Below the pieces are notes generated by a model, which did not search any database, was not told the DNA's origin, and saw nothing but the letters and a program-made list of their open reading frames with translations. 44,460 nt of DNA from a virus. The DNA lies in IMG/VR virus record IMGVR_UViG_3300005581_002677, positions 1 to 44,460 of that record. One strand, given 5' to 3'. The translations under genes were made by a program, and so were the position numbers. Position 1 is the first letter of the stretch, and each line of letters opens with the position of its first letter. This document shows, piece by piece, positions 1 to 44,460 of this stretch.

Positions 1-1
1 T

Positions 2-1612
2 AGTTCTGTTGGGTATTCACCTAAGGACCTTCAGTTTGGAGACGAGGGTCGCAAGAAGTTAATCAGTGGCATATCAAAGATTGCCGGAGCAGTAAAGAGC
101 ACATTAGGACCGAGGGGCAATACTGTCCTTATAGAGTCAACCAATCACACGGGTGGTATAACAGTAACCAAGGATGGTGTAACTGTTGCCAAGGCAGTTG
201 ACCTGATGGACCCTGTAGAGAACCTTGCGGTGCGAATGATGAAGGAGGCAGCAGACAAGACTGCTAACTCAGCAGGTGACGGTACGACTACTGCGATTGT
301 ATTGACTGAGGCTATTGTGAAGGCAGGAGACCAACTGATGAACAGTGAGACCAATAGGACATTGGTACTGCGAGAGGTAGTGGAGATGGGCAACAAGGTG
401 GTGGAGAACCTTACGGCAAGGCATACCAAAGTAACTGAGCAGACGTTGTTGGACGTAGCAACTATATCGGCAAATAACGATAAAGCCATTGGTGAGATTA
501 TTGCCAAGGTTTATAAGGAGATTGGAGAGAACGGTATTGTTACTGTTGAGAAGTCACAGACGACTGAGACGTATGCTGAGAGCACCCACGGGTTCAAGAT
601 ACAGAGGGGTTACTATTCGCCTTTGTTCATCAATGACCATAAGAAGGACGAGTGTATTTATGAGGACGTGATGGTCCTGATAAGTGACGCTGAGATACAT
701 AACCTGCTGCAGATAGAGCCTGTGTTGAAACCAATTATTTCAGAGGGGAAAAAGTTGCTGATTATAGCACCTTGCTCAGTGAACGTGGTGAACACATTGG
801 CTGCCAATGTTGTGAAGAACAACTTGAAGGTATGTGCCATTGAGCCACCATCGTTTGGTTATAAGAAGCACGAGTTGATGCAGGACATTTCGTTAGCGGT
901 AGGTGCAAAGTATTTCTCTGAGAAGACGGGTGACGACTTGAGTCTGATAACGTATGCTGACCTTGGTCACGCATCTAAGATTATCGTTGACTCGAAGAAC
1001 ACTGTGATAATAAACTCTGAGTTTCGTACCGACTTTGACGAGGTTGAGAACAGGGTTGCTCAGTTGTGGGAGGCACATAAGGCTGCGAGTAAGAAGCACG
1101 AGAAGGACTTCATCCTCTCAAGGATAGCATCACTAACAGGTGGTGTTGGTGTCATCCACGTAGGTGGTACAACTGACATTGAGCAGAAGGAGACGTATGA
1201 CCGTGTTGATGACGCAGTGTGTGCGGTGAGGTCCGCTCTTGAGGAGGGCATACTTCCCGGAGCAGGTAAGGCGTTGTTCGAGGAGGCACTTGCTATCAAG
1301 CCTGAGGATGGCGACACCAAGGAGCGTGAGGTGGCTAAGAAGATATTGCATACTGCCCTTCAGATACCACTGATGCAGATACTGTTGAACGCAGGTATGA
1401 ACGGTGAGAAGGTATATGGTCCTGACCATATGAGAGAGAGTGGCTTCGGTTACAATGTGGTGACGGGTGAGTTAGGTGACCTGATTGAGATGGGTGTGAT
1501 TGACCCGGTGAAGGTGACACGCTCAGCATTGCAGAACGCCATCAGTGTGGCAACAACAATCCTTTCAACCAATGCCATTATCACAATGGCGAGAGCATAC
1601 GAGACAAAATGA
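2..1612 (+). CDS. groEL: Chaperonin GroEL (Hsp60), 5' end cut by window edge
   Basis: This is a group I chaperonin: a double-ring ATPase that folds proteins in a cage capped by GroES. The reading frame is open from base 2, and 536 residues are visible; alignment by eye to E. coli GroEL starts about six residues in (PKDLQFGDEGRKK), so only the initiator and perhaps a few residues are missing. Visible landmarks are the LGPRG phosphate loop, the AGDGTTT nucleotide-binding motif, the conserved Asp in RVDDAV, and EEGILPGAG, where most GroELs have GGG. In the apical domain RGYYSP-LF and LAANVV preserve most of the hydrophobic GroES/substrate face; the usual second Tyr is Leu. The protein ends at ARAYETK and lacks the Gly-Gly-Met tail typical of bacterial GroEL. 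Its stop overlaps the next start (ATGA). A groES gene lies 457 bases downstream in the same operon. Phage origin is inferred from the neighbouring virion genes. Confidence 0.97.
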   Translation, partial: SSVGYSPKDLQFGDEGRKKLISGISKIAGAVKSTLGPRGNTVLIESTNHTGGITVTKDGVTVAKAVDLMDPVENLAVRMMKEAADKTANSAGDGTTTAIVLTEAIVKAGDQLMNSETNRTLVLREVVEMGNKVVENLTARHTKVTEQTLLDVATISANNDKAIGEIIAKVYKEIGENGIVTVEKSQTTETYAESTHGFKIQRGYYSPLFINDHKKDECIYEDVMVLISDAEIHNLLQIEPVLKPIISEGKKLLIIAPCSVNVVNTLAANVVKNNLKVCAIEPPSFGYKKHELMQDISLAVGAKYFSEKTGDDLSLITYADLGHASKIIVDSKNTVIINSEFRTDFDEVENRVAQLWEAHKAASKKHEKDFILSRIASLTGGVGVIHVGGTTDIEQKETYDRVDDAVCAVRSALEEGILPGAGKALFEEALAIKPEDGDTKEREVAKKILHTALQIPLMQILLNAGMNGEKVYGPDHMRESGFGYNVVTGELGDLIEMGVIDPVKVTRSALQNAISVATTILSTNAIITMARAYETK

Positions 1613-1854
1613 TAAAGAACAAAAGAGAGGCAATAGCACAACATCTTATGCTTGACTATTCAGAGGTTGAGGACTATAGGTATCACTATGGTCATACAAC
1701 ACAACCTGTTTATGCTATTACAGATTGTTACTACTGTGCAACTAAAGGGAGTCAAAAACCCGCTAAACACAGGAGTGGTATGAAGTGGGATTGGCAAGAA
1801 GAAAAAGATTCATTCGTAAATCAGAATGGATACAAGATATGGAAATCAAATTAA
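1609..1854 (+). CDS. Hypothetical protein (81 aa)
   Basis: I do not recognise this protein. The start overlaps the groEL stop by four bases (ATGA), which implies translational coupling within the chaperonin operon. The sequence is rich in Tyr, His and Trp, with a DYRYHYGH stretch and a single CYYC pair near residue 40, too little to call a zinc site. There is no signal peptide and no hydrophobic segment. The gene is followed after seven bases by the next small gene. Its placement between groEL and groES suggests co-expression with the chaperonin, but no function can be assigned. Confidence 0.75.
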   Translation: MIKNKREAIAQHLMLDYSEVEDYRYHYGHTTQPVYAITDCYYCATKGSQKPAKHRSGMKWDWQEEKDSFVNQNGYKIWKSN

Positions 1855-1861
1855 TTAATTA

Positions 1862-2086
1862 ATGATAAAGAAGGTTCATATGTTTACTGTAGTATGTGAC
1901 AACTGCAAGGTTGACGCATTTGAGGGACAGGAGATAACCTGTTGGAACAACAAAGACTTTACTGAGGACGTAGCAATAGAGTCAGGCTTCATCAAAGATG
2001 GTGACAAGCATTACTGTCCTGAGTGTGCATACTACGATGACGAGGACCAATTAAGAATAATCACAGACAATGATAGCGATAGGTAA
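1862..2086 (+). CDS. Small zinc-ribbon-like protein (74 aa)
   Basis: The protein has two CxxC pairs, CDNC near residue 12 and CPEC near residue 56, with an extra Cys near residue 27. Two knuckles about 40 residues apart are the usual pattern of a zinc ribbon, so a structural zinc site is likely. The last third is very acidic (YYDDEDQ, DNDSD). The gene lies inside the chaperonin operon, and its 3' end overlaps the groES start by 17 bases, so the two are probably translationally coupled. The partner is unknown; small phage zinc ribbons often act as adaptors, but nothing here shows which one. Confidence 0.75.
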   Translation: MIKKVHMFTVVCDNCKVDAFEGQEITCWNNKDFTEDVAIESGFIKDGDKHYCPECAYYDDEDQLRIITDNDSDR

Positions 2087-2345
2087 AAACATAATCGTCA
2101 ACGACATTGACGAGGAGATTAAAACTGAGTCAGGTTTGCTACTCTCTGCAGAGGACGCAAGGGGATTCAGGTACAAGAAGGCTAAGGTTGTGACACCGGG
2201 CACTGACGTGACGGTTATCAATCCGGGTGATGAGATATACTATGACAAGTCGCACTCATACACGATGGTCATCGGTGACACACCGTACACCATCATTCAG
2301 GAGCGTGATGTCGTTGTTGTCTCACATAGGCATTCATCTCTTTGA
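2070..2345 (+). CDS. groES: Co-chaperonin GroES (Hsp10)
   Basis: GroES forms the heptameric lid of the GroEL folding cage. The 91 residues fit the family length and pattern: an initial beta strand (MIAIGKNIIVNDID), a mobile loop (ETKESG-like, here KTESGLLLSAEDARG) whose LLL replaces the E. coli IVL tripeptide that binds GroEL, a VVTPGTDV turn, NPGDEIYYDKSHS, and a last strand ending in ERDVVVV. The start at 2070 is chosen because it opens directly on the first GroES strand; it overlaps the upstream zinc-ribbon gene. The 3' end overlaps the convergent minus-strand gene by 53 bases, and a strong intrinsic terminator lies about 70 bases beyond the stop. Together with groEL it gives the phage a complete chaperonin system. 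Confidence 0.93.
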   Translation: MIAIGKNIIVNDIDEEIKTESGLLLSAEDARGFRYKKAKVVTPGTDVTVINPGDEIYYDKSHSYTMVIGDTPYTIIQERDVVVVSHRHSSL

Positions 2346-2754
2346 TGAACTCACGGTACTTTCGGTCTGAGTAAGACACGTTCTTAGCAAAGATTGGATT
2401 AGTTGATTGGCTAACGGGGATTTCTTCCCCGTTTAGTTTTTTATAGATAGAGCCGATTACACGTTTGCCTTTGTATGAGATTTCGTACAGAGCCTTTTCT
2501 TTTGTCTTGGGGTTGTATGGTCTGAAGCAAGATATCCATTCATCACGCAGGAGTCTATCGAATCGGTCCTCATCCCACGATAACAGTTCATCGAACTCCT
2601 CGAACTTATCCTTATTGAAATATTTTTCTGAGTACAGGAACAGAAGAACATCGAGGTCAGACTGAGTCAAGCCATACTTGGCTTTGACAAAGTATCGGAT
2701 GACTCTCCAATACTTGAGATAGTCATTGTTTGGTTTGTTTCCACGGAATGCCAT
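2293..2754 (-). CDS. Winged-helix-like protein, possible regulator (153 aa)
   Basis: The 153-residue protein starts at MAFRGNKPNN; an in-frame ATG 29 codons further upstream is rejected because it would run through the promoter region and into the divergent gene. Residues about 25-110 read like a MarR-type winged helix: a helical KAKYGLTQSDLDVLLFLYS segment, an acidic recognition region with DRLLRDEW, and a basic YEISYKGKRVIGSIYKKLNG wing. The gene faces the groES operon and overlaps the groES 3' end. Its promoter box is read from the minus strand at 2779-2786 and shares a dyad with the promoter of the divergent gene at 2792, a layout that would suit autoregulation. DNA binding is inferred, not shown. 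Confidence 0.72.
   Translation of the reverse strand: MAFRGNKPNNDYLKYWRVIRYFVKAKYGLTQSDLDVLLFLYSEKYFNKDKFEEFDELLSWDEDRFDRLLRDEWISCFRPYNPKTKEKALYEISYKGKRVIGSIYKKLNGEEIPVSQSTNPIFAKNVSYSDRKYREFIKEMNAYVRQQRHHAPE
2413..2442 (+). terminator. Intrinsic terminator of the groEL-groES operon
   Basis: AACGGGGA (2413-2420) pairs perfectly with TCCCCGTT (2426-2433) across a five-base TTTCT loop and is followed by TAGTTTTTT. It lies on the plus strand 68 bases past the groES stop. It is entirely inside the coding sequence of the opposing minus-strand gene, where the same bases encode a KKLNGEEIP segment. Confidence 0.85.
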
Positions 2755-2768
2755 TAGATTAAATTTAT

Positions 2769-2786
2769 TAACTTTGTGCAAAGTTA
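2769..2786. promoter_or_regulatory. Face-to-face -7 promoter boxes in an 8+2+8 dyad
   Basis: TAACTTTG on the plus strand (2769-2776) is followed after two bases by its exact inverse, CAAAGTTA (2779-2786). Each half matches the Bacteroidota -7 consensus TAnnTTTG. The plus box serves the gene at 2792, and the minus box serves the gene starting at 2754. I see no good -33 TTG at the expected distance for either. Two polymerases could not occupy the site together, so the promoters probably compete. Confidence 0.72.
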
Positions 2787-2791
2787 CCAAA

Positions 2792-3049
2792 ATGTCAAGT
2801 GTAAAAACGTATATGGCTGACGGTTTCGATGATGCTATCATTGGAATGGAGTGCAGTGGTGATATCCCTCGTGTTGTTTATAGCATTCAGTTAATGGTTC
2901 ACGTTCTGTGTGAGCGTGATGGTATGACTGAGGAAGAAGCGGTTGATTTTATTAGTTACAATGTTATTGGTTCATATGTTGGTGAGGGTACTCCGATATA
3001 CGTTGACGTTATGAATGCTAACGAGATAAGAAACTATAACTTTAATTAA
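2792..3049 (+). CDS. Conserved small phage protein (85 aa)
   Basis: The start is set at MSSVKTYMADGFDD, 15 bases after the TAACTTTG box; an earlier in-frame ATG lies upstream of that promoter and is not used. The protein has the pattern ADGFDDAIIG, then VVYSIQLMVHVLCERDGMTEEEAVDF, then NVIGSYVGEGTP. I recall this arrangement from small uncharacterised proteins in many unrelated tailed phages, which suggests a common but unknown role. It is acidic, soluble and without a membrane segment. It opens the plus-strand run of tiny genes, and its promoter is shared as a dyad with the minus-strand regulator-like gene. Confidence 0.8.
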   Translation: MSSVKTYMADGFDDAIIGMECSGDIPRVVYSIQLMVHVLCERDGMTEEEAVDFISYNVIGSYVGEGTPIYVDVMNANEIRNYNFN

Positions 3050-3054
3050 CTTTG
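3047..3054 (+). promoter_or_regulatory. -7 promoter box, near-leaderless, for gene at 3062
   Basis: TAACTTTG overlaps the stop codon of the preceding gene; its final G is eight bases from the ATG at 3062. If transcription starts about five bases after the box, the leader would be only about three bases long. Confidence 0.6.
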
Positions 3055-3061
3055 TACCGAT

Positions 3062-3334
3062 ATGCCACAGAAAAAACAAGAAGAAAAACAGGAGACTTCA
3101 GTTGCAAGGTCACCATTGACTGATGAAATGAAGACAAAACTGTCTGATATTGCGTTCAAGAACTCTCAAATCAAGCAGATTATGGACGAAAATGCCTCAT
3201 TGAAGAAGCAATTAGGCAATCGTGGACGTACTGCAAACCGCAAACAAGCAGGTTCAGGTAGTGCTATTCCGGGTCTTGCAAGGCTTGGAAGTGCCCCTGA
3301 AATGCCCGGTGGCTACTCTAAAAAGGGCAGATAA
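3062..3334 (+). CDS. Hypothetical basic coiled-coil protein (90 aa)
   Basis: I do not recognise this family. Residues 1-20 are charged (KKQEEKQE). Residues about 20-50 form a probable amphipathic helix or short coiled coil (KLSDIAFKNSQIKQIMDENASLKKQL). The tail is Gly/Arg-rich and disordered, ending in GGYSKKGR. The overall charge is basic. Its stop overlaps the next start by one base (TAATG), so translation of the downstream genes is probably coupled. It starts right after a promoter box. A nucleic-acid or capsid-interior role would fit the composition but is only a guess. Confidence 0.72.
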   Translation: MPQKKQEEKQETSVARSPLTDEMKTKLSDIAFKNSQIKQIMDENASLKKQLGNRGRTANRKQAGSGSAIPGLARLGSAPEMPGGYSKKGR

Positions 3335-3624
3335 TGGCAGATAAGAGTAAAATGAAGTGCAATGTGACCCGTCCTTCTGACCGTCCGGGTAAGAAGATGA
3401 TGGTTAAAGCCTGTTCAGGTGGCACTGAGAAACTGTTGCACTTTGGTGCTAAGGGTTACGGGCACAATTACTCTGCTGCTGCACGTAAAAGTTTCAAGGC
3501 ACGTCAAAGTTGTGACACTGCCAATGATAAGTTGACACCAAGATATTGGGCTTGTAAGAAATTATGGGCAGGACCCGGAGGCTCAACGCAGTCATCACCT
3601 AAATCAAGACGAGGAAAGTACTGA
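3334..3624 (+). CDS. Small basic phage protein, DUF6321-like (96 aa)
   Basis: The order MKCN, then VKACSGGTEKLLHFGAKGYG, then AARKSFKARQSC, and PRYWACKKLW is the layout I associate with the DUF6321 family of tailed-phage proteins (MKCN, KACxGGxEKxIxFG, RRKSFKARH, AxYWAxKxxW). There are four Cys residues and a strong positive charge; the C-terminus is a Ser/Arg/Lys tail. No function is known for the family. The gene is tightly packed, with one-base overlaps on both sides (TAATG and TGATG), and belongs to the cluster of small basic proteins. The family name is from memory. Confidence 0.72.
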   Translation: MADKSKMKCNVTRPSDRPGKKMMVKACSGGTEKLLHFGAKGYGHNYSAAARKSFKARQSCDTANDKLTPRYWACKKLWAGPGGSTQSSPKSRRGKY

Positions 3625-3821
3625 TGAAACCTGCAAATAAACAATCTTGGAAGAGCAAGGGTCACTATCTAAAAGATGGTACTGAATGGTCAGGTCATCA
3701 ACACGCACATAGAGGCAGAGTGATGACAGGCAAGACTCACACTGCTTCATCAAAAACTCTTTATCATTTTATGGACCTTCCTTCAGAGGCTAAGAAAAAA
3801 GTATTGTCGAAGAAAAAATGA
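3624..3821 (+). CDS. Hypothetical small basic protein (65 aa)
   Basis: I do not recognise this protein. It is rich in Lys, His and Trp: SWKSKGHYLKDGTEWSG, HQHAHRGRVMTGKTHT, then a short helix (YHFMDLPSEAKKKVLSKKK). The middle part, with GTEWSGHQHAHRGRVMTG-like spacing, could be a small fold, but no catalytic pattern is evident. Its start overlaps the preceding stop by one base and its stop overlaps the next start by four bases. It is probably expressed together with its neighbours from the promoter at 3047. Confidence 0.7.
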   Translation: MKPANKQSWKSKGHYLKDGTEWSGHQHAHRGRVMTGKTHTASSKTLYHFMDLPSEAKKKVLSKKK

Positions 3822-4168
3822 AAGATGCCTGTTATAAAAAAGTAAAAGCACAGTACGATGTATTCCCATCGGCACGTGCATCACAGGCAATTGCCAAGTG
3901 TCGTAAAGAATCGGGCAGTGTACGCAAGGGTGAGGCAGGTACTTCACTGAAGAGATGGGAGAAGGAGAAGTGGGTTGACACCCGGACGGGTAAACCGTGT
4001 GGTGGTGGTGGCAGCAATGAGTACTGTCGTCCATCCAAGAGAGTGTCTTCAAAGACACCCGTAACCAAATCAGAGTTGAGTCCATCCAAACTTGCAGCGA
4101 AGAAGGCTGAGAAGTCAAGAGTTGGTATGGGTAATCGTGTTTCAAGCATTATAAAAAAAAATAGGTAA
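3818..4168 (+). CDS. Small Lys-rich phage protein, DUF5872-like C-terminus (116 aa)
   Basis: Residues 1-30 follow the pattern CYKKVKAQYDVFPSARASQA-IAKC, which recurs, as I recall, in small phage and giant-virus proteins (AxYKxVKxxYxVxPSAxAS). Residues 42-75 (SLKRWEKEKWVDTRTGKPCG, then YCRPSKRVS) resemble the DUF5872 motif, where a Trp-containing basic helix is followed by Cys-containing turns. The tail is Ser/Lys-rich. The function is unknown; DNA association is plausible from charge. The sequence coding for VSSKTP contains one copy of the 16-base dispersed dyad (4043-4058). The stop codon TAA is also the first three bases of the next promoter box. Confidence 0.7.
   Translation: MKDACYKKVKAQYDVFPSARASQAIAKCRKESGSVRKGEAGTSLKRWEKEKWVDTRTGKPCGGGGSNEYCRPSKRVSSKTPVTKSELSPSKLAAKKAEKSRVGMGNRVSSIIKKNR
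4043..4058. repeat. Dispersed dyad, copy 1 (inside a CDS)
   Basis: GTGTCTTCAAAGACAC: two 7-base inverted arms around CA. It encodes V-S-S-K-T in the DUF5872-like gene. No T-run follows, so it is not an ordinary terminator. Further copies lie at 12034, 19160, 29202, 35588 and 42806. Confidence 0.85.
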
Positions 4169-4173
4169 CTTTG
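4166..4173 (+). promoter_or_regulatory. -7 promoter box, probable leaderless start at 4178
   Basis: TAACTTTG begins with the stop codon of the preceding gene, and its final G is five bases from the ATG at 4178. With the usual Bacteroidota spacing the transcript would begin at or within a base of the start codon. Confidence 0.62.
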
Positions 4174-4177
4174 CATT

Positions 4178-4351
4178 ATGGCTAAGATGAGTAAGTTTGA
4201 GAAGTTGAGCAATAAGATTGCTGAGAAACAAGGCATCAGCAAACAGAGAGCAAATGCTATCACTGCATCTATTGGTCGCAAGAAATATGGGAAGACTGCC
4301 TTCCAAGAAATGGCAGCAAAAGGAAAGTCAAAACTCAAAAACAAAAAATAA
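4178..4351 (+). CDS. Small basic phage protein (57 aa)
   Basis: This short gene encodes 57 residues: a helical KFEKLSNKIAEKQGISK segment, then ANAITASIGRKKYGKTAFQEMAAKGK, and a Lys-rich end. The motif GIS-..A-..I-.ASIGRKKYGK is common, as I recall, in tiny tailed-phage proteins that have no assigned function. The ATG lies five bases after a TAACTTTG box, so the mRNA is probably leaderless. It is one of a cluster of very basic products between the chaperonin and fibre genes, and is followed after five bases by another small gene. Confidence 0.72.
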   Translation: MAKMSKFEKLSNKIAEKQGISKQRANAITASIGRKKYGKTAFQEMAAKGKSKLKNKK

Positions 4352-4356
4352 ATACA

Positions 4357-4518
4357 ATGAAAAAAATGATGACCCCCGGTATGATGAACTCCATCAGCAA
4401 CCCTAAGAAAGCAGTTGCCAAAGGTGCTGCAAAGAAAGCAGTAGGCAAAGCAGTTAAAAAAGCCGTAGGTAAAGCAGTTGCTAAGAAGGCAGTTGCTGCA
4501 GCCAAGAAGATGTATTAA
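4357..4518 (+). CDS. Lys/Ala-repeat protein resembling histone H1 tails (53 aa)
   Basis: After a Met-rich start (MKKMMTPGMM) the rest of the protein is built from repeats of the type KKAVGKAV or AKKAVAAAKK, containing almost only Lys, Ala, Val and Gly. This composition is like eukaryotic H1 tails and the bacterial Hc1 or AlgP-type tails that bind DNA through charge. There are about sixteen Lys in 53 residues and one acidic residue at most. It may bind phage DNA or be packed in the head, but its repeat composition alone cannot prove this. The gene follows its neighbour after five bases and has A-rich upstream sequence (AATACA) instead of a Shine-Dalgarno. Confidence 0.68.
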   Translation: MKKMMTPGMMNSISNPKKAVAKGAAKKAVGKAVKKAVGKAVAKKAVAAAKKMY

Positions 4519-4529
4519 TCTTTTAAAAG

Positions 4530-4715
4530 ATGATGAAAGTTAACGGCATTGGAGTAACTCTTAGTAAGGACATTGCTAAGAACAGTTCTAACGTGATGGG
4601 CAAAATGGGTAACAAGAAAGCCCTGATGAGCCGTTCAACGTGCAAGGGTCTTAATGACCCTTGCATTATCAATGGAACTGTTGGTAAGCAATTGAGCAAG
4701 TTAATCTCTAAGTAA
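4530..4715 (+). CDS. Hypothetical protein (61 aa)
   Basis: I do not recognise this protein. It has two Cys in STCKGLNDPCIING and an N-terminal GIGVTLSKDIAKN segment, with a positive charge overall. Two adjacent ATG codons are possible (4530 and 4533). The two Cys codons sit at the two ends of a perfect 10-base inverted repeat (4641-4665). The stop overlaps the next start by one base (TAATG). Confidence 0.65.
   Translation: MMKVNGIGVTLSKDIAKNSSNVMGKMGNKKALMSRSTCKGLNDPCIINGTVGKQLSKLISK
4641..4665. repeat. Perfect 10-bp inverted repeat inside a CDS
   Basis: TGCAAGGGTC, a five-base loop TTAAT, and GACCCTTGCA pair perfectly. The hairpin lies inside the 61-residue gene and encodes C-K-G-L-N-D-P-C. 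No T-run follows, so termination is unlikely. Confidence 0.7.
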
Positions 4716-4843
4716 TGGGTCAATTATTTATCAAGATAGGGAATTGGTTTATAAAGGCAGGGAATCAAATCATTGCATTCTTCAAGCAGATTACTTTGAC
4801 TTGGGATGCTTTTATAAAGTTGCTCATAATCAATAAAGACTAA
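4715..4843 (+). CDS. Tiny hydrophobic protein (42 aa)
   Basis: The product is short and amphipathic to hydrophobic: GQLFIKIGNWFIKAGNQ, then IIAFFKQITLTWDAF, then IKLLIINKD. It could be a membrane-active peptide or a small helix bundle. It starts one base inside the preceding stop codon (TAATG) and ends two bases before the next gene, which supports it being translated. I know no family for it. Confidence 0.6.
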   Translation: MGQLFIKIGNWFIKAGNQIIAFFKQITLTWDAFIKLLIINKD

Positions 4844-4845
4844 CT

Positions 4846-5025
4846 ATGAAGTTAAGCGAAAAAAGCAAGGGTCTTGGCGATACTATCGAGAAGATTACTA
4901 CGGTAACCGGGGTAAAGAAGGTTGTCGATGCGGTTGCAGGTGCAGTTAAGAAAGACTGTGGTTGTGGCAAAAGGCGTGATACTTTAAACAGAATGTTTCC
5001 ATATGAGGAAACGCATAATAAATAA
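4846..5025 (+). CDS. Conserved small phage protein with CGCG motif (59 aa)
   Basis: The 59 residues contain GLGDTIEKITTVTGVKKVVD, a short helix, then DCGCGKRRDTLNRMFPY. The pattern LGDTIxKxTxxTGIKKVV...CxCxKRxxxLNxxFPY is, in my recollection, conserved in small proteins of many tailed phages, including marine phages; none has an assigned function. The closely spaced Cys pair followed by basic residues might bind metal or nucleic acid. It is the last member of the small-protein cluster; the first larger virion gene follows after five bases. Confidence 0.75.
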   Translation: MKLSEKSKGLGDTIEKITTVTGVKKVVDAVAGAVKKDCGCGKRRDTLNRMFPYEETHNK

Positions 5026-5030
5026 AACAA

Positions 5031-5501
5031 ATGGCAAATCAAAAACTTCAAGTTGCTCGTGCGTTGCGGATATATAAGTCTGACAATGCTGATATTCCGT
5101 TTCCAAACATATCACGTTCAGGAGCGAACACAAGTGTTGTTGCAAACAAACTCGTTGTAGCAGGTGCTAACTTCACTGCTGACCAAGTTGCAGCAGGTGA
5201 CATTGTGTACAATACTTCAACAGGTGTATCTGCAACTGTTACCAATCTTGACTCTACAACTCAGATTGCATTGAATGCAGACATATTCCTTGCAACTCCA
5301 AACAACTTTGTAATTTACAAAGGTGGAGCGAATAATGGTTGCGTTATCTATGTTGGAGAAGGTGGTGACGTTGAGGTAACAACTGCCGGAGGAGACCGTG
5401 TGATTTTCTATGGTCTTCTTACGGGTCAGTTTGTACCTGTTCACGTTACCAAGGTATGGTCAGCAGGAACAAATGCTTTGAACCTCTTAGCCCTTTGGTA
5501 A
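5031..5501 (+). CDS. Small virion beta-protein (156 aa)
   Basis: The product is probably a small particle protein. Residues about 105-156 (GCVIYVGEGGDVEVTTAGGDRVIFYG, then FVPVHVTKVWSAGTNALNLLALW) form the pattern I recall from short virion proteins of many tailed phages, with a beta-rich body and a terminal TNxLALW. Residues 40-97 hold a separate module (GDIVYNTSTGVSATV, DSTTQIALNADIF, NNFVIY) that also occurs in the connector-like protein at 20044. No Cys clusters or signal peptide are present. The next gene begins two bases after its stop. A decoration or neck role is possible. Confidence 0.7.
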   Translation: MANQKLQVARALRIYKSDNADIPFPNISRSGANTSVVANKLVVAGANFTADQVAAGDIVYNTSTGVSATVTNLDSTTQIALNADIFLATPNNFVIYKGGANNGCVIYVGEGGDVEVTTAGGDRVIFYGLLTGQFVPVHVTKVWSAGTNALNLLALW

Positions 5502-5502
5502 G

Positions 5503-5643
5503 ATGATAATCATAGGTGACCTGATAACGATTGGTACTGACGCTGCAGTTTATGCAATAAATAACTATTTGCTTTGGAGTCCTGCCAACAGTAACAAGTT
5601 GCTTGTAAGAGCATCAAACAACGATAAATTAATTTGGAAATAA
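5503..5643 (+). CDS. Tiny hypothetical protein (46 aa)
   Basis: This is a 46-residue protein fitted exactly between two larger virion genes: it starts two bases after one and its stop abuts the ATG of the fibre gene. The sequence (MIIIGDLITIGTDAAVYAIN, then LLWSPANSNKLLVRASNNDK) is beta-like, with short hydrophobic strands and no long membrane segment. I know no family. The exact packing argues that it is translated; it may be a small accessory of the preceding virion protein. Confidence 0.6.
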   Translation: MIIIGDLITIGTDAAVYAINNYLLWSPANSNKLLVRASNNDKLIWK

Positions 5644-7092
5644 ATGGCTAATTTAACCATATTCGGTTTAACCCAACTCACCTCTGCAGGTGCTGATATT
5701 GTAAATGACTTAGTTCCTGTATGGGATAATAGTGCCTTAGAGACTAAAAAAATGACGCTATCAGATTTGAGGAATCTGATGTCTCCTGTGAATTGGAGTG
5801 ATAGTTTCTCATCTGCTACTCAGGCTACTTCTTCTTGGACACCAAACAATGCAGCAGCGAATGTAAATGCTGCTATTATTCCAAAAGGTACAGGTGCTAT
5901 TGTTGCTGCTATTCCCGATGGAACTGCTACAGGTGGTAATGCAAGAGGTTCTAATACGGTTGATTTGCAAAGAGTAAGAAGTGCTGCCAATAGTGTTGCA
6001 GGAGGTGACCAAAGCGTATTGCTCGGAGGCAATAACAATAGAATAGCAAGTACGGCTGATAGGTCAGTTCTTGTTGGTGGAATTTCAAACTTAGATTCCG
6101 GCAGTCGTTCTGTTTTAGTAGGAGGTGAACAAAATAATGTAAGTGGTAGTTATGCATCTTGTGTTGGTGGGTTACAGAACACTATATCGGGAAATTATAG
6201 TTTTGTAGGCGGTGGACAATCAATTACAGCAAGTGGACAATGGAGTGCTGTTGTAGGTGGACAATCAAATACCGCAAGTGGCAATCATTCTACTGCGATA
6301 GGTCAAGGTAGTACTGCAAGTGGAATAAATTCATTTGCAGGTGGTGGTGGTACTGCGAGTGGTAGTGGTGCTTTTGTTTTTGGTAGTTGCACAGGTAACT
6401 CTGAAGCAAGTATTGCAATAGGTCGAAATTGCACCGCAAATAACACTGGACAGCGTGGTATGATTGCTATGGGTAATACCTGTTCCACAACCTATGAGGG
6501 TGGTGTTGCTTTGGGTGCGAATTGTGGAACATCTAATTTTGGTGCTGTTGCTTTAGGACAAGGAAATAGCGCAACGGGTTTAGGAACGAGAGCAACAGGT
6601 AGAGAAAGCAGAGCAGAGTTACAAGGTCAAGTATCTCACGCAGGAGGTCAGTTTTCTGCCCAAGGAGATGCTCAAGCACACGAGTTAATTTGGCGTAGAG
6701 CAATTACAGGAACGGCTCAGACCGAACTCTTCTTGGATGGTTCATCTATTGCTGCAATTCTTCCTGCAACTAATACGGTATGGAACGGTATAATTGATAT
6801 TGCTGCTATTTGTACTGTTACCGGAGATGGAACCACTGTTGTAGGTGATGTAGAAGCAACTGCTTACAAAGTAACTATCAAGAGAATAGGAACTACTACC
6901 TCTTTGGTGGGTGGTGTTCAAGAGATTGGAATTACTAATGCTGATGCTTCTATGGCAACTGCAGTATTTACAATTGACAATAACGACACAAACGAAAGTT
7001 TAAGGATTCGCTTTACTCCTCCTTCAACTGCAGGTTCAACTACCGTTATTAGAGCAGTTGCCACATTCCGTGGAACTCAGATTAAATATTAA
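5644..7092 (+). CDS. Tail fibre with YadA-like head repeats (482 aa)
   Basis: This is probably a trimeric receptor-binding fibre. Residues 1-45 (LTIFGLTQLTSAGADIVNDL-VPVWD then KMTLSDLRN) look like a virion-anchoring segment, related to the start of the protein at 9689. Residues about 115-330 are at least twelve 14-17 residue repeats of the form SVLVGGxxNxxSG or AVALGxxNxATG, the left-handed beta-roll motif of YadA heads and related trimeric adhesins. Residues 325-350 (RESRAELQGQVSHAGGQFSA) followed by GDAQAHELIWRR and TELFLDGSS match C-terminal domains of many phage fibres. The end is a beta-sandwich-like domain. It lies between the small virion proteins and the lysis genes. Receptor binding is inferred from architecture. 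Confidence 0.82.
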   Translation: MANLTIFGLTQLTSAGADIVNDLVPVWDNSALETKKMTLSDLRNLMSPVNWSDSFSSATQATSSWTPNNAAANVNAAIIPKGTGAIVAAIPDGTATGGNARGSNTVDLQRVRSAANSVAGGDQSVLLGGNNNRIASTADRSVLVGGISNLDSGSRSVLVGGEQNNVSGSYASCVGGLQNTISGNYSFVGGGQSITASGQWSAVVGGQSNTASGNHSTAIGQGSTASGINSFAGGGGTASGSGAFVFGSCTGNSEASIAIGRNCTANNTGQRGMIAMGNTCSTTYEGGVALGANCGTSNFGAVALGQGNSATGLGTRATGRESRAELQGQVSHAGGQFSAQGDAQAHELIWRRAITGTAQTELFLDGSSIAAILPATNTVWNGIIDIAAICTVTGDGTTVVGDVEATAYKVTIKRIGTTTSLVGGVQEIGITNADASMATAVFTIDNNDTNESLRIRFTPPSTAGSTTVIRAVATFRGTQIKY

Positions 7093-7096
7093 TAAT

Positions 7097-7104
7097 TATC
7101 TTTG
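7097..7104 (+). promoter_or_regulatory. -7 promoter box for gene at 7121 and lysis cassette
   Basis: TATCTTTG begins five bases after the fibre stop codon and lies 17 bases upstream of the ATG at 7121. It may drive the small gene at 7121 and the holin and endolysin genes behind it. No clear -33 TTG is seen. Confidence 0.6.
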
Positions 7105-7120
7105 AAACATAATAAATAAG

Positions 7121-7426
7121 ATGGCACTTCAAATCACAACCGATGTAGTAACAAGTGATGGATTCACTGTACAACCATTTGCTTTTCTTGATATTCAATT
7201 GTATCAACTATTTTCAAGGGCTTTGATAACTTACTATAAAGATGAAGCAACATTTATTGCAGGTGGCTCACCTGTAAATGTACCAAACTTGCCTTCATTA
7301 GTAAACGCAGAATTAACTGCTTCAGAGTTTTGGGGAACTGAATTGGCAACATTGATTCACAACAAATGCATAACCGCTATTGAAGAAGTAACGGGTGCAG
7401 GAACTTGTGAAATAGTTACTCTCTAA
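7121..7426 (+). CDS. Hypothetical protein before the lysis genes (101 aa)
   Basis: I do not recognise a named family. The protein is soluble and mildly acidic: TTDVVTSDGFTVQPFAFLDI, then LYQLFSRALITYYKDEATFIAGG, then ELTASEFWGTELATLIHNKC. The first half is beta-like and the second half is helical. It directly follows a fibre gene and is the first gene after a promoter, four bases ahead of a holin-like gene. It could be a small tail accessory or fibre partner. There is no signal peptide. Confidence 0.7.
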   Translation: MALQITTDVVTSDGFTVQPFAFLDIQLYQLFSRALITYYKDEATFIAGGSPVNVPNLPSLVNAELTASEFWGTELATLIHNKCITAIEEVTGAGTCEIVTL

Positions 7427-7430
7427 CGAG

Positions 7431-7736
7431 ATGAAAGAGTTTTTAATAAGCATAGGATTAAACATTGGATTAGCAGTTAGTGGATTCTTTGGCTCTCTAC
7501 TTCTTGTAGGTAAGCAAAAGAATCAGAATCTTCGTGAGCAAGTATTCTCTGTTATCGGTGGTACAATGAGTGCTAATTATTTAACTCCTGTCGTTATTGA
7601 TTTGCTTGGTGTTAAAGGTGAATCATTACAATATGGATTTGCTTTTGTTATAGGTTTTGGAGGTCTTAAGATAGTTGAAGTAGTATACGAGAAATATATT
7701 TCTAAAATAAAGTCAAACAATGATGGTAATTCTTAA
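7431..7736 (+). CDS. Putative holin (101 aa, membrane protein)
   Basis: A holin would form the inner-membrane lesion that releases the endolysin. The protein has a hydrophobic N-terminal segment (FLISIGLNIGLAVSGFFGSLLLVG), a basic loop (KQKNQNLREQ), a middle segment with FSVIGGTMSANYLTPVVIDLL and a third hydrophobic stretch (YGFAFVIGFGGLKIVEVVYE). A Lys-rich cytoplasmic tail follows. Three membrane helices, about 100 residues and a position three genes upstream of an amidase are typical of class I holins. The SANYLTPV motif is one I recall from putative phage holins. Its end overlaps the next membrane-protein gene. Function is inferred from context. Confidence 0.65.
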   Translation: MKEFLISIGLNIGLAVSGFFGSLLLVGKQKNQNLREQVFSVIGGTMSANYLTPVVIDLLGVKGESLQYGFAFVIGFGGLKIVEVVYEKYISKIKSNNDGNS

Positions 7737-8013
7737 TCTTATAGCGAATCTCATTTTGACTTTATCAGGAATGATTTTCTTCTTGCAGTTATATGGTAAT
7801 GAATCATCCATAGTTCACAAGTGGAAATTCATATCTCATTGGAGTTTAAAGATAGGATTGTCTGCATTTGTAGCAGGTTCATTCTTAAATGTGATTACGT
7901 TAAGTAATCCGGGCTTTGGTGAGACATTGATGAATCTTGGTCTTGCTGCTATATTTAGTTGGGCAGTTATGTTCCATTATAAAATATTTTCAAAGTATGG
8001 CAAAAAAGACTAA
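7720..8013 (+). CDS. Second small membrane protein of the lysis cassette (97 aa)
   Basis: Three hydrophobic segments are visible: VILNLIANLILTLSGMIFFL, then LKIGLSAFVAGSFLNVITL, and LMNLGLAAIFSWAVMFHY, followed by a basic tail (KIFSKYGKKD). The size and topology suit a holin or antiholin paired with the preceding gene, whose end it overlaps by 17 bases. Two ATG codons in a row (7720 and 7723) allow two starts that differ by one residue, a milder form of the dual starts seen in some holins. Its 3' end overlaps the next gene by 17 bases. It might equally be a chaperone-like partner of the first holin. Confidence 0.62.
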   Translation: MMVILNLIANLILTLSGMIFFLQLYGNESSIVHKWKFISHWSLKIGLSAFVAGSFLNVITLSNPGFGETLMNLGLAAIFSWAVMFHYKIFSKYGKKD

Positions 8014-8143
8014 GATATCTGAGGTAAAGAAGTTTGTTTCAAAGCCTAAGGCAAAGCGTCCGGGCGTACACGCAAAGACAAAGACAAGTAAAAACAAGGG
8101 TAGTCAGAATTATCAGAAGCCCTATAACAAACAAGGAAAATGA
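7997..8143 (+). CDS. Conserved small basic phage protein (48 aa)
   Basis: The start is set at MAKKTKISEV, 60 bases inside a longer open frame, because the short form matches a small family that I recall from many tailed phages: a Lys-rich start, RPGVHAKTKTSKNKGSQNY, and a KKPYxxQGK end. Here the end is KPYNKQGK. About one third of the residues are Lys or Arg. The role is unknown. It overlaps the gene before it by 17 bases and the endolysin after it by four bases (ATGA), so it is translated in the lysis cassette. Confidence 0.75.
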   Translation: MAKKTKISEVKKFVSKPKAKRPGVHAKTKTSKNKGSQNYQKPYNKQGK

Positions 8144-8847
8144 ATATCAAGCAAGTAAACTTTGGTGCTGCTCACTATATTAATCAGGACACACCTAAAA
8201 AGCAAATCTATTTACACCATACTGCAGGTAATGATAATGCAGAGGGAGTGTTCAAGTATTGGGAACAAACAACTGAGCGTGTAGCAACTTGCGTTGCTAT
8301 TGACTCTAAGGGTCTGATTGTTCAGGGATTCCCATCAACTAAGTGGGCTTATCACTTGGGTCTTGAGACTAAGACTTTCAACAATCAGGGATTGGCATAT
8401 CAACCATTAGACCAACTATCTATTGGTATTGAGATTTGCAATTGGGGTTATTTGACTCAAGTTGGTAGCGGTAACAATGCAACCTATCATAACTATGTAG
8501 GGATGAAGATTCCTCGTGCTGAGGTTATCAAGTTGGATACTCCTTTTAAAGGGCAACAGTTTTTTCATAATTATACTGATGCTCAGATTGAAGCAGTAAA
8601 AGAATTATTACTTTTGTGGAATGATAGATACAAGATTCCGTTGGACTACAACGATGACATATGGGGGATATCTACAAGAGCATTATCTGCTCAACCCGGT
8701 GTCTACACCCACAATTCGGTTCGCAAGGATAAGACTGACGTATATCCGCACCCCGGACTGATTGAGATGTTAAAGTCACTGACTGCAAAAGAGCCGATAT
8801 TGGTTGGTGAGCCTAAGGCTAAGAGCAGTGGAAAAAGCAAAAAGTAA
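8140..8847 (+). CDS. Endolysin, N-acetylmuramoyl-L-alanine amidase (Amidase_2)
   Basis: The enzyme would cleave the amide bond between muramic acid and the first stem-peptide residue of peptidoglycan. The 235 residues cover one Amidase_2/T7-lysozyme-type domain. The IYLHHTAG motif gives the first zinc ligand (H26). THNSVRKDKTD gives the second ligand (H191), the catalytic-site Lys (K198) and the third ligand position, occupied by Asp (D200). The intermediate KWAYHLGLET and LSIGIEICNWG segments are the conserved substrate-groove strands. There is no signal peptide, so export would depend on a holin. The Lys/Ser-rich tail is disordered. The ATG overlaps the preceding stop by four bases. The next gene may overlap its 3' end by 44 bases. 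Confidence 0.9.
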   Translation: MNIKQVNFGAAHYINQDTPKKQIYLHHTAGNDNAEGVFKYWEQTTERVATCVAIDSKGLIVQGFPSTKWAYHLGLETKTFNNQGLAYQPLDQLSIGIEICNWGYLTQVGSGNNATYHNYVGMKIPRAEVIKLDTPFKGQQFFHNYTDAQIEAVKELLLLWNDRYKIPLDYNDDIWGISTRALSAQPGVYTHNSVRKDKTDVYPHPGLIEMLKSLTAKEPILVGEPKAKSSGKSKK

Positions 8848-9400
8848 CTTATTGTTTCTTACTATAGGAGCCACTATGATGTGGCTCCTATTGAAACAAT
8901 GCTCGTCACCTTCTGAGACGACTATAAAATATCTTCCCGGAGATTCAATACCTTATACTGTATACAAGGGTATTCCTAAACCGTATGCAGTTCGTTATAC
9001 TGATTCAATACCTTACTATGATACTGCTTGGCTACCGGGAGATACTCAGTATGTTCTTAAGCCAATTGACACAATGTTCATTCTTAGGGACTACTATGCA
9101 AAGGTGAAGTATATTGACACTGTCAAGAATGATAGCAGTGCTTTGATAGTTTTAAATGAGACAGTATTCAAGAATCGTATATCAGACAGAAGTATTATAT
9201 TCCAAAACAGAAGGAAGACTGCTATCATACAAGATAGGCAGAAGGCTTTTGTTTTAGGTATTGGTGGAACGCTTACAGGATTGGATGCTTCAATAGGATA
9301 TATGCAGAACAGGAATGTGTTTAATATAACGTATTCTGCTCAAGGTGTAGGGCTAAGATATCAGCGTGAGATAGGTTTAGGAAAGACATCAAAAAAATAA
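8804..9400 (+). CDS. Membrane-anchored protein, spanin-like (198 aa)
   Basis: The protein follows the endolysin and probably completes lysis at the outer membrane. With the start at 8804 it has one N-terminal membrane segment (LLFLTIGATMMWLLLK) followed by a Cys, then a periplasmic part with repeated short PGDS-IPY and DSIPYYD motifs, a helical YYAKVKYIDT to RKTAIIQDRQ stretch, and a beta-like C-terminus (VLGIGGTLTGLDASIGYMQ, then VGLRYQREIGLG). Similar proteins are common in Bacteroidota phages and have been called DUF6808 or spanin-like. An alternative start at 8876 has the best Shine-Dalgarno in the region (AGGAG five bases before ATG). It would shorten the membrane segment and lies in a hairpin loop, so the start is uncertain. 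Confidence 0.65.
   Translation: MVSLRLRAVEKAKSNLLFLTIGATMMWLLLKQCSSPSETTIKYLPGDSIPYTVYKGIPKPYAVRYTDSIPYYDTAWLPGDTQYVLKPIDTMFILRDYYAKVKYIDTVKNDSSALIVLNETVFKNRISDRSIIFQNRRKTAIIQDRQKAFVLGIGGTLTGLDASIGYMQNRNVFNITYSAQGVGLRYQREIGLGKTSKK
8864..8891. repeat. Perfect 11-bp hairpin holding a Shine-Dalgarno and ATG
   Basis: ATAGGAGCCAC (8864-8874), the loop TATGAT, and GTGGCTCCTAT (8881-8891) form a perfect stem just after the endolysin stop. An AGGAG lies in the 5' arm and the ATG at 8876 in the loop. It has no T-run, so it may hide a start site or protect an mRNA end. Confidence 0.75.
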
Positions 9401-9401
9401 T

Positions 9402-9409
9402 TATCTTTG
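9402..9409 (+). promoter_or_regulatory. -7 promoter box for gene at 9430
   Basis: TATCTTTG starts two bases after the spanin-like gene's stop and lies 21 bases upstream of the ATG at 9430. It begins the transcription unit that runs into the terminase genes. Confidence 0.6.
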
Positions 9410-9429
9410 TGCAACATAAATCAAATTAA

Positions 9430-9702
9430 ATGAAAACAATAAAAATGGAACCGAACAACAAGCAGTTTTTGACTGAAGAAGAATTGGGTAAGACTCAAGC
9501 AATGCACACTGAGTTTAATAAACTCAAAACGCACCTTGCTGACGTGTCATTACAGAAGCACGGATTGCTGAAGCAAATTGATTTGTTACGCAATGACTTT
9601 GCTCAGCACGAGAATGAACTTATGGCTAAGTATGGAACTGATGCCGTTATCAATATTCAAACAGGAGAAATAACAAGGAACGAACCCGATGGGAAAAATT
9701 AG
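9430..9702 (+). CDS. Conserved helical phage protein (90 aa)
   Basis: The protein is almost all helix: LTEEELGKTQAMHTEFNKLK, LADVSLQKHGLLKQIDLLRN, a charged FAQHENELMAKYG, and then a short beta hairpin AVINIQTGEITRN. I recall this pattern (long coiled helix ending in YGxDAVINxxTGEI) from small proteins of several marine and Bacteroidota phages; its role is not known. The start at 9430 follows a promoter; a second ATG at 9445 is possible. Its 3' end overlaps the next gene by 14 bases. Confidence 0.75.
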   Translation: MKTIKMEPNNKQFLTEEELGKTQAMHTEFNKLKTHLADVSLQKHGLLKQIDLLRNDFAQHENELMAKYGTDAVINIQTGEITRNEPDGKN

Positions 9703-10294
9703 TACATACCCGACTGATACCAATGTATCGCTTAGCGACAGACTGATTGGTACTGATAATGAGAATAACAATGAGACCAAGAACTTTACAGTAGGTGCGT
9801 TAGCATCTACTGTATTGGGTCAACTTGATGCCACTTTGGTATTGAATGCTTTTTCAACAGTTATTCAAGCACCTTCAGCACTAAACACTCCTCTTCAAGT
9901 TACATTTGGAGGAGCACAGGGTAGTTCATCTACGCCTGTAATGATTGATGCTTTAGGTAATATTACATTCAATCAGTCGGGATTGTACATAATTAATGCT
10001 TACGGTTCAGTTGAGAGAACAGGTTCATCAGGTGGTACTGCTATATTTTTGTTTAGAGGACTTGTAAATGGTACTCCTTCAACAACAACAAAGGCATTTC
10101 ATTTAGACACTCCTGATGTTGCATTCCCTTATGAGATAACAATTCCTTTCCAAGCAACTGCAGGTAACGTACTTACTTTTCAAGTTATGCGTGATTCATC
10201 AGGTGTAAACCACGGTGGATTATATCCTCATACGAACTTAGGTGGATGGGGTAATGTTCCCTCAACTGAGATTCTGATATGGAAGATAGGATAA
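9689..10294 (+). CDS. Fibre-like virion protein with jelly-roll-like C-terminus (201 aa)
   Basis: Residues 1-40 (ISTYPTDTNVSLSDRLIGTD, then ETKNFTVGALAS) match the pattern of virion-anchoring N-termini, where a DxLIGTD strand is followed by TKNFT. The fibre at 5644 has a related start. Residues 65-201 look like a C1q/TNF-type jelly roll: TPLQVTFGG, GNITFNQSGLYIINAYGSVE, a middle with RGLVNGTPS, and GNVLTFQVMRDSSGVNHGG, ending in STEILIWKIG. Such domains trimerise at fibre tips. The gene overlaps its upstream neighbour. It may be a short fibre or a head decoration; the anchor suggests attachment at the tail. Confidence 0.68.
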   Translation: MGKISTYPTDTNVSLSDRLIGTDNENNNETKNFTVGALASTVLGQLDATLVLNAFSTVIQAPSALNTPLQVTFGGAQGSSSTPVMIDALGNITFNQSGLYIINAYGSVERTGSSGGTAIFLFRGLVNGTPSTTTKAFHLDTPDVAFPYEITIPFQATAGNVLTFQVMRDSSGVNHGGLYPHTNLGGWGNVPSTEILIWKIG

Positions 10295-10309
10295 TCAAAT
10301 TTAATTTAT

Positions 10310-10537
10310 ATGGACATAAGGAAGATATCGGTGGGTCCCGACTACAAGAACGGGGCTATGCACTATATCGTTGGTCAGAAAGTACTTAATGATACTCAAG
10401 AGATATACCTCATAAAATACGATGAGATTAAGAAGTCTATAAAGATTTACATAATCAATGAGAAGCAGGAAGTTGTTCTGTGGAAAGAGTTTAACGATAC
10501 CGTTCCTGTTTCCATTGAGTACAACATTAATATCTAA
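10310..10537 (+). CDS. Hypothetical phage protein (75 aa)
   Basis: I recognise only a weak pattern. The N-terminus MDIRKISVGPDYKNGAMHYIVGQ and the following alternating strands (EIYLIKYDEIKKSIKIYIINEKQE, VVLWKEFNDTVPVSIEY) suggest a small beta-rich fold. The sequence MxIRKISVGxDYKxxAMxY is, as I recall, found at the start of short proteins in various tailed phages. It has no Cys and no membrane segment. Its stop overlaps the next start by one base (TAATG), so it is probably coupled to the GroES-like gene behind it. Confidence 0.72.
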   Translation: MDIRKISVGPDYKNGAMHYIVGQKVLNDTQEIYLIKYDEIKKSIKIYIINEKQEVVLWKEFNDTVPVSIEYNINI

Positions 10538-11100
10538 TGCAATCTCCTTTTTATTTTATAGCCAAGCCCATAGATGGTAAGCGGTATGATAACACGAGAG
10601 ATATCGCAGGAGTTGAACTGATAGTAAACGTATCAGAGGAAGACCATCGTTTCTCAAATAGACAGGCAGAAGTTATTGAACTTCCATTGGGTTATAATGG
10701 ACCCATCAAGAAGGGAGATACTTTACTTGTTCATCATAACACATTCAAATTTTACAACGACATAAAGGGTAGAAGGAAGAGTGGTAAGAGTTTCTTTAAG
10801 GAAGACTTATTCTTTATAGAGCCTGACCAATTCTTTTTATACAAGAGTGGTGATGATTGGAATGCGTATGATAAGTATTGTTTTGTAAAACCGATACCAC
10901 CTGAGGAGTCTTATATAAAGAAGCCTACTACACACGAGCCTCTTATGGGGGAGATGGTGTATCCAAATGCAGAACTTAAAAGACACGGTATTGTTAAGGG
11001 TGATAAGGTTTGCTTTCAGCCGGACAGTGAATATGAATTTTATGTCGATGGAGAGAAACTCTATCGTATGTTTGACCATCAAATAACAATCAAATTATGA
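10537..11100 (+). CDS. Two-domain GroES-like beta-barrel protein (187 aa)
   Basis: The protein seems to hold two GroES-type barrels in tandem. The first (residues 1-115) has a strand FYFIAKPID, an ELIVNVS loop, a turn before KKGDTLLVHHNTFKFY and DLFFIEPDQFFLYKSG; the GD-x-V-x-(H/F) strand followed by a final hydrophobic strand is the GroES pattern. The second (residues 117-187) has YCFVKPIPP, EPLMGEMVYPN, VKGDKVCFQPDSEYEFYVDG and EKLYRMFDHQITI, which matches the second half of GroES. I recall related phage proteins but no experimental function. It might cap a chaperonin or be a structural barrel. The role is inference. It overlaps both neighbours by one to four bases. Confidence 0.6.
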   Translation: MQSPFYFIAKPIDGKRYDNTRDIAGVELIVNVSEEDHRFSNRQAEVIELPLGYNGPIKKGDTLLVHHNTFKFYNDIKGRRKSGKSFFKEDLFFIEPDQFFLYKSGDDWNAYDKYCFVKPIPPEESYIKKPTTHEPLMGEMVYPNAELKRHGIVKGDKVCFQPDSEYEFYVDGEKLYRMFDHQITIKL

Positions 11101-11591
11101 ATCTAATCGTATTGGACAATGTATTGACAGACCCTATCTCTTATGTTAGAGACGCTCTGTCTTATGGCTTTGAAGAAGTATTTGATGCCGACAAGGTATT
11201 CAAAGGTATTCAGCCAAGGAGTGATGACGAGTTTCAGCACTTCATTGAAAATTATTTATCTCTGCAGTATGAGACTGTTTACAATTTCATACGTCAATCT
11301 CCTGAGGGTCAGGACGAACCAAACTTCGTTCACACAGATGATGGTATGGGAGATATAATTGCTTTGTTATATTTGAATGAGAATCATCCTGAGGATGGTA
11401 CAATCATATATGACAATGATGGAGAAAAGATGTGCTCTGTTCATATGAAGTTTAATAGAGCAGTTATATTCGGAACTCGTTACCCACATTCTCGTGCATT
11501 ATTTGAAAACTTTGGTGAAGGAGATGATTCACGTCTCATTCAAGTTTTATTCTTAAAATTGCGTAAGGATGGACCCGAAACAGTTGCGTGA
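11097..11591 (+). CDS. 2-oxoglutarate/Fe(II) oxygenase-like protein (164 aa)
   Basis: The double-stranded beta-helix oxygenase motif is visible: H79-T-D81 in NFVHTDDGMGDIIALLYLN, a distal H131 in GTRYPHSRALFENFG, and R146 in DDSRLIQVLFL, which is the spacing of an iron site plus a 2-oxoglutarate-binding Arg. The strands between them (LLYLN, GTIIYDN, AVIFGT) complete the jelly roll. Phages carry related prolyl-hydroxylase-like proteins (DUF6445 and similar) of unknown target. Hydroxylation of a protein substrate is the family's usual reaction, but no substrate can be read here. It sits just upstream of the terminase genes and overlaps both neighbours. Confidence 0.75.
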   Translation: MNLIVLDNVLTDPISYVRDALSYGFEEVFDADKVFKGIQPRSDDEFQHFIENYLSLQYETVYNFIRQSPEGQDEPNFVHTDDGMGDIIALLYLNENHPEDGTIIYDNDGEKMCSVHMKFNRAVIFGTRYPHSRALFENFGEGDDSRLIQVLFLKLRKDGPETVA

Positions 11592-11850
11592 GAAAATTAT
11601 TCAAGCCGGGTATATAGCGGTTGAGCAACTAATCAAGGTTGCTAAGGAGGATATTATAAAGCCTGACCCTGAGGATGATTTGTCTGCAGATAAACTAAAG
11701 AACGCTGCAGCGTCCAAGAGGTTGGCAATCTTTGATGCTTTTGAGATTCTTGCAAGAGTTGAAGCAGAAAAGAATATATTAGAAGGGAATGACAAAGGTG
11801 TCGAAAGAGTCGAGACAAAACAAGGATGGGCAGAACGAAGGGCAAAGTAG
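11569..11850 (+). CDS. Putative terminase small subunit (93 aa)
   Basis: The protein is small and helical: MDPKQLREKIIQAGYIAVEQ, an acidic linker KPDPEDDLSADKL, then KNAAASKRLAIFDAFEILAR and a coiled EAEKNILEG stretch. The block DxLSADKLKNAAASKRLAIFDAFEIL is one I recall directly upstream of large terminases in related phages. The position, size and helical build suit a DNA-recognition subunit of the packaging motor. It has no clear helix-turn-helix. Its end overlaps the large terminase start by 62 bases, an unusually long overlap. An unrelated helical head protein is the alternative. Confidence 0.6.
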   Translation: MDPKQLREKIIQAGYIAVEQLIKVAKEDIIKPDPEDDLSADKLKNAAASKRLAIFDAFEILARVEAEKNILEGNDKGVERVETKQGWAERRAK

Positions 11851-14074
11851 TATATACTACGTAGTCCCGGACTATATCCCTAAGCAGGTTCTTTCAAATA
11901 AGAACCGCAATCGTAGTTGGGCGTATGGCTACAATGACCAATACGATGTTGTCGTAATATCTAAGACAGGTCAGATAGGTGAGGTTGTAAATATATCGGG
12001 ACTTCACATAGCATTACCTGCAGCACCTGATAAGTGTCTTCAAAGACACTCAAGTCCATCTGAGCAATATTGGGAGAGAGAGGAATTACCTGCTCCGTTG
12101 TCAAAGATAAGTTCCATCTTTCAGTGGAATGAAATGCCCAATGATTTCAAGAACAAGTGGGTTGACTATATAGAGCAGGAGTTCGATAGGAGAGAGCAGG
12201 GGATGTGGTTTATGAACAATGGGAAACCAACATACATCACAGGGGCACACTATATGTATCTGCAATGGTCCAAGATTGACATAGGATACCCTGACTATCG
12301 TGAAGCCAATAGGATATTCTATTTGTTTTGGGAGGCTTGTCGTGCTGACTTTAGGTCATTTGGAATGATATACCTCAAGATAAGGCGTTCAGGCTTTTCA
12401 TTTATGTCATCATCAGAGTGCGTCAATATTGCTACACTTGCAAGAGACTCACGCATAGGAATCCTTTCTAAGACAGGTGCTGATGCTAAGAAGATGTTTA
12501 CTGATAAGGTTGTGCCTATCAGTTCAAACCTTCCATTCTTCTTTAAACCTGTGCAGGACGGTATGGACAAGCCTAAGACAGAGTTGGCTTACCGTGTTCC
12601 TGCATCAAAGATTACGAAGAAGAATATGTCAGAGTCTTCAAGTGAAGAGATTGATGGATTGGACACTACCATAGATTGGAAGAATACAGAAGACAACTCA
12701 TATGATGGTGAGAAACTATTGTTCTTGGCACACGATGAAAGTGGTAAGTGGGTAAAGCCTGTAAACATCCTAAACAATTGGCGTGTTACAAAGACGTGTT
12801 TGCGTTTGGGTAGCAAAGTTATTGGTAAGTGTATGATGGGTTCAACGTCTAATGCTTTGGCTAAGGGTGGTGATAACTTCAAGCAGATGTATGAGGACTC
12901 ACGTGTATCAACAAGGAATGCCAATGGACAGACAAAGTCAGGGTTGTATTCTCTGTTTATACCAATGGAGTGGAATATGGAAGGGTTCATTGATAGATAT
13001 GGTATGCCTGTTCTACGTAAACCATCTCAGCCAATCCGTGGAGTTGATGACAATTGGATAATGAATGGTGCAATTGACTATTGGGAAGCAGAGGTTGAAT
13101 CACTAAAGGCTGATGCTGATGCTCTCAATGAATACTATCGTCAGTTTCCAAGGACAGAGTCTCACGCATTTCGTGACGAGAGCAAGGCTGCTCTGTTTAA
13201 CCTTACCAAGATATATCAGCAGATTGACTACAATGATTCTTTGATTCAGCAGCACCACTTAACACGTGGGTCTTTTCATTGGAAGGATGGCATTAAGGAT
13301 TCAAAAGTTGTTTGGTCACCTGATACACGTGGTAGATTCTTAGTATCGTGGATGCCGGGAAAGAACCATCAAAACAAAGTGATAGATAGGAACGGATATA
13401 AGTATCCGGGCAATGACCATATGGGAGCATTTGGTTGTGACTCATATGACATATCAGGTGTTGTTGTAGGTAAGGGTTCAAATGGTGCATTGCACGGTCT
13501 TACAGGATATCATATGGACGAGGGACCTGTAAACCAATTCTTCCTTGAATACATTGCACGTCCTCAGACTGCAGAGATATTCTTTGAAGAAGTATTGATG
13601 GCGTGTGTATTCTATGGTATGCCAATACTTATTGAGAACAACAAGCCACGTTTGCTATATCATTTCAAGAACCGTGGGTATCGTGGGTTCTGTCTCAATC
13701 GTCCTGACAAGCCATACGCAAAACTGTCAAAGTCTGAGAGAGAACTTGGAGGTATACCAAACTCATCAGAAGATGTCAAACAAGCACACGCTGCAGCAAT
13801 TGAGTCATACATTGAGAAGCATATTGGTCTTGACTTAGAAGGTAAGTATAGAGACCCTGATGATATGGGCACTATGCCATTCAGTAGGACGTTAGAGGAT
13901 TGGGCTAAGTTTGACATAAACAATCGTACAATGTTTGACGCATCTATCAGTTCGGGGTTGGCTATTATGGCTACTCAAAAACATCTGTATCAGCCTGAGA
14001 AAACACAATCAAAAATTAGCATTAACTTTGCTACATATAACAATAAGGGAACTATAAGCGAAATTAATAGATGA
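11789..14074 (+). CDS. terL: Terminase large subunit (761 aa)
   Basis: The packaging ATPase and nuclease cuts concatemeric DNA and drives it into the head. The 761 residues are long for TerL but typical of crAss-like phages. Conserved blocks are WEREELPAPL, GMWFMNNGKPTYITGAHYMY, a deviant Walker A region (YLKIRRSGFSFMSSS near residue 200, lacking a classical GKS/T), GILSKTGADAKKMFTDKVVP, Walker B with acidic pair in LLFLAHDESGKW near residue 315, and the coupling motif MGSTSN. The C-terminal RNase H-like nuclease has Asp in FGCDSYDISG near residue 551 and FDASISSG near residue 717. The coding sequence contains a dispersed dyad (12034-12049) and its 3' end holds a promoter-like TAACTTTG. Confidence 0.93.
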   Translation: MTKVSKESRQNKDGQNEGQSSIYYVVPDYIPKQVLSNKNRNRSWAYGYNDQYDVVVISKTGQIGEVVNISGLHIALPAAPDKCLQRHSSPSEQYWEREELPAPLSKISSIFQWNEMPNDFKNKWVDYIEQEFDRREQGMWFMNNGKPTYITGAHYMYLQWSKIDIGYPDYREANRIFYLFWEACRADFRSFGMIYLKIRRSGFSFMSSSECVNIATLARDSRIGILSKTGADAKKMFTDKVVPISSNLPFFFKPVQDGMDKPKTELAYRVPASKITKKNMSESSSEEIDGLDTTIDWKNTEDNSYDGEKLLFLAHDESGKWVKPVNILNNWRVTKTCLRLGSKVIGKCMMGSTSNALAKGGDNFKQMYEDSRVSTRNANGQTKSGLYSLFIPMEWNMEGFIDRYGMPVLRKPSQPIRGVDDNWIMNGAIDYWEAEVESLKADADALNEYYRQFPRTESHAFRDESKAALFNLTKIYQQIDYNDSLIQQHHLTRGSFHWKDGIKDSKVVWSPDTRGRFLVSWMPGKNHQNKVIDRNGYKYPGNDHMGAFGCDSYDISGVVVGKGSNGALHGLTGYHMDEGPVNQFFLEYIARPQTAEIFFEEVLMACVFYGMPILIENNKPRLLYHFKNRGYRGFCLNRPDKPYAKLSKSERELGGIPNSSEDVKQAHAAAIESYIEKHIGLDLEGKYRDPDDMGTMPFSRTLEDWAKFDINNRTMFDASISSGLAIMATQKHLYQPEKTQSKISINFATYNNKGTISEINR
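12034..12049. repeat. Dispersed dyad, copy 2 (inside terL)
   Basis: GTGTCTTCAAAGACAC, with the dyad extended by A and T on its flanks. It encodes C-L-Q-R-H in terL, a different frame from copy 1. No T-run follows. Confidence 0.85.
14023..14030 (+). promoter_or_regulatory. Possible -7 box inside the terL 3' end
   Basis: TAACTTTG lies in terL 41 bases before the portal ATG (14071). It matches the other boxes, but also encodes the ordinary I-N-F-A residues, so it may be chance. Confidence 0.35.
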
Positions 14075-16506
14075 AAGATGTCAAGGTAGATATATCATCT
14101 GTCGGATTCCCAAGTCAGTTCGTGTCTGATGCTGAAAAGAACACAGAACAATTTGGACTTCAGATAGGACAAGCCATTCAATACGAGTGGTTTCGGAAGG
14201 ATGGCAATCAGTGCAGATACTACAGTCAGTGGAGAGATTTCCATAGACTGCGTTTGTATGCACGTGGAGAGCAATCTGTACAAAAGTATAAAGACGAACT
14301 TGCAGTAAACGGTGACCTTTCATATTTGAATTTAGATTGGACTCCTGTACCAATCATCCCCAAGTTTGTTGACATTGTTGTTAATGGTATGTCTGACCGT
14401 TTATTTAAGGTTAAGGCATATGCTCAAGATGCAATGTCTCAAGCAAAGCGAAGCAAGTATCAGGATATGATTGAGGGGCAGATGGTTGCTAAAGATTTGC
14501 TTCAGAACATTCAGCAGCAAACAGGGGTTGACCCATTTACTATGAACCCTGATGAGTTGCCTTCAACTGATGAGGAGTTGTCATTATATATGCAACTCAA
14601 CTACAAACCTGCTATTGAGATTGCGGAGGAAGAAGCCATAAGCACAATACTTGATGAGAACAATTATCATTATCTGCGTAAGCAATGTGATTATGATTTA
14701 ATGACAATTGGTATTGCAGTTGCTAAGCACGAGTTTCTTCCCGGAGCAGGAGTTGAGGTTTCATATGTAGACCCTGCAAATGTTGTATACAGTTACACTG
14801 AGGACCCATACTTCCGTGATTGTTTCTATTGGGGTGAGATAAAGACTCTGCCGATTACTGAACTTATGAAGATTGACCCAACTCTTACAAAAGAAGATTT
14901 GGAGGAGATATCAAAGTATAGTCAGAGTTGGTATGATTACTACAACGTGGCTCAATACTATGAGAATAATATTTTTTACAGGGATACTTGCACTCTTCTT
15001 TACTACAACTACAAGACTACAAAGAAGATTGTATACAAGAAGAAGATATTAGATAATGGTGCAACTCGTATGATTGAGAAGGATGACCGATTCAATCCAC
15101 CTGTAGAGATGATGGAGGAAGGTCGCTTCGAGAAAGTAGAGAAAACCATTGATGTTTGGTACAACGGGATTATGGTTATGGGAACCAATATCTTGTTGAA
15201 GTGGGAGATGGCTGAGAATATGGTACGTCCTAAGTCAGCAACTCAACACGCTCTTCCAAACTATGTAGCCGTAGCACCACGTATGTACAAAGGTGTTATT
15301 GAATCATTGGTTCGCAGGATGATTCCTTTTGCTGACTTGATTCAAATGACACACCTAAAGTTGCAGCAAGTTATTTCTCGTGTTGTACCTGATGGTGTAT
15401 TCATTGATGCTGATGGATTGAATGAGGTTGACTTGGGTACAGGTAATGCTTACAATCCTGAGGACGCACTGAGACTATACTTCCAAACAGGTAGTGTTAT
15501 TGGTCGTTCATATACACAGGACGGTGACTTCAATAATGCACGTGTACCAATTCAAGAACTGAATAGCAACTCAGGTGCTGCTAAGACGCAGATGCTTATT
15601 GCAAACTATAACCACTATCTCGATATGATTCGTGCGGTTACAGGTTTGAATGAGGCTCGTGATGGTTCAGACCCTGACCCCAATTCTTTGGTTGGTGTTC
15701 AGAAGTTGGCAGCATTGAACTCAAACACTGCTACACGTCATATCCTTGAGGGTAGTCTATACCTGTTCAAGAGTATGGCTGAGGCATTGACGTATCGTAT
15801 TGCTGACATATTGGAGTATGCTGATTTCCGTGATGACTTTGCCAATAAGATTGGTAAGTACAATGTAAGCATATTGGAGGAAATAAAAGATTTGTATATT
15901 TATGACTTTGGAATCTTTATTGAGGTTGCTCCTGACGAAGAGCAGAAGGCTCAACTTGAGGCAAACATAAATATTGCTCTGCAGAAAGGTGATATCAATC
16001 TTGAAGATGCTATTGACATACGGGAACTTAGAAACATAAAACTTGCCAATCAGTTGTTGAAACTCAAGCGTGTTAAGAAGCAGGAGCGTGAAGAAAAGAT
16101 GCTAATGCAGAAACAGGCTATGACTGCTCAGCAGCAATTGAAGTCTCAGGAGATGGCTTCACAGTTGGCAGTTCAAAAGATTGAGATGGAGACTCGTCAG
16201 AAGATGCAAATCAAACAAGCAGAGATTGCGTTTGAGATGGAGAAGATGAACAACGAGGCTCAGTTGAAAAGCCAACTTATGGCTGAGGAGTTTAACTATA
16301 ATCTCCAATTGGCTAAGGCTCAAGGTAATGAGTTGTCTCAGAGAGAGATGGCACGTGAGGAAGCAAAAGCCAAACGTATCAGTCAGCAAAACACTGAGCA
16401 GTCACGTCTTATCAATCAGCGTAAGTTGAATTTACCACCTCAAAACTTTGAGTCAAACGAAGACTCTCTTGATGGTTTTGACTTGGCTGAGTTCTCCCCT
16501 CGATGA
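14071..16506 (+). CDS. Portal protein (811 aa)
   Basis: The portal forms the dodecameric ring through which DNA enters and leaves the head. Recognition rests on position right after terL (ATGA overlap), on size, and on conserved blocks I associate with portals of crAss-like podoviruses: LNLDWTPVPIIPKFVDIVVNG, an acidic middle, a beta-rich stretch VEVSYVDPANVVYSYTEDPYF, ATQHALPNYVAVAPRMYKG, DLIQMTHLKLQQVISRVVPDG, and NEARDGSDPDPNSLVGVQKL. Residues about 670-790 form a long Gln/Lys/Glu-rich coiled coil (LAVQKIEMETRQKMQIKQAE), such as a barrel reaching into the capsid. The C-terminus is acidic (ESNEDSLDGFDLAEF). A scaffold gene with its own promoter follows. Confidence 0.88.
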   Translation: MKDVKVDISSVGFPSQFVSDAEKNTEQFGLQIGQAIQYEWFRKDGNQCRYYSQWRDFHRLRLYARGEQSVQKYKDELAVNGDLSYLNLDWTPVPIIPKFVDIVVNGMSDRLFKVKAYAQDAMSQAKRSKYQDMIEGQMVAKDLLQNIQQQTGVDPFTMNPDELPSTDEELSLYMQLNYKPAIEIAEEEAISTILDENNYHYLRKQCDYDLMTIGIAVAKHEFLPGAGVEVSYVDPANVVYSYTEDPYFRDCFYWGEIKTLPITELMKIDPTLTKEDLEEISKYSQSWYDYYNVAQYYENNIFYRDTCTLLYYNYKTTKKIVYKKKILDNGATRMIEKDDRFNPPVEMMEEGRFEKVEKTIDVWYNGIMVMGTNILLKWEMAENMVRPKSATQHALPNYVAVAPRMYKGVIESLVRRMIPFADLIQMTHLKLQQVISRVVPDGVFIDADGLNEVDLGTGNAYNPEDALRLYFQTGSVIGRSYTQDGDFNNARVPIQELNSNSGAAKTQMLIANYNHYLDMIRAVTGLNEARDGSDPDPNSLVGVQKLAALNSNTATRHILEGSLYLFKSMAEALTYRIADILEYADFRDDFANKIGKYNVSILEEIKDLYIYDFGIFIEVAPDEEQKAQLEANINIALQKGDINLEDAIDIRELRNIKLANQLLKLKRVKKQEREEKMLMQKQAMTAQQQLKSQEMASQLAVQKIEMETRQKMQIKQAEIAFEMEKMNNEAQLKSQLMAEEFNYNLQLAKAQGNELSQREMAREEAKAKRISQQNTEQSRLINQRKLNLPPQNFESNEDSLDGFDLAEFSPR

Positions 16507-16525
16507 GGATAAAAATTTTTTCTAT

Positions 16526-16533
16526 TAACTTTG
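16526..16533 (+). promoter_or_regulatory. -7 promoter box for scaffold and capsid genes
   Basis: TAACTTTG lies 18 bases upstream of the ATG at 16551 in the short gap after the portal gene. It probably provides extra transcription of the scaffold and the abundantly needed capsid protein. No clear -33 TTG is seen. Confidence 0.65.
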
Positions 16534-16550
16534 CATAAAAATCATATCAA

Positions 16551-17660
16551 ATGGAATTGAAAGTAAGAGAAATAACAGGTGCATCTGAAAAAGGAGTTGC
16601 CGAGTTAGAACAGGAGTTGCTTGATAAGCACGAGCAAACCCTAAGTGGTGGAGAAAACAATGACAGTCAGCAGAACAATGACAGTCAGCAACAACCACCT
16701 CCGGCTCCGGGAACTGAAGACCAACCTGTTGAATTAAAAGAGGAAGACGTTCTTTCATATATTGGGAAACGGTACAACAAGGACATCAAGTCATTTGATG
16801 AACTGATGGCAGCACGTGAAGGTAATGAAGAGTTACCTGATGACGTTGCCTCATTCCTTAAGTACAAAAAAGAAACAGGTCGTGGGATACAGGACTTCTT
16901 GAAGTTACAAGAAGACTTTGATACTATGGACCCTGATAAGATGCTGAAGCAGTATTTCTTAGCAACTGAGGATGGTCTCGATGAAGATGACATCGAGGCT
17001 ATTATGGAGGACTTCAAGTACAATGAAGACTTGGATGACGAAGCAGATGTTAAGAGGGCTAAATTGGCAAAGAAAAAAGCGATTGCTAAAGCCAAGACTT
17101 ACTTTACCGAGCAGAAGGAGAAGTACAAACAACCACTTGAGTCAAGAACGGTTGGTATTCCTGAAGACGAAAAAGAAGAGTACGAGGCTTACAAGCAGTA
17201 CATACAACAGGCGAACACTCAACACGAAGAGCAGGAAAGAAAACGTCAGTGGTTCCAACAGAAAACTGATGAAGTGTTTGGTCAAGGATTCAAAGGTTTT
17301 GAGTTCAATGTAAATGACCGAAAACTTATTTTCGCTCCGGGAGATGCCTCTGAACTGAAGAAGGTTCAATCTTCACCAATGAACTTTATCAATAAGTACT
17401 TGGATGAGAGTGGTCTTATGAAAGATGCAGAGGGTTATCACAAGTCGTTAGCCATCGCAATGAACCCCGAAAAATTCGCTAAGTTCTTTTATGAGCAGGG
17501 CTTGGCAGATGCCACAGATGATGTGACACGTAAGATAAAAAATGTAAATATGTCAGAGCGTAGAGCACCTGAGGCTATTAATAAGGGGGGAGTGCAAATC
17601 AGAGAAGTAAACTCAAACGCAGGTCGTGGGTTGAAAATCAAAAGTGCAAAAAGAATTTAA
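16551..17660 (+). CDS. Putative capsid scaffolding protein (369 aa)
   Basis: The protein is acidic, charged and largely helical, and sits between portal and capsid, which is the usual place of the scaffold. Residues 30-65 are a low-complexity Asn/Asp/Ser/Gln linker followed by Pro. Residues 65-150 contain LSYIGKRYNKDIKSFDEL and acidic helices with DPDKMLKQYFLATEDGLDED. Residues 155-245 form a Lys/Glu coiled coil with KYKQPLESRTVGI and EEQERKRQWFQQK. The C-terminal part (MNFINKYLDESGLMKDAEGYH, then KFAKFFYEQGLADA) and a basic tail (GRGLKIKSAKRI) could bind the capsid. A short tandem repeat lies in the linker. A protease domain is not seen. Confidence 0.72.
   Translation: MELKVREITGASEKGVAELEQELLDKHEQTLSGGENNDSQQNNDSQQQPPPAPGTEDQPVELKEEDVLSYIGKRYNKDIKSFDELMAAREGNEELPDDVASFLKYKKETGRGIQDFLKLQEDFDTMDPDKMLKQYFLATEDGLDEDDIEAIMEDFKYNEDLDDEADVKRAKLAKKKAIAKAKTYFTEQKEKYKQPLESRTVGIPEDEKEEYEAYKQYIQQANTQHEEQERKRQWFQQKTDEVFGQGFKGFEFNVNDRKLIFAPGDASELKKVQSSPMNFINKYLDESGLMKDAEGYHKSLAIAMNPEKFAKFFYEQGLADATDDVTRKIKNVNMSERRAPEAINKGGVQIREVNSNAGRGLKIKSAKRI
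16656..16691 (+). repeat. Two-copy 18-bp tandem repeat in the scaffold linker
   Basis: AACAATGACAGTCAGCAG occurs twice in direct succession, with one difference at the last base. It encodes N-N-D-S-Q-Q twice in a disordered linker, so copy-number change would be tolerated. Confidence 0.8.
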
Positions 17661-17688
17661 GTAAAACCCTTTAAACAAACAAAAAAAA

Positions 17689-19137
17689 ATGGCAGTTCTA
17701 TCAACACCCGGATTTCAGTTGCAACCCTCAGCAGAGCAGGTTCCGTTATCCACAAACTACATCACTAACTTCAACTTCTTGAATCAGTATCTTCCTGATA
17801 CCTACGAGAAAGAATTTGAGCGTTATGGCAACCGCACAGTAGCATCCTTCCTTCGTATGGTTGGTGCTGAGATGCCTTCAAACTCTGACCAAATCAAATG
17901 GGCAGAACAAGGTCGTCTTCACACTAAGTACGTTGACGTTACTACCACCGTATTGGCAGGTGCTGACAGTGCAACTTTCACAGTCAATGACCCTAATGTA
18001 ACGGGTATTGCAATCCGTCCCGGACAAACCGTTATGATTACTCCTAACGTAGCAGGTCCTACTCAAAACAAAGGAATCGTTACTGCAGTAAACACTTCTG
18101 CAGATACTTTCGATGTTGCCTTCTACGAAGGTGGCGGTATGACCAATGCTTCAGCAGCCAACAAATTCACTGTATTCATTTACGGTTCTGAATTTAAGAA
18201 GGGCACTGTAGGTATGATTGGTTCTTTGGAAGCCGAAGACGAAATCTTCAGCAACTCTCCTATCATCATCAAAGACAAGTATGCCGTTTCAGGTTCTGAT
18301 ATGGCTCAGATTGGATGGGTAGAAGTAACCACTGAGAACGGTGCTACAGGTTACCTGTGGTATCTGAAGTCAGAGCACGAGACTCGTCTCCGCTTTGAAG
18401 ATTACCTTGAGACCGCTATGTTGGAAGCCGTTCCTGCCGAAACAGGTTCAGGTGCTGCTAACGCTGCTCTTAACCCTACCTATGGTAACAAAGGTTCTGA
18501 GGGTGTTTTCTACGTAGTTAACTCTCGTGGTAACGTATGGGGTGCAGGTAATCCTACTACCTTGGCTGACTTCGACACAATCGTTTCTCGTCTTGACAAG
18601 CAGGGTTCTATCGAAGAGAATGTTCTTTTCGTAAACCGTGAGTTCTCTTTCGACATTGACGATATGTTGGCTACCTTGAACGGTTTCAATGGTACAGGTG
18701 CTGCTAACTCAGCGTCCTTCGGTCTGTTCGACAACGACACCGATATGGCTTTGAACCTTGGCTTTAGCGGTTTCCGCAGAGGCTATGACTTCTACAAGTC
18801 TGATTGGAAATACCTGAACGACCCAACTATGCGTGGCGGTCTGACCCTGTCTACCACAGGTACTACCACTGCTAACGTAATCACAGGTATGCTCGTACCT
18901 GCAGGTTCTACCACTGTGTATGACCAAATCCTTGGTAAGAATGCCAAGCGTCCTTTCCTCCACGTGCGTTACCGTGCGTCTGAGGCTGAAGACCGCAGGT
19001 ACAAAACTTGGATTACAGGTTCTGCCGGAGGTGCTGCAACAAGTGACCTTGATGCAATGGAAGTAAACTTCCTCTCTGAACGTGCCGTGTGCACTTTGGG
19101 AGCGAACAACTTCTTCCTGTTCCGTTACGGTGCTTAA
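17689..19137 (+). CDS. Major capsid protein (482 aa)
   Basis: This is the main shell protein, probably of the HK97 fold. It follows portal and scaffold. The N-terminal block LNQYLPDTYEKEFERYGNRT and then LRMVGAEMPSNSDQIKWAEQ are the sequences I recall from capsid proteins of crAss-like phages. Residues about 85-150 are beta-rich with ADSATFTVNDP and RPGQTVMITPN, a possible insertion domain. The later blocks SRGNVWGAGNPTTLADFDTI and FGLFDNDTDMALNLGFSGFR fit the rest of the fold. Codon use differs from the neighbours: many codons end in C (TTC, AAC, ACC), as expected for a highly expressed gene. A-rich sequence precedes the ATG, and a strong terminator follows the stop. Confidence 0.9.
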   Translation: MAVLSTPGFQLQPSAEQVPLSTNYITNFNFLNQYLPDTYEKEFERYGNRTVASFLRMVGAEMPSNSDQIKWAEQGRLHTKYVDVTTTVLAGADSATFTVNDPNVTGIAIRPGQTVMITPNVAGPTQNKGIVTAVNTSADTFDVAFYEGGGMTNASAANKFTVFIYGSEFKKGTVGMIGSLEAEDEIFSNSPIIIKDKYAVSGSDMAQIGWVEVTTENGATGYLWYLKSEHETRLRFEDYLETAMLEAVPAETGSGAANAALNPTYGNKGSEGVFYVVNSRGNVWGAGNPTTLADFDTIVSRLDKQGSIEENVLFVNREFSFDIDDMLATLNGFNGTGAANSASFGLFDNDTDMALNLGFSGFRRGYDFYKSDWKYLNDPTMRGGLTLSTTGTTTANVITGMLVPAGSTTVYDQILGKNAKRPFLHVRYRASEAEDRRYKTWITGSAGGAATSDLDAMEVNFLSERAVCTLGANNFFLFRYGA

Positions 19138-19154
19138 TCCTAAGCAAATCAAAT

Positions 19155-19187
19155 GGGGGGTGTCTTCAAAGACACTCCCCTATTTTT
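19155..19187 (+). terminator. Terminator after the capsid gene, contains dyad copy 3
   Basis: GGGGGGTGTCTT (19155-19166) pairs with AAGACACTCCCC (19169-19180) through one G-T wobble; the likely loop is TCAA. TATTTTT follows. The central 16 bases (19160-19175, GTGTCTTCAAAGACAC) are the same dyad found inside four other genes. Confidence 0.88.
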
Positions 19188-19212
19188 AAATTCAAATCAT
19201 ATCTTATCAAAA

Positions 19213-19968
19213 ATGAAAAAGTCAAATTTAACACCCAAAGACAGGTACTACAGACTTCGTAATGAACTCGCTCCCCTGTCTTACACAATTGCAACTCGCA
19301 ACAACCGTAGATATCCTCTACTGTGGTACGATGAAGAAAAGAATGTAAACCGACCCCTACGCTATGCGGTGAATCAAAAGTCACCATTTGAAGATGAGCA
19401 GGACGGTAACGCAATCATCGAACCTATCACATTTGAAAGAGGTTTTCTTTTTGTCCCAAAGACTAATCCTGTACTTCAGCAGTTTCTTTATTACCACCCT
19501 CAGAATGGTGTACTGTTCGAGGAAGTAGATAATGAGCGTGATGCACAGAAAGTTGTTGAGGAACTGAACTCAGAAGTTGAGGCTCTTATCCGTGCACGTG
19601 AAATGAATATTGAGCAACTTGAAATAGTTGGTCGTGTTCTATTCCAACGTGACACCACAAAGGTTACATCTGCAGAGTTGAAACGTGACGTACTTATCTA
19701 TGCACGTAATTATCCAAAGCAATTTCTTGAGGCTCTTGAGGACCCAATGCTTAAACTTCAGTCAAACGTACACATCTTCTTTGACAAAAGTTTGTTGGGA
19801 TTCAGGAATGGCAATAAGGAAGTTTGGTATAACACTCCCACCAACAAGAAGAAGATGCTTACTGTACCATATGGAGAAGACCCATACGTGTTGGTATCAT
19901 TATTCCTCAAGTCTGATGAAGGTATCGAGGCTTTGAAAATGTTGGAGTTCCATTTGGATTCTGCATAA
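19213..19968 (+). CDS. Conserved post-capsid virion-module protein (251 aa)
   Basis: The start is set at MKKSNLTPKDRYYRLRNELAP; an in-frame ATG 20 codons earlier lies inside the terminator and is rejected. The pattern LSYTIATRNNRRYPLLWYDE, NQKSPFEDEQDGNAIIEPI, GFLFVPKTNPVLQQFLYYHP, and VPYGEDPYVLVSLFLKSDEG is one I recall from a protein encoded directly after the capsid gene in many marine and Bacteroidota phages. A helical middle segment (residues 105-165) is acidic. Function is not known; a head-completion or decoration role is inferred from position. Strong terminators flank both ends, so it may form its own short unit or depend on read-through. Confidence 0.8.
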   Translation: MKKSNLTPKDRYYRLRNELAPLSYTIATRNNRRYPLLWYDEEKNVNRPLRYAVNQKSPFEDEQDGNAIIEPITFERGFLFVPKTNPVLQQFLYYHPQNGVLFEEVDNERDAQKVVEELNSEVEALIRAREMNIEQLEIVGRVLFQRDTTKVTSAELKRDVLIYARNYPKQFLEALEDPMLKLQSNVHIFFDKSLLGFRNGNKEVWYNTPTNKKKMLTVPYGEDPYVLVSLFLKSDEGIEALKMLEFHLDSA

Positions 19969-19987
19969 TTAATAGTTACGCTTTGAG

Positions 19988-20017
19988 AAGAGGGGTTTGT
20001 AGCCCCTCTTTTTTTTT
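19988..20017 (+). terminator. Intrinsic terminator before the connector genes
   Basis: AAGAGGGG (19988-19995) pairs with CCCCTCTT (20003-20010) across the loop TTTGTAG, and a run of T continues to 20017. A promoter box starts four bases later, so one transcription unit ends as another starts. Confidence 0.92.
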
Positions 20018-20020
20018 ACG

Positions 20021-20028
20021 TATCTTTG
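20021..20028 (+). promoter_or_regulatory. -7 promoter box for the connector and tail genes
   Basis: TATCTTTG lies directly after the terminator at 19988-20017 and 16 bases before the ATG at 20044. It is likely the main start of the unit that includes the nozzle gene. Confidence 0.68.
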
Positions 20029-20043
20029 TGAAAACAGAAAACG

Positions 20044-20982
20044 ATGATTAATTCGGTTAGAAATACTGTGCTTTCCGTGGTTAACAAGAACAACTATGGT
20101 TATATATCTCCTTCAGATTTCAACCTATTTGCACAACAGGCTCAGTTAGAAATATTCGAGGAATACTTTAGTGATTATAATACACTTGTAAACAAAGAGA
20201 ACTCAAGAGTGTCAGGTACAGGATATGCTGATATTAAGAAAGGAGTTGAGGAAATGATTGATATCTTTTCTGTGACAAATTTCTTGAATCATAATTCTGC
20301 AAATACATATTTTCTTCCATCATTGACAACCACAGGTGATGATTACTTTATGATAAATAAAGTTCTTTGCTATCCTGTGATTCTTGCTCAAGGTCAGAAT
20401 ACAAATACTGTATTGAACTCATTGGAAGATTCTACCGCTACATTTTTAACTGATGGGATTGTTGTTGGTGATATTGTAGCAAACCTTACTACAGGTGTAC
20501 AGGCAACAGTGGTCAATGTAATTTCAAATACTCTTATTCTTTTGTCTGCAAATATCTTTGCAGTATTCCCTGAAAACTATGCCATATATGACAAGAGTGT
20601 AGTGAATGAAGTTGAGAGAGTGAGTCATAACAAAATAACTTTGCTTACCAATTCTCTATTGACTGCTCCATCTAATACATATCCGGCTTATACTGAACAA
20701 TACGATTTAATGACTATATACCCTGAAACAATTGTAAAGCAGGGACAGATAGTTAGTCAGTATATTCGATATCCTAAAACACCAAAGTGGACATACATTA
20801 CTTTGTTAAATGGTGAACCTGCTTTTGACCAATCTCAGCCTGACTATCAGGACTTTGAGGTTCCTCTTGAGGATGAGTATAAATTGGTTCAGAAGATTCT
20901 TCAGTACGCAGGTATCTCTATCCGGGAGACTGAGGTTTATCAGTTTGCTAAGGTTGAAGAGAGGGAGCAACAACAACAATAA
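20044..20982 (+). CDS. Putative head-tail connector protein (312 aa)
   Basis: The protein probably belongs to the ring below the portal. The first half reads MINSVRNTVLSVVNKNNYGY, ISPSDFNLFAQQAQLEIFEE and YADIKKGVEEMIDIFSV, helical blocks I associate with connector-position proteins of related podoviruses. The C-terminal half has EVERVSHNKITLLTNSLL, YPETIVKQGQIVSQYIRYP and PLEDEYKLVQKILQYAGI, ending in a Gln run. A beta module at residues about 120-180 (GDIVANLTTGVQATV, SNTLILLSANIF, ENYAIY) is shared with the small virion protein at 5031. Thirteen bases separate it from the next gene, with which it probably forms the neck. The precise ring position cannot be told from sequence. Confidence 0.65.
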   Translation: MINSVRNTVLSVVNKNNYGYISPSDFNLFAQQAQLEIFEEYFSDYNTLVNKENSRVSGTGYADIKKGVEEMIDIFSVTNFLNHNSANTYFLPSLTTTGDDYFMINKVLCYPVILAQGQNTNTVLNSLEDSTATFLTDGIVVGDIVANLTTGVQATVVNVISNTLILLSANIFAVFPENYAIYDKSVVNEVERVSHNKITLLTNSLLTAPSNTYPAYTEQYDLMTIYPETIVKQGQIVSQYIRYPKTPKWTYITLLNGEPAFDQSQPDYQDFEVPLEDEYKLVQKILQYAGISIRETEVYQFAKVEEREQQQQ

Positions 20983-20994
20983 TAGCAATTAGAT

Positions 20995-21900
20995 ATGGCT
21001 TATATATCACAGTTTGAATATTACAACGACCAAGACAAATGGGGTTCATATCAGTATGTGAGTCTGTACGATATCGTCAACAACTTTATGTTGATGTACT
21101 CAGGCAATCATTCACTGATTAATAACGAGGAGAGATATAAGGTCCTGTTCCACGCAAAACGTGCGATACAGGAACTTAACTATGATGCATTCAAAGAAGT
21201 AAAGGTGCTTCAGTTGACTGTTCCCGATACTCTTCGTTACATACTTCCTTCTGATTATGTGAATTGGGTTCGCATTTCGTTGTACAGAGATGGTTGGCTT
21301 AGACCATTGACTGAAAATATTCAGACCCTTTCATCAGATGCTTACCTTCAGGACAACAATGCCAATATATTATTTGACCAAAACGGTAATGTATTGAAGC
21401 CTCAGTACTCTGAGATTGATTTTGATAGGATTAAAGGAACCAAGAAGAGCATCTATCTCAATCAAGGTAACCCATATAATGGGCAGATGGGATGGGAAGT
21501 TGATGGTCTGTGGTACTTTGACTATGGTATTGGTGCTCGTTATGGTTTGGAGACAGAGACTGCTAACTTCAATCCTACATTCAATATAGACAAGAAGGCA
21601 GGTGTAATAAACTTTGACTCATCAATGTCAGAAGAGTCTTGCGTTCTTGAGTACATATCTGATGGTATGGAGAACGGTGACGACTCACGTATTTCTGTAA
21701 ACAAGTTGTTTGAGAAGTATGTGTATGCTTACATTGAGTATGAGATTCTGAACCACAAGTTGGGTGTTCAGGAATACATTGTTGCACGTGCAAGAAAAGA
21801 AAAGTCTGCACTTCTTCGTAACGCAAAAATTCGTTTGAGCAATATTCATCCCGGACGTTTGTTAATGAACCTACGAGGAAGGGATAAGTGGATAAAGTAA
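20995..21900 (+). CDS. Putative head-tail adaptor or ring protein (301 aa)
   Basis: The sequence carries blocks that I recall from adaptor-position proteins of crAss-like and related phages: VLFHAKRAIQELNYDAFKEV, LTVPDTLRYILPSDYVNWVR, FDQNGNVLKPQYSEIDFD, and a strongly conserved C-terminus with KLFEKYVYAYIEYEILNHKL, KSALLRNAKIRLSNIHPGRL and MNLRGRDKWIK. The helical start and the mixed middle fit a gp4-like adaptor that bridges portal and nozzle. It lies between the first connector gene and the nozzle gene, with only one base before the latter. The assignment is from memory and order; no motif fixes its ring position. Confidence 0.68.
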   Translation: MAYISQFEYYNDQDKWGSYQYVSLYDIVNNFMLMYSGNHSLINNEERYKVLFHAKRAIQELNYDAFKEVKVLQLTVPDTLRYILPSDYVNWVRISLYRDGWLRPLTENIQTLSSDAYLQDNNANILFDQNGNVLKPQYSEIDFDRIKGTKKSIYLNQGNPYNGQMGWEVDGLWYFDYGIGARYGLETETANFNPTFNIDKKAGVINFDSSMSEESCVLEYISDGMENGDDSRISVNKLFEKYVYAYIEYEILNHKLGVQEYIVARARKEKSALLRNAKIRLSNIHPGRLLMNLRGRDKWIK

Positions 21901-21901
21901 T

Positions 21902-24900
21902 ATGGCAAATATTTCAAGAAACTTTGTAGCAGGAAGGATGAACAAGGCGGTTGATGAACGCCTCATCCCCAATGGAGAATATATTGATGCACTGAACTGC
22001 AGATTGGGTTCAAGTGAAGAATCTGAGATAGGTGCTATTGAGAATGCAAAAGGTAATCTACCATTGACTACCTTAATATATCCTCCTACCGGGGTTGCAC
22101 TTAGTTCACTTGCAAGATGTATAGGTGCATTTCAAGATGGTGCAAATGAGACTATCTATTGGTTTGTTCACGACCCAAACTTTTCTCAAGGTGCTACAGG
22201 TAAACTTGATTTGATTGTATCATTCAATACTTCTACCAATGTACTTACATACCATATTATAAGTGTAGACGATGGTAGTGGTGTAGATACAACATTAAAC
22301 TTCAATCCTCAGTACTTAATAACAGGTGTGAACCTTGTTGACTCTAATCAGGAGGCACTCTTGTTTTGGACTGATGATTATAATCAGCCAAGGTTTATAA
22401 ATGTAAACAGGACATATACTCCACCTGTTGCTTTTATAGACCAATTCACAAACGAATCAATATTGGTGGTAAAGAAGCCACCATATAATGCTCCAACTAT
22501 TCAGCCACTTACAACAGGCGGTGAGCAGAACTTCTTAGAAGAGAGATTCATTTGCTTTGCATATAGATATAGATATGCAGATGGTGAATATTCAGCAACA
22601 TCTCAGTTCAGTGAACCTGCATTTATACCAAACCCATTTCAGTTTAGCGTAAACAGTTTTCTGAATGAGGGTATGATTAACTTGGCTAATACCTCTATTA
22701 TAACCTACAATACAGGAGGTCCTCTTGTTAGAGGTATTGACCTTCTGTTTAAGGAAGCAAGTAGTAATCAGATAAAGGTTATTGAGAAACTTGATAAGGA
22801 TGAGTTAGGTTTACCTGATAACACCAATCTCCAATATACATTCACAAATAGCAAGATATACACTGTATTGCCTGAGGCTGAATTACTTCGCCTATATGAC
22901 AATGTTCCTTTGCTTTCAAAGGCTCAGACTCTTATGGGCAACAGACTTGTGTATGGAAACTATGTTGAAGGATATGACTTGATTGACAAGTTTGGTAATC
23001 CATTAAGGCTTACATATGTATCGGGGTTAATTTCAAATGAAATAAACAATGACCCATTGACTGATACTACGAGCAGTGGTAACTATTCTATCAATGGTGC
23101 TCAGACAATACCTAACTCAGTTCTTGAAATAGACTTAACTCCTGTAGCAGGAGACTTAAATGCAGGTGCTCAATTGAGTATTGCATTGCGTGTTACTCAC
23201 GCATCATTTAGCGGAAGCACTCCACCTCCTACAGAAACAACTCAAAGTGTTCAAGTTGATTGGTCGTTTACTCTTCCTGTTTCATATACGAGCGTGTATG
23301 ATATGGCTACGAGTACAGAATTTATTGAAGCAATTGGGACTATAGGTAATATCAAACCTGTTTATAGCCCAACTCCTCCTACATCTTGTGATGGTTTTAC
23401 GCTCACGGATATTCTAAACTGTGCACTTCCAAATAATCTAAATGGTCCAACACCTGTAACTAAATATGCAAGTGGTATTAGTGGACCTGCTCAGCCAATA
23501 TCAATTGTAAGTACTCCTGCAAGTAACATAATAAAGTTACAAGTACCTGCTATGAACTATGTTGGTGACGTAACTAATCCAACTCTTTATAGTGTGTATG
23601 AGTACTATGAGATTTCATATGCTGAAGCATTTTGGTCAGGATTGGCTACACCACGTAGTTTGCATAGTAATCGTGGATATGAAGTTGGTATCGTTTATAT
23701 GGACGAGTACTTACGTGCATCTACTGCTTTAGTAAGTAATAACAATACAGTCTTTGTTCCTTGTTCATATTGCGATAGACAGAATCAGATACGTGTTATT
23801 ATTCCTACAACACAACGTGCACCATATTGGGCTAAGCGATATAAGTTTGTTGTAAAGGCAGACCGTGATAATTATGAGACCATATATGCTACTTTATTTT
23901 TCAGGGACCCAAATACCAACAATGCATATATACTTTTAGAAGGTGAGAATGCAAGAAAGGTAGAAGTAGGAGACAGGCTTATTGTAAAGGCTGATACTGC
24001 AGGTCCGGCTCAAAATTGTATATACACCACTGTCCTTGAGAAAGAGGCAAAGGCACGAGGATTCTTAACAATACCAAGTACTTTAGACCCAAGTGTTAAT
24101 ATAGAAGTACCTGCCGGAGTTTATATGAAGATAAACCCAAGCAATCTTACTTTGGTAAATGATGAGTTGTCATATATAACCGCATCTGCTTCAGGATGTG
24201 TAGATAATTCAGGTGATTATCCTCAGGGATACGTATTAGTTAATAGGCTTGATACTACTACAAGTACATATGTTGATTATGATATTCCTGCAGGTAGCAG
24301 AATTAGATTAAAGTTTGAGTTTGAGAGAAGAGGTACAGGAGATGGTAACAATGCTTGTGAAAGAAGAAAGTATACATTAGATAAAACTCTTTTTGCATCT
24401 GCAGATTATAATAATTTCAAGGATTGGTTTGATGGAGATAATGTAGAAGTTGTATTGGACCAAGGAACTTCTATAGTAGGAGCAGGTGGGTGTCCCATTG
24501 GAAACTCATATGACTCATCATTGACTACATCATTTCCTGCTATAACAAATCCTGACTATTGCATAAATAGATACAGATTTTATAAAGATACAAGCAATAA
24601 TGCATTATATCTTGCAGCATCAGGCACAAGGGCTTGTGGTAGTAGTAATAAAAAGAAATCTTGTATTAGTTTGACAATAGAAGTATTTAGGGCTGATAAT
24701 GTTTTGATATTTGAAACTGAGCCTCAAGATACTTTACCTGACGTATTCTTTGAGAATAATCTTTCATTTGAAGTAGGACCAAATGGTGAGCACTATGGTA
24801 ACGTAGCAAATCAAAACTTTTCCCTTGGTGTTCCCGGAGTTGTAGATACAGAGTTCTTCAACTGTTTTGCTTTTGGTAATGGTGCTGAATCATATAGGGT

Positions 24901-26554
24901 TCGTGATTCAATTGTAGGTAAGACATTCAATTTAGGTAACCGAGTTGTTTCAGTTTCTGCTCAGGACTATCAAGAGGCTGACAGATTTGCTGACCTTACA
25001 TACAGTGGTATCTATAATGATGAGAGCAATGTAAACAGATTGAATGAGTTTAACCTTGGTCTTTTGAACTATAAGCCACTTGAAGATTCATTTGGACCTA
25101 TTACATTACTCGATGCACGTGAGACAGACATACTTGTTCTTCAAGAAGACAAAGTATCATATGTGTTGGCAGGAAAGAATCTGTTGTCTGATGCTGCTGC
25201 AGGTGGTGCTATCACTTCAGTCCCTGAGGTATTGGGTACTCAGATTGCACGTATTGAGAACTTCGGTAATAGTTTCCACCCTGAGAGTTATGCTAAGTGG
25301 GGTGAAGACAAATTCTTTACTGATGCCAAGAGAGGTGCAGTGCTGCAACTTAAGGGTGACTCTTTCAATAATGAAAGACTGTTTGTTGTATCTGAGGCAG
25401 GTATGCGTCCTTGGTTCCGGGATATGTTTATTGATTCACTAAACACTCAGAAACTTGGTGGGTATGACCCATATATGACTGAGTATGTTTTGACGAACAA
25501 TGATATACCAATCCCACAACCCGAAGTATGTATTGGATGTAGCACACCACAGGTCCTTACTATTTCATCTCCCAATACTTTAAACTATTGTGTTGATGTA
25601 GGGATATTGGTTGGACCTTTTGATGTTAGTTGGAATACAATATACTTAACTCCTTCTGCTTCCTATATAGTTCAAGCGACTTATAATGGTGTTACTTATG
25701 CATCGGGTGTTGTTACATCAGGCTCAGGTAGTCTTACTATTCCTAAAAACTCAATAACTCCAAGTATTGTCTATGTTCAGATAATACCAATTGATGGTAC
25801 TATAAACATTCAAGTTGACGTTACTTGTCCTGAGCCATCTCTTGTTGAGATTATTGAGATTGTAATAAACAATGATGCAGACGGTGGTAAGTACATACAC
25901 GCTGAATACAGTTACACTGATACTCCATACGTAAGTCCTGTTACGTCAAATCTAATTACATTGGCATCAGGTCCATCTAATCCATTGGTTGCTTGGTACA
26001 ATTCAATATCGGGATATCAGGGTAGTGGAAGTATTCCTGTGAATGGTGGTGTTGTTTCTATGTACTCGAATAAAATAAATTTCGATGACTTTGATTTCAA
26101 TCCTGCATTCAATAAGTTTAGGTGGCTTCGTACTAATACAACCTATCCTAACACACCTGTAGGAATATCATCACTATTGGCAGCAGCAAATACTGCAACG
26201 CCAATACTTGGTTCTGCTCCTACATATTATGCCAACTTTACAATGCCAAATACTTCTGATGACAAGTTGTATCTGATATGGGACTTAAGAACTCCTGTTG
26301 AGATTACACTTTGCTATTCAGACGTTGATGTTTTTGATGCTTGTTGTGGTTGTGAAGAATGTGAGGAATTGTGTTCTTTGTATGATGTATCTTCATTAGA
26401 AGGAGGAAGTATTCAGTACACAGATTGTTATACAGATATACTTATATCAATAGATGTTCCACCTTCATCAATTCAAGTTTGCTCTCGAACTGTACCAATT
26501 GTATTGAGTGGAGATGTAGATGTAACATTTAACCAATGCGGATGCCCAACTTAA
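21902..26554 (+). CDS. Tail nozzle-like protein with Cys-rich C-terminal module (1550 aa)
   Basis: This very large virion protein is probably the tail nozzle or tube, comparable with P22 gp10 and T7 gp12. The start SRNFVAGRMNKAVDERLIPN, then GEYIDALNCRLGSSEESEIG, is the signature I recall for this class. Residues about 60-340 have beta-propeller-like strands (IYWFVHD, EALLFWTDDYNQPRFINVNR, FAYRYRYADGEYSATSQFSE). The segment MGNRLVYGNYVEGYDL continues the class pattern. Later blocks include GYEVGIVYMDEYLRA, YWAKRYKFVVKADRDNYETI and LLDARETDILVLQEDKVSYV. The last 90 residues are unlike the rest: CCGCEECEELC and then a Cys-bearing beta domain (IQYTDCYTDILIS, VCSRTVPI, QCGC) also found in the next gene. 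Its length exceeds P22 gp10 by about three times. Confidence 0.8.
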   Translation: MANISRNFVAGRMNKAVDERLIPNGEYIDALNCRLGSSEESEIGAIENAKGNLPLTTLIYPPTGVALSSLARCIGAFQDGANETIYWFVHDPNFSQGATGKLDLIVSFNTSTNVLTYHIISVDDGSGVDTTLNFNPQYLITGVNLVDSNQEALLFWTDDYNQPRFINVNRTYTPPVAFIDQFTNESILVVKKPPYNAPTIQPLTTGGEQNFLEERFICFAYRYRYADGEYSATSQFSEPAFIPNPFQFSVNSFLNEGMINLANTSIITYNTGGPLVRGIDLLFKEASSNQIKVIEKLDKDELGLPDNTNLQYTFTNSKIYTVLPEAELLRLYDNVPLLSKAQTLMGNRLVYGNYVEGYDLIDKFGNPLRLTYVSGLISNEINNDPLTDTTSSGNYSINGAQTIPNSVLEIDLTPVAGDLNAGAQLSIALRVTHASFSGSTPPPTETTQSVQVDWSFTLPVSYTSVYDMATSTEFIEAIGTIGNIKPVYSPTPPTSCDGFTLTDILNCALPNNLNGPTPVTKYASGISGPAQPISIVSTPASNIIKLQVPAMNYVGDVTNPTLYSVYEYYEISYAEAFWSGLATPRSLHSNRGYEVGIVYMDEYLRASTALVSNNNTVFVPCSYCDRQNQIRVIIPTTQRAPYWAKRYKFVVKADRDNYETIYATLFFRDPNTNNAYILLEGENARKVEVGDRLIVKADTAGPAQNCIYTTVLEKEAKARGFLTIPSTLDPSVNIEVPAGVYMKINPSNLTLVNDELSYITASASGCVDNSGDYPQGYVLVNRLDTTTSTYVDYDIPAGSRIRLKFEFERRGTGDGNNACERRKYTLDKTLFASADYNNFKDWFDGDNVEVVLDQGTSIVGAGGCPIGNSYDSSLTTSFPAITNPDYCINRYRFYKDTSNNALYLAASGTRACGSSNKKKSCISLTIEVFRADNVLIFETEPQDTLPDVFFENNLSFEVGPNGEHYGNVANQNFSLGVPGVVDTEFFNCFAFGNGAESYRVRDSIVGKTFNLGNRVVSVSAQDYQEADRFADLTYSGIYNDESNVNRLNEFNLGLLNYKPLEDSFGPITLLDARETDILVLQEDKVSYVLAGKNLLSDAAAGGAITSVPEVLGTQIARIENFGNSFHPESYAKWGEDKFFTDAKRGAVLQLKGDSFNNERLFVVSEAGMRPWFRDMFIDSLNTQKLGGYDPYMTEYVLTNNDIPIPQPEVCIGCSTPQVLTISSPNTLNYCVDVGILVGPFDVSWNTIYLTPSASYIVQATYNGVTYASGVVTSGSGSLTIPKNSITPSIVYVQIIPIDGTINIQVDVTCPEPSLVEIIEIVINNDADGGKYIHAEYSYTDTPYVSPVTSNLITLASGPSNPLVAWYNSISGYQGSGSIPVNGGVVSMYSNKINFDDFDFNPAFNKFRWLRTNTTYPNTPVGISSLLAAANTATPILGSAPTYYANFTMPNTSDDKLYLIWDLRTPVEITLCYSDVDVFDACCGCEECEELCSLYDVSSLEGGSIQYTDCYTDILISIDVPPSSIQVCSRTVPIVLSGDVDVTFNQCGCPT

Positions 26555-26564
26555 TAAAAAAACT

Positions 26565-28250
26565 ATGGCTACAAGCGGAACATATTATTTAAACGGTCCA
26601 ACATTATCAAGTGCTACTGCAGTATTCACTGATGCTGCATTAAGCATTTGTGCTCCTGATGGTTTTTATTCAGACGGGTCTATTGTTAGAGAACAAGTAA
26701 GTTGCTCATTACTTCCCGAAGTTATTTGTCCTGCCTGTGCAGTTCCTTGTAATACAAATATTAATGGCACAGGTGGTCAAGGAGTATATTACATTGATAC
26801 AGACACAGGAATAAATACAGGTGCTATTATTATAAGATTCCAACCATTTGGTATTCCCGATGGAATATTAATACAGTTAGGTCCTAACGTATACAATGGA
26901 ATGTCATCATCTAACTATGGTTGGCTTCAAGGCTCTGCAGGTTTACCAACATATGTAGGTGAGATTGCATCTGACTGTGGTATATTGGCAGGTTCTCCAT
27001 ATCCAAGTGTAAATGAGTTTAAGTATGAAGGTTCAGGATTTGTAAGTCTTGGTACTACTACAAGTGTTACTGTGTTGCCGGGACAAGTTGAACTTACTAC
27101 TAATCCTCCGGGAGTTTGTACCATTGTAGTTCCAAAGACATCAAATTCATTTACTATCTTAAATACTCAGATAATTGGACTGTGCTCAGGGACAGGTTTT
27201 GATATTGAGGTAGAATGTCCACAAAGTTTAAGTACGTGGTCAGGTAGCATTCTTGCTGCAACTGCAGGTGAAGCGTGTTTATTAGGCACAACTATTACAT
27301 ACTACTATGTTCACGTGAATGGAAGTAGTGGTGTATTCGGTTTGTATGATATGGTATTCTCTGACCCTAATGGACAGAACCCATTACCTGCAGGTTTTTA
27401 TAACACAGGTTCAATGAGTCCATCATTCAATTGGGTAGAGGTTGATTCTAATGGTGTTATTATTTCATTTGGCTTGTGTACTACTGCAACAAGATATATT
27501 GTTGAGAGATGCTATACAAGTGACCAAGAGATTATTAGTGTAACAGGAACATTGACTCCCGGTCAAAGAGTTATATTGGCAGAGCACCCCGGTTGTATTT
27601 GGGAAGTTGTATCAACAACATCAAGTGCTGCGAGTGCTACATTTGTAGGTATAACTACAGACCCTTGCACTGAACAGTGTGCATCTTGGCAAGTTGTAAA
27701 TAATAACTTGGTTGTTACCAACTTTGTATTTGAAGATTGTGATGGCAATAGTTATACTTTTGAGTTAGGTGCTTCTCAATCAGTAACTGTTTGTGGTCGT
27801 CAGATTTTAGTGAGTGCTCCGGGTCTTGACATATCAGTTGTTGATTGTGAATGTAGCAGTATAAACGAGGTGTGGCAATTGCAAGGATGTTGTAATAATG
27901 ATATTGTAAATGCAGTGCCATTGATATCTGTTGCTCCCGGTGACCTTGTAAAAGTTTCAGATACAACATTATTTGATTGTTGGTATGAAGTAATTGCACT
28001 TACTTTTTCAAATCCAACTACAACAATCACAACAAAAAATGCGTCTATATCTTGCAGTGATGTATGTTGCAAGTATCAGGTATGTAATGGTGATAGTGTG
28101 AATCATACTGTATCATACACGAATTGTGATGGAACACCATATACTATTAGCATTCCTCCGGGAGTATGCATTACTGTGTGTGCAAGAGCAAACAGTTTTA
28201 GCCCTTACTCTCCACTGATAACAGTAACATTTGATAGTTGCACTTGCTAA
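26565..28250 (+). CDS. Cys-rich modular virion protein, possible receptor binder (561 aa)
   Basis: The protein is built of repeating Cys-containing beta modules. Residues 1-55 and about 235-300 show a TYYLN or TYYYV strand, FxD, and an xDGFY or PAGFY turn. Residues about 70-215 form a larger unit (GVYYIDTDTGINTGAIIIRF, PDGILIQLGPNVYNGMSS, PPGVCTIVVPKTSN). From residue about 305 two copies of a paired unit follow: a domain ending in CIWEVV or CWYEVI, then a domain with C-x-Y/W-QV, F/Y-x-(D/N)C-DG, VTVC or ITVC, and a last Cys. The nozzle C-terminus carries one more copy. More than 30 Cys suggest disulfides outside the cell. It follows the nozzle by ten bases. Binding to the host surface is inferred. 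Confidence 0.68.
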   Translation: MATSGTYYLNGPTLSSATAVFTDAALSICAPDGFYSDGSIVREQVSCSLLPEVICPACAVPCNTNINGTGGQGVYYIDTDTGINTGAIIIRFQPFGIPDGILIQLGPNVYNGMSSSNYGWLQGSAGLPTYVGEIASDCGILAGSPYPSVNEFKYEGSGFVSLGTTTSVTVLPGQVELTTNPPGVCTIVVPKTSNSFTILNTQIIGLCSGTGFDIEVECPQSLSTWSGSILAATAGEACLLGTTITYYYVHVNGSSGVFGLYDMVFSDPNGQNPLPAGFYNTGSMSPSFNWVEVDSNGVIISFGLCTTATRYIVERCYTSDQEIISVTGTLTPGQRVILAEHPGCIWEVVSTTSSAASATFVGITTDPCTEQCASWQVVNNNLVVTNFVFEDCDGNSYTFELGASQSVTVCGRQILVSAPGLDISVVDCECSSINEVWQLQGCCNNDIVNAVPLISVAPGDLVKVSDTTLFDCWYEVIALTFSNPTTTITTKNASISCSDVCCKYQVCNGDSVNHTVSYTNCDGTPYTISIPPGVCITVCARANSFSPYSPLITVTFDSCTC

Positions 28251-28256
28251 AATAAT

Positions 28257-29063
28257 ATGTCAAACTATACACTAACATATGATGACGGAGTAGAAGGATG
28301 GACATCCTTCTTCTCCTATTATCCTGATTGGATGATAGGAATGAATCAATTCTTTTATACTTTTAAAGGTGGGAATCTGTATCGCCATAATGTAAACCCT
28401 GTAAGGAATAACTTCTACGGGGTTCAGTACACATCACGTATGCAGAGTGTCTTCAATGATGCTCCGTTAGAAAACAAACTTTTTAAAACTCTGAACTTGG
28501 AGGGAGACCACGCTTGGGAGGCTGAGATGGAGACCGACCTTCAGACCACAGGTTTTATTAATAAGACTTGGTTTGAACGTAAGGAAGCATCTTGGTATGC
28601 GTTTGTTCGCAACTCAGGAACCACACCTGCAAATCCCGGACAGGAGTATCCGTTAAGGTCATTGAATGGTATAGGAAGAAGTATAACTATAGACACTACA
28701 GTTCCTTCAGCAGTGATTATTAACTTCTCAATATCACCACTGATATCAATTGGTAGTATTGTGAGCATAGGTGACAATCTGTACAATGCAGCACCGCCTT
28801 ACACCACTCCTGTATTCATTGGTGAGATTACTGACATAGTTGTTAATTATCCTGCAGGGGATAATTATCTTGTTGTTGACACAACAGTCCCTTCAGGTTC
28901 TTTGCCTACAATTCCTGATGCTTATTACTTATTCATCAAGAACTCTGTTGCTGAATCTCACGGTGTATTAGGGCACTATTGTGTATTCACAATTGAGAAT
29001 GACAATACAGATAAGACCGAACTCTTTGCAGTAGAATCTGATGTGATGAAAAGTTTTCCGTAA
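28257..29063 (+). CDS. Tail-associated structural protein (268 aa)
   Basis: The beginning LTYDDGVEGWTSFFSYYPDW, then GMNQFFYTFKGGNLYRHN, is a pattern I recall from tail proteins of many Bacteroidota phages, including crAss-like ones. The middle SVFNDAPLENKLFKTLNLEG and METDLQTTGFINKTWFERKE with YAFVRN continue it. Residues about 150-235 form a beta-rich insert (SIGSIVSIGDNLYNAAPP, GEITDIVVN, YYLFIKN). The C-terminus (LGHYCVFTIEN, TELFAVESDVMKSFP) is typical as well. It follows the Cys-rich protein after six bases, and its stop directly abuts a promoter box. It is likely part of the tail hub or shaft. Confidence 0.72.
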   Translation: MSNYTLTYDDGVEGWTSFFSYYPDWMIGMNQFFYTFKGGNLYRHNVNPVRNNFYGVQYTSRMQSVFNDAPLENKLFKTLNLEGDHAWEAEMETDLQTTGFINKTWFERKEASWYAFVRNSGTTPANPGQEYPLRSLNGIGRSITIDTTVPSAVIINFSISPLISIGSIVSIGDNLYNAAPPYTTPVFIGEITDIVVNYPAGDNYLVVDTTVPSGSLPTIPDAYYLFIKNSVAESHGVLGHYCVFTIENDNTDKTELFAVESDVMKSFP

Positions 29064-29068
29064 ATTTG
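29061..29068 (+). promoter_or_regulatory. -7 promoter box, near-leaderless, for GNAT gene
   Basis: TAAATTTG overlaps the stop codon of the tail protein gene, and its final G is seven bases before the ATG at 29075. The leader would be about two bases long. Confidence 0.5.
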
Positions 29069-29074
29069 TAGTAT

Positions 29075-29485
29075 ATGGTATTCAATATTCAACCATTAAA
29101 GGAAACCGATTATTCTGACATCCTTGTTGGGTGGTGGGAATCTTGGGGGTGGGAGCCACCTCATAAAGATTTTCTACCTGACAATGGGACGGGTGGGATT
29201 TGTGTCTTTGAAGACACTACTCCAATCTGTGCAGGTTTCCTTTATACCACTAATAGTGGGGTGGCTTGGGTTGATTGGATAGTATCAAACAAAGAGTATA
29301 GAAAGAAACCACAACGCCAACAGGCTATTGGTTTGCTTATAGAGACCCTGACCAATATTGCAAAAAATACAGGGCACAAATATTCTTACGCTTTGATAAA
29401 GCACCGTGGTCTTATTGAGACATATAAGACCATTGGTTATATTGAGGCAGACAAGTACACAACTGAAATGATAAAAGTATTTTAA
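29075..29485 (+). CDS. GNAT-family N-acetyltransferase (136 aa)
   Basis: GNAT enzymes move an acetyl group from acetyl-CoA to an amine. The order IQPLKETDYSDILVGWWESW, GICVFEDTTPICAGFLY, VAWVDWIVSNKEYRKKPQRQ and AIGLLIETLTNIAKNTGHKY, then a GLIETYKTIGY segment, fits a short GNAT fold with the CoA-binding loop at residues 76-87 (RKKPQRQQAIG, a variant of RxxGxG/A). Phages carry close relatives of unknown substrate. It sits alone inside the tail module, with its own promoter box, so separate expression is likely. A copy of the dispersed dyad lies in the CVFEDT codons. The substrate cannot be deduced; targets may be host proteins or virion parts. Confidence 0.83.
   Translation: MVFNIQPLKETDYSDILVGWWESWGWEPPHKDFLPDNGTGGICVFEDTTPICAGFLYTTNSGVAWVDWIVSNKEYRKKPQRQQAIGLLIETLTNIAKNTGHKYSYALIKHRGLIETYKTIGYIEADKYTTEMIKVF
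29202..29217. repeat. Dispersed dyad, copy 4 (inside GNAT gene)
   Basis: GTGTCTTTGAAGACAC, the inverse orientation (TG centre) of copies 1-3. It encodes V-F-E-D-T in the GNAT protein. No T-run follows. Confidence 0.85.
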
Positions 29486-29486
29486 A

Positions 29487-30326
29487 ATGGCAATAGCAAC
29501 AAGTACCGCATTAGCAATTACAAGTTTAGCAGCAACAGGTGCTACAACAGGAATGTCGTTTGCTCAGGCTCGTAAGCAACGTAGACTGCAACAACAAGCA
29601 GAGGACAAAGCATCTCAGATGATGTCTGAGGCTCGTAAGAAACTTGAGGTTAACTACTATGACCAATTGGCAATTCAAAAAGAACCTTATGAGTTGGAGC
29701 GTGAGGCTCTTATTGCTGCAGGTGCTCAGGCAATTGAGGCAGGTGTAGAGAGTGAGCGTGGTGCAGGAGCAGTAGCAGGTAGAGTTCAGATGGCTCAACA
29801 GGCAGGTCAACGTGAGATTGCAGCAGCAATGGGTCAGGAGATGTTGGGTCTTGAGAAACTATCAGCACAGGAGGAGTCACGTCTTCGTGACGTTGGTGTT
29901 CAATTAGACTTGGGTGAAGTAGAGGGAGCACAACTTGCTGCAGCAAATGCTGCTGAGGCTGCTAATGTAGCAACTCAACAGGGGGTTCAGGGAATTGTAA
30001 GTATGGGTCAACAGGCTGCTGCTATGGCTCCGTTGTATTCACGTAATAAGGCTGCTGAGAAAGCAGCATTTAGTGGTATGGGTATGTCATCTGAAAACTT
30101 CAGTACATTTGGTAATGTTCCTGAATATAAAGGTTCTCCATTTGGTTCTCAAATACAGGGTGGTTCAAACTTAGATTTTGGAACAGTAGGTCAAATGAAT
30201 AATACAGAGTACAATCGTTTCTTACGTGCACTTACTCCTCAACAAAGACAGATGTTGTTTATGAATCCTCAATTTCAGAAGAGATATACTCAAACATCAC
30301 AATTTATGAATCCTTTTGCTTTCTAA
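29487..30326 (+). CDS. Putative internal virion protein (279 aa)
   Basis: The N-terminus is hydrophobic and Ala/Thr-rich (TALAITSLAATGATTGMSFA), followed by QARKQRRLQQQAEDKASQMM and a long helical region with YYDQLAIQKEPYELEREALI and AGAQAIEAGVESERGAGAVA. The later part contains LRDVGVQLDLGEVEGAQLAA and a Gln/Ala tract; the C-terminus is Gly/Ser and Met-rich. A membrane-inserting helix plus a long coiled region is the build of podovirus ejection proteins such as T7 gp14. I recall the KEPYELEREALxxxGAQAIEAG block from proteins in this position. It is followed after three bases by another internal-type protein and then the giant gene. Confidence 0.7.
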   Translation: MAIATSTALAITSLAATGATTGMSFAQARKQRRLQQQAEDKASQMMSEARKKLEVNYYDQLAIQKEPYELEREALIAAGAQAIEAGVESERGAGAVAGRVQMAQQAGQREIAAAMGQEMLGLEKLSAQEESRLRDVGVQLDLGEVEGAQLAAANAAEAANVATQQGVQGIVSMGQQAAAMAPLYSRNKAAEKAAFSGMGMSSENFSTFGNVPEYKGSPFGSQIQGGSNLDFGTVGQMNNTEYNRFLRALTPQQRQMLFMNPQFQKRYTQTSQFMNPFAF

Positions 30327-30329
30327 GAT

Positions 30330-32210
30330 ATGGCATCATTCTTTAAATATGCGGAACGCAATGTTGACTCTCAGATAAATTGGTCTGAGGTAGGAAAGAA
30401 CGTAGTTGATATGCTCCGTGAGGAGGATAGATTACGTGAGGAAAAAAAGGCAGCAATTGATGAAGCATCAAGACAATTTGGGGAGACATTGGCTAATGCT
30501 CCTACAGGTGATTTTAAATCTGCAAATGAATGGATATTAGGATATGCAGCAGATGCATCTCAAGCACGTTTGATGCAGGATAGACTTTTGAAAAGCGGTA
30601 TGCTTAAGGTAAAAGATTATACCGTTATGAGACAGAATCTTAATGATGGTACTAATCAAATGTTCCAAGTTGCTAAGGAATATCAATCTCATTATCAGGA
30701 GGTAATGAGCAGAATGAAGAATAATGAGAGTCAAGATATAGAGAGTTTTATTGCACAACAGGTTGAAGGACTAAGTAATTTTAAAAATACGAAAGCGTAT
30801 ATCAATCCAACAAACTTTAGCGTAAGCCTTGCAGGTATGAAGAAGGAGATAATAGATGGCAAGGAAGTTATGGTAATGGATAATAACCCTGATAATTATG
30901 TAAGTGTCAATCAACTTAGAAACAGACTTAATTCTCGATTTGATAGATATCAATACGTTGATGCCATCAATACACAAGTAGAGGCATTAGGGGAATTTCA
31001 AACTGCAGATATATCAAGAGTTGCGGGTCTTTATAAAATGGCACGTGTCACAGATGTATTAGACCCTACAAACAGAACGAGATTATCTGACGAGGATAAA
31101 AAAACAATTACTGCTTATCAAGAATGGGAAACTAATATGATTGGTGCTCAGTTGTCTAATCCACTTCACATATCGAGTTTATTAACTAATGCGATTGATA
31201 AAGTTCCCGGAACTCAGGATTTCTATGAGCCAACCTTTGATGCTGAGTTAGCAAAGACCAATAAGAAGTATATTCTATTGAAAGATGATGGAACAGGTAA
31301 TGTTCAACCTGTTTTTACTGAAGAGCAAACTAAAGTAGCAACTGAGTTCCTTCGTGCTCAGACACGCAATGCTCTTGATAGAAAGGTTAACATACAGGTA
31401 ACTGCAGAACCACAAGTACAATATGCACCTTCTTATGTATATGAAAGAGGTGATAAGGTTACTAAAGATGCTGATATGGGTAATATGATAGGTAAGTTTT
31501 ATAGCGGTAATGAAGGGCAGATAAATGCTGCGAGGAGTTGGTTGTTGGCAACTCCGGGAGTTACTTTTGTTGATAGAAAACCTTCAGGACTTATTGTTAC
31601 TAAAGATGGTGTTACAAAAACATTCCCATTTCAAGAAGATGGTAAGAAAACATCATATGATGATTTCGTTGCTGCATTAGGAAGATTTGTTGACCAAAAT
31701 GTAGATATGAATGCTATGCGTAGAGGTGCTGAAAAAGGAGCAGGTGGAAAGGTACTTAATACAACATATGAAACATCAGGTAGGGCAGAGCAAATGAATG
31801 TTGATGCTGAATTTAAAAACTATGTTGGCTCTTTATTTAACGCTGAAAAAATAAAAGGACTTACAGATTCTGAAAGCAGTGCAGTTAATTACTTTAATGG
31901 GATAATAGGTTCTATACCCGGACTTACAGGATATAAAGCAACAGGTGACGGTTCGTTTGACCCTTCATCTGATGGTGTTTTAATTAAAGATGCTAAAGGA
32001 AACCAAGTGCTTGAATTTAGATTTGATGCAGAAAATGAGACAAGTTCACAAGAATATATTCAATCATTAGTAGACTTAGCAGTAGCCAATAGTACTGCGG
32101 AACAAAGGTATCCTATTGCAAAAACTCAATATGACCGTAGGAAAGCAGAAGAATCTAAACCTAAACCTAAACCAAAACCTGCACCGGGTAAAGGGAAATA
32201 CGATAATTAA
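30330..32210 (+). CDS. Putative internal virion or cargo protein (626 aa)
   Basis: The sequence is charged, soluble and mainly helical in its first half: ASFFKYAERNVDSQINWSEV, GKNVVDMLREEDRLREEKKA, then AADASQARLMQDRLLKSG. A middle domain (residues 245-340) contains LDPTNRTRLSDEDKKTITAY and FYEPTFDAELAKTNKKYILL. Residues about 430-625 are mixed and end in a Lys-Pro repeat tail (KPKPKPKPAPGKGKYDN). It lies between the membrane-active internal protein and the 3520-residue protein, so it may be packed in the head and ejected. No enzyme motif was found. A role as a structural cargo is an inference from position. Confidence 0.65.
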   Translation: MASFFKYAERNVDSQINWSEVGKNVVDMLREEDRLREEKKAAIDEASRQFGETLANAPTGDFKSANEWILGYAADASQARLMQDRLLKSGMLKVKDYTVMRQNLNDGTNQMFQVAKEYQSHYQEVMSRMKNNESQDIESFIAQQVEGLSNFKNTKAYINPTNFSVSLAGMKKEIIDGKEVMVMDNNPDNYVSVNQLRNRLNSRFDRYQYVDAINTQVEALGEFQTADISRVAGLYKMARVTDVLDPTNRTRLSDEDKKTITAYQEWETNMIGAQLSNPLHISSLLTNAIDKVPGTQDFYEPTFDAELAKTNKKYILLKDDGTGNVQPVFTEEQTKVATEFLRAQTRNALDRKVNIQVTAEPQVQYAPSYVYERGDKVTKDADMGNMIGKFYSGNEGQINAARSWLLATPGVTFVDRKPSGLIVTKDGVTKTFPFQEDGKKTSYDDFVAALGRFVDQNVDMNAMRRGAEKGAGGKVLNTTYETSGRAEQMNVDAEFKNYVGSLFNAEKIKGLTDSESSAVNYFNGIIGSIPGLTGYKATGDGSFDPSSDGVLIKDAKGNQVLEFRFDAENETSSQEYIQSLVDLAVANSTAEQRYPIAKTQYDRRKAEESKPKPKPKPAPGKGKYDN

Positions 32211-32227
32211 TCATAAAATAAAAGGTA

Positions 32228-32235
32228 TAACTTTG
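32228..32235 (+). promoter_or_regulatory. -7 promoter box, probable leaderless start of the giant gene
   Basis: TAACTTTG ends five bases before the ATG at 32240, in the 29-base gap after the preceding gene. The predicted transcript starts at or very near the start codon. Confidence 0.62.
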
Positions 32236-32239
32236 TAGT

Positions 32240-35200
32240 ATGGATGAGTTGAAAAAACTATATGATGGTCTTGTAGCAGATGGTCTTTATACAAAGTCAT
32301 TTGATGAGTTCAAAAGACAAATACAAGACCCTTCATATCAAGATAGACTATATAATGGGCTTATTGAAGATGGTCTTTATACAAAGTCAAAGAGCGAGTT
32401 TTTAAGACAATATGCCGTTGGTCCTGCAAAGCCAATTATTGAACCTGTAAAAAAAAAAGAAGAACCACTGCCAAGTCAGCAGCAACTGTCCAAAGGTATG
32501 GCATCTTCTTTGGCAGGTGGTTTATCGGTATCGTCAGATACTGATGCTCAAGTTCCATTAGAGCAACGTAAATTCAAACCACAGTTTGAAGACAGTCCTA
32601 TTATAGAACAGGACAATACGTTCTTTGCTGCTCGTCCGATTATTGATAAGCAAAAAGTTGAGGAGTACAAACAATATAAGCAGGAAAAAAAGAACCTTGA
32701 GGAGTTAGGTAAGAAACAGGAGAGGGCTAAGGCTCAGGAGGATGAGCAGATATTCAAAGCACAAAACCTTGCTGCTACCAAAGATGAGCAATTTCAAAAA
32801 TATTTAAAGGACATTAATGCTAATCTGATTGACAAGTCAGAGGGTGATGTTGTTCCTGAATTAAATAGAAGATGGAGTTCTTATGGATTTCATTTTGAAG
32901 AAGCAGCCCCCGGAGCAGATGCAATGTATGCTCGTACTTCTGATGGTAAGCACGAACTGTATATTGACCTTGACCCATTTACTACTGCAACAGAAGTTCA
33001 AGAAGCAAAGAAACTTCGTGACTTTCTGAATTTATATGCACAAGCCCCTGAAAAAGAAAAGTCTGAGGACTACATAGGTAAGGCACTTCGTGCTCAGAAG
33101 ATGCGTGATGTTGGAATGCGTAATGATGATGGTACGTATTCAACTGTTAAGTTCGCATCATTTGAACAAGATGGTAAATACTTTGTAGTCCCTACACTTT
33201 TCCCTAAGGACCCGGTTGCCACATATACAACCAACAAAAATGATTGGATGGAGTTGCCTCTTGAACAGGCTATTACTGAGGCTCGTAAGCGTGGTGAGTT
33301 ATTTCAATTTGACAATGAACAAGAAGCAAAACAATTTGCTGAAGGAGATTGGAAAGATGTAAATGCATTTGATGTTGAGGGTCAGAAGTTCTATAAGGAT
33401 AAGGGTTTAGATTACTATGCAGAGAAGCAGAAGTATAAGAACTATACTAAACTGCAAGATGACATTGAACTTATTGATAAGATTCTTGAGAAGAAACCAA
33501 TAAGCCCTGAAGAGAGGATGAACAATCCTCAATACTTTGCAAGTGATGGAAGAAGACTTTATAGTGACGAAGTTCTCGAACAAAAGAAAGAAGAAGTAAT
33601 AAAGAAAAAAGACAATCTTCTTGAACAGGTTTACGACCTTGAATTTATGGGTATTGGTGAAGGCAGTATTCAAAAGACACGAGAAGAGTTTGACTTAGTA
33701 CTTGGTAAGCGTCAGAATGAAATTGCAGGAGAGGCTATCAAAACAAATGCTGCAGCAAAGCAAGAGTATGATGCTTTAAATGAAACTGCATTAGCAGTTT
33801 ATAATGTACCCATTGATAAGATAAGTACTATTGTTCCAAAGACACCTCAAGATGCAGAGAACATAAAGAATCTTACTGCACAGTTAGTAAAGGTTAAGTC
33901 AGCACAACAAACTGCAGCAACAAAATTTGAGATTGCAAAAACATACTATGATGCCAAATGGAACAAGGCAGCAAATAGTGAATACGAAGAGAATTGGTCA
34001 GGGTTTGTTACGTCAGTATCAGACGCTTGGAACAATGGTCAAGCAGCAGAGCAAATACTTTTATTGACATTAGGCGTTAAGGATGCTGCTAATGTAAAAG
34101 ATAGACAAGAGGCTGCTCGTTTGATTGTTGAGAATCTATCTGATGTTTCAGGTAAACAATCAAGAGTTTTGACAAGAACCAATCTTGCACGTGATGGTGA
34201 ATTTTTAAAGGCAGTTCTTTCTGACCCACTTGAAGCAATGTCTACTCTTGCTGCTACATCACTAACTCAGATGTTGCCATATGGTAGTTATATTGTAGCA
34301 AGTTCAACTGCAGCAGGTGGTGCAGCAGGTGGTGCAGCAGGTCTTGCAGGTGGACCATTTGCAGGAGTAACTGTACCGGGTGGTTTTATTACAGGAGCAG
34401 GATATGGTTTTAGAACAGGTATGGCTGCGACTCAATTGGCAATGGAGTACACCAACTCTATTATGGACGTAATGCGTGAAAAAGGATATGACCTTATGGA
34501 CCCTGTTCAAGTTGAGAAGGCTCTTGCTGATGAAAGTGTATGGACTCAAGGTGGTGAGAAAGGTTTAGCGAGAGGTATTCCTATTGCAGTAGTTGATTAT
34601 TTAACTTCAGGACTTGCAGGTAATGTTTTTAGAACAAGCAAATTAGCATCAGTTCCTGTAAAAGTAGGGGCACAGGTTGCAGAACGTGCAATATTTGACC
34701 CTGCAGCAGAAGCAGCAGGTGAATATGTGGCTCAGACTGTAGCAGGTCAGGATATTGATTTAAAAGAAATTGCATATGAGGCATTAGGTGGCTTAGGTAG
34801 TAACACTTCTCATATGGCAGTAAACCTATATAAAGAAGCACGGAACAATTCAAATGCTGCTTTGGCATATGAACTAACAGACATAAGTCGTGTAGCCCGT
34901 GAGACAGTAAGTGATGAGAGAATCTCTCAGTGGGCAAACAATATGCACCAACTTGGTAAGATTGACGCTGATGTTAACCAACGCATACAACAGAATGTTG
35001 GTCTCCGTAGAGAGGCACGTGAACTTGTATCTGTTGGTAGAACAAGTCGTCTTCTCGGTGATGGTAAAAAAGTTGAGGCACGTGTAATGGAATTGTTGGC
35101 AGCAAGAAATGAATTGTCTGCCACTCAGAATCGCAGGGAAATAAACCGTAATAAGATTTCTCAGATAAACCAAGAGATTGCTACCATATCTGAGAACAAG

Positions 35201-38200
35201 AAACTTCTTCCTGAGAATAAGGAAGTAGCAGGAGACGGTGTAAGCACTGCAGTTAATCTTGATTCTATTCTTGGTACAACTCGTGAGGGTGTATCAAGAT
35301 TTGTAATAAGCGGGAAAACCTTGACCCGTGAACAGTTTATCAAGGAGTTAGATAATATGAGCAACCGTAGGCTCCTCCGTGCTCCTGTCAGTATTGACAA
35401 CGATGAAGAGGTGCAGAAGTTGTACGAACAAAAAGTAAAAGATGCCATTCAAAAGCAAAGCCCAAGTCAGGTTTATGTTCAGTCAGAAGCCGGAGTTAGC
35501 GAAACGGTGGAGGAAGGAAAACCCGAAACAAAACCTGAAGTCGCTCCCCAAGAAACTGAAGAAGAAGTAAAAGCCAAAGAGGATATAGTGTCTTCAAAGA
35601 CACGCCTCGATGAAATTGCTGAGGCAATCCCTGAGCGTATTGATTACACTGAGGATGACCTTGTAAACTTTGACACGTTAGAGGAGAACAAGACACGTGG
35701 TGTATTGGCAGCATTAGCAGAGAAGGTTGCTGAGGGAACAAAACTTTCAGATACTGAGAAGACTGTATATGATGCCAATAAAGCACAGGTTGATGAGTTC
35801 TCTAATTTGGTTGCCGAGCGTACTGCAATTCAAGAAGAGGTTGCCGACCTTGAGGCTATGCTTGGAAGACGAGCAGAGTTCCGGGCTGAAGAAAGAGTTG
35901 TTCCTGCTAATATTGAAGAAACTACAAAAGCGTTAGAGAGTATTGATGAAAAAGAAATAGAAAGCCTACCATTCTTATGGAACCACTCTACACAGAAATT
36001 TAATTCATTTGGTGAGGAAATAGAATTTGAAGAATTTACTCCCGGTGAAAGAATATTTAGAATTGGCAATACATCAGTACAACCTATTTGGTTTTCTAAA
36101 AAAGCATATGCCACAGGAAATGATATAAGACAAATAAAAACAATTATAGATGCTAAGAAAACATTTGACTTCAATAACGAAGAACAAAGGAAAGAATTAG
36201 AGGCTTATGCATCTGAGAAGTATGGAGATAAATTCAAAAATTTGTCAGATATTATACGTGATGGTAATTGGGAATCATTAGAAGAAGAGTTTAATGGAGC
36301 AATTCCTGCTTTAATAAAAGAAATTGGGTATGATTCTTACTTATCAAGAGAAGGTGACCAATTAACTGTGGCTGTTTTTGAACCAAGTCAAATAAAAAAA
36401 GTAACACCACAGTTAATAGCTGAGTCATATAAAATTGCTAAAGAAAATGGAACTAATCCTGAACTTGTAAAGGCAGTTGAGAGTTTAGTTTCTAAACCTA
36501 AAGTAGAGTTCCGGGCTGAAGAGGAAGTTGCAGAAGTTGCTATTGATGAGGTTGAGGCAATCACTCAGAAGATGAACGAGATGACTTCAGGTAATGTAAA
36601 TACTGAACTCGCTCCATCTGAAACCGTAGGTAGAGTTGATGTAACTGACCTTAGCAATAGAGTTGGAAGAGCAGTTCCAACTGTTGGGATGAAAGTAGTT
36701 AATGGAATCCCTGTTGTGTTCACAATATCAGACCAACTTACTACAGGAGAGGTTACGAATAAAAGTACAGGAAGAATTATAAAGAATTTATTTGGTGGTA
36801 TTGGATTCAACTATGCTAATGAAAATTCAGCGTGGGCATATACTGCTGAAAAAAATGCAAGACAATCTTTAGAAAAAGCCCAAAAAGTTTACGAAGAGAA
36901 CAAGCCAACATTTGAAGAGTTTTGGAGAAACAATCCTGAATATAATGGTCTTGTTCCTATGATGGTTGTGAAGATGGGAGAGGGTTCTATTCTTTCTAAC
37001 GAGGCTACTGCTCGTGTTCTTGCTGATAATATCAAAGAGTTCCCTGAGGCTAATAGAAGACGAGCACTGAGTGTTCTTCAGTCACAGTTAAAGAAAGATA
37101 TTAAGTCTCTTAATCAAAGAGCAAAAGCAACAAAGAATAAATTAACTCAGAGAAATTATTTAAAAGAAGCAAGTGGATATCAAAATGTTCTGAATTTAAT
37201 TTCAGAAAACAATATTCAGACTATTGATGGATTACTTGCTACTGAGATTTTTACTAAAATAGAAAATCTAAATGCTCGTAAGGACCTGATTAATATGATT
37301 GGCTATGGTAAACCTAATCTTCCCGGTGAGGTTAAAAAACCATCTAAGCCAACAAAAAACTCTTTAGTTGCTCGTGCTATTATTGGTATACCTGCTACAC
37401 AGGAAGTTAAAGATATCAATCCCAATAAGAGATATGAACTTTTGAATTTGGCTGAGGTAGTAAATACAATTACCGAATCAACCATTGCAGATATTCCAAG
37501 CAGAAGTATTATTGGTATTGTTGGTATTGATGTTCTTAATCCAAAAATACTTAACACAGAGAATGGTGATTTCAATCATCCAAACTATCAGTATGGTTTA
37601 GCAGGTAGACCAATTGGTGTGTTAGAAGAACCTGTAGCCCTTGTTAAGGCTTATCCTGAAGCATATAATCTTGCTTTAAAGGGACTCATAGAAGCAGAAT
37701 CAGAATTTGTAAAACCTATAAAAGATGGCAAAAAAATTATTAAGCCCGGCAACAGACTCTTTAATCAGCCCCTCCCGGAGGCTTCGGAAATTGCGGATAG
37801 ATATTATGAAAAAACCTTTGGAAGAACTCGACCTAAGTTCTACGGTACAAGAAGCATCGACAAAGAAAGAGCAAAAAGAATCGCAGATGCCTTCATAAAG
37901 ATAGTAGATAATCCAACTGCACCTGATGTAAGAAAAGCATATGAGGCTATGGCTCAAGAAACTCTTGAGCAATATAAGTTTATGCTTGACGCAGGATATG
38001 TAGTTGAGATTAATAACGATGAGCCATATGCTAATTCACGTGAGATGATTGAAGACTTACGTGAGAACAAGCGTATGAAGATATTCTCTACTGAGTCCGG
38101 ATTTGGTGATGAAAAGATTACACCCGAGCAGCGTGAAAGAAATGTATTGCTGCGTGAATCAGGATTCTTTGATGTGAATGGTCAGCCATTATTGGTAAAC

Positions 38201-41200
38201 GATGTATTCCGTGCAGTGCACGATTTCTTTGGTCACTCTGAATTGGGTAATTCATTTGGTGCTATCGGAGAGGAGAATGCTTGGAACGTACACGCCCGTA
38301 TGTATTCTCCATTAGCACGTCAAGCAATGACTACTGAGACACGTGGTCAGAACTCATACGTAAACTTCTCAGGAGTAAACGAGAGGGTAGAGGCTATGCG
38401 TCAAGAGGCTGCTAATCTTAGAGAGCAAGGTAAACTTGAGGAAGCAGAGGCTCTTGTTGGTAAGATATATGAAGAGATATCATTTGCTGAACAGAAGCAG
38501 GGTATTCTTCCAAAAGAGTTTTGGGATGTTGACACAAAGGATATTGGAGATAAAGAATTTCAACCTTCATCTGTAGAGTCAATACTTACAACTACAGTTG
38601 CAGTACAAAATGGATTAAGTCAGAATGAACTTGTTGGTGCAGTAGCACAGGGTGATATTTCAAATGCAACTAAACTTGCAAACTTCTTGAACAATTCTTT
38701 CCCCGGAGTAACCATATCAACTGACAAGGTTTCATTTGATAATGTGATGGCTCAGGTTGGGACCGAGATGTATATGAGGGGTGACCAAGTTATCTATGGT
38801 GTAACCGTTGATGGAGATATCTACATAAACCCTGACGTACACAATAGTGAGTCTGCTCTGTTCAATACAACCATCCACGAATTTGGTCACGTTTGGACTG
38901 ACTATCTGCAAACTTCAGAGAAAGGCAAACAGATATACCAACGTGGAGTTCAACTGATTGAGGAAGGTATTGCCAATGACGAAAAGGTCAAGCAGATATT
39001 TGAGGCTCAGATGAAGAAGTATCCCGGAGACCGAGCAAGAGCCATCAATGAAACAATGGCTATCTTAATTGGTAACAAGGGTGAAGTAATAACAAACGCA
39101 GCAATCAAGTCTAAGTTCAAAGAATGGTTGTTGGGTGTATGGAAATTCATCAAAGAATCTTTCAAGATGTCTCAGGACCTCACTGAGGAAGAGATTCAGA
39201 ATCTTACATTAGACCAATTCATTGGCACTGCTTTGGCAGATATCTTCAGCGGTAAAGAGATATCGATGACAGAGGCTCAGAAGAAGCAACTGAAGAACCC
39301 TGAGGCTATGTTCAGCAACACACAGTCTATGCAGTCAATCATCCAACAGGCACGTGCAAATGGATTCTCTGACGCTGCTATCAAACAGGTGTTGTTGAAC
39401 CGTGGATTTAAAGCAAATGACATTAACAATGCACTCGTAGTTCAGATTGATATTACCACTGACTTGCCACGTGAGTTTGCAAACGTAGAGGGCGGTGTTC
39501 AAAAAGGATATCAGTTGTTTACAGAAGTACGTGCTGCACTGCAGAGGTTCGCTCATATGGGTCCCCGGGGTGGTATCCGTAGAGAGCAGACCAAGACTTG
39601 GGGTGAGATTCGTGAGAAGGCTATTGAGTTACTGAAGGCTAACCCAATCTTCCAAGCACAGTCTGACACCGTTCAGATGGAACTGATTAGTGCTTTCGAT
39701 AGAAGCCTTGGAACACAGGCTAATACCAATGTTACCCGTCAAATAAGTGCTATTAGGAATAACCTGCGTCAGCGTAAGATTGGTGCGAAAGAATTGCAAC
39801 AGGCTAAGATTGCAGTGAAGAACCTTATCCGTTCTGTGCTGCCAAAGTCTGATATGTATTCTCAGGCTCAGATTAATAAACTGATTTCAATCATATCAAA
39901 TGCTACTGAGAGCAGCATACTTGCAGACACCGAGAAGGTGATGAAGATTGTTGAGCAGCAGAGAGCGAAGATGAAAAACTCTGTTCTCAAGAAGATGGTT
40001 GAGTTGGTGAACAAGAAGGCTAAGGCTGCAATGACAACTACCGGGAAGCGTAGGAGTCGTGGTCTTGATGCTGAGGGTCAGGCTTTCTTTGCTCAGGTTA
40101 AGCCAATACTGAGAGCAGTTATGAACAATGACATTCAGTTCATGCTTAACATGGCTACTGAGTTGGCACAGGCTGATGCTGATGGCTCAATCAATGAAGC
40201 CATTATGAAGCAGAGCCGTGGTGAGCAACTTACAGTACAGGAACAGGCTCTTCTCAATAAGGCATACGCATTTGATACCTTTGGTGATTTGATGAGTATG
40301 GAGTTGGAGGATGTTCAGCAGTTGTTGAGTGAACTTGAAGATGCTCGTGCTGAATCAATACAAAGACTCAAGACACGCAGAGAAGTTCGTGCTATGCGAT
40401 ACGCAGCACTGAATGAACAGGCTACTGCACAGGTATCTGAATTGAATCCGGAGTTGTTTGTTGAAGAAACAGATGCTAATGGCAATGTAACTGTAAGACC
40501 AAAGAGTAGGAACGAACTTATACAGGACCGTGCTGCTATACGCAGGGCTTTCCAACAGGGTAAGATATGGTCAGGATTCAAGCAGATAGTTGCACGTTGG
40601 GACTACACCTCTATCACAGGAATAAAAGATTTCTTCCGTAAACGCATTCTTCATTTAGGTTCTCTCGTGAATCTGTTTGACAATGAAGCAACGGGAATGA
40701 CTTTCTTCCGGGACAATATCTATCGTCCTCTTAATAGGATGGATGAAAGGTCCAAGGTTGGTTACTTCCGTGAGATGACTAACTTAGATTCAATTGCTAA
40801 TAGTATCCCGGGGATTACCAAAGGGTATAAGCAGATTCGTAATATGCTTCAGACAGGCGTACACGAGTTTACTATCAATGGTCAGAAGCAGATATACAAC
40901 GCAGACAAACTGCTTCGCATATATGCCCTGTCACTGAATGACGTTCAGCGTGGAAAGTTAAAACAGATGGGTTGGGATGATGCTCAGATACAGAAGATTA
41001 AAAGTATCGTGGGTCCTGAGCCAATTGAGTTTGCAGATAAGTTGGTTGATTACTTTAGCAATGACTACTACGAATCAATCAATAATGTATACTCCCACGT
41101 TAATGATGTAAATCTTGGATACGTACCTAACTACTTCCCAACAATAACACAGTCTCAGAAAGTTGACTCTAAACTTTTGGAAGACGGTGACTTCAATGGT

Positions 41201-42802
41201 ATCTTCAATGCAGAGACCGCTCCTGCACTTAAAGAACGTAGTGATGTATCAGGTTTGATTGAATTGAACTATGACTTCTCTGACGTTGTTGAGAGCCACT
41301 TTGTTACAATGGAGAAGTACAAGGCATATGCAGAAGGTGTTAAGGACCTTAACGCAATATTCCAAAACCCTGCTTTCAATGTGCTGCTTGAAGAGTCAGA
41401 CTTGAAGACGGTTGTAAAGCGTTCAGTAAACTTTGCTATCACTCCAAATGCAGGACAGAAAGAACAACAGACTGCACTTGGTAAACTGATGACTAAGTTC
41501 ACCGGGTTTGCACTTGCATTCAAGGCAGTTCAGATTGTCAAACAGGCTACCTCATTCTTCAACGCATACGAGGATTACAGTTACTTCCCTGCTGATTCAA
41601 AAATCCCGGGTGTAATTAAGGGTCCAATTGATTTTATGATGTTTATGGTTGATAGTGCAAAGGTTATGGCGACTATGCCAAAGCAGGTACGCAAAGCATA
41701 TGGTATGTCTGCTAACGTAAGAGACCGTCTGCTGAAAGGTATTGAGGGTGATGTGTATGGTCTTGAGTCCGGGTCAAATGTATTCTCATCCATAGATAAG
41801 CGTACAGACATATGGGCAAAAGCAGTACGTGCGTTTAAGACAGGTGCTGCCGGACCAACCGTGCTTGGTGATATACTTGGTGTGATGGGATATATGGTTA
41901 ACTATAACCGTAACATTGCAAACGGTATGACTCAGGCTGATGCATTGGAAGCGTTCAACAACTATAACGCAACTGCACAGAGCCGGAGGGGTACTGAAAA
42001 GATACCTCTTCAGCAGAATCAAAGTGAGTTGTCACGTGCGTTTACAATGTTTGGTAGCACTACATTCCTTCAGATAAACAAAACACTTACTGCACAGACC
42101 AATATATTCCGTGCGTTGAAGGAGGGCAAGATGCCAAGTGCAAAAGATATCCGTGCACTTACACTGAACCTTGGTATTACTAACGCATTGTTCGTTGGTA
42201 CTGCAAACCTTGCTAAATTTATAAAGGGTGATGATGATGACCGTGATGAAGTTCTCAAGCATATGGGCAAAGCACTGATTGGTCTTAACCTAATTGAGTC
42301 AATACCTTTGATTGGAGCAGCAGTTGAAACTGCATTGGCTGATATCGAGGGTGAAAGAACAAGAGGTGGTGACAATGTGGTAAACCCATATATGCAGGTT
42401 TATAAGAAAATCAAGAAGGCTTCAGAAGAAGAGGTAGGATTCAAATCACTTCAGCCTTTGATTGAGATTGTAATCGGTGCTCAGTTGGACCCATTCATTG
42501 GAGTATACAATGGTGTGCAGGATGGGTTTGATGAGAATGCGATATATGATTTGCTTGGTATCAGTAAGTCTTATCGTCCAACTGAGGAGAAAGAAAAGTC
42601 AACCGCTGCACCTAAAGGTATGGGCAAGGAAGATATGAAGAGATACTTCCCTGAGATGTATGACCAAATGTATGGACCCGGTTCAGTGAATGCAGATGCT
42701 GATGAACAACTGAAGGCGTATGAGAAATCAATTGATGACGAACTTCAAAGACAAAAGGATGCTGCATACAACTACATTCCAAAGCCTAAAGAAAAGAAAT
42801 AG
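32240..42802 (+). CDS. Giant polyvalent protein, ADP-ribosyltransferase-like and metallopeptidase domains (3520 aa)
   Basis: The gene takes 24 percent of the window. Residues 1-60 hold two copies of an LYxGLxxDGLYTKSxxEF repeat. Residues about 275-395 (DYIGKALRAQKMRD, FVVPTLFPKD, QFDNEQEAKQFAEGDW) are known from other giant phage proteins. Residues 670-730 are Gly/Ala-rich and membrane-like. Residues about 1244-1395 resemble the ADP-ribosyltransferase domains of polyvalent proteins (LWNHSTQKFNSF, PIWFSKK, LIKEIGYDSY, VAVFEPSQIKKV). Residues 1986-2045 contain VFRAVHDFFGHSELGN and ARQAMTTETRGQNSYVNF. HEFGH (2213-2217) with Glu at 2271 is a gluzincin-type metallopeptidase. Residues 2362-2400 look UBA-like. 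The C-terminal 500 residues have hydrophobic stretches. No RNA polymerase DxDxD motif was seen. Such proteins are thought to be injected to act on the host. Confidence 0.8.
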   Translation: MDELKKLYDGLVADGLYTKSFDEFKRQIQDPSYQDRLYNGLIEDGLYTKSKSEFLRQYAVGPAKPIIEPVKKKEEPLPSQQQLSKGMASSLAGGLSVSSDTDAQVPLEQRKFKPQFEDSPIIEQDNTFFAARPIIDKQKVEEYKQYKQEKKNLEELGKKQERAKAQEDEQIFKAQNLAATKDEQFQKYLKDINANLIDKSEGDVVPELNRRWSSYGFHFEEAAPGADAMYARTSDGKHELYIDLDPFTTATEVQEAKKLRDFLNLYAQAPEKEKSEDYIGKALRAQKMRDVGMRNDDGTYSTVKFASFEQDGKYFVVPTLFPKDPVATYTTNKNDWMELPLEQAITEARKRGELFQFDNEQEAKQFAEGDWKDVNAFDVEGQKFYKDKGLDYYAEKQKYKNYTKLQDDIELIDKILEKKPISPEERMNNPQYFASDGRRLYSDEVLEQKKEEVIKKKDNLLEQVYDLEFMGIGEGSIQKTREEFDLVLGKRQNEIAGEAIKTNAAAKQEYDALNETALAVYNVPIDKISTIVPKTPQDAENIKNLTAQLVKVKSAQQTAATKFEIAKTYYDAKWNKAANSEYEENWSGFVTSVSDAWNNGQAAEQILLLTLGVKDAANVKDRQEAARLIVENLSDVSGKQSRVLTRTNLARDGEFLKAVLSDPLEAMSTLAATSLTQMLPYGSYIVASSTAAGGAAGGAAGLAGGPFAGVTVPGGFITGAGYGFRTGMAATQLAMEYTNSIMDVMREKGYDLMDPVQVEKALADESVWTQGGEKGLARGIPIAVVDYLTSGLAGNVFRTSKLASVPVKVGAQVAERAIFDPAAEAAGEYVAQTVAGQDIDLKEIAYEALGGLGSNTSHMAVNLYKEARNNSNAALAYELTDISRVARETVSDERISQWANNMHQLGKIDADVNQRIQQNVGLRREARELVSVGRTSRLLGDGKKVEARVMELLAARNELSATQNRREINRNKISQINQEIATISENKKLLPENKEVAGDGVSTAVNLDSILGTTREGVSRFVISGKTLTREQFIKELDNMSNRRLLRAPVSIDNDEEVQKLYEQKVKDAIQKQSPSQVYVQSEAGVSETVEEGKPETKPEVAPQETEEEVKAKEDIVSSKTRLDEIAEAIPERIDYTEDDLVNFDTLEENKTRGVLAALAEKVAEGTKLSDTEKTVYDANKAQVDEFSNLVAERTAIQEEVADLEAMLGRRAEFRAEERVVPANIEETTKALESIDEKEIESLPFLWNHSTQKFNSFGEEIEFEEFTPGERIFRIGNTSVQPIWFSKKAYATGNDIRQIKTIIDAKKTFDFNNEEQRKELEAYASEKYGDKFKNLSDIIRDGNWESLEEEFNGAIPALIKEIGYDSYLSREGDQLTVAVFEPSQIKKVTPQLIAESYKIAKENGTNPELVKAVESLVSKPKVEFRAEEEVAEVAIDEVEAITQKMNEMTSGNVNTELAPSETVGRVDVTDLSNRVGRAVPTVGMKVVNGIPVVFTISDQLTTGEVTNKSTGRIIKNLFGGIGFNYANENSAWAYTAEKNARQSLEKAQKVYEENKPTFEEFWRNNPEYNGLVPMMVVKMGEGSILSNEATARVLADNIKEFPEANRRRALSVLQSQLKKDIKSLNQRAKATKNKLTQRNYLKEASGYQNVLNLISENNIQTIDGLLATEIFTKIENLNARKDLINMIGYGKPNLPGEVKKPSKPTKNSLVARAIIGIPATQEVKDINPNKRYELLNLAEVVNTITESTIADIPSRSIIGIVGIDVLNPKILNTENGDFNHPNYQYGLAGRPIGVLEEPVALVKAYPEAYNLALKGLIEAESEFVKPIKDGKKIIKPGNRLFNQPLPEASEIADRYYEKTFGRTRPKFYGTRSIDKERAKRIADAFIKIVDNPTAPDVRKAYEAMAQETLEQYKFMLDAGYVVEINNDEPYANSREMIEDLRENKRMKIFSTESGFGDEKITPEQRERNVLLRESGFFDVNGQPLLVNDVFRAVHDFFGHSELGNSFGAIGEENAWNVHARMYSPLARQAMTTETRGQNSYVNFSGVNERVEAMRQEAANLREQGKLEEAEALVGKIYEEISFAEQKQGILPKEFWDVDTKDIGDKEFQPSSVESILTTTVAVQNGLSQNELVGAVAQGDISNATKLANFLNNSFPGVTISTDKVSFDNVMAQVGTEMYMRGDQVIYGVTVDGDIYINPDVHNSESALFNTTIHEFGHVWTDYLQTSEKGKQIYQRGVQLIEEGIANDEKVKQIFEAQMKKYPGDRARAINETMAILIGNKGEVITNAAIKSKFKEWLLGVWKFIKESFKMSQDLTEEEIQNLTLDQFIGTALADIFSGKEISMTEAQKKQLKNPEAMFSNTQSMQSIIQQARANGFSDAAIKQVLLNRGFKANDINNALVVQIDITTDLPREFANVEGGVQKGYQLFTEVRAALQRFAHMGPRGGIRREQTKTWGEIREKAIELLKANPIFQAQSDTVQMELISAFDRSLGTQANTNVTRQISAIRNNLRQRKIGAKELQQAKIAVKNLIRSVLPKSDMYSQAQINKLISIISNATESSILADTEKVMKIVEQQRAKMKNSVLKKMVELVNKKAKAAMTTTGKRRSRGLDAEGQAFFAQVKPILRAVMNNDIQFMLNMATELAQADADGSINEAIMKQSRGEQLTVQEQALLNKAYAFDTFGDLMSMELEDVQQLLSELEDARAESIQRLKTRREVRAMRYAALNEQATAQVSELNPELFVEETDANGNVTVRPKSRNELIQDRAAIRRAFQQGKIWSGFKQIVARWDYTSITGIKDFFRKRILHLGSLVNLFDNEATGMTFFRDNIYRPLNRMDERSKVGYFREMTNLDSIANSIPGITKGYKQIRNMLQTGVHEFTINGQKQIYNADKLLRIYALSLNDVQRGKLKQMGWDDAQIQKIKSIVGPEPIEFADKLVDYFSNDYYESINNVYSHVNDVNLGYVPNYFPTITQSQKVDSKLLEDGDFNGIFNAETAPALKERSDVSGLIELNYDFSDVVESHFVTMEKYKAYAEGVKDLNAIFQNPAFNVLLEESDLKTVVKRSVNFAITPNAGQKEQQTALGKLMTKFTGFALAFKAVQIVKQATSFFNAYEDYSYFPADSKIPGVIKGPIDFMMFMVDSAKVMATMPKQVRKAYGMSANVRDRLLKGIEGDVYGLESGSNVFSSIDKRTDIWAKAVRAFKTGAAGPTVLGDILGVMGYMVNYNRNIANGMTQADALEAFNNYNATAQSRRGTEKIPLQQNQSELSRAFTMFGSTTFLQINKTLTAQTNIFRALKEGKMPSAKDIRALTLNLGITNALFVGTANLAKFIKGDDDDRDEVLKHMGKALIGLNLIESIPLIGAAVETALADIEGERTRGGDNVVNPYMQVYKKIKKASEEEVGFKSLQPLIEIVIGAQLDPFIGVYNGVQDGFDENAIYDLLGISKSYRPTEEKEKSTAAPKGMGKEDMKRYFPEMYDQMYGPGSVNADADEQLKAYEKSIDDELQRQKDAAYNYIPKPKEKK
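32258..32410 (+). repeat. N-terminal direct repeat in the giant gene (2 x 63 bp)
   Basis: Two 63-base units start 90 bases apart (32258-32320 and 32348-32410). Each encodes L-Y-(D/N)-G-L-x-x-D-G-L-Y-T-K-S-x-x-E-F-x-R-Q. The core GATGGTCTTTATACAAAGTC is identical in both. Confidence 0.85.
34310..34340 (+). repeat. Tandem 12-bp repeat in the Gly/Ala-rich segment
   Basis: GCAGCAGGTGGT occurs twice and is followed by a partial third copy. It encodes A-A-G-G repeats in the membrane-like segment of the giant protein and is a likely spot for replication slippage. Confidence 0.8.
35588..35603. repeat. Dispersed dyad, copy 5 (inside the giant gene)
   Basis: GTGTCTTCAAAGACAC, same orientation as copies 1-3. 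It encodes V-S-S-K-T in the giant protein in a Glu/Lys-rich linker. No T-run follows. Confidence 0.85.
35875..36522 (+). repeat. 18-bp direct repeat flanking the ADP-ribosyltransferase-like domain
   Basis: AGAGTTCCGGGCTGAAGA is present identically at 35875-35892 and at 36505-36522. The copies lie 630 bases apart, exactly 210 codons in frame, and encode E-F-R-A-E-E. The segment between them is the ADP-ribosyltransferase-like domain. Confidence 0.85.
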
Positions 42803-42825
42803 TGAGTGTCTTTAAAGACACTCAC
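42802..42825. terminator. 24-bp perfect palindrome between convergent genes, dyad copy 6
   Basis: GTGAGTGTCTTT meets its exact inverse with no spacer (42802-42825) and contains the dispersed dyad at 42806-42821. It overlaps the last base of the giant gene's TAG stop and the TGA stop of the minus-strand gene. The minus-strand side is followed by a T-rich tail (TATTTCTTTTCTTT), so termination is more likely for the minus-strand operon than for the plus strand. Confidence 0.85.
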
Positions 42826-43223
42826 ACATATCTGATATACTTCAGTGCTTTCTGTTTATCGTAATAAGCCATTGGCTCTGTATCATACGCAGAGCCAATG
42901 CGTATTTCTCCTTTTAAATCTTTGAGTTTACCGTAGATAATACCATCATCACAAGCCCATATGATTGTTGGGTTCAATCTCTTTGACCATAGTTTACTTA
43001 CTTTTGATATTGATATTGGGAGTTGATACGCACGGCTAATATTCTTTAGCCTTCCAACTATTTCAACGTATGCTATTAGAGTTCCGCTCTTATCGAATAT
43101 CTTGTAGTCAATATCATCCGGGCTTAGTTTTTCAAAACTGCCTTTGAATATTGAGACGAATCTTTCAATGGCTTTTTTTTCCCGGATTAAATCTTGTTCA
43201 GTCTCAAAACTTTTTGTCGCCAT
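42822..43223 (-). CDS. PD-(D/E)XK-like nuclease-fold protein (133 aa)
   Basis: The fold is suggested by an acidic strand in SPDDIDYKIFDKSGTLIAYV followed by EIVGR, the position where nucleases of this superfamily have ExK, then helices (ISKVSKLWSKR) and a final strand (PTIIWACDDGIIYGKLKD). I recall similar phage proteins with EVKGR at this site. Here the Lys is replaced by Val, so catalytic activity is doubtful unless a nearby Lys substitutes. The gene is the last of the minus-strand operon and overlaps the next gene upstream by 20 bases. A perfect inverted repeat lies near its 3' end. It may act in DNA processing or bind DNA without cutting. Confidence 0.6.
   Translation of the reverse strand: MATKSFETEQDLIREKKAIERFVSIFKGSFEKLSPDDIDYKIFDKSGTLIAYVEIVGRLKNISRAYQLPISISKVSKLWSKRLNPTIIWACDDGIIYGKLKDLKGEIRIGSAYDTEPMAYYDKQKALKYIRYV
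42870..42900. repeat. Perfect 11-bp inverted repeat inside the nuclease-like gene
   Basis: CATTGGCTCTG (42870-42880), a nine-base loop and CAGAGCCAATG (42890-42900) pair perfectly near the 3' end of the minus-strand gene. It encodes an I-G-S-A-Y-D-T-E-P-M stretch. No T-run follows on either strand. Confidence 0.7.
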
Positions 43224-43455
43224 TGTCTCTTAGGTATTCAAGATATTCAATTGCCGTTTCAACCTCATCTTGAAAGTCCTGATACTCTCTGTCTACAAGA
43301 TGCTCATACACATCATTAAGACATTGGTGTACTCTGTTTACATAGACAAGGATTTCACGTGCACGTTTTAACTCTCGTGCCTTTGCTTCCGCTTCCGGAT
43401 TGTTCGTGTCGAAATTGAAAGCCAACTGATATGCGTTATGTTTTTTAGTACTCAT
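43204..43455 (-). CDS. Hypothetical small helical protein (83 aa)
   Basis: The start is set at MSTKKHNAYQLAFNFDTNNP; a more upstream in-frame ATG lies well inside the preceding gene and adds a stretch unlike the rest. The product is helical and acidic: EAEAKARELKRAREILVYVN, HQCLNDVYEHLVDREYQDFQ and a final EYLEYLRDNGDKK. No motif marks an enzyme. It overlaps the DnaA-like gene by 11 bases and the nuclease-like gene by 20 bases, so all three are probably translated together. I know no family. Confidence 0.7.
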   Translation of the reverse strand: MSTKKHNAYQLAFNFDTNNPEAEAKARELKRAREILVYVNRVHQCLNDVYEHLVDREYQDFQDEVETAIEYLEYLRDNGDKKF

Positions 43456-43975
43456 AACTTGTATTGAACATAGCATTAATCCTACGCTCAACTACATCCT
43501 CCATATCTATGGGGGTTCGCTCACGAATCAGTTTGTATATGCTTCCCCATTTTTGTTCTTCCATCTCCTGTTGGTGTTTGTAGTTTATCAATTCTTCGTA
43601 CTTCAAATGTAGTAATGAAAGTTCTTCTTTTGTTTTTAAAAGTTCTTCAATTAGTTCTTCTTTGGTATAAAGATATTCGATTGGCATTTCACGCCCGAAC
43701 ATTTTCTTACAAGACAAATACTTTTTCTTCAGGTCCGGCAAGAAGTTTATTGATGAATCAAACACGTTGCAATAGTGCATTATAGTGGTATGGTCTTTTG
43801 CCAACAGACTACCAATCTCAGGGAATGAATATTTGTACTCCCTTAGAATCTTTGAGTAGACTATACGTGCATCTACAACTTCTCTCTTGCGATTCTTTGT
43901 CAATAAGTCAAATCCAAATACCTGTTCTACTACCTTTCTGAGTTCTCTTGCTTTAATTATTTTATCATTCTCCAT
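43445..43975 (-). CDS. DnaA domain-IV-like DNA-binding protein (176 aa)
   Basis: Residues 28-70 match the C-terminal DNA-binding domain of the replication initiator DnaA: RKREVVDARIVYSKILREYK, a helix-turn-helix with SFPEIGSLLAK, and the signature D61-H-T-T-64 followed by IMHYCN. In DnaA this motif contacts the DnaA box. The AAA+ ATPase domain is absent. Residues 105-145 form a coiled coil (KEELIEELLKTKEELSLLHL) that may dimerise the protein. Such stand-alone domains are seen in Bacteroidota phages. It could recognise the phage origin or host DnaA boxes, or regulate genes. It overlaps genes on both sides in the minus-strand operon. Confidence 0.82.
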   Translation of the reverse strand: MENDKIIKARELRKVVEQVFGFDLLTKNRKREVVDARIVYSKILREYKYSFPEIGSLLAKDHTTIMHYCNVFDSSINFLPDLKKKYLSCKKMFGREMPIEYLYTKEELIEELLKTKEELSLLHLKYEELINYKHQQEMEEQKWGSIYKLIRERTPIDMEDVVERRINAMFNTSYEY

Positions 43976-44276
43976 CTTTAAAATATTTCTTTTCGTTTAT
44001 TGAGTCTAAGTATTCTTCCAATCCAATCTGTTCAATGTCGAGCAGGATAGGTGCATATCCATCTTCATTAACAAACTCTATCTTATAAAAGTAGGGTGTG
44101 TCAGATTTTATAACACCGCATATGTTTTGGGAATATCCTTCCATCTTGGGTAGTGTGCTTATGTTTCTCAATATCATAAGCATTATGTCGTCTGCAAGTT
44201 TCTCCGGAAGGTTGCTTATCTTTCGATTGAACCACTCATCCATAACAAACTTAACGTCCTCACCCTCTATGAACAT
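43965..44276 (-). CDS. Hypothetical protein (about 103 aa)
   Basis: Two starts are possible: MGLRLMFIEGE at 44291 and MFIEGEDVKFVMDEWF at 44276; the second is given because it reduces the overlap with the VRR-NUC gene to 17 bases. The sequence contains a helical NRKISNLPEKLADDIMLMIL stretch and a beta-rich part with NICGVIKSDTPYFYKIEFVN and GYAPILLDIEQIGLEEYLD. The arrangement of a helix hairpin followed by a small sheet faintly resembles RelE/HigB-type folds, but no active-site residues support a toxin call. Its 3' end overlaps the DnaA-like gene by 11 bases. Confidence 0.68.
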   Translation of the reverse strand: MFIEGEDVKFVMDEWFNRKISNLPEKLADDIMLMILRNISTLPKMEGYSQNICGVIKSDTPYFYKIEFVNEDGYAPILLDIEQIGLEEYLDSINEKKYFKDGE

Positions 44277-44460
44277 CAACCTTAATCCCATAACTTTCTA
44301 ACTCTTTTATCCTGTACTTCTGAAGAGGCGATAGCCTACCCTTCTGAGTCTTCACTTCTATGAATAGAACGTCAGACTCTTTAGGGATGGCTATCAAATC
44401 CGGGATACCGTTTTTGTTGGTCTTAGTCAACTTGATAACGTAGTACCCCTGCTCCTCAAG
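44260..44460 (-). CDS. VRR-NUC domain nuclease, 5' end cut by window edge
   Basis: Only the last 66 residues are visible. They contain NKNGIPDLIAIPKESD, then VLFIEVKTQKGRLSPLQKYR, and IKELESYGIKVDV. This is the VRR-NUC motif: the PD of the first strand, ExK in EVKT, and the conserved GxLSPxQ helix. The family cuts structured DNA such as Holliday junctions and flaps in phages. The gene leads the visible part of the minus-strand operon, and its 3' end overlaps the next gene by about 17 to 32 bases. All expected catalytic residues in the visible part are present. Confidence 0.88.
   Translation of the reverse strand, partial: LEEQGYYVIKLTKTNKNGIPDLIAIPKESDVLFIEVKTQKGRLSPLQKYRIKELESYGIKVDVHRG

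Follow-up and report, generated by a model that had tools for sequence, protein, structure and literature searches.

A phage-encoded GroEL-GroES pair in one operon and its relatives in environmental phages

Described phage chaperonins and the pair in the window

Phages are known to encode either half of the group I chaperonin system. T4 supplies only the lid, gp31, and uses the GroEL of its host; like CocO of RB49, gp31 is a GroES homologue, and it lacks the roof loops, has a larger chamber and is tied to the folding of the large capsid protein gp23 (PMC6318259). The giant phages EL, OBP and AR9 encode GroEL homologues, among which single-ring forms are known, and these best characterized phage GroELs are active without a known co-chaperonin (PMC7185714, PMC9598537). 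Among Bacteroidetes phages, GroEL has been reported in 36 marine viral genomes (“group 2” of Nishimura et al. 2017, uncultured phages related to Cellulophaga phages), where GroES is unmentioned (PMC5332604), and cpn10 is among the core proteins of Pervagoviridae (PMC8776804). That certain phages carry the two genes together is credited to Marine et al. 2017 in the citing text of PMC7185714. Annotated pairs are found in the isolated phages elemo (Elemovirus), phi40:1 and Calle (Callevirus) and immuto (Immutovirus, a myovirus). In these, as in the uncultured MW202828 from Manatee Spring, both genes are phage-encoded and adjacent or nearly so.

The DNA analyzed here (the window), a linear virus fragment from IMG/VR (IMGVR_UViG_3300005581_002677) with a length of 44,460 bases, carries both genes. 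The groEL ORF (2 to 1612, + strand) codes for 536 aa of a group I chaperonin and is open at its 5′ end, at the edge of the window; since the GroEL of a contig that is 98% identical (L003) begins MIDSSVGYSP, only MID, about three N-terminal residues, falls outside. The protein matches Pfam Cpn60_TCP1 over its full length (190 bits against a cut-off of 34.3; profile positions 1 to 488 of 490) and phrog_5725, “chaperonin groEL,” with 437 bits. It aligns with group I, having no helical-protrusion insert, i.e., no built-in lid, and a GroES gene lies in the same operon, unlike in the EL, OBP and AR9 type, for which no GroES partner is known. groES (2070 to 2345, + strand; 91 aa) exceeds the Cpn10 cut-off (35.0 bits against 21.1) and matches the GroES family phrog_3188 with 45.9 bits; its AF2 model has the Cpn10 beta-barrel fold, and its mobile loop carries a hydrophobic tripeptide, in the motif SGLLL. 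Two small ORFs lie in between. The first (1609 to 1854, + strand; 81 aa, no Pfam match) has an ATG that overlaps the groEL stop as ATGA, and the second (1862 to 2086, + strand; 74 aa), zinc-ribbon-like with two CxxC pairs, matches phrog_17873, of unknown function, at 3.7e-8 and overlaps the start of groES by 17 bp. In this layout, groEL and groES form one translationally coupled operon of the phage. The Pfam and PHROG matches to both ORFs confirm the first-pass annotation, which had described the two genes as phage-encoded in a single operon, and the observation is real and far beyond chance. Fold, catalytic residues and group I membership are shared with GroEL/GroES of E. coli, where, however, groES comes first, whereas groEL does in the window.

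Phage type, frequency and gene order of the module

The large terminase gene (TerL, 11789 to 14074) matched 87 records only, from Flavobacterium, Cellulophaga, Tenacibaculum and Maribacter phages and from MW202828. The portal gene (14071 to 16506) matches phrog_6547, and that of a capsid-like protein (17689 to 19137) matches phrog_13704. These three genes and the chaperonin pair are those of an Elemovirus/Callevirus-like podovirus, so that the window phage is podovirus-type and related to Elemovirus and Cellulophaga phages, and its hosts would be Bacteroidota of the Flavobacteria type. Genomes of the relatives are about 60 kb. MW202828 shares 63% identity with the window in GroEL, 64% in GroES and 78% in TerL; elemo has a TerL that is 44.6% identical but a GroEL that is only 37% identical, with a different loop (GLYL). 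Unlike in the window, GroES is 5′ of GroEL in phi40:1, Calle and immuto, and the GroES of immuto keeps the roof region. A megablast of positions 1 to 12000 of the window against phage records returned no match, and the Bacteroidota −7 promoter motif TAnnTTTG was found 54 times in the window against 44 expected, a number reached in 7 of 100 shuffles.

Several other genes of the window deserve mention. Domains of crAss-phage muzzle proteins were matched at 21902 to 26554 and 28257 to 29063 (crAss_MUZ, 5.6e-12; crAss_MUZ_C, 1.5e-17), which links the tail of this phage to Crassvirales. A single ORF of 3520 aa (32240 to 42802) ends the structural module. At 5644 to 7092 there is a 482-aa beta-roll protein with a weak YadA-head/ice-binding-like match; it is 57% identical to its counterpart in L003, against 96 to 97% for most neighbors, and is likely a swapped receptor-binding or fiber module. 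Upstream of the terminase gene, a 164-aa protein (11097 to 11591) has a weak 2OG-Fe(II) oxygenase match, and a 176-aa protein (43445 to 43975, − strand) matches the DnaA C-terminal DNA-binding domain at 4e-11.

One scan of IMG/VR gave 141 encoded relatives of the window GroEL, and the best 80 of the 141 were kept (64 to 100% identical, L002 being 100% identical). Together with the window, MW202828, elemo and immuto, they make up 84 loci. GroES follows GroEL on the 3′ side in 83 of them, at a spacing of −82 to 2095 bp; in the remaining one, immuto, the annotated GroES is directly 5′ of GroEL. The pair is thus common, being carried by no fewer than 80 contigs of related phages, and the rarity that the first-pass annotation had implied does not hold. 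It is not a new type of system either, given the annotated pairs in isolated phages and the earlier publications. A further case may be Bacteroides phage DAC20 (L108), in which an 87-aa ORF annotated as hypothetical (2218 to 2481) sits directly before a GroEL, also annotated as hypothetical; by eye, it looks like a roofless GroES with the loop GIII.

The content of the gap between the two genes varies even among close relatives. In L013 and L031, whose GroEL is 89% identical, groEL and groES overlap by 4 bp with nothing in between, while L003 has a third intervening gene beside the two small ones. Near-identical copies of the 81-aa ORF occur only in L002 and L003, and it is absent from the closer-spaced relatives; the 74-aa ORF also occurs in L003 and L007. 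Elsewhere the gap is occupied by unrelated genes, including, by inspection of the sequence only, a GIY-YIG-like endonuclease in L067. In L021, L028 and L038, the chaperonin operon contains an ORF of about 280 aa that resembles, by eye only, a class II aminoacyl-tRNA synthetase/asparagine synthetase A. The translational coupling of the two small ORFs (the ATGA overlap with groEL, the 17-bp overlap with groES) would suit dedicated accessory parts of the chaperonin, as had been suggested at first. However, this is very improbable, as both are absent from the 89% identical L013 and L031 and the gap elsewhere holds varied cargo, GIY-YIG-like, class II aaRS-like or other small ORFs. Given this absence and replacement, the gap is a hot spot for insertions, in which the two small ORFs are passengers.

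On the other side of groES, the situation is far more stable. A convergent gene (2293 to 2841, − strand), matching phrog_17028 and weakly a transcriptional regulator, overlaps groES with its 3′ end. In each of the 13 loci examined, the contig of a metagenome-assembled genome (MAG; L086) among them, the gene directly after groES is a regulator-like one in the opposite orientation, and the gene at this position in MW202828 is annotated as “repressor protein.” It marks the conserved boundary of the chaperonin module.

Origin and selection

In the tree, the window GroEL groups with L003, L004, L013 and L007 in a clade of 26 rows that contains phages only (support 96/88) and is separated from the bacterial GroELs by a stem of 1.5 changes per site. 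The bacterial side was represented by E. coli, one Variovorax plasmid copy, one host-like Acinetobacter record, bacteria of the TMED88 phylum and an ancestral Bacteroidetes-group chaperonin. The deep joins of this tree are unreliable, owing to the long branches of AR9 and the crAss phages. In those comparisons with relatives in which synonymous sites are unsaturated, dN/dS is 0.09 to 0.14 for GroEL and 0.015 to 0.21 for GroES, and both genes are under strong purifying selection. The long separate evolution from cellular GroELs that had been proposed is well borne out by the phage-only clade, its long stem and a dN/dS of about 0.1; the tree was also inspected for a tight grouping within one host genus, the pattern that would have spoken against it, and the window GroEL does not group in this way.

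The position of groEL at the end of a contig could raise the suspicion that a host gene pair was recently captured, or that assembly had joined phage and host DNA into a chimera, and the nearest solved sequence is indeed an ancestral Fibrobacteres-Chlorobi-Bacteroidetes chaperonin (387 bits, against 339 for E. coli). But the gene order is identical in a dozen independent contigs, and no plasmid GroEL above about 40% identity to that of the window was found among the matches listed. A scan of 84,980 cellular genomes gave one match, L086 (NHEP01000119, from the bacterium TMED88 MAG). We rejected it as a cellular gene: it nests inside the phage clade, its contig has the groEL-groES-regulator order of the phage module, and the MAG has a separate, ordinary GroEL, so that L086 is best explained as a phage contig binned with the bacterium. 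With no close cellular relative to the phage-only clade, purifying selection on both genes and invariant catalytic residues (see below), recent capture and chimerism are excluded for practical purposes, and we give them hardly any chance. The affinity to the ancestral chaperonin is only suggestive of a remote source in the host phylum, which would then be ancient.

Lid, groove and rings

Residues were counted in 81 GroELs of the phage clade and compared with 19 bacteria. D52, D87, D398, T30, G32, K51, T89 and T90 are invariant in all 81, and the ATP-site motifs flanking D52, D87 and D398 are invariant or nearly so. Near this site, PGAG had been read as a replacement of GGG. The middle glycine is alanine in 62 of the 81 (glycine is kept in 17), but the contrast was overstated, since a proline before GGG is ordinary in bacterial GroELs (VPGGG). 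The Gly-Gly-Met tail, which 18 of the 19 bacteria have, is missing from every clade member; its absence from the window GroEL, a difference from E. coli, had been correctly read from the sequence, as had the motifs RGYYSPLF and LAANVV and the mobile loop with LLL rather than IVL.

The groove that seats GroES presents a mixed picture. The window keeps Y199, F204, L237, T261 and N265, but the first-pass statement that most GroES-contact residues are kept has to be set against Y203L, R231L, L234E, E238K, L259V, V263A and V264A. Most of these differing residues are fixed in the clade (L234E in 79/81, R231L and E238K in 80/81 each, V263A and V264A in all), as are four of the kept ones (Y199, F204 and N265 in 81/81, L237 in 80/81). 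By these alignments, the groove has been remodeled and then frozen rather than kept. All 41 clade representatives have AA at positions 263 and 264, against VV in the 19 bacteria, and the mobile-loop triple is LIL in 38 and LLL in 27 of the 80 clade GroES scored (65/80 together), against IVL or IVI in the bacterial GroES aligned. This pairing of AA with LIL/LLL and of VV with IVL/IVI indicates that lid and seat changed together, although in a single event shared by the clade and not by repeated covariation. Outside the clade, elemo combines a YA groove with a LYL loop and immuto a VV groove with III, so that the two parts differ jointly from lineage to lineage, each time as one event.

Every one of the 33 aligned GroES of the clade lacks the roof hairpin region, which is present in E. 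coli, and so does that of elemo. The AF2 model of the window GroES (pLDDT 84.9; moderately confident in the mobile-loop block, mean 66) resembles Cpn10 structures of the PDB with Z of 10 to 10.8, the best being Thermus Cpn10 (Z 10.8, rmsd 2.1 over 84 residues), and T4 gp31 (1g31) with Z 8.3. Like gp31, it is roofless, although the mobile loop of gp31 is longer. The GroEL model is less certain (pLDDT 75.7) and poor at residues 33 to 64.

The pair is ancient and almost certainly functional, and very probably it constitutes a group I chaperonin system dedicated to the phage, which encodes both the GroEL ring and the GroES lid that matches it. In the mechanism that we infer, including GroEL-GroES binding, substrates, open dome and timing, the operon would provide both ring and lid, and ATP binding and hydrolysis, for which the catalytic residues are all kept, would drive the capture of unfolded phage proteins. 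The mobile loop (LLL/LIL) would dock in the remodeled groove (L237 kept, V263A/V264A/L234E), followed by folding in the chamber and release. As GroES has no roof hairpin, the top of the chamber may be wider or open, as in T4 gp31, which would suit large virion proteins such as the capsid-like protein of 482 aa and the packaging, portal and muzzle proteins of 761 to 1550 aa. With both parts phage-encoded, the phage would be freed from the specificity of host GroEL.

GroES could nevertheless be dispensable to this GroEL, since those of EL, OBP and AR9 need no known co-chaperonin. The protein would then act mainly as a holdase of that kind, while GroES would be used otherwise, e.g., by converting host GroEL as T4 gp31 does; the remodeling of the apical groove, with Glu at position 234 in nearly all members, and the gp31-like lid would fit. 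We consider this improbable. With 24% identity over 73% of the query, the AR9 chaperonin is very distant; free drift would not leave positions 263, 264 and 237 of the groove nearly or fully invariant across the clade; and GroES has stayed 3′ of GroEL in all loci but immuto despite a turnover of 0 to 2 kb of cargo, which argues that the two genes are kept together.

More unusual is the behavior of the ring-ring contacts. Besides the left-hand contacts of GroEL, at positions 105, 108, 109 and 434, we considered R452, E461, S463 and V464, by which the single-ring mutant SR1 is defined (PMC5653362). In the clade, the ring-ring contact positions are at the 84th to 99th percentile of variability, with 452, 461, 463, 464, 105 and 109 among the most variable. 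Their mean entropy is 2.66, against 1.10 (SD, 0.34) for equatorial positions matched to them in bacterial conservation, and none of 20,000 draws exceeded it, a contrast overstated to an unknown degree because solvent exposure is unmatched. These positions, unkept relative to E. coli, thus appear to have lost conservation across the clade, which makes it conceivable that the double heptameric ring typical of group I chaperonins is here a single ring or is held together weakly. With the ring-ring contacts freed from constraint and the lid seat kept, the protein may even be a natural single-ring GroEL with a dedicated open-topped (roofless) GroES lid, a minimal chamber conserved across a group of environmental phages, although we regard this step as doubtful.

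The structural work on phage chaperonins considered here has dealt with the GroES-independent ones of EL, OBP and AR9. The phages described here add a large and coherent family (at least 80 contigs) of GroEL-GroES pairs in which lid and barrel have changed together. Its less ordinary features across the clade, of specialist interest, are the roofless GroES and the unconserved ring contacts of GroEL, and together they suggest that a dedicated lid sits on a chamber with an open top and perhaps only one ring. The family offers compact, well-aligned material for asking whether folding by encapsulation still works with a GroES that has no roof and a GroEL whose inter-ring contacts are unconserved.
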